NCBI RefSeq assembly: GCF_005871085.1
Contig: NZ_VAUP01000014.1
Coordinates: forward strand, 1 to 39,428
DNA from: Xanthobacter autotrophicus
GTDB taxonomy: Bacteria > Pseudomonadota > Alphaproteobacteria > Rhizobiales > Xanthobacteraceae
Direction of reading: 5' to 3'
DNA: 39,428 nt
Of the stretch, positions 1 through 39,428 are shown piece after piece (the stretch's first letter is position 1; the number at the start of each line of letters is the position of its first letter). The notes beneath the pieces are model-generated. The model searched no databases. It saw only the letters and a program-made list of their open reading frames with translations, and was not told the origin of the DNA. The position numbers were made by a program, and so were the translations under genes.

Positions 1-127
1 ACTTGAGGCCCGCGCCCGTCTCGACCGCCACGCTGGCGCCAAGACCGACAAGACGCTTCACCGTATCCGGGGTCGCAGAGACCCGCGGCTCGCCGAGATC
101 AACCTCGGCGGGGACAGCGATTTTCAT
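1..127 (-). CDS. pntA: NAD(P) transhydrogenase subunit alpha, N-terminus (partial)
   Basis: Only the first 42 codons are in the window; the gene runs off the left edge. The translation begins MKIAVPAEVDLGEPRVSATP and continues into TVKRLVGLGASVAVETGAG. This is the start of the NAD(H)-binding domain (domain I) of the alpha subunit of proton-translocating transhydrogenase, or of the related alanine dehydrogenase/PNT N-terminal fold. The protein would exchange hydride between NADH and NADP+ at the inner membrane. It starts 16 nt after the stop of the dehydratase gene on the same strand, so it is probably the last visible member of the Region A operon. It could balance the reduced cofactors made by the upstream dehydrogenases. 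PntA is preferred over alanine dehydrogenase because of the GEPRV..TPDTVK..GLGA pattern, but the C-terminal part that would settle it is missing. Confidence 0.78.
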   Translation of the reverse strand, partial: MKIAVPAEVDLGEPRVSATPDTVKRLVGLGASVAVETGAGLK

Positions 128-143
128 GTGTTAGCCCTCAGCC

Positions 144-1886
144 CTATTCCGCCGCATCACGCTCGGCACCGGCGACGCCGGTGGCCGTAGGTGGCTTCAG
201 GAAGCGGAAGTCGCACCCCTCGTCCGCATCCAGCGTCTGCTCGGCATAAAGCCGCGCATAGCCGCGCTCGGGCGCGGGGGGCGGCGGCGGAAGGAGCGCG
301 CGGCGGCGGGCCAGTTCGTCCGCCTCGACCAGGAGGTCGATACGCCGCCCGGCAACGGACAGGCGGATGGGATCGCCGTCCTGCACGAGGGCCAACGGAC
401 CGCCCGACGCCGCATCGGGCGTCACATGCAGCACGATGGTGCCGAAGGCGGTGCCGCTCATGCGCGCATCGGAAATCCGGATCATGTCCTTCACGCCCTT
501 CGCCGCGAGCTTGCGGGGAATGGGCAGGTAGCCGGCTTCCGGCATGCCCGAGGCGCTGTGCGGACCGGCATTCTGCAGCACGAGGATATCATCCTCCCGC
601 ACATCCAGGGCCGGATCGTCGATCCGGGCGGCCAGATCGGCGAGGGAGGAGAACACCACCGCCCGCCCTTCGGTCTCGAACAGGCGCGCATCCGCCGCCG
701 CTCGCTTCAGGATCGCACCGCGCGGGGCCAGCGACCCGAACAGCGCCACCAGCCCCCCGTCGGGTTCGAGCGGACTTTCACGGGCGGCGATGATGGCGTG
801 GTCCACATAGCCGTCCTGGTCCGCGTCGAGGCGTTCGCGCAGGGTTTCACCGGTCACGGTCAAGGTATCGAGATGGAGCAGCGGCCGCAGTTCCCGCAGC
901 ACCGCTCCCATGCCGCCAGCGGAATGGAAGTCCTCCATGTAATGCGCGCCGACGGGCTTAAGGTTCACCAGTACCGGCGTCGTGTCGGAGATCGCATTGA
1001 GCCGGTCGAGGTCGAGGGGGATGCCGGCGCGCCCGGCGATGGCCGCAAGATGGATGACCGCATTGGTGGAGCCGCTGAGCGCCATGAGCACGCGCAGGGC
1101 ATTCTCGACCGATTGGGCGGTGACGATGCGCTTCGGCGTGAGATCGGAACCGATGAGCCTGACCGCAGCGGCGCCGGTGGCCTCGGCGGCGCGCAGCCGG
1201 TCGGCATGCACGGCCGGAATGGCCGCCGTGCCGGGGAGGGTCATTCCCAGCGCCTCGGCGATGCAGGCCATGGTGCTTGCCGTGCCCATCACCGCGCAGG
1301 TGCCGGCCGTCGTTGCAAGGCGGCCCTCGATGACGTCGATCTCCTCGGCATCCACATCCCCGGCGCGGTACTTGGCCCAGAACCGGCGGCAGTCGGTGCA
1401 GGCGCCGAGCCGCTCGCCCTTGTGACGGCCCGTCATCATCGGGCCGCCGATGAGCTGGATGGCGGGAAGATCGGCCGAAACCGCCCCCATGAGCTGAGCC
1501 GGAACCGTCTTGTCGCAGCCTCCCATGAGGACCACGCTGTCCATGGGCTGGGCGCGGATCATCTCCTCCGTGTCCATCGCCATGAGGTTGCGATAGCGCA
1601 GCGAGGTGGGCGAGAGGAACACCTCGCCGAGGGAGACCGTGGGAAATTCGAGCGGCAGCCCACCCGCCGCCAATACGCCGCGCTTCACTGCCTCCAGCAG
1701 CTCGGGAAAATGCCGGTGGCAATTGTTGAAGCCCGACGGCGTATAGGCGATGCCAACCACGGGACGCTTCAGCATCTCGCGTGAATAGCCCATGGACTGG
1801 GCGAAGGAGCGCCGCAAATAGATGGAGAAATCCCGGTCGCCATAGTCGGTCAGGCCGCGGGCGATGCCGTGGGGGTGCTCGCTCAT
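144..1886 (-). CDS. IlvD/Edd family dehydratase, sugar-acid branch
   Basis: A 580-residue protein of the dihydroxy-acid/6-phosphogluconate dehydratase family, which removes water from a 2,3-dihydroxy acid to give a 2-keto-3-deoxy acid. Three cysteines sit where [2Fe-2S] ligands are expected: C56 (FNNCHRH), C124 (GGCDKT) and C197 (GTCAVMGTASTM). The GTC..MGTASTM and GLPLEFP..SLGE signatures resemble pentonate/aldonate dehydratases (L-arabinonate, D-xylonate) more than biosynthetic IlvD. I chose the ATG at 1886 (MSEHPHG), which has GAGAG a few bases upstream; an upstream in-frame start adds 17 non-homologous residues. The gene follows the aldehyde dehydrogenase by 74 nt and precedes pntA by 16 nt. 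Family assignment is firm; the substrate is unknown. Confidence 0.9.
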   Translation of the reverse strand: MSEHPHGIARGLTDYGDRDFSIYLRRSFAQSMGYSREMLKRPVVGIAYTPSGFNNCHRHFPELLEAVKRGVLAAGGLPLEFPTVSLGEVFLSPTSLRYRNLMAMDTEEMIRAQPMDSVVLMGGCDKTVPAQLMGAVSADLPAIQLIGGPMMTGRHKGERLGACTDCRRFWAKYRAGDVDAEEIDVIEGRLATTAGTCAVMGTASTMACIAEALGMTLPGTAAIPAVHADRLRAAEATGAAAVRLIGSDLTPKRIVTAQSVENALRVLMALSGSTNAVIHLAAIAGRAGIPLDLDRLNAISDTTPVLVNLKPVGAHYMEDFHSAGGMGAVLRELRPLLHLDTLTVTGETLRERLDADQDGYVDHAIIAARESPLEPDGGLVALFGSLAPRGAILKRAAADARLFETEGRAVVFSSLADLAARIDDPALDVREDDILVLQNAGPHSASGMPEAGYLPIPRKLAAKGVKDMIRISDARMSGTAFGTIVLHVTPDAASGGPLALVQDGDPIRLSVAGRRIDLLVEADELARRRALLPPPPPAPERGYARLYAEQTLDADEGCDFRFLKPPTATGVAGAERDAAE

Positions 1887-1960
1887 GGAATGCTCTCTCA
1901 AGGGCTGCGTGAGGAAGCGCGAGGGCTGCCGCCTCACGCGCGTCGAGGTCGGGACGTGGC

Positions 1961-3406
1961 TCAGAGAAGCCGCGTCTTCACGTATTTGGGTTCCAGATAG
2001 TCGCGGATCCCCAGGGCACCGCCTTCGCGGCCCATGCCACTCTCCTTGATGCCTCCGAACGGGGCTTCCGCCGTGGCGAGCATGGTATCGTTGACGCCGA
2101 CCATGCCCACCTCCAGCGCCTCGGAGGCGCGCGCGGCGGTAGCGAGACTACGGGTGAAGACGTAGCCGGCCAAGCCGAACGGCAAGGCATTGGCCCGCGC
2201 CATCCCCTCATCGAAGCTGCTGAAGGAGGTCAGCGGCGCCACCGGGCCGAACGGCTCCTCCACCATGATGCGGGCGGCATCCGGCACCCGTCCGAGCACG
2301 GTGGGCGCAAAGAAGAAGCCCCGGTTGAACCCGGCGGGCTGGTCACCCCCGGCGAGCAGCTCGGCGCCGTGCTCCAGGGCGTCGGCAACCATCGCGCGGG
2401 CGTTCTCCAGGCCGCGCCTGTTGGCGAGGGGGCCGACGTTCGCCTGTTCCTCGGTATAGGGACCGGGCCTCAGGGCTTCGGCGGTCGCGACGAAGCGGCG
2501 CGCAAAGGCGTCATAGGCCCCCTCCTCCACGTAGAAGCGGCTCGGCGAGATGCACACCTGCCCGCAATTGCGGAACTTGGTGGCGGCGCACAACTCGGCG
2601 GCGCGCTCCACGTCCGCATCGGCGAAGACCAGCACCGGGGCATGGCCGCCCAGTTCCATGGTGACCTTCTTCACGTGGGTCGCGGCGAGGCGCAGGATTT
2701 CCCGTCCGACCGGGACAGAGCCGGTCAGCGAGACCTTGCGCACCACCGGCGACGCGATGAGCCGCGCGGAAATGCGGCGGGAATCGCCGGTGACGAGATT
2801 CACGGCCCCCTCGGGCATGCCTGCATCCGCGCAGGCCTGGACGATGGCCATGGCGCTTCCGGGCGCCTCCCCGGCCGGCTTGACGATCACCGCGCAGCCG
2901 GCGCAGAGGGCGGCGGCGATCTTGCGCGCTGGGAGCAGTGCCGGAAAATTCCACGCGGAGAACGCGGCCACCACACCCACCGGCTGATGGATGACCGCCA
3001 TGCGGACATCGCTCTCGCGCGCCTCGATGGTCTGGCCGTAGATCCGCTTGGTTTCCTCCGCGTACCATTCGAACTGGTCGGCAGTGGCGCGCCACTCGCC
3101 ACGGGATTCGCCCAGCGGCTTGCCCGTCTCCATGGACATGAGCAGGGCATAGGGCTCGATGCGCTCGCGGATGAGGTCGCCGACTCGGCGGAGCCGGGCC
3201 GACCTGTCCCAGGGCTGCACCCGCCGCCAGGTGGCGAAGCCGGCGGCGGCAGCCACGAGAGCGGCATCGATGTCGTCGTCGGTCGCGTCGGGAACGCGCC
3301 CGATCACCTCTTCCGTGGCCGGGTCAACCACCTGCCGGGTACCCCGGGCGGAGGCCGCGCGCCACCCCCCGCCGATGAAGAGGCCGAAATCGTCATAGCC
3401 ATACAT
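1961..3406 (-). CDS. NAD(P)-dependent aldehyde dehydrogenase, succinate-semialdehyde dehydrogenase type
   Basis: A 481-residue cytosolic aldehyde dehydrogenase of usual family length. All catalytic elements are present: N153 in WNFP, K176 in the VKPAGE cofactor-binding segment, general base E251 in MELGGHAP, and nucleophile C285 in NCGQVCISPSR. The closest named types are succinate-semialdehyde, glycolaldehyde and ketoglutarate-semialdehyde dehydrogenases. The ATG at 3406 has a strong GGGGAGG ribosome site 5-6 nt upstream and lies 17 nt after the stop of the ThDP enzyme gene, indicating one transcript. In the operon it would oxidise the aldehyde end released by the ThDP C-C bond-cleaving enzyme to a carboxylate. 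That coupling is inference from gene order; the family call is direct. Confidence 0.92.
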   Translation of the reverse strand: MYGYDDFGLFIGGGWRAASARGTRQVVDPATEEVIGRVPDATDDDIDAALVAAAAGFATWRRVQPWDRSARLRRVGDLIRERIEPYALLMSMETGKPLGESRGEWRATADQFEWYAEETKRIYGQTIEARESDVRMAVIHQPVGVVAAFSAWNFPALLPARKIAAALCAGCAVIVKPAGEAPGSAMAIVQACADAGMPEGAVNLVTGDSRRISARLIASPVVRKVSLTGSVPVGREILRLAATHVKKVTMELGGHAPVLVFADADVERAAELCAATKFRNCGQVCISPSRFYVEEGAYDAFARRFVATAEALRPGPYTEEQANVGPLANRRGLENARAMVADALEHGAELLAGGDQPAGFNRGFFFAPTVLGRVPDAARIMVEEPFGPVAPLTSFSSFDEGMARANALPFGLAGYVFTRSLATAARASEALEVGMVGVNDTMLATAEAPFGGIKESGMGREGGALGIRDYLEPKYVKTRLL

Positions 3407-3423
3407 GATCGCCTCCCCGCCCC

Positions 3424-5367
3424 TCACAGGTCCTGCGCGATCCAGGCATCCTGGACCTCCTCGCACCAGTTGCCCACGTTCCAGTTCCCCCAGGCGCCGA
3501 GGCCAGCCAGGGGATCATCCCCGGCATGGACCGGCACGTGCACCACCGAAAAGCCGTCATGGGCGTAGGCCCGTGCCAGCGCGGCGGTGAGCCGGTCGGC
3601 GGTGAAGCCGCCATGGAGCGCCAGCACTCCGGCCACGGAGCCGGCCAGCGCGGCGTAGTCCACCGCCACCGCGTCATGGGTCTTGAAGGTGGCACCGTAT
3701 TGGGCGACCTGCAGGCTTGAAATGGCCGCCATGCGGCGGTTGTCGAAGATCACAACCATGCCGCGGACACCATGCTCGATGGCATCGATCAGGATCTGTG
3801 GGTTCATCATGAAGGAGCCATCGCCGGTGAAGGCGATGGTGTAGCGGGGCGCCTCGGCGAGACCCGAGGCCAGAAGCGCGCTGACGGCAAAGCCCATGTA
3901 GGAGGCGCCGGTCTCGGTGAAGGTGTCGCCGGTGCGGTCGTCTTCCACGATCTGGAAGCCGTTGGCCTGCACGTCGCCGGCGTCGAAAAGCTTGGCGGCC
4001 CCGATGCGCCGCGCGAAATCCGCCACCACCTTGATCGCCGCCGGCTGGCTCAACACCGGGCGGCCGAAGGTCTCGTCCATCACCGGCTCGGCGGCGAAGC
4101 GCTCGGCGCGGAAGGCGGCCCATTCGGCCTTGTGTGCGGCGCATTCCGCCAGCCATTCCGCCTTGCCGACGGCGCCCGCGGCGCCGATCCGCTCCAGTTC
4201 GGCAGCGAGGCGGTTGCACACCGCCGATATGTCGCCGGGCAGGGCGTGGGTCGCGTTGTAGTGGAGCAGGTCGGTGAGGTCGCCATTGATGTTCACCACG
4301 GCCTTCGCCGCGGGATAGCCGATGCCGGAGCAATCGGACTGGCAAACGGCGCGCGAGCCCACGACCACCACGAGTTCCGCCGCTGCCATGGCCGCATTGC
4401 CGCTGATGGAGCCTTTCGATCCACCCACGTGCATGTTCTGGGGATGGGCATCAGGCAGCACGCCGCTCGATCCCGGGGAGAGCACCACGGCGGCCCCTGC
4501 CGCCTCCGCGAGGCGCCTGACGGCTTCGTCGTGGCCGCGGGTCCCCCCGCCCGCCTTCAACACCACGCGCGGCGCGCGGGCGATGAGCTGGGCCGCCGCC
4601 TTGACGGGCCCATCATCCTCCAGCGACAGCGCCGGCAAGCTCGGGCGCCCCGGCAAGGCAGCGAGATTGAGCGTAAGGGGCGCCGGCTGGGTGTTGAGCG
4701 GAAGCAGCAGGTAGAACGGCCCGGCCCGATAGGGATGGAACACGGTCTGCCCCCCCTGCCGCATGGCATCGCGCAGGGCCTGCGGCGTGTGCAGGACGTA
4801 GGAGCGCCCCATCAGGGCGGTGATGCGGCCAAACAGGCCCTGCTCCGGCTTCGGCACCTGCTGCATGTTGTAGCCTTCGCCGAAGGTCGTCTCGTCACCA
4901 TAGATATGGTAGACGCCGACCCCGTTCGACGCTGCGGCGAGGGAACCGGCCATGGCCTGGAGTGCCCCCGGCCCGATGGAAGTGACCACCGCCGGCACCT
5001 CCTTGTACTGCCAGGCCAGCGCCGTGGCGGCATGGGCCATCGCCACCTCGTTGCGACAGTTGAAGGTCTGCGTGACCCCTTCTTCCTCATAGACCCTGAG
5101 CACGTCGCCAAGGTCGGTGGAGCCGTGCCCGAAGATGGCGAGATATTTCCGCACCCCCTGCTTCAGCAGGCCCAGGACGAGCGCCTCCGAGAGCGTCACC
5201 TCCACCAGCTTCGGCAGGAGGCCGCAGGCGATGGCTTTTTCGAACCCCCCGGCGCGGGCGATGATGCGGGCACGCTCGCGCCGCCGGTCCAGCCAGCTGG
5301 CCGGGCTTTGGGCCGCCGGGGATCCCGACTGCCGTGCGACCGTGTCCAATGCGGAATAGCTTGTCAT
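3424..5367 (-). CDS. ThDP-dependent IolD-like C-C lyase/hydrolase
   Basis: A 647-residue thiamine-diphosphate enzyme of the acetolactate synthase superfamily. The N-terminal pyrimidine-binding domain carries catalytic Glu E107 in CRNEVAMAHAA and an FGHG motif at 79-82. Both resemble IolD, the 3,5/4-trihydroxycyclohexane-1,2-dione acylhydrolase. The central domain spans about residues 250-400. The C-terminal PP domain has GDGS at 515-518 and N543, completing the GDG-X(25)-N Mg-ThDP site. There is an N-terminal extension of about 55 residues before the fold begins. The ATG at 5367 has AAGGGG upstream; a longer start would overlap dctA. IolD and the related cyclohexane-1,2-dione hydrolase hydrolyse cyclic 1,2-diketones, so ring opening is a reasonable guess; an acetolactate synthase-like carboligase is the alternative. 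Confidence 0.85.
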   Translation of the reverse strand: MTSYSALDTVARQSGSPAAQSPASWLDRRRERARIIARAGGFEKAIACGLLPKLVEVTLSEALVLGLLKQGVRKYLAIFGHGSTDLGDVLRVYEEEGVTQTFNCRNEVAMAHAATALAWQYKEVPAVVTSIGPGALQAMAGSLAAASNGVGVYHIYGDETTFGEGYNMQQVPKPEQGLFGRITALMGRSYVLHTPQALRDAMRQGGQTVFHPYRAGPFYLLLPLNTQPAPLTLNLAALPGRPSLPALSLEDDGPVKAAAQLIARAPRVVLKAGGGTRGHDEAVRRLAEAAGAAVVLSPGSSGVLPDAHPQNMHVGGSKGSISGNAAMAAAELVVVVGSRAVCQSDCSGIGYPAAKAVVNINGDLTDLLHYNATHALPGDISAVCNRLAAELERIGAAGAVGKAEWLAECAAHKAEWAAFRAERFAAEPVMDETFGRPVLSQPAAIKVVADFARRIGAAKLFDAGDVQANGFQIVEDDRTGDTFTETGASYMGFAVSALLASGLAEAPRYTIAFTGDGSFMMNPQILIDAIEHGVRGMVVIFDNRRMAAISSLQVAQYGATFKTHDAVAVDYAALAGSVAGVLALHGGFTADRLTAALARAYAHDGFSVVHVPVHAGDDPLAGLGAWGNWNVGNWCEEVQDAWIAQDL

Positions 5368-5411
5368 GTCGGAACCCCTTGATCTGGGAACGGTTGGCGA
5401 TGGCGCGACCG

Positions 5412-6809
5412 TCACACCCGGGCGGCGACCGCAACCGGAAGGAGGCCGGGCGGAACCGCCGCCTCCGTCATCCCGACCTCGGAGACGAGATCGGGAACCG
5501 GCTTGCCGTCGAGCACCTTGAGCGCACGTTCGTAGTCGACGCCGCCCACCCAGCGGCCCACCACCAGCGTGGCGATGATGTTGCTGGTGAGGTTGGTGGC
5601 GGCGCGGATCTCCGCCATGAAGCGGTCGACGCCGATGAGCAGGGTCAGTCCGGCGATCGGCAACACGCCGATGGCGGGCATGGTGGCGGCGAGCGCAATG
5701 AAGCCGCCGCCCGTCACCCCGGCCGCGCCCTTCGAGGTGAAGAGCATCACGAACAGGATGGTGAGCTGCTGGGTGATCGAAAGCTCAATATTGGTGGCGT
5801 GCGCGATGAACAGGACCGACATGGTCATGTAGATCGCGGTGCCATCCATGTTGAAGGAGAAGCCCGTCGGCATCACGAGGCCCACGACCTCTTTCTTCAC
5901 GCCGATATTCTCGAGCTTCTCGATGGACCGCGGGATCATGGTTTCAGCGGAGGTGGCGGCGAACACCACCAGGATCTCATCCTTGAAGTGGGCGAGCACC
6001 TTCCACAGGCTGAAGCCGGCGATGCGCAGGGCCGCCCCCAACACCAACACGACGAACAGGATGGAGACGATGTAGACCGCCAGCACCAGTTCACCGAGAT
6101 TGATCAGCGTGCCGATGCCGAACTTGCCGATGGTGAAGGCCATGGCGCCGAATGCGCCGATCGGGGCAAAGCGCATGATGATGCCGACCATGCCGAATAG
6201 CCCGGCCGCAGCCTGCTCCAGCAACGCCACCAGCGGCTTCACCCTGTCGCCGAACTTGCAGAGCGCCAGGCCGAACAGCACCGCCACGAACAGGACGGGC
6301 AAAATCTCGCCCTTCACGAATGGCTCCACGAAGGTGGTCGGGATGATGTTGACGAGAAAGTCGACCAACGTCATGTGCTTGGCGCTGGACACATAGCCCG
6401 AGACCGCCGAGCTATCGAGAGTGGCGGGGTTAGCGTTGATGCCATGACCCACCGGCCACACATTGCCCACCACCATGCCGATGATAAGAGCGAGGGTGGA
6501 GGCGATCTCGAAATAGATGAGCGCCTTGACCCCGACGCTGGCGATCCGGCGCATGTCGCCCATGGTGGCGATGCCAACGACGATCGTCAGGAAGATGATG
6601 GGCGTGACCACCACCTTGATGGCCCGAATGAACACATCGCCCAGCGGTTTGAACTGCTGCGCGAGCATCGGCTCATAATATCCGAGCAACGCGCCGATCA
6701 CCACGGCGACGAGAACCTGGAAATATAGCTTCTTGCACAGACGGATCGGCCAGAACAGCGGTCGTTGCGGCGGGTTTAAACTTTGATCGCTCATCGCAGG
6801 CTGAAGCAT
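5412..6809 (-). CDS. dctA: C4-dicarboxylate:cation symporter DctA
   Basis: A 465-residue inner-membrane carrier of the DAACS (glutamate/C4-dicarboxylate symporter) family. It shows the family hallmarks: many hydrophobic helices, the conserved TPIIFLTIVVGIA segment, the serine-rich re-entrant loop (AATSAETMIPRSI), the TGFSFNMDGTAIY segment, and TSKGAAGVTGGGF in the second re-entrant loop. DctA takes up succinate, fumarate and malate with protons or sodium. The ATG at 6809 has a near-perfect GGGAGGAAACA ribosome site. It lies 49 nt downstream of the Mo-subunit C-terminal gene and 44 nt upstream of the ThDP enzyme gene, embedding it in the catabolic operon. Here it may import a dicarboxylate substrate of the pathway rather than serve general C4 uptake; no dctBD genes are nearby. 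Confidence 0.93.
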   Translation of the reverse strand: MLQPAMSDQSLNPPQRPLFWPIRLCKKLYFQVLVAVVIGALLGYYEPMLAQQFKPLGDVFIRAIKVVVTPIIFLTIVVGIATMGDMRRIASVGVKALIYFEIASTLALIIGMVVGNVWPVGHGINANPATLDSSAVSGYVSSAKHMTLVDFLVNIIPTTFVEPFVKGEILPVLFVAVLFGLALCKFGDRVKPLVALLEQAAAGLFGMVGIIMRFAPIGAFGAMAFTIGKFGIGTLINLGELVLAVYIVSILFVVLVLGAALRIAGFSLWKVLAHFKDEILVVFAATSAETMIPRSIEKLENIGVKKEVVGLVMPTGFSFNMDGTAIYMTMSVLFIAHATNIELSITQQLTILFVMLFTSKGAAGVTGGGFIALAATMPAIGVLPIAGLTLLIGVDRFMAEIRAATNLTSNIIATLVVGRWVGGVDYERALKVLDGKPVPDLVSEVGMTEAAVPPGLLPVAVAARV

Positions 6810-6858
6810 TGTTTCCTCCCGGTGTATTTTTGGGTTTTCCCTTGGCTTTTTTCTGGGC

Positions 6859-7875
6859 TTATTGCGCCCTTGCCTGTGCGGCGGTTTCCGCCTGCCTCTT
6901 GCGCCCGAGGGCGGCGACGATGCTTTCCGGCGTCGCCGGCAGCGTGGTGATGCGGACGCCGATGGCGTCGTAGATGGCGTTCATGACCGCGGGGATGGTG
7001 GGCACCATGGCCGGCTCGCCGATGCCCTTCACGCCGAGTGGGCCGATGGGATCCGGATCCTCCACGATCACGCAGGTGACCTGCGGCACGTCGAGGGCCG
7101 TCGGCAGGATGTACTTGGCGAAGCCCGGGGTTACGGTGTGGCCGTCCACCGTCTGGTAATGCTCCATGAGCCCCTGCCCGAGGGCCTGCACCACGCCGCC
7201 CTCGATCTGGCCTTCCACCCCTTTGGGATTGACGGCGCGTCCCACGTCATGCGCCGCCCACACGCCGAGCACCTGCACTTCGCCGGTGACGGTGTCCACC
7301 TCCACCTCGGCCACCTGGCAGCCGAACACATAGGCCTGCCAGGGACGTCCCGATCCGTCGGCGGCATCGAGCCCGGTGTGGTGGGCGGTGAAGGAGGCCG
7401 CGCCAACCGGCACGACGCCACGCTTCTTGCAGATGTCCACCGCCTCGCGCATCGCGCACTTCAGGTTGGTTCCCTCGGCCCTAAGCGTGCCGTTGTGCGC
7501 CCGCAGGGAGGCGGCATCGGTGCCCCAATGGGCGGCCATCTCGTCGAAAAGCCGGGCGCGGGCCTCACGGCAGGCCAGCGCGACCGAATTGCCGATCATG
7601 TAGGTCTGCCGGGTCGCGCCGGCATGGGCGGCTTCCGGGACGCGAGCCGTGTCATTGTCGCCCACGGTGACGTCCTCGGGGCGGATGCCCAGTTCTTCCG
7701 CCGCGATCTGGGCAAGGACGGTGAGGATGCCCTCGCCGATCTCGGTGACGCCGGTGACCACTTTGGCGGTGCCCCCGTCATCCAGTTCCACCCAGGTGCC
7801 GGCACGGTCGATGCTCGCCGTGCGGGCGATGCCATACCAGCCTGCGGCCATGCCGCGTCCGCGCTTCCTCGCCAT
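6859..7875 (-). CDS. Molybdenum hydroxylase large subunit, C-terminal half (separate gene)
   Basis: A 338-residue protein equal to the C-terminal half of a xanthine dehydrogenase-family molybdopterin subunit. It starts at the point (RKRGRGMAAGWYG) where intact homologues continue after the N-terminal Mo-binding domain. It contains the cofactor segment AHDVGRAVNPKGVEGQIEGG and the presumed catalytic glutamate in GVKGIGEPAM near the C-terminus. The ATG at 7875 shares one base with the TGA stop of the upstream gene (TGATG), and GGAGG lies just before it, so translation is probably coupled. The two halves must assemble to form one active site. Split Mo subunits are known in nicotinate dehydrogenase of Eubacterium barkeri. 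Here the split appears deliberate rather than a random frameshift. Confidence 0.88.
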   Translation of the reverse strand: MARKRGRGMAAGWYGIARTASIDRAGTWVELDDGGTAKVVTGVTEIGEGILTVLAQIAAEELGIRPEDVTVGDNDTARVPEAAHAGATRQTYMIGNSVALACREARARLFDEMAAHWGTDAASLRAHNGTLRAEGTNLKCAMREAVDICKKRGVVPVGAASFTAHHTGLDAADGSGRPWQAYVFGCQVAEVEVDTVTGEVQVLGVWAAHDVGRAVNPKGVEGQIEGGVVQALGQGLMEHYQTVDGHTVTPGFAKYILPTALDVPQVTCVIVEDPDPIGPLGVKGIGEPAMVPTIPAVMNAIYDAIGVRITTLPATPESIVAALGRKRQAETAAQARAQ

Positions 7876-9761
7876 CACGCGACCTCCTCGGCCTGGGCTT
7901 CGGGAACCGGAGCCGCGAAGCGCGCCCCGAGCCGGCAGGGCGGGCGCGTGCCCTCCCCCGCGAGATCGCCGCGAACGGCCCCGCGCACCACCGGCGCGCC
8001 GCGCTCCCAGCGCGCGGCCCCTTCTGCGCCCGCCAGGACATCGAGAAGACTCGCGCTGTCGAGACGCTGTTGGGTATGGGTGGTGTCGCCGGCCCGCATG
8101 GCGTTGCGCCGGCGCAGCTCGAAGGGGTCGAGGCCCAGCCGCTCGGCCGCCATGTCGAGCATGCTTTCGGTGGCGAACTGGGTCTGGAGCGAGCCGAAGG
8201 AGCGGAAGGCTCCGGACGGAGTGTTGTTGGTATAGACCCCGTAGGTGTCGATCTTCACATTGGGGATCGCATAAGGCCCCCCGGCGAGGATCGCGCCCTT
8301 CCGGATGACCCCTTCAGTGGACATGCCGTAGGCTCCACCGTCATAGACCGCTCGGATCTCGCTTGCCGTGATCCGGCCGTCCCGGGCCAGACCCATGCGG
8401 TAGGAGATGCGCGCCGAGTGTCGCTTCGCCGTGGTGGAAACCGATTCCTCCCGGGTGAAGACGAGGCGCACCGGCTGTCCGGTCTTCATGGCGAGCAACG
8501 CCAGCATGCCCTGGTAGATCATGTCCTCCTTGCCGCCGAAGCCGCCCCCGACCGGACTCATGATCATGCGCACCTTGTTGATGGGCAGGGCCAGGATGTC
8601 GGAAAGCATGTGGCGGTGATGGGTGATGTTCTGGCTGGGCGAATGCACCGTCACCACGCCGTCGGGATCCACGTAAGCGAGGCCTGCCTCGGGCTCGAGA
8701 TAGGCATGCTCCACCTGCTGGGTCTCGAAGCACTCCTCGATGATCACGTCCGCCGCGGCGAAGCCCGCCTCGACGTCGCCCTTGCGGATGGGGATGTGCT
8801 TCACCAGGTTGTCCGCAGCATAGTCGTGCAGCACCGGCGCGCCCGGCATCAGCGCCGCATCCGGATCGAACACCCCGGGCAGGATCTCATACGCCACCTT
8901 GATCTTCGCGAGCGCCCGTGTGGCGGTGACGAGGTCTTCGGCCGCCACGGCGGCAATGGCCTCGCCCACGTAGCGCACCTTGCCTCGCGCCATCACCGGC
9001 TGGTCGCGCACGAACACGCCGAAGCCGTCCTTGCCCGGCACGTCGGCGGCGGTGACGATGGCCGCCACCCCGTCCATGGCCTCGGCCTCCGACGTGTCTA
9101 GGCTGCGGATCACGGCGTGGGCATGAGGCGAACGCAGCACCTTCACATGCAGCATGCCGGGCAGCGTCATGTCGCCAGCATAGCGCAAGGCGCCCGTGAC
9201 CTTGGACGGCGCGTCGAGACGGCGCACGCTGGTGCCGATGAAGCTGCCGTCCTTCAGTTCCTCCTCATCGAGGGCCGACGCGGGCCGTACGCCGCACAGC
9301 ACGTCGCGGGCCAGCGCCACCGCATCGAAGATCTTCTGGTAGCCGGTGCACCGGCAGATGTTGCCTCCGAGGCGTTCCTTGATCTCCTCGTCGCCGAGCC
9401 GCGGATTGCTGCGCAGGGCTGCGGTCGCAGCCATCACCATGCCCGGGATGCAGTAACCGCACTGGCTCGCGCCAGCTTTGTGAAAGGCCCGCTGCACCAC
9501 GGACAGGGCCCCGCGTGGGCCCAGGCTCTCCACCGTCTCCACGTCGGCGCCGTCCACCTTGGCCGCCGGCACGAGGCAGGACTTCAGGAGTACCCCGTCC
9601 ACGAACACCGAGCAGGTGCCGCACTCGCCGGCGCCGCAGCCTTCCTTGCTGCCGGTGAGGTGAAGATCCTCCCTCAACAGATCGAGCAGGCGCAGGTGCG
9701 GCGGCACGGTGCGATGGAGGGTCCGGCCGTTCACCGTGACGGAAAGGGAAAGGTCAGGCAT
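7875..9761 (-). CDS. [2Fe-2S] domain fused to N-terminal half of a molybdenum hydroxylase
   Basis: A 628-residue fusion. Residues 1-150 form the two-cluster iron-sulphur domain: plant-type ligands C42, C47, C50, C62 and helical-domain ligands C101, C104, C136, C138 (CGYC...CRC). From about residue 170 it becomes the xanthine dehydrogenase-family Mo subunit (GTSVRRLDAPSKVTGALRYA..), with the GGGFGGKED molybdopterin motif. It stops before the second Mo-binding domain, which the next gene encodes. The ATG at 9761 overlaps the stop of the FAD-subunit gene by 8 nt. The last about 45 residues (after LLDVLAGAE) look unrelated to homologues and partly encode the ribosome site of the next gene. The enzyme would hydroxylate an N-heterocycle or oxidise an aldehyde in the cytoplasm; no signal peptide is visible. 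Confidence 0.9.
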   Translation of the reverse strand: MPDLSLSVTVNGRTLHRTVPPHLRLLDLLREDLHLTGSKEGCGAGECGTCSVFVDGVLLKSCLVPAAKVDGADVETVESLGPRGALSVVQRAFHKAGASQCGYCIPGMVMAATAALRSNPRLGDEEIKERLGGNICRCTGYQKIFDAVALARDVLCGVRPASALDEEELKDGSFIGTSVRRLDAPSKVTGALRYAGDMTLPGMLHVKVLRSPHAHAVIRSLDTSEAEAMDGVAAIVTAADVPGKDGFGVFVRDQPVMARGKVRYVGEAIAAVAAEDLVTATRALAKIKVAYEILPGVFDPDAALMPGAPVLHDYAADNLVKHIPIRKGDVEAGFAAADVIIEECFETQQVEHAYLEPEAGLAYVDPDGVVTVHSPSQNITHHRHMLSDILALPINKVRMIMSPVGGGFGGKEDMIYQGMLALLAMKTGQPVRLVFTREESVSTTAKRHSARISYRMGLARDGRITASEIRAVYDGGAYGMSTEGVIRKGAILAGGPYAIPNVKIDTYGVYTNNTPSGAFRSFGSLQTQFATESMLDMAAERLGLDPFELRRRNAMRAGDTTHTQQRLDSASLLDVLAGAEGAARWERGAPVVRGAVRGDLAGEGTRPPCRLGARFAAPVPEAQAEEVA

Positions 9762-10674
9762 CGACTGCCTCCAGTGTCTGTTCGAGGACATCCACGTCGG
9801 CGCCCGCCTCGCGCGCCGCGCAGACGAGAGCGCGAGTGAGGAAGCCGCGCAGCACTGCGCGCCGGTAGTCACGTCGTGAGCGGGATTGTACGAGGTCGAG
9901 CTCCAGCTCCGCCGCCTCGGCGATGGTCCCGGCATCGAGGGGAGCGCCGCGCAGCAGCGCCTCGGTATGAGCAAGGCGCACCGCCTTGGGGCCGATGCCG
10001 CCAGCCGCGATGCGCACATCGTCGAAGGCCTTTCGGCCCGCATCGAGGCTCACCGCGACGCTCAGGCACGCCACCGCAATGACGAGGGAGCGCCGATGAC
10101 CCACCTTCTCGAATGCGCCGCCATGGGTCGGCAAGGCGTCGCATTCGAAGCTGGTGATGATCTCGCCGGGCGCGATGGAGGTCCGGCTCGGCCCCTCCAC
10201 CAGCTCGGCCAGGGGCACGCTGCGCCGGCGGACGCCGCCGGTATCGCGCAGGGCCAGTTCCACCTCGGCATTGAGGACGAGGAGCGCCGGCATGCCGTCC
10301 GCGGCGGGCGAGGCATTGGCGACGTTGCCGCCAATGGTGGCGCTGGCGCGAATCTGGTCGCAGGCGAACCAGATGGCGCAATGGCGCATGTTAGGAAGAA
10401 CCGCGCTCAACGCGCGGTCCTCAAGGAAGGCCTGAAAAGGTGTCGCCGCGCCGAGCCGCACGCGGCTCTTGCCGATGACGACGCCGTTCAGGTCGGCGAT
10501 CTTCGAAATGTCGATGAGCGCCTCGATGTGAACGTCGCCCGCGCGCCCCTCCCGCGCCCACGGGAGGATGTCCGTAGCTCCGGCCACCAGGCGGTAGCGG
10601 CCGGCGAACGCCTCCATTGCGTCGAATGCGGCGTCGAGGGTGCGCGCCGTGATATAGTGGTCGCAGGTGAGCAT
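9754..10674 (-). CDS. Molybdenum hydroxylase FAD-binding (CoxM-type) subunit
   Basis: A 306-residue flavoprotein subunit that passes electrons from the Fe-S clusters to NAD+ or another acceptor. The two FAD-binding motifs of the CoxM/XdhB family are present: AGATD near residue 32 and ATIGGNVANASPAAD near residue 113. The C-terminal CO dehydrogenase flavoprotein domain follows (RIAAGGIGPKAVRL). Length fits the family (about 280-330). It begins 10 nt after the alcohol dehydrogenase stop and overlaps the Fe-S/Mo fusion gene by 8 nt, so the three molybdenum-hydroxylase genes are translationally linked. This FAD subunit distinguishes the Region A enzyme from the two cytochrome-linked Mo dehydrogenases further right. 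Confidence 0.93.
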   Translation of the reverse strand: MLTCDHYITARTLDAAFDAMEAFAGRYRLVAGATDILPWAREGRAGDVHIEALIDISKIADLNGVVIGKSRVRLGAATPFQAFLEDRALSAVLPNMRHCAIWFACDQIRASATIGGNVANASPAADGMPALLVLNAEVELALRDTGGVRRRSVPLAELVEGPSRTSIAPGEIITSFECDALPTHGGAFEKVGHRRSLVIAVACLSVAVSLDAGRKAFDDVRIAAGGIGPKAVRLAHTEALLRGAPLDAGTIAEAAELELDLVQSRSRRDYRRAVLRGFLTRALVCAAREAGADVDVLEQTLEAVDA

Positions 10675-10684
10675 GGCCGCGCGC

Positions 10685-11848
10685 CTATTCCGCCGCTGCG
10701 CGGGCGTATTCGGTGTCGGAGACCTTCACCACCACCTTGATGGCATCCTCGATCCGCTCGCGGGCATATTTCAGCGCCGTGGGCAGATCGACCAGCGGGA
10801 AGGTGTGGGTATGGATCTTGGTGGCATCGAAGCGCTTCTGCGCCATGAAAGCCTCGGCGCGGTGGGTGGCGCTCTTGCCTTCGCCGCGAATGCCGAACAG
10901 ATAGATGTTGTTGCGCACCAGATAGGCCACGTCGATCTCGACCGGCTCATGGGGGAAGGCCGCAAGGCAGATGCGCCCGCCGCGGTTCAGCATGCGCGCC
11001 GCCTCGTTGATGGCGTTGGGCGCACCTGAGCACTCGATCACATAATCGATGCCCTTGCCGCCGTTCAGCCCGCGGATCGCTTCCACCGGATCCTCATCCT
11101 TGACGTTGACCACATGGTCGGCGCCAAGCTCGCGGCCCATCTGGAGCCGGTTGTCACGGGTGCCGGTGAGGAAAACCGGGTTCGCGCCCAATGACTTCGC
11201 GACAGCGACCCCGAGAAGCCCGATGGGACCTGGCCCAAGCACCGCGACGCTCTCGCCCGCCACGAGGCCGCCAAGCTCGGTCAGGCCATACATGGCCGTG
11301 CCGGCGGTGACCACCAGCGTCGCCTCCTCGTCGGACATGTCGTCGCCGACGGGGATGATGGTGTTGATATTGTTGATGGCGTATTCCGCGAAGCCGCCGT
11401 CCGTGGTGAAGCCGTTGGCGCGATGGCCCTTGTCGACCTCACCGTAATTGAGGCCATAGTTGTGGCAGGAAGTGTACATGCCCTGTCGGCAGCGCTTGCA
11501 CTGGCCGCAGCCGGCATGGATCTCCACCGTTACCCGCTGGCCGATCTTGTATTCATCGACTCCCGGGCCAAGCGCCACGACCGTTCCCATGTATTCGTGG
11601 CCTGGCGTAAAGTTCTTGTTGAACGGCAATCCGCCCTCGATCTGCGCCGGGGGTCCCCGGTGGATGATCTCGAGGTCGGTGGCGCAGATGGCGACGGCAT
11701 CAATGCGCACCAGCACTTCGGCGCGTTTCGGCGCCGGCACCGGCTTTTCCGTGAGGACGATCTGGTCGGGATCCCCCAGGACCCATGCACGCATGGTCTC
11801 CGGAATGGGATAATCAGGGCTCGTCCTCACACCTTGGGGCGCATACAT
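10685..11848 (-). CDS. Zinc-dependent medium-chain alcohol dehydrogenase
   Basis: A 387-residue MDR-family dehydrogenase. Catalytic-zinc residues are C55 (AICATD) and H84-E85 (GHEYMG). The structural-zinc lobe has four cysteines: C114, C117, C120 and C128. The Rossmann fold has VLGPGPIGLLG. It would oxidise a secondary alcohol or diol to a ketone with NAD(P)+. The family also includes threonine, sorbitol and hydroxycyclohexenyl-CoA dehydrogenases, and I cannot choose among these. The ATG at 11848 is preceded by AGGAGGAAAAGCCC, an excellent ribosome site. It is the first enzyme gene after the IclR regulator (102 nt gap), which places it early in the pathway or makes it the first-translated product. 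Confidence 0.92.
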   Translation of the reverse strand: MYAPQGVRTSPDYPIPETMRAWVLGDPDQIVLTEKPVPAPKRAEVLVRIDAVAICATDLEIIHRGPPAQIEGGLPFNKNFTPGHEYMGTVVALGPGVDEYKIGQRVTVEIHAGCGQCKRCRQGMYTSCHNYGLNYGEVDKGHRANGFTTDGGFAEYAINNINTIIPVGDDMSDEEATLVVTAGTAMYGLTELGGLVAGESVAVLGPGPIGLLGVAVAKSLGANPVFLTGTRDNRLQMGRELGADHVVNVKDEDPVEAIRGLNGGKGIDYVIECSGAPNAINEAARMLNRGGRICLAAFPHEPVEIDVAYLVRNNIYLFGIRGEGKSATHRAEAFMAQKRFDATKIHTHTFPLVDLPTALKYARERIEDAIKVVVKVSDTEYARAAAE

Positions 11849-11950
11849 GGGCTTTTCCTCCTGAAGATGGACACGTTGGTCCGTTTCCGGTCCGCGGTGC
11901 GGCCGGCCAAATGGCAAAGGTGCAGATGGGCGCGCTTGCGGCGCTGAAGT

Positions 11951-12820
11951 TCAGGCCTGCTTGACCGACGAAGCAGGGACGGCCTTCTCGTCCAACGTTC
12001 CGGAGTTGCCGAGCTCCGAGGACAGACTATTGGCCGCATTTACGATTTCGCACCGCATCAGATCCAGGTGCACCGCATCCGCCCGCATGGTCGGCGCCGA
12101 TACCGAGAGCGAGCCGACGACGGTTCCCACGTGGTCCCTGATGGCGGCGCCCACACAGACCACGTGGGGCTGAAACTCCTCGTTGTCGGTCGCATATCCC
12201 TCACGGCGCACGGCGCGCAGGTGCTCAAGCAGGCCTTCGCAGTCCGTGATGGTGTTCGCAGTGAAGCGCGTCATGCCCTTGTGGGCGAGGATGGCGCGGA
12301 TCTGGGGTTCCGGGAGCCAGGCGAGGATGGCCTTGCCGGTCGCGGTGGCATGCACCGCATCGGTCTTGCCCACGGCGCCCGAGTCCACCCGCACGGCATG
12401 CCGTGCATCCTTCTTGGCTATGGTGAAGAGATCTTCGCCCTGCAACACCGCCAGGTGGACAGTCTCGCCGGTGGCAGCATTGATCCGCTCCAGGAACGGT
12501 TCGGCGCGGCGCGGCAGATCCACCTGGCGCAGGCAGGCGGCGCTGAAGGACAGGATGCGGGGTCCGAGCGCATAGCGCCGGCCCGCCGACTTGGTGACGT
12601 AGCCGCGCTGGACCAGTGTCGCGAGCAGGTGGTGGCAGGTCGATGGATTGAGCCCAGCTTCCATGGCGAGGGCATTGAGGCCGGCGACGCCACCGGCGTT
12701 GGCAATAGCTTCCAGCAACGTCAGCGCACGCTCCACCGACTGGATGCCGGCACCGGCCTGCCGGCTTGGAACCGGCTTTACCATCGGCTGCTGATCGGGG
12801 CCGACCTGCATCAGGTCCAT
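11951..12820 (-). CDS. IclR-family transcriptional regulator
   Basis: A 289-residue regulator. A winged helix-turn-helix spans about residues 26-85 (SVERALTLLEAIA...STCHHLLATLVQRGYV). The IclR effector-binding domain follows (ETVHLAVLQGEDLF..., VHATATGKAILAWLPE..., GYATDNEEFQPHVVCVGAAIRD...). Members bind small aromatic or carboxylic effectors and usually control the adjacent catabolic operon. The ATG at 12820 has GGGAGGGATT upstream. The gene is first on the minus-strand operon, 102 nt before the alcohol dehydrogenase, so it may be co-transcribed with and regulate the whole block. A 17-bp palindrome about 85 nt upstream of its start is a candidate binding site. Confidence 0.94.
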   Translation of the reverse strand: MDLMQVGPDQQPMVKPVPSRQAGAGIQSVERALTLLEAIANAGGVAGLNALAMEAGLNPSTCHHLLATLVQRGYVTKSAGRRYALGPRILSFSAACLRQVDLPRRAEPFLERINAATGETVHLAVLQGEDLFTIAKKDARHAVRVDSGAVGKTDAVHATATGKAILAWLPEPQIRAILAHKGMTRFTANTITDCEGLLEHLRAVRREGYATDNEEFQPHVVCVGAAIRDHVGTVVGSLSVSAPTMRADAVHLDLMRCEIVNAANSLSSELGNSGTLDEKAVPASSVKQA

Positions 12821-12851
12821 GGCAATCCCTCCCGTATTTCTTATTAAGTCA

Positions 12852-12879
12852 AAAGTAGCAGCCGAAAAACGCGAGTCAA
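12852..12879 (-). promoter_or_regulatory. Candidate promoter of the IclR-led operon
   Basis: On the minus strand TTGACT (12879-12874, 5 of 6 to the -35 consensus) is followed after 16 nt by TACTTT (12857-12852, a weak -10). It lies in a locally AT-rich stretch, 30 nt upstream of the regulator's start. The only other signal nearby is the palindrome further upstream. Weak evidence; no transcription data. Confidence 0.3.
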
Positions 12880-12903
12880 TTATTTTTCACATTGCAGAGC
12901 ACT

Positions 12904-12920
12904 ATTTCATATAGTGAAAT
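12904..12920. promoter_or_regulatory. 17-bp palindrome, candidate IclR-family operator
   Basis: ATTTCA-TATAG-TGAAAT is a perfect inverted repeat with 6-bp arms. It lies upstream of the candidate -35 of the IclR gene. IclR-family proteins commonly bind short AT-rich palindromes of this size in front of their own gene. Its position, about 65 nt upstream of a plausible transcription start, would suit an activator. Whether this IclR protein binds it is inference. Confidence 0.42.
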
Positions 12921-13783
12921 TTACGGGCGCCAAGACTTCTAAGAATTCTGACAGGATCGTCATTGAATTCATGCTGCACTGGCGTCGTCGGGACCTCTAT
13001 CCCGCCACGTGTTCGCTCTGACGCAGGATCTTGCCTGTTTGCCGGGGTCGCCTTCGGGATCCGGCGCGCAGGTTCCGAGGCGGCAGCGGCCGCCAATGGC
13101 GCGACCGATGCCGATTGGCACCCGTCCGCCCTGAAAGCGGCTGATCGGGCAACAACAGCGTGTTCCACGACGCGCGTTGCACTTTGGTGACACCGGCGAT
13201 GCAACACGCTCTGCCCGGGAAGACGCGACGGCTCCGGGACGAGAAGGCCATCCGGCCACTATGACCCTGCACGAGCGGGGCTTTTTGGACGATGTCCACC
13301 GCATGCCGGCGACCCGCCCGCCCCGTCTAGAATTACTTTAACATATTGCGATTAAATATGATTTTCCATACCGCCAGGTGCTTGCGCGACGGCCTTGGGG
13401 TGCGATGGACGAGAATACGGATCATGTGCGGTTCGACCAGGCGTTCAGTCCGCCTCTCGCCACCAAGCAGGCAAGCAACATTATGCCCCCTGCCCACAGG
13501 AAAGGTTGATGTCATTATTAAAAGCCAGCATGGCGGCTCCCGGATGGCAAACGGCGCGACAACGTCCAACAAGGCTGCCCGCGTTTCCTGAAGATTGACG
13601 TGGGTGACGTCGCTAGCCGAGCCACTGGTCGTCTCGATCCACCTGTCGGACATCCGGCTGAGTTGATGCCGCCCGTTGCTGGAACCGACGTCGGGATTGC
13701 GTGGGCCGCAGCCTCCGAGCAATGGCCCATCCGGACGAGCAGCCCCGGGAACCCAGCCGGGCTTCACCAACGTCGGGGCTCCA
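12921..13783. other. Intergenic stretch without a supported gene
   Basis: About 860 nt between the IclR promoter and the end of the MFS gene. Several open frames of 60-190 codons exist on both strands, but none shows a recognisable domain, a good ribosome site or a protein-like composition; they are rich in Arg, Pro, Ser and Cys as expected for antisense or random GC-rich frames. A short AT-rich patch lies at about 13331-13370. The length and mixed composition would fit decayed DNA between two independent modules, but I recognise no insertion sequence ends or other remnant. Confidence 0.5.
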
Positions 13784-15033
13784 TCACCGGACCGCCTGGG
13801 CTGCCCGACGACGGTCGAGGACGATCGCGGCAAGTTCTGCCAGCGCGGCCAATGCACCGATGGGCCAGACCGCTCCGGTGCCGATGACGGTGGCACCGAT
13901 CGCGGAACCGATGGAAAAGCCGAGGTACATGGTCGAGGTGTTGAGAGCGAGCGCGATGGGGGCCTCCGAGGCCGGACCGGCCGCGATCAGTCGAGCCATC
14001 TGGGCGGGAAACAAGGACCACACGCTGAAGCCCCAGACGGCAATGGCCGCGAGGGCGACGATGAGGGCCCGCCCCGGAGGCAGCAGCGTCGCGACAGCCA
14101 GCATCGCAAATGAGATCGAAAGAGCGATCAGGGACCCCAGCACCACCCGGTCCGATCCGAAACGGTCATTCAGTGTGCCACCGACCGTGACGCCGATCGC
14201 TGCGGCGATGCCCCACATGGAAACCGTCGCGCTGATACCGCCGGGACCGAAGTCCACGACCGCTTTCAGATACGGGGCGATGTAGGGGTAAGCCGTGAAG
14301 GCGCCGATTGCCCAGAATAGACTGACGGCGAGGAGGCGAAGGATCGCAGGGCGCCGCACCACGCTGAGCCGTTGCGACAAGCTCGCCACCGGAACCCCGG
14401 ATCCGGCGTCGGAGCGGATCCCGAGACGGATTCCGACGATCGCGACGAGGCCCATCGCGGCCACGGCCAGAAAGGTGGTTCGCCAGCCGAAGGCATGCCC
14501 CACGATGGCGCCGAGCGGCAGGCCCAGCGCAATAGCGATGGTCATGCCACCGCTGACGATGGCGAGCGCGCGCCCGCGCTTGCCCGCAGGCACGATAGCC
14601 CCGGCCAGCGCATTCGCTCCCGGGATGTAGAGCCCCGAGGCGATCGCCATCATGATGCGAGCGATCATCAGCGTCGCGAACGACGAAGAGTGAGCGGCGA
14701 GCAGGTTGCCGGCGGTGAAGATCGCCATGGCGAGCAGCAGCGTGTCGCGCCGCCGCAGGCTCACGGTCAGGACGGTCGAGATCGGTGAACTCACCGCCAG
14801 GACGAGCGTGAAGACGACGACCAGCGTCGCAGTCGCCGACAGGCTCATCCCGAGATCATCGGCGATGGTCGGGAAAGGGGCGCGATCATGAACCCTTCGG
14901 TTCCGATGGCGAAGGTCCCAAGCGCGAGAAATGCCGGCGACAAAAGAGAGCCCGACCCCACCTGATGCGCCCCCGCCGCAAGTGCTGCATCCGGGGCCAA
15001 AGCCACGGGCGATGCTGACTTTTCCTGGATCAT
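13784..15033 (-). pseudogene. MFS transporter (DHA1/AraJ-like) with a one-base frameshift
   Basis: A sugar-efflux/drug:H+ antiporter-type MFS protein of about 415 residues, read in two frames. The N-terminal part starts at the ATG at 15033 (MIQEKSAS; GGAG 8 nt upstream) and reaches the typical FAIGTEGFMIAPL of transmembrane helix 1. The homologous continuation FPTIADDLGMSLSATATL is in another frame and runs to the stop at 13784 with about eleven further helices. The break falls in GGGAAAGGGG (plus strand 14871-14880); one extra base there restores the frame. All other regions are intact, so this is either a very recent mutation or a sequencing or assembly error in a short repeat. It lies 59 nt downstream of the SDR gene, probably in one transcript. 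Confidence 0.85.
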
Positions 15034-15092
15034 TGAAATTGCTCCGAGCTCCAGAGCCGCCGCCACGTCGCACGCGGCAGCGCTCCTGCGGA

Positions 15093-15851
15093 TCAGACCG
15101 GAATGGGATTGGCGACCAGTTCCAGATTGAAGCCGCGCACCAGTTCGTGCTCGCCGCTGCCGGGATTGTCCCGCAGCGCCCGGATCTCGTCGACGACCAC
15201 CTCTTCCGTGTCGGCGGCCAGACCCGCCATGGTCTTCTCGATGAAGACGCCGAGCGGCATTGCACGCGGATCGCCGCTCTTCTTGACGAGGTCGGTGTCG
15301 ACCCAGGGCGGTGCGATCTCCTGAACCGACACGCTGGTGTCCCGCAGCATGAAGCGCTGTGACAGCGCATAGGAGTGCAGAGCTGCCTTTGCGGCCGAAT
15401 AGACGGCCGCCGTCGCCAGCGGCACGTAGGCGAGGACGGAGGTGTTGTGGATCACCGTCGCGCGCGATTGCTTCTTGAAATGTTCGACCAGCGCCGAGGT
15501 AAGCCGGATTGGCCCGAGCAGATTGGTGTCGACGATCTTTCGGGACACGGCATCATCGATGGTCCCGCCGGCGTCGTCGAACGGCATGATGCCGGCATTG
15601 TTGATCAGGACGTTGAGCGCGGGATAGTCCGCTGTCAGACGGGCGGCCACGCGCCTGATATCGTCGGGATCGGCGATATCAAGTTCAACGCCGTCGATGC
15701 CGGGATTGGCGCCCGAGACGTCGTCGAGCAGCGCCTTGCGCCGGCCGGCGACGATGACCTTATTGCCCAACCTGTGGAAGGCCTCGGCCAGCCCCCGGCC
15801 GATGCCGGACCCTCCGCCCGTAATGAAGATCGTGTTGCCGGTCATCTGCAT
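15093..15851 (-). CDS. Short-chain dehydrogenase/reductase (DltE-like)
   Basis: A 252-residue classical SDR. It has the cofactor motif TGGGSGIG (11-18), NNAG (84-87), and catalytic S138, Y151 and K155 in YSAAK. Composition after the glycine motif (VAGRR) suggests NADPH preference. Three closely spaced starts are possible (GTG 15860, ATG 15851, ATG 15845); I chose 15851 because AGG lies 8 nt before it. The MFS gene follows by 59 nt. Upstream lies one of the three shared 24-bp motifs. Similar SDR + MFS + GlxA-type regulator + AKR sets occur as aldehyde or xenobiotic response modules in rhizobia; the physiological substrate is unknown. Confidence 0.92.
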   Translation of the reverse strand: MQMTGNTIFITGGGSGIGRGLAEAFHRLGNKVIVAGRRKALLDDVSGANPGIDGVELDIADPDDIRRVAARLTADYPALNVLINNAGIMPFDDAGGTIDDAVSRKIVDTNLLGPIRLTSALVEHFKKQSRATVIHNTSVLAYVPLATAAVYSAAKAALHSYALSQRFMLRDTSVSVQEIAPPWVDTDLVKKSGDPRAMPLGVFIEKTMAGLAADTEEVVVDEIRALRDNPGSGEHELVRGFNLELVANPIPV

Positions 15852-15933
15852 GGACGTCACCTGCGGCTCGATTGAGGCCGGTCCGGATCAGCCTGGACCG
15901 CCGATGCCGCCGACTATCGGGCGGCGAAGATGA

Positions 15934-15966
15934 GTCTCAAATGTCATATAAACAGCAATTTGAGAC
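15934..15966. repeat. 9-bp inverted repeat upstream of the SDR gene
   Basis: GTCTCAAAT (15934-15942) and ATTTGAGAC (15958-15966) form a perfect inverted repeat with a 15-bp spacer. It lies between the SDR start and the end of the GlxA-type regulator gene. A site of this geometry suits a dimeric regulator. The right arm is also the first half of the 24-bp motif shared with two other promoters in the module. Confidence 0.6.
15943..15966 (-). promoter_or_regulatory. Shared 24-bp motif, SDR copy
   Basis: Read on the minus strand (toward the SDR) it begins GTCTCAAAT and, 16 positions after the first base, has TATATGAC. The AKR and iron-sulphur gene promoters carry the same layout: GTCYCAAAT, 7 nt, then TMTWTGWC. 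The copy ends about 91 nt before the SDR start. Candidate AraC-type operator, read directly from sequence; binding is inference. Confidence 0.5.
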
Positions 15967-16083
15967 ATCACCTCCGCGGTACCGAAGGCATGCTCCCGCC
16001 ACCCCGCCGTTCAGCGGCGAGCATCAAACGGCCGGTGCGTTTGCGGGACGTCCCGAAGGGAAGATCGGGGCCGGGCGCTGGCT

Positions 16084-17067
16084 TCAGTTCGTGGTCTCGG
16101 AGGCGCTGGAGCTGTCCTCCACCCTATCCTCCTGCTCCATGAGACGCAGGTTGCGACGAAGCGTCTGCGGCGGGTGGCCGAAGAAGCGCAGGAAGGCGCG
16201 CCGCATGCGGTCGCGATCCGTGAAGCCGGTGTCGCGAGCGACCGTGTCCATCGAATGCCGGCCCTCCTCGAGCATGACTTTCGCCGCCTCCAGGCGCAGC
16301 CGCTCCACGGCCTTGGCGGGGGACTGTCCGGTTTCGTCCCGGAACACGCGCGTGAACTGCCTGGGGCTCAGGCTTGCCGCGTCCGCGAGCTCCTCGACCG
16401 TCAGAGGGTTGCGGAGGTTTTCCTTGGCATAGATCAGCGCACGCCTGACCCGATCGGACCGGGGTTCGAGTTCGAGCAACGCTGAAAACTGCGACTGGCC
16501 GCCCGGCCGGCGATGATAGACGACGAGCCGGCGTGCGATCGTGCGCGCAAGCTGGGCGTCGTAGTCCTCCTCGATCAGCGCGAGGGCCAGATCGATTGCG
16601 GAACTCATGCCCGCGGACGTCCAGATATTGCCGTCCTGAATGAATATGCGATCCTCATCGACCCGGATGGTCGGAAACCGACTTTGTAGCGTTCTGGCGT
16701 GCGCCCAGTGGGTGGTCGCGGATTTCCCGTCGAGCAGGCCCGCCTCCGCCAGAACGAATGCGCCGGTACAGACACCCGCGACGCGTCGCGAGTTGCGCCC
16801 GGCCGCCACGATGTAGTCGCGAAGCGCCGGGGAGATCGGGCGCGGACGCAATTCGCCCAGGACCATCAGCGTGTCGGGAAAGTCATCCAAGGGCGTCGTC
16901 TCGATCTTGACCCCAAGGGTCGACAACACGCCGCCTCCCTTTTCCGACATGACGCTCAGCCAATAGGCACGGTGTCCGAGCTGCAAGTTTGCAAACTCGA
17001 AGGCTGACAGCGCCGCCAGGCCCATGACCTGGAAGCCGTCCTCCATGATGAAGCCGACATGCCTCAT
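16084..17067 (-). CDS. GlxA-type transcriptional regulator (DJ-1/PfpI + AraC HTH)
   Basis: A 327-residue regulator. The N-terminal DJ-1/PfpI (class I glutamine amidotransferase-like) domain spans about residues 1-190, with the nucleophile-elbow cysteine in GVCTGAFVLAEAGLLDGKSAT and the THW segment. The C-terminal AraC double helix-turn-helix covers about 215-310 (LTVEELADAASLSPRQFTRVFRDETG..., DTVARDTGFTDRDRMRRAF.RFFG..P). Members of this architecture regulate catabolic or aldehyde-response genes. The ATG at 17067 is preceded by AGAAGGGTACC. It is divergent from the aldo/keto reductase and codirectional with the SDR. It is the obvious candidate to bind the 24-bp motif shared by three promoters around it. 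Confidence 0.94.
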   Translation of the reverse strand: MRHVGFIMEDGFQVMGLAALSAFEFANLQLGHRAYWLSVMSEKGGGVLSTLGVKIETTPLDDFPDTLMVLGELRPRPISPALRDYIVAAGRNSRRVAGVCTGAFVLAEAGLLDGKSATTHWAHARTLQSRFPTIRVDEDRIFIQDGNIWTSAGMSSAIDLALALIEEDYDAQLARTIARRLVVYHRRPGGQSQFSALLELEPRSDRVRRALIYAKENLRNPLTVEELADAASLSPRQFTRVFRDETGQSPAKAVERLRLEAAKVMLEEGRHSMDTVARDTGFTDRDRMRRAFLRFFGHPPQTLRRNLRLMEQEDRVEDSSSASETTN

Positions 17068-17236
17068 GACCGGTACCCTTCTGACCGAATTCGCCTTTAT
17101 ATGGATTTCAGAACTTGGGCGTCCAGTGGCCGGCCCATTCGGCCCTTCGAGGCGGTGCCAGCCTGCATCCGGTCAAGCTGGAAACTGCGTCCTGGGGGTA
17201 CCTGACCCAGCATGGCAACTCCAATCGGTCCCATCT

Positions 17237-17260
17237 GTCCCAAATGGTCGCCTCTTTGAC
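17237..17260 (+). promoter_or_regulatory. Shared 24-bp motif, AKR copy
   Basis: GTCCCAAAT, 7 nt, TCTTTGAC lies on the plus strand, 58 nt upstream of the aldo/keto reductase ATG and 170 nt upstream of the divergent GlxA-type regulator. It matches the SDR and Fe-S gene copies in spacing and orientation relative to the gene. The rest of the 250-nt divergent intergenic region shows no other clear element. Confidence 0.5.
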
Positions 17261-17318
17261 GTTCTGAGCGTGCTTCGCGGCCTATACGCTATGCAGACTG
17301 GACCGATCGGATTTTCTC

Positions 17319-18182
17319 ATGACACCTCTGGATGCCTCACTGTCGGGAACCTTTGCGATCGGCGGCGATATGCCGGTCGCGCGCCTCGGCTTCGGCGCGA
17401 TGCGCATCACCGGCGAAGGCATCTGGGGACCTCCGCCCAATCGCGAGGGCGCCCTCGCTACGCTGAGGAAGTTGCCGGAGTTCGGCGTCGATTTCATCGA
17501 CACAGCCAACTCTTACGGACCTTACGTGTCAGAGGAGCTGATCCGCGAGGCTCTGTATCCCTACGGGCGCGTGCGCATTGCGACCAAGGCCGGGCTGACC
17601 CGCCTGGGGCCGGGCCGATGGGACACGAAGGGCGACCCTGACTATCTCCTTCGGCAGGCTCATGCGAGCCGGGATCGGCTCGGTGTCGAGCGCATCGATC
17701 TTTGGCAGTTGCACCGGATCGATCCCGCCGTTCCGCGCAGCGAACAATTCGCCGCCATCCGGACGCTGATCGATACCGGCGTGATCAAGCATGGGGGTCT
17801 CAGCGAGGTCACGATCGACGAGATCGAAGCGGCGCAACGATATTTCCCCGTGGCCACCGTCCAAAATCGCTACAACCTCGCAGACAGGACCAGCGAGGCG
17901 GTGCTGGACTATTGCGAGGCCAACGCCATCGGCTTCGTCCCGTGGTACCCGCTGGGCTCCGGCAAGCTGGCGGAGCCTGGCACGATCCTCGACCGCGTGG
18001 CGGCGGCGCATGGCGCGAGCCCGGGTCAGATCGCCATTGCCTGGCTCCTCAAGAAAAGCCCCGTGATCCTGCCGATACCTGGGACCGGCAAGGTGTCGCA
18101 TCTCGAGGAAAACGTCAGGGCAGCTTCGATCCGCTTGACGGACGAGGAGTTCGAGGCCCTGGACGTGGCGGGTCGCGGCTGA
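17319..18182 (+). CDS. Aldo/keto reductase
   Basis: A 287-residue (alpha/beta)8-barrel NADPH-dependent oxidoreductase. The catalytic tetrad is visible: D61 (FIDTAN), Y66 (SYG), K90 (ATKAG) and H132 (LWQLHRID). The C-terminal cofactor-binding region has [19 protein letters not shown]. It reduces aldehydes or ketones to alcohols in the cytoplasm. It is the only plus-strand enzyme gene in Region B, divergent from the GlxA-type regulator, and carries the shared motif in its promoter, which suggests co-control with the SDR and the Fe-S/Mo dehydrogenase. The precise substrate cannot be read from sequence. Confidence 0.94.
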
Positions 18183-18351
18183 GGGTACAAAGACGCGAGC
18201 CTTGACGACCACGGCCATCTTCCGGCCCGGTTCGCCCGAGTTCATTCCGGTCCACGGTTTCCGAATTCGTGTCGCCCTGGCGGCGGCCTACCGATCCTGA
18301 TCACCGCTCCCTGGCCGTAGGCCACCTACGCCATTCAGGCGCCCTGGTGCC

Positions 18352-19323
18352 TCACCGCGTCGGTGCCGCGGGCAGAAGCCGCCCCGCGACCAGCAGCCAG
18401 ATCGTCCGCACGATGATCACGCTCATCGCGACCGAGACAAGCACGAACGCGGCGGGTGCCAGAACAGCGACTGGTCCGGCATCGCCCCGACCGACGAGCC
18501 TGATCATCGCCGTGGCCAGTGCGGTGAGGCCGAAGGTGAAGGCCCAGGCGGAAGCGGTGAGGCCGGCGGCAAAGATCCAGGGCGCGAGCCGGGCGAGAAC
18601 AAGCAGTTGGAGGAGCCCGTAGCCGATCAGGCCGTAGACGACCAGATCGGGGGGCCCACTCGTGACGCTGATATAGGCCGCGGCGCCGACGGTCGGCGGT
18701 GCAAGCTGGATACCCAGCACGGGGCGCAGCGGAGGCGGCATTTCCGGCGCGGTATAGAGGCGGTGGAGCAGGACGGATTCGATGGCAAACCAGCTCAGGG
18801 TGCCGGCGCCGAACGCAAGGCGCCCCCATTCGGGATAGCCGAACGCCGAACAGCCGATGGCCGTCACATAGGAGCCGGCGACTGTCGGCAGATAGAGCAC
18901 GGGCGTCGTTGCGGCCGGATCCCGTGCGCCTTGCCAGAGCACGCCGGTGCGCCAGAGTGCGAAGGCCAGCGTGAAGACCACGCCGGGCACGAACAGGGCC
19001 ACGGCGATGGGGCTGGAATAGGGGTGCGCTGCGATCGCCACCAGCATGGTCGCGACGCCGGCGAGCCCGATGAAGCAGCACTGGACCGGATGGAAGGCCT
19101 CGGAGAGCGCATCCCTGCGGGCCGCCAGCCATTTGGCGGCAAACAGAACGACGAGAACGGCCCAGACGAGACTGCCGGCGATCATCAGAGCCTCGCCGAT
19201 GGCTGCCGGGAGGCCCCATATTTCATGGGCCGCGCGCCAGCTGTTGCTCCAGCCGACCAGTCCCAGGACCATGCCGAAGAAGGAGGCGGGAATGACGGGG
19301 AGCCCGCGGGGAGAATTGTCCAT
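18352..19323 (-). CDS. TehA-like transporter of the TDT/SLAC1 family
   Basis: A 323-residue integral membrane protein with about ten hydrophobic helices. It aligns by eye with E. coli TehA: PASFFGMVLGLVGWSNSW at the start, HPVQCCFIGLAGVATMLVAIA, TTPVLYLPTVAGSYVTAIGC, and LRPVLGIQLAPP. Family members are anion channels or dicarboxylate/tellurite-resistance transporters. The ATG at 19323 is 11 nt after the cytochrome c stop, with only a weak ribosome site, so translation may be coupled. As the last gene of the Fe-S/Mo/cytochrome operon it may export the carboxylate made by the dehydrogenase; that is inference. Confidence 0.88.
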   Translation of the reverse strand: MDNSPRGLPVIPASFFGMVLGLVGWSNSWRAAHEIWGLPAAIGEALMIAGSLVWAVLVVLFAAKWLAARRDALSEAFHPVQCCFIGLAGVATMLVAIAAHPYSSPIAVALFVPGVVFTLAFALWRTGVLWQGARDPAATTPVLYLPTVAGSYVTAIGCSAFGYPEWGRLAFGAGTLSWFAIESVLLHRLYTAPEMPPPLRPVLGIQLAPPTVGAAAYISVTSGPPDLVVYGLIGYGLLQLLVLARLAPWIFAAGLTASAWAFTFGLTALATAMIRLVGRGDAGPVAVLAPAAFVLVSVAMSVIIVRTIWLLVAGRLLPAAPTR

Positions 19324-19334
19324 CAATATTCGTC

Positions 19335-20666
19335 TCAGTTTGCGTCGCGCAGCCGGCCGATGTCGCCAGCCGTCAGTTTGGAGGCCCGGGCCCCGAACCG
19401 AGCGGTGACATAATTGGTCACGGCAGCGATCTCGTCGTTCGAATAGGCCTTGCCGAAACCGGGCATGGCGGGCCGATACGGGGTCCCCGCTCCCGACCCG
19501 TGAAGGATCATCAGGGCCGCATTGGCGCCGCTCGGGTCGTTGACGGTGCGCACGCCGGTCAGTTGCGCTTCCTCACGGGCGGCGCCGGCGCCGGTCCAGG
19601 CATGGCAACTCGCGCAATTGCCTTCGAAGATGCGCTTGCCGACCGGATTGTCGATCACGGTCTGCGGCGTCGAGGGCGCAGGGCCTGCCGGCACGGGCAG
19701 GTCGCCCTTCACCGCCGGAACACTGCGCAGATAGGTGACGATCGCGCCGATGTCCGATTTCGTCAGGCGGGAGAGGCTCAGTTCGACGGCTTCGGCCATC
19801 GGGCCTGAAGCCACGCCGCGCCCGCGCGCATGCCCGGTCGAAAGATACGCCGCGAGGTCCGCCGCCGACCAGTCGCCAACGCCGCTCACCGTGTCGCTGG
19901 AGATGTTGTAGGCGGTCCAGCCTTCGGCGACCCCGCCGCCGAATTTCCTGCGCTGGTCCAGCGCCTGCATGAGGTTGCGCGGTGTGTGGCATTCCCCGCA
20001 GTGGCCCGCCGCCTCGACGAGATAGGCGCCGCGATTCCACTCCGGGGACCGCTCCGGCACCGGGCGGAAGCGCTCGTTCGGATTGAACAGCACCGACCAG
20101 ATCGCCATCAGCCAGCGCTGGTTATAGGGAAATCCGAAGTTGTTCGGCTTGTTGGCCTGCTTCACCGGCTTCAGCGTGAAGAGATGGGCCTTGATGGCCA
20201 GCACGTCCTCGTCGCTCAGCAGTGTGTAGGACGGGTACGGAAAGGCCGGATAGTAGCGCGAGCCATCCGGCGCGATGCCACGATGGACCGCGTTCAGGAA
20301 CTGCGCATCCGTCCAGTTGCCGATCCCGGTTTCAGGATCCGGTGTCAGATTGGGCGTATAGATCGTGCCGAAGGGCAGCACGAAGGCCCGCCCGCCGGCG
20401 AAGGGCTGGCCGCCGGGCGCGGTGTGGCACGCCTGGCAATCCGCCATGCTGGCGACATAGGCTCCCCGCGTGACCGTGTCGGCTAAGGCGAGCTCCGCAG
20501 GAACGCCGGTCGGCGACGGACCCCGATATGCCGAAAGCGCGACCGGACGCCCGCCGGCGAAGGCGTAGGGGCCGGGCTGGAGCACCATGCGCCCCACCAC
20601 GCCCAGAACCGCGACGCCGGCGACGGCGACGAGTGCGACCAGTGTGAGAAGAGTTTTCCGCTTCAT
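19335..20666 (-). CDS. Membrane-anchored triheme cytochrome c (electron acceptor subunit)
   Basis: A 443-residue cytochrome c with an uncleaved or cleaved N-terminal hydrophobic segment (residues 5-29) and three haem c sites: C77-x2-CH81, C223-x2-CH227 and C351-x2-CH355. Its layout matches the cytochrome subunit of alcohol/aldehyde dehydrogenases of acetic acid bacteria and of IorB/NicB-linked systems. It would take electrons from the periplasmic Mo/Fe-S dehydrogenase and pass them to quinone or a terminal oxidase. It starts 3 nt after the stop of the Mo-subunit gene. It is paralogous to the cytochrome at 27.2-28.5 kb. Confidence 0.93.
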   Translation of the reverse strand: MKRKTLLTLVALVAVAGVAVLGVVGRMVLQPGPYAFAGGRPVALSAYRGPSPTGVPAELALADTVTRGAYVASMADCQACHTAPGGQPFAGGRAFVLPFGTIYTPNLTPDPETGIGNWTDAQFLNAVHRGIAPDGSRYYPAFPYPSYTLLSDEDVLAIKAHLFTLKPVKQANKPNNFGFPYNQRWLMAIWSVLFNPNERFRPVPERSPEWNRGAYLVEAAGHCGECHTPRNLMQALDQRRKFGGGVAEGWTAYNISSDTVSGVGDWSAADLAAYLSTGHARGRGVASGPMAEAVELSLSRLTKSDIGAIVTYLRSVPAVKGDLPVPAGPAPSTPQTVIDNPVGKRIFEGNCASCHAWTGAGAAREEAQLTGVRTVNDPSGANAALMILHGSGAGTPYRPAMPGFGKAYSNDEIAAVTNYVTARFGARASKLTAGDIGRLRDAN

Positions 20667-20669
20667 GGA

Positions 20670-22874
20670 TCAGACCGATCTCGCGATGAGCGACGCATCC
20701 AGAGGCATGCGGGTCAGCTGGGTGCCGGTCGCGGCGAAGACCGCGTTGGCGACGGCCGGCTGGACGATGACCGTGCCTGGCTCGCCGATGCCGCCGGAGC
20801 TCTGTGTGCTGGACAGCAGCTCGACCTCGATGGCCGGCGTCTCGTTGATCCGCAGCAGGCGATAGTCGTTGAAATTGCTCTGTTCGACGCGCCCGCCGGC
20901 AAGGGTGATCCGGTTGTGCAGCACCGCCGCGATGCCGAACACGACGCCGCCCTGGATCTGCGCGACCACCGTGTCGGGATTGATGACGCGGCCGACATCC
21001 GCCGCGACGACGACTTTCGTGACGCGCACGTCGCCCCCATCTGTCACCGCGACCTCCGCGACGCAGGCCAGCAGGCTTCCGAAGGCGTGCATCAGCGCCA
21101 CCCCGCGCCCGGTTCGTCTTCCGAACGGGGACTGCGGGACGGGACTGCCCCAACCGGCCTTCGCTGCGGCGGCGTTCAGCACCGCGAGAGCGCGCGGGTT
21201 CCGTTCGAGCAGGCCACGGCGGAAGGTCACCGGATCGGTACCGGTCTTGCGGGCGAGCAGGTCGAGGAAGCTCTCGACCGAGAAAACCGTGCTGTTGGGC
21301 CCCACGCCGCGCCAGAAGGAGAACGGAACCCCGTTCTCGTGGCGGACATAGTCGACCAGCATCTCGCCGAGCGCGTACGGCGGCTCGGCCGCTCCGTCGA
21401 TCGCGTCGCTGTCGATGCCGTCCTTGAACGCGGGTGGCAGCCACCGGGCGAGGATCGACGGCCCGGTCACCCGGTGATGCCAGGCGGTGACGCGGCCGTT
21501 CTCGACGCGGGCCGTCAGCCGGTTGTGGTAGAGCGGCCGGAACATGTCCTGCCGGATGTCCTGCTCGCGGGACCAGATCACCTTGACCGGACCTGCGACC
21601 TTCTGAGCGATGCGTGTCGCGGTGACGACCGGCGCGGCCTCGAGCCGCCCGCCGAAGCCGCCGCCGATGAGGTGGTTGTTGACCGTGACCTTCTCGGGCG
21701 CGATGCCGAGAACCTGAGCCGCGCCGGCCTGCGCATAGCCCGGCACCTGCGTGCCGACCCAGATCTCGCAGACCCCGTCATGAACATGGACGGTGCAATT
21801 TTGCACCTCCATGGAGGCATGCGCCAGGAAGGGCAACTCGTAGGACGCTTCGATGAGCGTGCCCGCACCGCGTTTGCCCGCCGCGAGTTTGCCCGCGGCA
21901 TCGCCCTCCTTGCGGACGGTCACGCCGGGACCCGTCGAAGCCGTCTCGGTATCGGCCCACAATCGCGCCTGGTCGAGCGAGGCGTTCGCCCCAGGCGACC
22001 AAGTCATATGGAGGGCACACAGGCCCTGCTCCGCAGCCCATGTGGTGTCGCCGACAACCGCGACGATATCCTCCAGCACCACCACCTGCCGCACGCCGGG
22101 CATGGCCAGCGCGGGGGCCTCGTCGACATGATCGAGCTTGCCGCCGAGCACCGGAGACGCCATGAGTGCGGCGAACGTCATGCCCGGCCTGATGACGTCG
22201 ATGCCATAGACCGTCCTGCCGACCACCTTGTCGGGCGTGTCGATGCGCCGGGCGCGGGTGCCGATCAGCCGGAACCTGTCCGGCGATTTCAGCGCCACAT
22301 CCGTCGGCGGCTGCAGCCGGCCGGCACGGTCGGCGACCTCGCCGTAGCTCAGCGCGCGGCCGCTCGCGGTATGGGTGATGACGCCGCGCTCGGTGACGAG
22401 TTCCGCCGCCGGAACGTTCCACTCCGCCGCCGCAACGGAAACGAGCATCGCACGCGCCGTCGCGCCCGCCTTCCGCAGAGGTTCGGTCCAGGCCATGGTG
22501 GTGGTGGAACCGCCCGTCGCCTGAACGTAGAAGATCGGGTGGCCGTAGTGCTCCCGATCCGGCGGGGCATGGATCGCCTCGATCTGGTCGAGCCCGATAT
22601 CGAGCTCCTCGGCCATGCACATGGCCTGCGAAGTGTAGACACCTTGGCCCATCTCGACCGCGGGCATGATCAGCGATACGGAACCTTGCGTCGGAATATG
22701 GACGAAGGCGTTCATCGCCGCGCCGACGGCCCGGGGCTTGTCTGCCCTTGCTCTCTTGGCGGGCAGGCTGATGCCAAGAACAAGCCCGCCGAGTGCTGCG
22801 GCCCCGCCCCGCAGGAGCGAGCGACGGGACAACCTGCCTGCGCCGTCGCGGCGCTCTTCAGGATCGAGCGGCAT
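20670..22874 (-). CDS. Tat-exported molybdopterin dehydrogenase subunit, IorB type
   Basis: A 734-residue Mo subunit of the isoquinoline 1-oxidoreductase/aldehyde dehydrogenase beta family. A twin-arginine signal is at residues 16-44 ([16 protein letters not shown]... ending in ARA), so the enzyme acts in the periplasm. Motifs include [14 protein letters not shown] near 70, the inserted [15 protein letters not shown], the molybdopterin segment [12 protein letters not shown], and the catalytic Glu in [12 protein letters not shown] near the C-terminus. The ATG at 22874 has AAGGGA upstream and overlaps the Fe-S gene by 17 nt. It would hydroxylate an N-heterocycle or oxidise an aldehyde using water, sending electrons through the Fe-S subunit to cytochrome c. 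Substrate unknown. Confidence 0.93.
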
Positions 22875-23310
22875 GTTTGATCCCTTCGCGAATACGGACA
22901 TAGGTCCCACAGCGGCAGAGATTGCCGGACATGGCCGCGTCGATTGCGTTGTCGTCAGGATCGGGATTGGCCGCGAGCAGCGCGGCGGCGGCCATGATCT
23001 GCCCGGGCTGGCAATAACCGCACTGGACCACTTCGAGATCGAGCCAGGCCTTCTGAACCCTGGCTCCGACGGTTGTACTGCCAACCCCCTCAATCGTGGT
23101 GACGGCACGTTGGCCGACCGTGCCGACGGGCATCTGGCACGAGCGCACCGCGACACCGTCGACATGCACCGTGCAGACGCCGCACTGCGCGATGCCGCAG
23201 CCGAATTTCGTTCCGGTCAGCCCGAGTTCGTCCCGCAAGACCCAGAGAAGAGGGGTTCTCGCTTCGGAAGCGACTTCGTAGATCTTGCCGTTCACCGTGA
23301 TGGCGGTCAT
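22858..23310 (-). CDS. [2Fe-2S] subunit of the molybdenum dehydrogenase, IorA type
   Basis: A 150-residue small subunit with two [2Fe-2S] clusters: C38, C43, C46, C58 (CGIAQCGVC) and C97, C100, C132, C134 (CGYC...CRC). It has no signal peptide and is presumably exported with the Tat-bearing Mo partner. I chose the ATG at 23310 because the family fold starts immediately (MTAITVNG); an ATG at 23334 would add eight residues, and neither has a strong ribosome site. It is first in the operon Fe-S, Mo, cytochrome c, TehA-like, and carries the shared 24-bp motif 61 nt upstream. Confidence 0.93.
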
Positions 23311-23371
23311 GCGCACTGTCCGGATGGAAATCATCTCAGGAAAGCTAAGCGGCCCCGAACACTGGAGACAG

Positions 23372-23395
23372 GACAAAGACAAGGCGATTTGAGAC
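23372..23395 (-). promoter_or_regulatory. Shared 24-bp motif, Fe-S/Mo dehydrogenase copy
   Basis: On the minus strand GTCTCAAAT, 7 nt, TCTTTGTC, ending 61 nt before the chosen start of the Fe-S subunit. It has the same spacing and the same orientation toward the gene as the SDR and AKR copies. Between 23396 and the pseudogene at 23625 I see no gene, only two short GC-rich hairpins. Confidence 0.5.
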
Positions 23396-23624
23396 GAACC
23401 CCAAAGGCCTCCGGCCGAAGGATAAGCGGCAGGGTGGAGGGGTGATCGGGCGGATTATTCGACAGGCCTGATCGAACCGGCGACGGGAAGCGACCATGCG
23501 TGACGCGTATCCTGCGGATGCTCCGAAGCTGCTTCGGCCGCTTGTTCCAACGGCATGACGCGCGTGCGGTTCAATCAGCGATGTGGCGGAAGAAGTCCGT
23601 GCACATCGTTGGTGAAGAAGCCCT

Positions 23625-24401
<777 letters not shown>

Positions 24402-26708
24402 TCATCCGATGGCGGAGCGAACGGCGTCGGGCGTGATGGGAATGTGCCGCAGCCGCGCCCCGATGGCGTTGAAGATGGCATTGCCGATGGCCGGCCCCAC
24501 CACCGTCGTGGCCGGCTCTCCCAGCCCGACCGGGACCTCGATGCTGTCGACGAAGCTGATGTCCATCTGCGGAACGTCGCTGATGCGCAACGGCATGTAG
24601 CTGTTGAGATTGGTATCCTTCACTTGGCCGCGCTCGAAAACGGTCCCCTCGTGCAGGGCCAGGCTGAGGCCCCACAAAGCGGCGCCCTCGACCTGGGCCC
24701 GCGCGCCGTCGGGATCGACCACCGTGCCGGCATCGGCGACGAGGGTCAGCTTCTCCGCTCGCACCACGCCGCTGGCCCGGTCGACGCGGACCCGCGCCAC
24801 GCAGGCGATCCAGGTCGGCATGTCCCGTTCCTGCCCGAAGCTGGTGGCCAGCCCGAGGGCGGTACCGGCCGGGAGCGGAACGCCCCAGCCGGCCCGCGCG
24901 GCCGCCCGGCGGACGACCTCAGCCTGCCGCAGCGCGCCGCCAACCGCGTTCGGCGCCGAGCCGGCGTTGCGACCCTTTGCGTCGAGCAGCTTCAGCCGGA
25001 AAGCGACGGGGTCCTCCTTGGCATGGTGGGCGGCCTCGTCCATGAAGCTTTCCAGCGCCCAGTTGGTCCAGCCCGGCCCCACCGAACGCAGCCAACCGGG
25101 TCGGAAGGCCGTGTTCGCCAGATCGTTCGAGATGGCGCGCACCTTCTGCGCTCCGACACTGTACCAATGGTCGGCACCGGAGATGGAGAACGGATCGTAG
25201 AGAACGCCGTTCGCGCCCTTCGGCATCAAGGATGGCGTCATGACCTGCGACGGCCACCCGGCGGCCGCGTCGTGCTCCATCGCTGTCACCTCGCCGCCCG
25301 CGCCGAACGCCATGCGCAGCCGCTGCACCGAGGGCGAGCGGGGGGAATCGAAGCGGGCATCGTCCTCCCGCGTCAGCACCATCTTCACCGGCTTGCCGAG
25401 CGCCTTGGCCGCCAGCGCGGCCGGCACTGCGTAATCGCCGTTCAGCCGGCGGCCGAAACCGCCGCCGATCAGGTAGGTGCGCAGGACGATGCCAGTTTCA
25501 GGCCGCCCGAGCGCCTTGGCCAGCGTCGGCAGGATCAGGCTCTGCCACTGGTTGCCGGTGTGGATCTCGAACACGCCGTCCTTCTCGAAGGCGAGCGCGT
25601 TGACGGGCTCGAGCTGGAAATGCAGCACGGTCGCGGTGGTGTAGGTCTGCTCCAGCGTCGACTGCGCCGCCTTGAACGCCGCCGCCGTATCACCGCCCCC
25701 GGTGTCGAGCACGGCGCCGGCGTCCGGCTGGGCGATCAACTGGGCGGCGTGATCCTGGATATCCTTCTCGGACACGGCGGAAGTCGGCCCAGGAGTCCAG
25801 TCCACCCGGACGAGATCGGCGGCGCGGATGGCGGCGGGATAGCTTTGCGCAATCACCATCACCCAGCCCGGCACGGTGCCCGAGGGATCATCGAGCACGA
25901 GACTGCCGACATAGCCCTTCACCGCTTTGGCCGCGCTGTCGTCGACCCCATTGACCTTGGCGCCGTTCCGCGTCGGGGGGATCTTCGGCCGGGCGTAGAC
26001 CATGCCAGGGACCTTGGCGTCGATGCCATAGCGTGCCGTGCCGTCGGTCTTCGGCGGGATGTCGAGGGCCTGAACCGGCCGGCCGACCAGCCGCCGCTCG
26101 GAGGCGGGCTTGATGGGCAGCGCCTCGATTTCCTCTGCCGAGAACCGACGGTCGAGCGCGCCGCGCCGGGCGATCTCGCCAAACGCGATGGACGCGCCGC
26201 CCGCAAACACGGTGCCATTCTCGACCCGGCATGCCGACGGGTCGACACCCAGGAGCTTCGCGCCCTGCTCGATCAGCGCAACGCGTCCGGCTGCCCCGGC
26301 CCGGCTGAACAGGGGAAAGCTCTGCCACACCGACCAGCTGCCGCCCGTGACCATCAGACCCCATTTCGGATCAGTGTCCACATGGAGGATGCGCACCTTG
26401 CCCCAGTCGGCGCCAAGCTCGTCGGCGAGGATGCGGGCGAGCGCGGTGCCCACATGCTGGCCCATCTCGGCGCGGATGATATTGACCGTCACCCAGCCCT
26501 CGCCGTCGATAACGAACCACAGCGTCGGCTCGAACAGGGGCTCGGTCTCGGCCGGTGGCATGCCGCCCGGCACGGCGGGATCCATCGCCGCCGCGGCACC
26601 GCGGGGAAAGCCGAAGGCGAGGCTCGCACCGACACCCGCGCCGACGCTGGCGACCAGGAAGCCGCGCCGGGTCAATACGGGGGCGCCGGGATTCATCCGT
26701 CTAGCCAT
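24402..26708 (-). CDS. Tat-exported molybdopterin dehydrogenase subunit, IorB type (second system)
   Basis: A 768-residue paralogue of the Mo subunit at 20.7-22.9 kb. It carries a Tat-like signal ([20 protein letters not shown]..., ending in AAAA near residue 40), [19 protein letters not shown], the [12 protein letters not shown] molybdopterin motif, and the catalytic Glu in [19 protein letters not shown]. The start at 26708 (MARRMNPG) has GAGG upstream and overlaps the Fe-S gene by 8 nt. Divergence from the first copy is large and spread evenly, so this is an old duplication or separate acquisition rather than a recent one. Periplasmic aldehyde or heterocycle oxidation is expected; the substrate is unknown. 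Confidence 0.92.
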
Positions 26709-27159
26709 GGTTCGCCTCGGCTGCCTTCCTGATCGCTGCGCGAATGCGCACATACGTCATGCAGCGGCAGAGATTGCCGGTCATGACGGTGTCGATCTCC
26801 TCGTCCGAGGGATGGGGGAAGTCCTTGAGCAGGGCCACCGCCTGCATGATCTGGCCGGACTGGCAGTAGCCGCACTGGGGCACCTGCAAGTCCTTCCAGG
26901 CCGTCTGAACCGGGTGGGCGCCATGGGGGTCCAGCCCCTCTATGGTCGTAACCTCCGCCCCCTCCACCGAGCCAGCCGCCGTGATGCAGGAGCGCGTCGC
27001 CCGGCCGCCCACATGGACGGTGCAGGCGCCGCACATGCCGATGCCGCAGCCGAACTTGGTGCCGGTCAGCCCGATCTCGTCACGGATGACCCAGAGGAGC
27101 GGCGTGTCGTCGTCGACATCCACCATCGTGGCGCGACCGTTGAGGGTGAAACGGATCAT
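26701..27159 (-). CDS. [2Fe-2S] subunit, IorA type (second system)
   Basis: A 152-residue small subunit with cluster ligands C38, C43, C46, C58 and C96, C99, C131, C133. The segments [19 protein letters not shown] and [15 protein letters not shown] are nearly identical in layout to the paralogue at 22.9-23.3 kb. The ATG at 27159 has GGAG 9 nt upstream. It sits 30 nt after the cytochrome c gene and overlaps the Mo gene, so cytochrome, Fe-S and Mo subunits form one operon in the order cytochrome first, opposite to the other system. Confidence 0.93.
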
Positions 27160-27189
27160 GGCTGCGCGGCTCCAGATATCCTCATGGCC

Positions 27190-28491
27190 TTACTCCTGTC
27201 CGCGACCCTGAGCACGGACGGCGGCAACGGTCTTTTCGAGATCCGGCCACGCCGGATGGGACGTGCGGCTGGCGCGCAGATAGGCGGCGATGCGGGCGAT
27301 GTCGGCGTCGCTCAGGGCCGGCGCGAAGCCCGGCATCACGATCCCAGGGGCACCTTCGCGCGCAGTCACGCCGTACAGCATCACCCGGATCAGATTGGTG
27401 GGGTCCGCTAGGGAAACGGCACTGTTCAGGGCCAGATCGGGCCGCAGTGCGTTGACCTGCCCACCGCCGTTGAAGTGGCAGGAGGCGCAGGCCGCCGCAT
27501 AGAGGCGTGCTATCGGATCGTAGGGAAGCCCGGGGCCGTGCGCATTCACCGCCAGCGCCCGCTCGATCGCCGGCTGCGCCTCGGCGGCCCGCGCCGCCGC
27601 CTGTCCGACATCGGCGAAATAGACGCCGAGCGCGGCGATGTCGGCATCGGGAAGGCGGGCGAGGCCATCGTGTACGACGGGCGACATCGGACCGGCCGCA
27701 ACGCCGTGAAACCGGCTGACGCCACGGCGGAGATAGGCGGCGAGTTCATCCTGGCTCCACGGCACCGGCGAAGGGTTCGCCTTCGTCAGGGGCGGCGCCA
27801 CCCAATGGTCGATCGGCGCGCCCGCGAAGGCGTTCCCACGTTCCTCCGCACCAAGCGCATTGCGAGGCGTATGGCAGGCGCCGCAATGGCTGATGCCCTC
27901 GGCGAGATAGGCACCACGGTTCCACGCCGCGCCGCGCTCGGGCTGCTCCACATAGCGTCCCGGCCGGAAGAACAGCAGCTTCCAGCCCGCCTGCAGGGGG
28001 CGCAGATTGAGCGGGAATGGCAGGCCGTTCTCATGGGGCGCCGCCCGCACGGGGGTGCGCGTCATCATATAGGCATAGAGCGCGGCGACGTCGGCGTCGG
28101 TCAGCCTGGTGAAATGATCGTACGGGAAAGCCGGGAAGAGATGGGAGCCGTCGCGCGCCACGCCCTCGTGCATCGCCCTGCGGAAGGCGTCTTCCGACCA
28201 TGCGCCGATGCCGGTTTGCGGATCCGGGGTGATGTTGGTGGAATAGATGGTGCCGAAGCCGGTCTGCATCGCATAACCACCGGCATAGGGCGCGCCGCCC
28301 GGCGCGGTGTGGCAGGTCGCGCAATAGCCGGCACCGGCCAGCACCTCGCCGCGGGCGATGAGGTCCGGAGCGAAACTTGAGGCCGCAGGCGGCGTGATGG
28401 GCGCGATCGCCGGGCGCCAGGCCAGAGCTGCAAACCCCGCGCCCCCGATCACCAGGAGTGACATCAAGCCGATGAGCGTTCGCTTGAGCAA
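27190..28491 (-). CDS. Membrane-anchored triheme cytochrome c (second system)
   Basis: A cytochrome of about 433 residues with an N-terminal hydrophobic anchor and three haem sites (CATCH, CGACH, CASCH), paralogous to the cytochrome at 19.3-20.7 kb. There is no ATG near the signal sequence. I chose TTG at 28491, which gives MLKRTLIGLMSLLVIGG and has GGGGAG 7 nt upstream; GTG at 28500 and TTG at 28497 are alternatives too close to that ribosome site. A TTG at 28587 would add 32 non-signal-like residues. It would accept electrons from the Fe-S/Mo pair encoded directly downstream. The 190 nt between its start and the GntR gene hold its promoter; I see no convincing -35/-10 pair. Confidence 0.88.
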   Translation of the reverse strand: MLKRTLIGLMSLLVIGGAGFAALAWRPAIAPITPPAASSFAPDLIARGEVLAGAGYCATCHTAPGGAPYAGGYAMQTGFGTIYSTNITPDPQTGIGAWSEDAFRRAMHEGVARDGSHLFPAFPYDHFTRLTDADVAALYAYMMTRTPVRAAPHENGLPFPLNLRPLQAGWKLLFFRPGRYVEQPERGAAWNRGAYLAEGISHCGACHTPRNALGAEERGNAFAGAPIDHWVAPPLTKANPSPVPWSQDELAAYLRRGVSRFHGVAAGPMSPVVHDGLARLPDADIAALGVYFADVGQAAARAAEAQPAIERALAVNAHGPGLPYDPIARLYAAACASCHFNGGGQVNALRPDLALNSAVSLADPTNLIRVMLYGVTAREGAPGIVMPGFAPALSDADIARIAAYLRASRTSHPAWPDLEKTVAAVRAQGRGQE

Positions 28492-28679
28492 TTGCAACAC
28501 TCCCCTGCTGGCCTGCCGTCCGCGATCGAGAACCCCTGAGGCCGGCACCTGAACCAGCTTGGCAGGGCGCCGGTGTATGGAGCACAAGGCGAGAAGCCTG
28601 TGACAAAGACCTATTTTATCGTAGGAACCGGGTTTATCTTCAGCCGCTCCAGAAATGTTTTTTCCGTCCTGTGCATCGG

Positions 28680-29354
28680 TCAGGCAAGCGCAGCGCCTAC
28701 CTCACGTCTGCTCTTCAGCAGCGCTTCGATGAAGATCGGCTCCCAAGTCAGAATGTGGCTTGTCATGAGAGCCTTAATCCCTTCTACGTCACCTGACTCA
28801 GCGAGGCTCACAAGGCGGTAGTGCTCCGCGACAGAAGACACCTGACGCTCCATGCCGCTGCGGGAGGAGATGCCGTGCAGCCGCATCTTGTCCCGCAGGC
28901 CCATGGCCATCTCTGTCAGCAGGGAATTCTCGGCAGCGCTGATGAATGCGAGATGAAAATTGCGGTCACTCTCCAGATATCCGTAGAGGTCATCCTCTTC
29001 TACAGCTGCCCTGACGGCATCGGCGAGGCCGGTGAGGTACTCAAGGGTCTTCTTTTTTTTGCGCGACTTCAGCGCGAACAGCTCGGCCGCGCGCACCTCC
29101 AGCAGATTTCGCATCTCGAACAGGTTGCGCAGATCGTCCACGGTCGGCTCGACCACCTTGAAGCCGCGGTTGCGCATGGGTTCGATGAGGCCGGTGCGCG
29201 CCAGCTCCAGCAGCGCCTCGCGCACCGGGGTGGTGGACACGCCAAGGTCGGCGGCAAGGGTCGGCACTGAGTACATTTTCCCCGGCCCGCTCTGGCCGGA
29301 GATGATCTCGGACCTCACATGCCGCAACACCTGCTCGCGCAAATTCTGATCCAT
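28680..29354 (-). CDS. GntR-family regulator, FadR (FCD) subfamily
   Basis: A 224-residue regulator. The winged helix-turn-helix is at about residues 8-70 (REQVLRHVRSEIISG..., YSVPTLAADLGVSTTPVREAL, LIEPMRNRGFKVVEP). The all-helical FCD ligand-binding domain covers 80-210, including the metal-binding-like D..FH segment (ESDRNFHLAFISAAENSLL) and a distal SVAEHYRL. Such proteins usually repress a neighbouring catabolic operon and respond to a carboxylate. The start at 29354 puts the DNA-binding domain at the N-terminus; the ribosome site is weak. It is divergent from the rubredoxin-led cluster, with TAGCGCGTCA repeats in between. Confidence 0.94.
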   Translation of the reverse strand: MDQNLREQVLRHVRSEIISGQSGPGKMYSVPTLAADLGVSTTPVREALLELARTGLIEPMRNRGFKVVEPTVDDLRNLFEMRNLLEVRAAELFALKSRKKKKTLEYLTGLADAVRAAVEEDDLYGYLESDRNFHLAFISAAENSLLTEMAMGLRDKMRLHGISSRSGMERQVSSVAEHYRLVSLAESGDVEGIKALMTSHILTWEPIFIEALLKSRREVGAALA

Positions 29355-29409
29355 CGGCCATCCATTGCCTGCGCTCCGCTCCGCGTCGGAGAAAGGTAGC
29401 GCCCTACAA

Positions 29410-29419
29410 TAGCGCGTCA
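29410..29419 (+). promoter_or_regulatory. TAGCGCGTCA half-site near the GntR gene
   Basis: An exact copy of the 10-bp arm of the inverted repeat at 29528-29566. It lies 56 nt upstream of the GntR start, a position suited to autoregulation. Exact repetition of a 10-mer three times in about 160 nt is unlikely to be chance. Confidence 0.55.
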
Positions 29420-29527
29420 CAGATCCCCAGACAAGGCCAGCCCGCCTGCGGAGCAGTTGAAAAATGCAATACCTTCCGATGGATACGCAGGCCAGACAGG
29501 CGCGCACAAATTTTCATCTTGAAGCAA

Positions 29528-29566
29528 GTAGCGCGTCAATATAAAACGTGACGTGTGACGCGCTAC
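29528..29566. promoter_or_regulatory. Perfect 11-bp inverted repeat, candidate GntR operator
   Basis: GTAGCGCGTCA (29528-29538) and TGACGCGCTAC (29556-29566) are perfect inverted copies separated by 17 nt. The site ends 19 nt before the rubredoxin ATG and so overlaps or abuts its promoter; TACTAT at 29564-29569 could be the -10. A GntR dimer bound here would block the cluster. The spacer also contains GTGACGTGTGACG, a short internal direct repeat. Confidence 0.65.
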
Positions 29567-29585
29567 TATAGCGTGGGAGGAAACG

Positions 29586-29801
29586 ATGGAAACGCCCCTG
29601 ACGCGGTGGCTCTGCCTTGGATGCGGCTTCTCGTATGACGAGGCCCTCGGCCTTCCGGAGCACGGCTTGCCGCCTGGCACCCGCTGGACCGACGTGCCCG
29701 ACGACTGGGTCTGTCCCGATTGCGGCACCCCCAAGAGCCAGTTCGAGATGGTGGAAATGGGATATGCCGATGGCGGCGCCGATCTGGCGCGCATCGCCTG
29801 A
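29586..29801 (+). CDS. Rubredoxin
   Basis: A 71-residue rubredoxin with the four iron ligands C10, C13 (CLGCG) and C43, C46 (CPDCG), and the typical [18 protein letters not shown] segment. It carries single electrons in the cytoplasm. It is about 15 residues longer than a minimal rubredoxin, with an acidic C-terminal tail. GGGAGG lies 5 nt before the ATG. It is first in the plus-strand cluster and 28 nt before the pirin-like gene. Its partner is not obvious: the fused flavin reductase-ferredoxin enzyme in the same cluster carries its own ferredoxin, so rubredoxin may serve another oxidoreductase or act in redox protection. Confidence 0.95.
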
Positions 29802-29829
29802 GCCTGCCGCAACCCAAAGGAGATAGACC

Positions 29830-30639
29830 ATGACCAAGTCTTTTGTGCTCCGGTCGGGCGAGCGCGGCCACGATGTCATCTATTCCGACGGCTCGGCTTC
29901 GTCCTATGTGGCCGGCCATCCCGGCAGCTTCATCGCCCGTGAGTCCAGCTTCAATTTTCATCAATACCAGGGCGGACGCCCCGGCTTCGGCACAATCCGC
30001 GTATTCGGCGATGAAGTGTTCAATGGTGCCGGGTGTGGTTACAATATGCATCCGCATCATAACTTTATAATCTGCGCGTTTGTTCTGGAAGGCGAACTGA
30101 CCCACATCAACACCGCCGGACGCGGGATGGTCGACCAGCTGCGTCAAGGTGATTACTACGTGTTCTCTGCCGGCTCCGGCGGGAAGCACTGCGAGCTTTC
30201 CATCAGTCCTGAGAACATGAACGCGATCTATCTGTGGCTCATGCCCGGCCAGCTCTATCTGCCGCCGAGCTACCATCGCGCCCATTTCGACATCCGCACG
30301 CGGCGCAACCGCATCGTCCAACTGGTGGGCGACGCCGACGGCGCGCTGCCCGTGGCGCAGGATCTGCGTGTCTCGCGCCTGGTAACCGACCGGGCGGGCC
30401 GCTTCACCTACACCCCGCGCACCCCCGAGCATGGCGTCTATGTGTTCGTCGTGGATGGCGGCGCCACCGTGAACGAGGTGGCGCTGGCGCGTCGCGACAG
30501 CATGGGCATCACCGGCGCGGGGGCTCTCGCGCTCGATGTTCCCGACAGCTCCGACGTTTTCTTCGTCGAGACCGCCATGCTGGACGACGCCCGCATCCGC
30601 GCCTGGGAAAAGGCGCATGGCGCCGACCTCATCGACTGA
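29830..30639 (+). CDS. Pirin-like bicupin
   Basis: A 269-residue double-cupin protein. The N-terminal cupin has the pirin metal set H74-x-H76 (NMHPHHNF) and H120-x-E122 (GGKHCELS), with GYNMHPHH..ICAFVLEGELTH and SAGSGGKH matching pirin signatures. The C-terminal cupin lacks metal residues, as in pirins. Pirins include quercetin 2,3-dioxygenases and redox-sensing iron proteins. AAAGGAGATAG precedes the ATG. The conserved metal site makes an enzymatic or iron-sensing role possible; the substrate is unknown. It lies between rubredoxin and the tautomerase in one apparent operon. Confidence 0.85.
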   Translation: MTKSFVLRSGERGHDVIYSDGSASSYVAGHPGSFIARESSFNFHQYQGGRPGFGTIRVFGDEVFNGAGCGYNMHPHHNFIICAFVLEGELTHINTAGRGMVDQLRQGDYYVFSAGSGGKHCELSISPENMNAIYLWLMPGQLYLPPSYHRAHFDIRTRRNRIVQLVGDADGALPVAQDLRVSRLVTDRAGRFTYTPRTPEHGVYVFVVDGGATVNEVALARRDSMGITGAGALALDVPDSSDVFFVETAMLDDARIRAWEKAHGADLID

Positions 30640-30676
30640 AGCCGCGCCCGGCGATCCGTCCGCAAGGGAGATGACA

Positions 30677-31258
30677 ATGCCGATCATGGATGTGCGCTAT
30701 GCCGCCGGGACGCTCGATGCGGCGGCGAAAGCCGATCTCGCCGCGCGCCTCACCGACGTGCTCATAAGAATGGAAGGCGGCGCCAACACGCCCGGCGGGC
30801 GCGCCTTCGCCTGGGTGTTCTTCACGGCCTTCGCCACCGACGACTGGTGGATCGGCGGCCACACCGACGGGACCTATGTGACCGGGCCGGGCAAGTTCCT
30901 GGTCAATATCTTCATCCCCGAAGGTTATATGAACGTCACGCACAAGAATGAGGTTCATGCCTGGGTCGCGGAAGCGATCGGGGGGGCGACCGGCTGTGCC
31001 GATCCCGCCGGCAGCCTGCTGACCGTCCTCAACGAGGTGACCGAGGGCAATTGGGGCGACGGGGGCCAACCCATCAGCCTGGAATCCATCGCCAAGACGG
31101 TGGGCCAGGATGGCGGCCCTCGACCGGCCTGGTCGCGCGCCTATTTCGAGGCCAAGGCGCGGGCCATGGTGGCGGCGGGCTACCCCTCAGACACCGGCGG
31201 CATGCTGCCGTCGCTGCGGCCGCAATTGCAAAAGGCGGCGCCCGCAGAACCAGCCTGA
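30677..31258 (+). CDS. Tautomerase-superfamily protein, double length
   Basis: A 193-residue protein. The start at 30677 is favoured over ATG 30671 because AAGGGAG is 6 nt upstream of the former and touches the latter. It also makes Pro the first residue after Met (MPIMDVRY), the catalytic base of 4-oxalocrotonate tautomerase-type enzymes. Two beta-alpha-beta-like halves are visible (residues 1-60, and 78-120 with KFLVNIFIPEGYMNVTHKNEVHAWVAEAIGG), followed by a C-terminal helical extension. Usual members are 60-150 residues. It may isomerise or hydrolyse an unsaturated acid or amide from the transported compound; that is inference. Confidence 0.7.
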   Translation: MPIMDVRYAAGTLDAAAKADLAARLTDVLIRMEGGANTPGGRAFAWVFFTAFATDDWWIGGHTDGTYVTGPGKFLVNIFIPEGYMNVTHKNEVHAWVAEAIGGATGCADPAGSLLTVLNEVTEGNWGDGGQPISLESIAKTVGQDGGPRPAWSRAYFEAKARAMVAAGYPSDTGGMLPSLRPQLQKAAPAEPA

Positions 31259-31358
31259 CGAGCGGCGCCCGCAACGGCGCCCCTTGCTGCGACCGGCCGA
31301 AGGGCGGAGACACGCACGCGGCCTCCTGCCACAATCCAGAGAAAATCAGGGGAACTTC

Positions 31359-32420
31359 GTGACCGACCAAAGCATCTTCGGCCATGTAATGGATCGCAGG
31401 CGCCTCATTGCCAGCGCTGCCGTCCTCGGCGCAGCCGCCCTCGTTCCCGGCATCGCCCGCGCGCAGAGCGGCGAGCTCGTCGTCTCCAACTGGGGCGGCG
31501 ACTGGAACGAGCGCATCGCCAAGGGGTTCGAGGAGCCGGCCTTCGCCGCCTCGGCCATGCGCATCATCCACGACCTCGCCCCGGTGCCGGAGCGCAAGGC
31601 GAAGCTGCTGGCGGAACGGCGCCTGCCGCGCTCCAGCGTCGACGTGACCTGGCTGAGCGACGCCGACGCCTACGAGATGAGCGCCCAGGGCGTGCTCGAA
31701 ACCCTCGACATGTCCCGCATTCCGAGCGCCAGCCACATCATCGAGAAGCTGCGGCGGCCCTATTTCATCCCCGCGGCCTATGGTGGCGTGGTCCTGCTCT
31801 ACAATCCGGCCAGGATTCCGCAGCCGCCGACAAGCTTCGCCGACCTGTGGAATCCCAAATATGCCGGCCGCGTCGGCATCATCGATCAGCTCTACTTCAA
31901 CTATATCTACGCGGCCGCGCTCTCCCACGGCGGCTCCATGGGCGACGTGAGCAAGGCCTTTCCCGCTCTGCTCGAGATGAAGAAGCAGGTTCAGCCCCGG
32001 CTCTATCCCTCCCACCAGGCACTGGCCGCGGCCTTCAAGGCCGAGGAGATCTGGATCTCGGCAAACTACAGCGCCCGCGCCATCCAGTGGGAGAAAGAAG
32101 GTCTGCCCCTGCGCTGGTCCTATCCCAAGGAAGGTGCCGTCGCGATCTCGTTCGGCGCGGGCATCCCCAAGCGCGCGCGCAACCTGGACAGCGCCTACGC
32201 CTATCTGGAAGCGATGCTCCAGCCCAAGGCCATGGGCGCCATCTCCCTCGCCACCTCCTATGCCGTCGCCACCGACAATGCCGACGTCCCCGTGGAGGAT
32301 CGCAAGCGCCTCGAATTCACCGCCGACCAGATCGCAAAGCTCAATTTCGTCGACTACCCTTATGCGGCGAAGAGCGACGCCCAGTGGATCGAATGGTGGA
32401 ACAAGGAATTCAAGGCGTGA
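31359..32420 (+). CDS. ABC importer periplasmic binding protein, polyamine/opine type
   Basis: A 353-residue PotD/AotJ-like substrate-binding protein. I chose GTG 31359, which has AGGGGA 5 nt upstream; ATG 31389 begins directly at the export signal MDRRRLIASAAVLGAAALVP (arginine-rich, possibly Tat) with cleavage after ARA. The mature protein shows LVVSNWGGDWNERIAKGFEEP, typical of this class. A 100-nt gap after the tautomerase contains a GGCGCC-loop-GGCGCC hairpin. It delivers the ligand to the two permeases that follow; the ligand is likely a small nitrogenous or carboxylated compound. Confidence 0.9.
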   Translation: MTDQSIFGHVMDRRRLIASAAVLGAAALVPGIARAQSGELVVSNWGGDWNERIAKGFEEPAFAASAMRIIHDLAPVPERKAKLLAERRLPRSSVDVTWLSDADAYEMSAQGVLETLDMSRIPSASHIIEKLRRPYFIPAAYGGVVLLYNPARIPQPPTSFADLWNPKYAGRVGIIDQLYFNYIYAAALSHGGSMGDVSKAFPALLEMKKQVQPRLYPSHQALAAAFKAEEIWISANYSARAIQWEKEGLPLRWSYPKEGAVAISFGAGIPKRARNLDSAYAYLEAMLQPKAMGAISLATSYAVATDNADVPVEDRKRLEFTADQIAKLNFVDYPYAAKSDAQWIEWWNKEFKA

Positions 32421-33340
32421 GCGCGCTGGCCATCACTGGAGAGGGCAGCCTGACCGGCGGACGGCCTGCGCCGGGCGGCACCGATCGGCGGCGCAGGAGC
32501 TCCACCGCCGGCTGGCTGCTTTTTCCCAGCCTGACGCTGGTGCTGGCAGGCCTGATCCTGCCGCTTGCCCTCATGGCCCGTACCAGCGTCGCCCATTTCG
32601 ATGCCGCGTCGCCGGACCTCGTGGGCTTCACGCTGGAAAACTATGCCCGCTTCTTCGGCGAGCCATTCTATCTGACGATCCTCGCCCGCACGCTGTTGGT
32701 CGCGCTGAGTTGCACGGCCATCTGCCTGGTCCTCGGCGTCCCCGCAGCGTTCGTCATAAGCCGGGTCGAGAGCCGCACGCTGAAGACAGCGCTCATCCTC
32801 GCCACCATCATTCCGCTCTTGATGGGCAACGCGGTGCGCGCGGCGGGCTGGATGGTGCTGCTCGCCGACAAGGGGCTGATCAATTCCGCCTTGCTTTCGG
32901 CAGGCCTCATCACCGAGCCGGTGCGCATCCTCTACACCGGATCGGCGGTGGTGATCGGCCTCATCGCCGTGCTGCTGCCCTTCATGATCATCTCCCTTCA
33001 AAGCGTCTTCGAGGGCATCGGCGATGCCTATGAGGAAGCGGCCCAAACCATGGGCGCGCCGCCGTGGACGGCATTCTTCCGCGTCACCCTGCCGCTGGCG
33101 ATGCCGGGCATCTTCTCCGGCTGCCTGCTGTGTTTTGTTCTGGCCATGAACGCCTATGCGACGCCGGTTCTCATCGGCGGCCCGTCGTTCCAGATGATGG
33201 CGCCAAAGGTCTTCGAGCAGGCGATCAAGGTGTACAACTGGCCGTTCGCCGCCACCATAGCTCTGGTGCTGATGGCCGTGACGCTGGCGCTGAGCGTCGC
33301 CTCCAGCCTCGCGCTGCAGAAGCGCTACGGAGCGCTGTGA
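32417..33340 (+). CDS. ABC importer permease 1 (PotB-like)
   Basis: A 307-residue inner-membrane permease with about six transmembrane helices and the EAA loop contacting the ATPase (EEAAQTMGAPPWTAFFRVTLPLAMPGIFSG). The start is GTG 32417, overlapping the TGA of the binding-protein gene (GTGA), so translation is coupled. The cytoplasmic N-terminal tail of about 30 residues is rich in Gly, Pro and Arg (RPAPGGTDRRRRSS). Confidence 0.92.
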   Translation: MSALAITGEGSLTGGRPAPGGTDRRRRSSTAGWLLFPSLTLVLAGLILPLALMARTSVAHFDAASPDLVGFTLENYARFFGEPFYLTILARTLLVALSCTAICLVLGVPAAFVISRVESRTLKTALILATIIPLLMGNAVRAAGWMVLLADKGLINSALLSAGLITEPVRILYTGSAVVIGLIAVLLPFMIISLQSVFEGIGDAYEEAAQTMGAPPWTAFFRVTLPLAMPGIFSGCLLCFVLAMNAYATPVLIGGPSFQMMAPKVFEQAIKVYNWPFAATIALVLMAVTLALSVASSLALQKRYGAL

Positions 33341-33342
33341 GC

Positions 33343-34182
33343 ATGGCCGTCTCCCGCACCTCCTCCGTCCGCGCCACGACGGCCGGCTCGTTCCGCCCCG
33401 TCATGATCGGCGGCTGCATCTTGGCTTTCGTCATGGTGCTCGCGCCGCTGGCCGCCATCGTCTGGGTCAGCTTCTTCGAGAACAAGATCATCAGCTTCCC
33501 GCCCACCGGATACACCCTCGACTGGTACCGGGCGGCGGCCGCCATGCCGCAGTTCCGCGACGGCTTCGTCACCAGCCTCAAGCTCGGCGTCGTCGCGACG
33601 CTGGTGAGCATGTTCGTGGGCGTGCCCGCTGCGTTGGTGCTCGCCCGCGGGCGCTTTTCGGGACGGGAGGCCATCCAGTCGCTGCTGCTGGCGCCGCTCA
33701 TCGTGCCCGGTATCGTCGCCGGGGCGGCGCTCTACATGTTCCTGATCGAAGTGGAGCTGGCGAGCGGCGTGCAGGTGGCCATGACCTTCTGGGGCCTTGC
33801 CATCGCCCACAGCCTGATCGCTCTGCCCTGGACGGTGCGGCTGATCACGGCCTCCCTGATCGGGCTGGACCCGCAGCTGAAGGAAGCCGCGCTCACCATG
33901 GGCGCGCGGCCGTTCACGGCGTTCCGGCTGGTGACATGGCCGCTCATCCGGCCGGGCGTGGTGGCGGGCGCGCTATTTGCTTTCATCGCGTCCTTCGTGG
34001 ACCTGGAGAAGTCGCTGTTCCTGGTGGGCCCCGGCGTGACGACGCTGCCCATCGTGATCGTCAATTATCTGGAGTGGAGCATCGACCCGACCATCGCGGC
34101 GGTCGCCACGGTCCAGATCGCCATCATCTCGGCCGGCCTTGTCGTGACCGACCGCTACTTCAAGCTCGCGCGCGCATTCTGA
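33343..34182 (+). CDS. ABC importer permease 2 (PotC-like)
   Basis: A 279-residue permease with six predicted helices and an EAA loop (KEAALTMGARPFTAFRLVTWPLIRPGVVAG). GTG 33337 overlaps the preceding stop (GTGA) as in permease 1 and is an equally possible start; I took ATG 33343, 10 nt after GGAG. It pairs with permease 1 to form the channel. Confidence 0.92.
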   Translation: MAVSRTSSVRATTAGSFRPVMIGGCILAFVMVLAPLAAIVWVSFFENKIISFPPTGYTLDWYRAAAAMPQFRDGFVTSLKLGVVATLVSMFVGVPAALVLARGRFSGREAIQSLLLAPLIVPGIVAGAALYMFLIEVELASGVQVAMTFWGLAIAHSLIALPWTVRLITASLIGLDPQLKEAALTMGARPFTAFRLVTWPLIRPGVVAGALFAFIASFVDLEKSLFLVGPGVTTLPIVIVNYLEWSIDPTIAAVATVQIAIISAGLVVTDRYFKLARAF

Positions 34183-34191
34183 GGAACGAAG

Positions 34192-35250
34192 ATGTCGAGC
34201 ATCCTCATCAAAGACCTCGTGAAGCGCCACGGCGCGCAGGTGACCGTGGACCATGTCTCCCTCGAAATCGGCCAGGGCGAGTTCATCGCCTTCCTCGGCC
34301 CCTCCGGCTGCGGCAAGACGACGACCCTGCGCATGATCGCTGGCCTCACCGAGGCGAGCGCCGGCTCGATCCATTTCGACGGGCGCGACGTGACCCGCCT
34401 GCCGCCCTATTTGCGCAACGTCGGCCTCGTGTTCCAGGGCTATGCCCTGTTCCCGCATATAAGCGTGGCAGAGAACGTCGCCTTCGGGTTGCAAATGCGC
34501 AACGTCGGCCGCGAGGAGGCGCGACGCAGGGTGGATGAGGCGCTGTCCCTCGTGAAGCTCGCCCATCTCGCCGGGCGCCTGCCTAAGGAGCTGTCCGGCG
34601 GCCAGCAGCAGCGCGTCGCTCTGGCGCGAGCCATCGTCTACAAGCCGGAGGTTTTGCTGCTCGACGAGCCGCTCTCCGCCCTCGACGCCAAGCTGCGCAC
34701 AGAGGTGCGCAGCGAGCTGAGGCGGCTCCAGTCGGCGCTCGGGCTCACCACCATCTTCGTCACCCATGACCAAGACGAGGCGTTGAGCGTCGCCGACCGC
34801 ATCGTGGTGATGTCAGCGGGACGGGTGGAGCAGGTGGGCACGCCACGCGAGATCTACCAGCGGCCGGCGACGCGCTTCGTCGCGGAGTTCATCGGCCTCA
34901 CCAACCTGTTCCCCGGTGGACTGGACGGCCATGGCCGATTCCGCTGCGAGGATGGGGAGTGCTTCGCGGTCACCACCACGGACGCGCCGTCGAATGCATC
35001 GGTGCTTGCGATCCGTCCCGAGCAGGTCCGCCTGGTGCGCGGGGTTCCCGCGCCGGATGGCGAAAGCGCGGTGGAGGCGACCGTAGAGGACGTGGTCTAT
35101 CGCGGCGCCCTTACCGAGTTCGTCGTGCGCACCGCCTCGGGCGTCAAGCTCGCCGCGCATCTGCAGAATGCCGACTTCGGCCGCGACGAACTGCGGCCGG
35201 GAGACCGGGTGGTCGCCTCCTGGCCGGCGGATGCGTCCATGCTGTTTTGA
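34192..35250 (+). CDS. ABC importer ATP-binding protein (PotA-like)
   Basis: A 352-residue ATPase. Walker A GPSGCGKTT (36-44), Q-loop Q82, signature LSGGQ (134-138), Walker B LLLDEP (155-160) and the switch His in FVTHDQDE are all present. A C-terminal TOBE domain (about 240-352) is of the polyamine/iron importer type. GAGGAACGAAG precedes the ATG, 9 nt after permease 2. With the three preceding genes it makes a complete importer. The 105 nt after it hold nothing recognisable before the fused molybdenum enzyme. Confidence 0.95.
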   Translation: MSSILIKDLVKRHGAQVTVDHVSLEIGQGEFIAFLGPSGCGKTTTLRMIAGLTEASAGSIHFDGRDVTRLPPYLRNVGLVFQGYALFPHISVAENVAFGLQMRNVGREEARRRVDEALSLVKLAHLAGRLPKELSGGQQQRVALARAIVYKPEVLLLDEPLSALDAKLRTEVRSELRRLQSALGLTTIFVTHDQDEALSVADRIVVMSAGRVEQVGTPREIYQRPATRFVAEFIGLTNLFPGGLDGHGRFRCEDGECFAVTTTDAPSNASVLAIRPEQVRLVRGVPAPDGESAVEATVEDVVYRGALTEFVVRTASGVKLAAHLQNADFGRDELRPGDRVVASWPADASMLF

Positions 35251-35355
35251 GCTTTGAACCCGCGCCGCCCCAGGCGCCCGAATCCCTCGATCGATGTAAC
35301 GGCCGTTCCGACGGCCGCAGAACCCGCGCACCCTGCGACGCGCGAAAGATGGACC

Positions 35356-38300
35356 ATGGCTGAACGACACCAAGGCTACTGCACCCTCTGCCGCTCGCGC
35401 TGCGGCTCCATCACGCTGGTGGAGAACGGGCGGATGGTCGGTGTCGAGCCGCGCCCGGGCCATCCCACCGGCGGGGCGCTGTGCGCCAAGGGCCGCGCCG
35501 CGCCGGAGCTGGTGCACAGCCCCAACCGCCTCACCACGCCGCTGCGCCGCATCGGGCCGAAGGGCGAGGGCGCGCGCTGGCAGGAGATCGGCTGGCAGAA
35601 AATCAGTTGGGACGAGGCGTTGGACGAGATCGCAGGCCGCCTCGGCGCCATCAAAGGCGAATCCGGCGCGGAGGCGGTGGCGTTCGCCGCGACCACCTTC
35701 AGCGGGTCGCCCATCGTCGACAGCTACGAGTGGGTCGAGCGCTTCGTGCGCTGCTTCGGCAGCCCGAACCTCATCTATGCCATCGAGATCTGCGGCTGGC
35801 ACAAGGACTATGCCCACGCGCTCACGTTCGGGCGTGGGCTCGGCGTGCCGGACTACGACCATGCCGATCTGATCGTCCTGTGGGGGCACAATCCGGCGCG
35901 GACCTGGCTGGCCCAGGCGAGCCGGGTGGCAGAGGCCCGCCGGCGTGGCGCGAAGGTGGTGGTGATCGATCCCAAGCCGGATGGATCGGGTCAGCAGGCG
36001 GACCTGTGGCTGCGGATGCGGCCGGGTGCGGACGCTGCCCTCGCCATGGGTGCCGTCCATCATCTGATCGCGAGCGGACGCTTCGCCGACGACTTCGTGC
36101 GGCGCTGGACCAATGCGCCATTGCTGGTGGATATCCGCACCGGCCGCCCGATGCGCGCCGACGCGGTGGGCCTGGGCAGCGCGGAGTGCTTCCTCGTGCT
36201 CGACGCCGATGGATGTCCAGGGCCCTATGACACGACCCGCGTGCTGGAGCATGCCGAAGGAGTCCGGCTGGACGGGCAGGCGCACCTCACCGGAACGGAT
36301 GGCCGCGCGATCGAGGCGGAGACTGTCTTCCGCCGCCTCGCCGAGCGCGCCCGGCAATATCCGCTGTCCCGCGTCTGCGCGTTGACGGGGCTCGGCCCGG
36401 CGGAGGTCGAGGCCTTCTACGCGCTGCTGGAAGGCGCCCCGCGCGCCGCCTATTACACTTGGACCGGCGTCGGCCAGCACACCAACGCCACCCAGACCGA
36501 GCGCGCCATTGCCACCCTGTTCGCTCTCGTCGGCTCCTTCGACCGGCAGGGCGGCAACATCTGGACCGTCTCGCCGCCGGCCAATGCCGTAAACGACCTG
36601 TCCCTGCTGCCGCCCGGACAGAAAGAGAAGGCGCTCGGCCTTGCCGAGCTTCCGCTGGGCCCGCCTGCTCATGGCTGGATCACCGCACGCGACTTCGCAC
36701 GCGCTGCCATCGACGGCGCGCCCTACAAGGTGCGCGCGCTGATGAGCTTCGGCACCAATTTCGCGGTCTCGCAGGCCGACACGGCCCGCAACCTCGCGGC
36801 GCTGCATGCCCTCGAGTTCCATGTCCACGCCGACATGTTCATGAACCCCACCGCCGCCTGCGCGGACATCGTGCTGCCGGTGAACATGCCCTGGGAGCGC
36901 GACGCCTTGCGCATCGGCTTCGAGATCACCCAGGCGGCGGTGGAGACGATCCAGTTCCGCCGGAAAGTACTGGAGCCCCTCGGAGAAGGCAGGGCGGACC
37001 ATGAGATCGTGATGGCTTTGGCGACGCGCTTGGGGATGGCAGCCGAGTTCTTCGGCGGCGACATCGAGGCTGGCTGGAACTACCAGTTGGCGCCCCTCGG
37101 CCTCACCGTTGAAAAACTGCGCAATACGCCGGACGGGGTGCGCGTGCCGCAGCCTTTCGCCCATGCGAAGTTCGCTGCACAGGAGGCTGATGGCACCGTG
37201 CGCGGTTTCGACACCCCGACCCGCCGGGTGGAGCTCTATAGCGCGCGCCTGCTGGAGCATGGCCACGACCCGCTGCCCGATTTCGTGCCGCCCTCTGCCG
37301 ACGAGGAAAAGGCGCTGCCGCTCATCCTCACCACCGCCAAGAGCGGCTGGTTCGTCCACACCTCCCATCGCCATGTGGCTTCCCTGCGCCGCAAGGCGCC
37401 GGATCCCGCGGTCGAGATCAGCCCGGACCTCGCCGCCGTCCGCGGCCTTGCGGCCGGGGACTGGGCCGAGGTGCGCACGCGGGATGGGGCAGCGCGCCTG
37501 CGGGTGCACATTAACCCGGCGCTGGATGCGGCGACCGTCGTCGCCGAGTTCGGCTGGTGGGAGGCCTGCACGCCGCTCGGCCGCATCGCCACCGGAACCC
37601 ATGGGCCGGACACCGCAAACATCAACGCCGCCCTCAGCGATGCCGCCCGCGATCCGGTCAGCGGGTCGGTGCCGCTCAGGGCCGTGCGCTGCGAGATCAT
37701 GCCGCTGCCCGAGGCCAATCGCGGCCGATGGCAGGGTGAGCGCCGCTTCATCGTCTCCGACGCGCATGCGGCGGATGCGCAGACCCGCGCCCTGACGCTG
37801 GTGCCAGAGGACGGCGGCGCGCTGCCGGACGTCCTGCCCGGTCAGCATGTGGTGGTACGCCTGCAGCAGGGCGGTCCGGCGCGGGCCTATTCCTTGACCG
37901 GGCCGCCCGCCGCGCCCCGGACCTTCTCCATCGCCGTGCGGCGCAATCCGGCTTGTGCGGATGGCGAGGAGGCCGGCTTTCTCTCTCACCGCATCCAGGA
38001 GCTTGAGGCCGGCGACACTTTGCTGCTGGAACCGCCCGCTGGCGTGTTCACCCCCCCGGTGGATGGCACCCGCCCGCTCCTCCTGATCGCGAACGGCATC
38101 GGCATCACCCCGTTCGTGTCCTATCTGGAGGCGCTGGCGGCGCAGCAGGCGGCACGCGCAGGCGAGGTGCTCCTCCTTCACGGCTGCCGCGGCCGTGCCG
38201 ATCATCCCCTCGCCGACCGCGCGGACGTCCTTGCGCCACGCATTCCCGGCTTGCGGCGGATCACCGCCTATTCCCGCCCCGATGGGGAGGATCGGGCCGC

Positions 38301-38766
38301 CGGCCGCTTCGACGTGCACGGCCGCCTCGACATCGACGCTCTACGCGCCGCCGGCGCACTCCCGGACGCCCCCGACGACCGTCCGCTCGCCTATATCTGC
38401 GGCTCGCGGGCCTTTATCGCCGACATGCGGGAAGGACTGGTGCGATGGGGTATGCCGCGCTTCGACATCTTCACGGAGGCCTTCTATGTCCCCGCCGAGG
38501 TGCCGCCTGAGCTGGAGCCGCGCAGGATCACGGTGGCCGGTTCGGGTCAGTCCTTCGCGTGGACGCCCGGTGGCGGCTCCATCCTCGACGCAGCGCTTGC
38601 GGCGGGGATCGCCCTGCGCAGCGGATGCCGGGTGGGGCAGTGCGAAAGCTGCGCCGTCGCGGTGGTCGAAGGCCGTTTCGCCCATCTCGTGCCGGTGGAG
38701 GGGGAGCCAGGCACCTGTCTCGCCTGCCAGGCGGTGCCGCTCACCGATCTGACGATCGCGCCATGA
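35356..38766 (+). CDS. Fusion: bis-MGD molybdenum oxidoreductase + flavin reductase + [2Fe-2S] ferredoxin
   Basis: A 1136-residue three-module enzyme. Residues 1-790 form a DMSO-reductase-family catalytic subunit: [4Fe-4S] ligands C9, C12, C16, C43, candidate Mo-ligating C146 (IEICGWHK), and a C-terminal MopB domain (LILTTAKSGWFVHTSHRH...). About 796-1050 is a ferredoxin-NADP reductase-type module with RAYSLTG at 843-849 and GIGITPF near 914. The end is a plant-type ferredoxin with C1091, C1096, C1099 and C1121 or C1124. The reductase-then-ferredoxin order matches phthalate dioxygenase reductase. No signal peptide, so it is cytoplasmic. NAD(P)H electrons could flow flavin, [2Fe-2S], [4Fe-4S], Mo to reduce the substrate, or the reverse. 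The ATG at 35356 has a weak ribosome site. Confidence 0.92.
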   Translation: MAERHQGYCTLCRSRCGSITLVENGRMVGVEPRPGHPTGGALCAKGRAAPELVHSPNRLTTPLRRIGPKGEGARWQEIGWQKISWDEALDEIAGRLGAIKGESGAEAVAFAATTFSGSPIVDSYEWVERFVRCFGSPNLIYAIEICGWHKDYAHALTFGRGLGVPDYDHADLIVLWGHNPARTWLAQASRVAEARRRGAKVVVIDPKPDGSGQQADLWLRMRPGADAALAMGAVHHLIASGRFADDFVRRWTNAPLLVDIRTGRPMRADAVGLGSAECFLVLDADGCPGPYDTTRVLEHAEGVRLDGQAHLTGTDGRAIEAETVFRRLAERARQYPLSRVCALTGLGPAEVEAFYALLEGAPRAAYYTWTGVGQHTNATQTERAIATLFALVGSFDRQGGNIWTVSPPANAVNDLSLLPPGQKEKALGLAELPLGPPAHGWITARDFARAAIDGAPYKVRALMSFGTNFAVSQADTARNLAALHALEFHVHADMFMNPTAACADIVLPVNMPWERDALRIGFEITQAAVETIQFRRKVLEPLGEGRADHEIVMALATRLGMAAEFFGGDIEAGWNYQLAPLGLTVEKLRNTPDGVRVPQPFAHAKFAAQEADGTVRGFDTPTRRVELYSARLLEHGHDPLPDFVPPSADEEKALPLILTTAKSGWFVHTSHRHVASLRRKAPDPAVEISPDLAAVRGLAAGDWAEVRTRDGAARLRVHINPALDAATVVAEFGWWEACTPLGRIATGTHGPDTANINAALSDAARDPVSGSVPLRAVRCEIMPLPEANRGRWQGERRFIVSDAHAADAQTRALTLVPEDGGALPDVLPGQHVVVRLQQGGPARAYSLTGPPAAPRTFSIAVRRNPACADGEEAGFLSHRIQELEAGDTLLLEPPAGVFTPPVDGTRPLLLIANGIGITPFVSYLEALAAQQAARAGEVLLLHGCRGRADHPLADRADVLAPRIPGLRRITAYSRPDGEDRAAGRFDVHGRLDIDALRAAGALPDAPDDRPLAYICGSRAFIADMREGLVRWGMPRFDIFTEAFYVPAEVPPELEPRRITVAGSGQSFAWTPGGGSILDAALAAGIALRSGCRVGQCESCAVAVVEGRFAHLVPVEGEPGTCLACQAVPLTDLTIAP

Positions 38767-38832
38767 CATGGCCGGCGTCGCGCTACCCCAAAGGAGCGCC
38801 CCCTCAGTCGTACAATCGAAAGGACAATGGCC

Positions 38833-39105
38833 ATGGACGATCAGATCTCATCCCGCCGCGCCCTCCTGCGCCTCGCCACGCTGGCTGCCGGCGGCGCCAT
38901 GGTGGCGGCCTCCGGCCAGGGCGCACAAGCCTATCAGGGCAATATGGAGCGCGCCGTCGGTGAACTGGAGACCGCCCTGCGCTCGCTGCGCGAGGCGACG
39001 CCCGACAAGGGCGGCCACCGGGAGCGGGCGATCGCGCTCATCCAGGAGGCCATGGGCGAGGTCCAGGCCGGCATCGACTATGCCGCCCGAAAGTTCGGCG
39101 ACTGA
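38833..39105 (+). CDS. Small Tat-exported helical protein, unknown function
   Basis: A 90-residue protein. A twin-arginine signal (SRRALLRLATLAAGG, then hydrophobic to GAQA) occupies about residues 7-34. The mature about 56 residues are two amphipathic helices: NMERAVGELETALRSLREA, a KGGHRERA turn, and ALIQEAMGEVQAGIDYAARK. ATG 38833 is 8 nt after AAAGGA; ATG 38827 is too close. Small exported proteins with this A/L-rich, KGGHR-containing pattern are widespread and uncharacterised, as far as I know. It follows the fused Mo enzyme by 66 nt and may be the last gene of the cluster. Confidence 0.8.
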   Translation: MDDQISSRRALLRLATLAAGGAMVAASGQGAQAYQGNMERAVGELETALRSLREATPDKGGHRERAIALIQEAMGEVQAGIDYAARKFGD

Positions 39106-39338
39106 GGGCGGCGGCAAACCGCGCACGGTCAACCAGCGCCCCGCGCGCCGGTATAGAAGCTCAATGATACAAGAGTGACTAAGCAGCTCATGGCAGACAA
39201 TCCATGAGACATTTGTCCTGGTTGAAAGAACAGAGTGAGTCAGGGCCGAGCCATTTCTCGCATCCCGGCCCGGCGAGCATGCGTTGAATACAAGCGGATT
39301 ATCTGCCATCTTCTGGCGACCTTCGAGGCTGTCCGAGC

Positions 39339-39428
39339 GTGAAAGACACGGAGCGCGAACTCGCCGACTGCGTCGGTGCCATCTATCAGGCCGGCGCCGG
39401 GGACGGCAGCTGGTTCGACGTCGGCGAA
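39339..39428 (+). CDS. LuxR-family regulator N-terminus (partial)
   Basis: Thirty codons from GTG 39339 to the window edge, with GAGG about 10 nt upstream. The translation (KDTERELADCVGAIYQAGAG, then DGSWFDVGE) resembles the first helix of LuxR/CsgD-type regulators in which a segment like LLDAIYDAALDPSLW begins an N-terminal sensor domain. The helix-turn-helix lies outside the window, so the call rests on this short stretch. The 230 nt between the Tat protein and this start show no gene. Confidence 0.5.
   Translation, partial: MKDTERELADCVGAIYQAGAGDGSWFDVGE

Follow-up and report, generated by a model that had tools for sequence, protein, structure and literature searches.

A rubredoxin-pirin-tautomerase gene triad in a possible aromatic-acid catabolic island of Xanthobacter

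The stretch of DNA analysed here (39,428 nt of Xanthobacter autotrophicus; the window) carries nine plus-strand genes and a divergent GntR/FCD regulator, all of which are present as originally predicted (Table 1). The first three encode a rubredoxin, a pirin-like bicupin and a Pro-1 tautomerase (hereafter the triad). With refined starts, the intergenic gaps from the rubredoxin gene to the Tat gene are 28, 37, 100 or 130, -4, 2, 9, 105 and 60 nt; the predicted close array is thus borne out by most gaps but not by the two of about 100 nt, before the binding-protein gene and before the Mo gene, where there could be room for a separate promoter. Compared with X. autotrophicus AM5, L018, eight of the nine genes gave dN/dS values of 0.07-0.23, while the value of 0.70 for the Tat gene was obtained at a dS of only 0.06 and is uninformative. 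The nine-gene block recurs in 5 of 14 Xanthobacter genomes with gene order and strand kept, and a chance arrangement is therefore excluded. The small Tat-like protein matched no Pfam family; its homologues lie in the same gene run at six of the eight other triad loci. No continuation contig was found beyond the window end, the 127-nt end sequence occurring only on contigs C15 and C22, and no overlap was found between C22 and C39.

Table 1. Features of the window discussed in the text, in order of position
Feature	Position	Strand	Evidence and remarks
Relict: mdlC, Dld and CocE pieces fused by deletions	23577..24428	-	intact genes on contig C22 and in genome G700
Large Mo subunit, aldehyde-oxidase/xanthine-dehydrogenase-type enzyme	24402..26753	-	PF02738, PF20256
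2Fe-2S subunit, Mo aldehyde-oxidase/xanthine-dehydrogenase-type enzyme	26701..27159	-	PF01799; G700 94.7%
Multi-domain cytochrome c, left arm	27190..28587	-	PF13442, PF00034; inside same island in G700
GntR/FCD regulator, divergent	28680..29354	-	PF00392 and PF07729; start ATG 29354
Candidate GntR operator	29528..29566		perfect 11-bp inverted repeat, 17-bp spacer; GTAGCGCGTCA-N17-TGACGCGCTAC
Rubredoxin, 71 aa	29586..29801	+	PF00301; four Cys invariant, 8 copies
Pirin/quercetinase-like bicupin, 269 aa	29830..30639	+	PF02678, PF17954; nearest solved structure YhhW
Pro-1 tautomerase, probably two tautomerase domains	30677..31258	+	PF01361 on first half
ABC importer substrate-binding protein	31359..32420	+	PF13343, PF13416; Tat-like signal by eye; start GTG 31359 or ATG 31389
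ABC permease 1	32417..33340	+	PF00528; start GTG 32417
ABC permease 2	33343..34182	+	PF00528; start ATG 33343
ABC ATPase with TOBE domain	34192..35250	+	PF00005, PF08402
Fused Mo-bis-MGD-type oxidoreductase, FAD/NAD reductase and 2Fe-2S ferredoxin	35356..38766	+	six Pfam domains in order; start from ORF list
Small Tat-signal protein, no assigned function	38827..39105	+	no Pfam match
LuxR-like regulator, first 30 codons, cut by contig end	39339..39428	+	96.7% identity to full gene in L018

The predicted identities of the three triad proteins held, each reaching its Pfam cut-off. The rubredoxin scored 69.8 bits, and its two CxxC pairs (C10, C13, C43 and C46) are invariant in 8/8 copies. The pirin scored 38.9 bits against PF02678 (cut-off 26.1) and 44.2 against PF17954 (Pirin_C_2; cut-off 22.9), with YhhW matched at E 7e-25; residues H74, H76, H120 and E122, aligned with YhhW, are invariant in 8/8 copies and are taken by us to form the metal site. 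The first half of the tautomerase scored 25.2 bits (cut-off 22), the second half matched 4-oxalocrotonate tautomerase structures weakly (best E 0.0016), and the Met-Pro start (P2) is invariant in 9/9. Gene order within the triad is kept at all nine loci. Weak matches were not counted as members; among the genomes sampled there were ten at order level (E 5e-7 to 6e-4), one at class level (3e-4) and two within the genus, in G703 (2.6e-12) and at a second place in G698 (9.5e-5). No relative was found on viral contigs. Two tautomerase relatives were likewise rejected: that of Alpha proteobacterium Mf 1.05b.01 (38%; L021, of which L002 is a shorter stretch) lacks the triad and has no other matching island protein within its 20 kb, and that of Methylocystis MJC1 (35%; L016) shows no triad in the annotation. 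To our knowledge, the bacterial role of the pirin family is poorly understood. The pirin gains here a conserved bacterial context with an apparent dedicated electron carrier and a tautomerase, and with these putative partners its enzymology becomes directly testable.

The importer had been called polyamine-type, a label that proved too loose. Its binding protein scored 35.7 against PotF (cut-off 636), 32.0 against PotD (cut-off 582) and 33.2 against PhnS2 (cut-off 392.75), and uptake of polyamines or 2-aminoethylphosphonate was rejected on these family cut-offs. The fused Mo enzyme is as predicted, and alignment with 2e7z suggests a likely Cys ligand to Mo. Its best solved match is acetylene hydratase (E 1.4e-53), with thiosulfate reductase and a formate dehydrogenase-type subunit scoring nearly equally. 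The Asp following the second cluster Cys of acetylene hydratase, which we presume to be essential, would correspond to Arg in the window enzyme (CTLCR), at a place beyond the part of 2e7z covered by the alignment. Acetylene hydratase was provisionally set aside because of this apparent substitution and the near-equal scores of other families. NasC assimilatory nitrate reductase was also rejected (NF047855, 125.2 versus a cut-off of 1100).

Left of the GntR gene, the cytochrome c and Mo aldehyde-oxidase pair lead to a relict in which the window retains only stubs; the NHLP/CocE/mdlC set is intact on contig C22 of the same genome, with Dld and without a GST gene. The fullest relative is G700, in which the island is contiguous and runs malic enzyme, CocE hydrolase, paired NHLP-like proteins (NHLP2, NHLP1), Dld, benzoylformate decarboxylase (mdlC), Mo aldehyde-oxidase pair, cytochrome c and GntR, followed by rubredoxin, pirin, tautomerase, ABC importer, fused Mo enzyme, Tat protein, LuxR-like regulator, UbiX and UbiD. 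Malic enzyme is present in the Xanthobacter islands read; neither it nor the Tat protein has a place in any of the catabolic steps proposed below. Triads of the methanotrophs Methylocystis and Methylocapsa go with the NHLP pair, CocE hydrolase, benzoylformate decarboxylase and GST, the last found in M. parvus and Methylocapsa. NHLP2 occurs in seven of eight triad genomes, the exception being Acidisphaera, whose triad stands without the NHLP pair; in a phylum sample it occurs in 1 of 299 genomes, the window's own.

Five of the nine triad loci, all in Xanthobacter, have the ABC and Mo genes; in the flanks of the other four (L014, L015, L019 and L020; the L019 sequence ends about 1.6 kb past the tautomerase) tblastn did not find them. 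Triads lacking both in the flanks read belong to Methylocystis (two plasmids), Methylocapsa and Acidisphaera. Conversely, regions around relatives of the Mo enzyme (43-47% identity) were read without rubredoxin, pirin or tautomerase in 6/6 cases (tblastn). Three of these six regions carry a GntR relative (27, 51 and 37%) and two another ABC importer, so regulator, importer and Mo enzyme recur without the triad. The 51% relative adjoins an Agrobacterium Mo enzyme, and the GntR protein may thus belong to the Mo part; GntR copies of 71.6-99% identity also adjoin the triad at five of the eight other loci. These observations bear on whether the nine genes suffice by themselves as a system in which a small compound is taken up through the ABC importer, transformed at the Mo centre and isomerised. 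Although the close array, the common control region, the recurrence in the genus and the regulator-importer-Mo combinations elsewhere are what such a system would give, triad and Mo genes are separable, the block is flanked by Dld (or cytochrome c) on one side and the LuxR-like gene on the other, and the three genus genomes with the NHLP pair but not the triad all keep the thiamine (ThDP) enzyme-NHLP1-NHLP2-CocE-malic enzyme set (with Dld intact in two and a stub in G702). We regard this reading as quite unlikely. The co-occurrence originally predicted is real within the genus; a single nine-gene pathway is not supported.

The predicted repeat operator lies between the GntR and rubredoxin genes and is real by shuffling (allowing up to 3 mismatches, one match in the sequence and none in 100 shuffles). 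In 5/5 Xanthobacter islands the right arm is identical, as are the preceding 11 nt; the left arm carries one change in G700 and two in the other three. An additional half site lies at 29410-29419, and none was found before C22 mdlC at up to 1 mismatch. A second element, TCACCASTTCTGNNGATG, is present in eight of the 14 genus genomes, the same eight that have the NHLP pair, with two exact sites in each but one in G706; the reversed element was found in 0/14, and a class sample gave 3/385 with the window's own genome counted. The element precedes mdlC on C22, Dld or mdlC at seven more Xanthobacter loci and, with 0-1 mismatch, the rubredoxin gene on two M. parvus plasmids and in Methylocapsa. With up to 2 mismatches allowed, the window has no copy; nor was one found directly before the triad in Xanthobacter or at the Acidisphaera triad locus. 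Two regulators may operate, one through TCACCASTTCTGNNGATG and the GntR protein through the inverted repeat at 29528. As a highly specific element that ties operons together across genera, TCACCASTTCTGNNGATG is usable to find further members.

The enzymes of the wider island point to aromatic acids. C22 mdlC scored 823.2 bits against NF005485 (cut-off 493) and keeps the equivalents of Ser26, His70 and His281, presumably the catalytic residues of benzoylformate decarboxylase. Of the seven other Xanthobacter islands, only that of G700 has mdlC itself; in the remaining six a ThDP enzyme only about 30% identical to it takes its place, that of L018 scoring 286 against the benzoylformate decarboxylase cut-off of 493. 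Dld scores as D-lactate dehydrogenase (925 bits, cut-off 391), and lactate may therefore be its substrate. UbiX is above its family cut-off; UbiD passes only the general UbiD model, its nearest specific model, BagN/FevL, giving 470 bits versus a cut-off of 1000. PadC (PF05870, 272.6 bits, E 1e-81) adjoins UbiD in five of six genomes with the UbiD flank read, in the order UbiX-UbiD-PadC, and is absent from G700. The aldehyde-oxidase pair, like the ABC binding protein, reaches no specific family cut-off, the best NCBIfam match of the large subunit being PaoC (180 bits, cut-off 1180).

Our preferred reading, held tentatively and with somewhat less than even confidence, is that the nine genes form the right-hand part of a larger Xanthobacter catabolic island, seemingly under joint regulation, that acts on the side chains of aromatic acids (hydroxycinnamate/mandelate type) and includes the triad as an iron-oxygenase cassette, the substrate and the triad chemistry being what we infer from gene content. 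Aromatic acids whose side chain is oxygenated would be imported and degraded. Hydroxycinnamate-type acids would be decarboxylated by UbiX/UbiD and PadC; Dld may oxidize aryl 2-hydroxy acids to 2-oxo acids, which the thiamine enzyme would decarboxylate to aryl aldehydes, and the Mo aldehyde-oxidase enzyme with cytochrome c would oxidize these aldehydes to acids. The pirin is a putative iron-dependent oxygenase to which rubredoxin would supply electrons, while the tautomerase may supply or withdraw the enol of the pirin's substrate. Additions seen in Xanthobacter alone would be the ABC importer and the NAD(P)H-linked Mo enzyme. The same genes might instead serve detoxification or stress relief (aldehydes, organic peroxides) rather than growth, with rubredoxin and pirin in peroxide or oxygen defence and malic enzyme providing reducing power. 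The GST genes of M. parvus and Methylocapsa and the malic enzyme genes fit this, but a dedicated importer, a GntR/FCD regulator and several decarboxylase genes are, as a matter of general knowledge, more usual for catabolism, and we consider such a role unlikely.

The NHLP pair invites a further reading, in which NHLP1 and NHLP2 are precursor peptides of a RiPP system modified by rubredoxin, pirin and the Mo enzyme. The M. parvus pair matches TIGR03793 (E 3.9e-10 and 3e-5), the two are encoded together in 10/10 plasmid records, and a conserved Gly-Gly lies inside the NHLP2 tail. However, the scores (39.4 and 23.8 bits) are under the curated cut-off of 50.9, homology between NHLP1 and NHLP2 spans their full length (hhalign 97.2%, E 3e-11), and sequence behind the Gly-Gly is also conserved. 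In NHLP RiPP precursors, Gly-Gly ends the homology region and a hypervariable core follows (PMC2887384). Among 14 NHLP1 and 14 NHLP2 sequences, neither a Gly-Gly closing the homology region nor a hypervariable Cys/Ser/Thr-rich core (composition by eye) was found, and tails are about as conserved as leader parts (35-84% versus 32-84%, 14 pairwise comparisons). A RiPP system is accordingly very improbable. A bolder proposal, which we consider rather doubtful, is that the triad is a new oxygenase type, in which a dedicated rubredoxin reduces the bicupin, a soluble non-haem-iron protein, and the tautomerase passes it an enol or quinone-methide-like substrate. The triad would work in aromatic side-chain removal with an NHLP1-NHLP2 heterodimer, not peptide precursors but a new nitrile-hydratase-derived subunit without a metal site, the cassette standing under one operator in Xanthobacter and the methanotrophs.

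Several known systems resemble parts of the island. Relative to the NHLP RiPP precursors of TIGR03793 (PMC2887384), the island proteins share an NHLP-type domain, below cut-off and by eye without the metal-binding cysteines, and differ as paired paralogues with conserved tails and no domain-end Gly-Gly. No peptide modification or export genes were recognised in the regions read around the pair, and NHLP-like proteins are thus conserved outside a recognisable peptide-biosynthesis setting. The UbiX-UbiD-PadC genes adjoining the island recall the VdcBC and BagMN/FevKL decarboxylases and PadC phenolic acid decarboxylase; here, in contrast, they lie next to a triad/NHLP island, after a LuxR-like gene, with UbiD below the BagN/FevL cut-off. 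C22 mdlC aligns over its full length with MdlC of the Pseudomonas putida mandelate pathway (PDB 1bfd, 763 bits). It has a D-lactate-dehydrogenase-type enzyme beside it; no mandelate racemase or FMN mandelate dehydrogenase was noticed on reading the genes, and the NHLP pair, CocE and triad are, we assume, foreign to that pathway. The searched part of the open-access literature yielded no description of the rubredoxin-pirin-tautomerase set or of the wider gene combination. The tautomerase shares the N-terminal proline, and a similar second half, with the 4-oxalocrotonate tautomerase family (best structure 8t9q), but it is about 193 aa long, with the weak match given above and its last ~50 residues unmatched. 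YhhW quercetin 2,3-dioxygenase (PDB 1tq5, 6uts) is, like the window pirin, a bicupin, aligned over profile positions 38-246 with the metal-ligand positions kept; unlike YhhW, the window-type pirin gene is immediately preceded by a rubredoxin gene and immediately followed by a tautomerase gene at 9/9 loci.

Nine plus-strand genes in close array, divergent from a GntR gene with its own repeat operator, were present as originally predicted. An inverted repeat of two perfectly matching 11-bp arms around a 17-bp spacer, found in 0 of 100 shuffles, lies between the GntR and rubredoxin genes; across all five Xanthobacter islands, the right arm and the preceding 11 nt are identical, and the left arm carries one change in G700 and two changes in the other three islands. 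Compared with the X. autotrophicus AM5 locus (L018), dN/dS values of 0.07–0.23 support coding of eight of the nine genes, the Tat gene being uninformative. In the same comparison, dS is uneven along the block (0.65–0.68 for rubredoxin and pirin, 0.06 for the Tat gene), as if parts had been exchanged by recombination. The window, which is the entire contig C15 of a 5.0-Mb genome, also holds xanthine-dehydrogenase-like genes and two paralogous aldehyde-oxidase-type sets, 41% (cytochrome c), 30% (large subunit), and 60% (2Fe-2S subunit) identical to each other.

Positions of features in the window and in compared loci
Feature	Sequence	Position	Strand	Basis or detail
Rubredoxin, pirin bicupin, tautomerase, ABC binding protein, two permeases, ATPase, fused Mo enzyme, small Tat-signal protein	Window	29586–39105	+	ORF and Pfam reading
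GntR/FCD regulator	Window			Divergent from the nine genes
Inverted repeat	Window	29528–29566		
Second aldehyde-oxidase-type set (cytochrome c, large subunit, 2Fe-2S subunit)	Window	19335–23310		
Paralogous set	Window	24402–28587		
Xanthine-dehydrogenase-like genes	Window	6859–10674		Three subunits; judged by eye from ORFs alone
Relict	Window	23577–24428		Fused pieces of mdlC, Dld, CocE
Final 127 nt	Window	39302–39428		Reverse complement of C22 nt 1–127
NHLP pair	L062 (Methylocapsa)	1–2186		
Dld and CocE pieces	L019 (Methylocapsa)	8254–12123		
RidA-like domain fused to NHLP1	L031 (S. anthocyanicus)	8124–8978		
Malic enzyme and neighboring S-Me-THD-like gene	L051 (G703)	6249–7932, 3314–4448		Each matches in two pieces
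LuxR-like gene	L050 (G702)	6203–7364		Matches in two pieces

Close tautomerase copies (profile search, E below 1e-100) occur in five of 14 genus genomes, with weak profile matches at other places in G703 (2.6e-12) and G698. The five are the window's genome, G700, and those of loci L017, L018, and L022, taken as three of the genus sample; the block is complete in all of them at about 76–100% identity, save that the Tat gene was not found in the X. tagetidis block. Neither the class nor the order sample held a close copy besides the window's own: three matches among 240 class genomes comprised the window's own, a 41% relative, and a weak one, and 11 among 199 order genomes comprised the window's own and ten weak ones. 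Six loci came from a pattern-based scan of the genome collection: Methylocapsa palsarum and Acidisphaera sp. S103 contributed one each, Xanthobacter three, and the last is an isolated 38% relative. A plasmid search returned five records, namely a 35% relative in Methylocystis MJC1 and four from M. parvus, whose lengths indicate that one pair of plasmids was assembled twice; the reading covered two of the M. parvus records and the MJC1 region.

The rubredoxin-pirin-tautomerase triad recurs in the same order and strand at nine loci in eight genomes, window included, with eight aligned pirin copies 74–92% identical to that of the window. It is accompanied by ABC and Mo genes at five of the nine loci, by GntR at six, and by the Tat gene at seven. 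The predicted co-occurrence is borne out for the block in five of the 14 genus genomes, but in the flanks read at the other four triad loci no ABC or Mo gene was found; the triad is read as the core. Relatives of the fused Mo enzyme (43–47%) are found on many plasmids, and the triad was absent by tblastn from all six such regions read. Three of these regions (L024, L025, and L027) have an ornithine-cyclodeaminase-like gene following the Mo gene, two have another ABC importer nearby, and three have a GntR relative (27%, 51% in Agrobacterium, and 37% in Rhodococcus). GntR, importer, and Mo enzyme thus form a recurring partnership of their own, and GntR could have arrived together with the other two. 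As a counterpoint, a 72% identical GntR adjoins the Acidisphaera triad, and no Mo gene was found in the 20 kb of that locus.

The gene set is real and conserved, and the pathway originally read from the nine genes covers only a part of it. In G700, a run from mdlC (benzoylformate decarboxylase gene) to malic enzyme, an aldehyde-oxidase pair, cytochrome c, GntR, and the triad block are joined in one stretch. The window's genome carries its pair of small NHLP-like proteins on another contig, C22, within an intact run of mdlC, Dld (D-lactate-dehydrogenase type), NHLP1, NHLP2, CocE hydrolase, and malic enzyme. In M. parvus, the triad is preceded by two small NHLP-like proteins, whose scores against the NHLP leader model stay under the cut-off, and followed by CocE, a Tat protein, GST, and mdlC. 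The mdlC piece of the window's relict is 89% identical to the C22 gene over 167 amino acid residues and is thus no assembly duplicate of that gene. At their shared ends, C15 and C22 each enter the beginning of a LuxR-like gene; the 127-nt end sequence was found on no other contig of the window's genome, and the 127 nt probably reflect an assembly overlap. The Methylocapsa NHLP pair lies on a different contig from the triad, behind an mdlC end, GST, and a Dld remnant; Dld and CocE pieces are also seen beside the triad. The NHLP2 profile had no match across the whole Acidisphaera genome, and the 20-kb triad locus there contained no CocE, mdlC, or Dld.

Comparison of upstream regions yielded an element, TCACCASTTCTGNNGATG, distinct from the GntR inverted repeat. 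It is present in eight of 14 genus genomes, exactly the eight with NHLP2, a coincidence with a chance of 1 in 3003 if genomes were independent, which they are not, the element having moreover been chosen from some of these loci. The 15 genus sites comprise a single one in G706 and a pair in each of the other carriers, against 0 for the reversed control, and in the class sample three of 385 genomes have the element, the window's own and two with single sites. In the eight places measured, it lies 90–153 nt upstream of mdlC or Dld, or of rubredoxin in the case of M. parvus and Methylocapsa. A single mismatch sets each of the two M. parvus sites and the X. tagetidis Dld site apart from the 18-nt pattern, which the Methylocapsa site follows without mismatch. 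By coordinates, the second site per genome, in those placed, is ∼1 kb upstream of a cupin-FMO gene group. At up to two mismatches, the element is absent from the window and the Acidisphaera locus. The methanotroph triad operon and the Xanthobacter Dld/mdlC operon thus have an upstream element in common, the strongest link found; the Xanthobacter triad itself seems to be under GntR.

Beyond the window's genome, seven more of the genus (G695, G697, G698, G700, G702, G703, and G706) have genes for Dld, a thiamine enzyme, NHLP1, NHLP2, CocE, and malic enzyme in one place. G700 alone has a thiamine enzyme of the mdlC type; that of the other six is a different enzyme with about 30% identity to mdlC. 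On the island's other side, six of the seven have the LuxR-like gene (helix-turn-helix by eye, no Pfam match), UbiX, and UbiD, the G706 UbiX match covering only 29 residues; the G698 contig stops 241 nt past the Tat gene. PadC adjoins UbiD in G695, G697, G702, G703, and G706, and is not next to it in G700. Dld is a stub in G702, where the LuxR-like gene looks broken, and in G703 malic enzyme lies in two frames and, like its S-Me-THD-like neighbor, matches as if broken. In G703, a degraded Tat gene and a Mo gene scrap lie between Dld and the LuxR-like gene: this genome lost the block. G695 and G702 showed no comparable scar. Taken with the scar in G703 and the relict in the window, the broken genes suggest that the island decayed repeatedly.

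NHLP1 and NHLP2 occur together in 10 of 10 plasmid records and homologous along their full length, the tail being conserved about as much as the leader part; NHLP2 has a Gly-Gly within the tail, yet the sequence behind it is conserved. By criteria given in PMC2887384, the two are not RiPP precursors. Elsewhere, the pair accompanies CocE and mdlC in Streptomyces goshikiensis and, in Neorhizobium, comes after a nitrilase-family gene (239.5 bits against a cut-off of 502.6) and a hydrolase; NHLP1 of S. anthocyanicus carries a RidA-like domain as a fusion and has a flavin monooxygenase as its neighbor.

The mdlC product of C22 scores above the cut-off of the benzoylformate decarboxylase model, and the residues known to be catalytic are conserved in it. 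In known systems, the substrates of PadC and of UbiX/UbiD are phenolic acids, in line with the names of the models matched. Given mdlC, PadC, and UbiX/UbiD together with Dld, the aldehyde-oxidase pair, and pirin, aromatic side-chain catabolism is the most economical reading, each step being inferred from family membership. Within it, pirin might act as an iron oxygenase, rubredoxin as its electron carrier, and the tautomerase as a keto-enol partner, the least certain step and one we consider rather unlikely. The set is best read as an aromatic catabolic island, a known kind of system.
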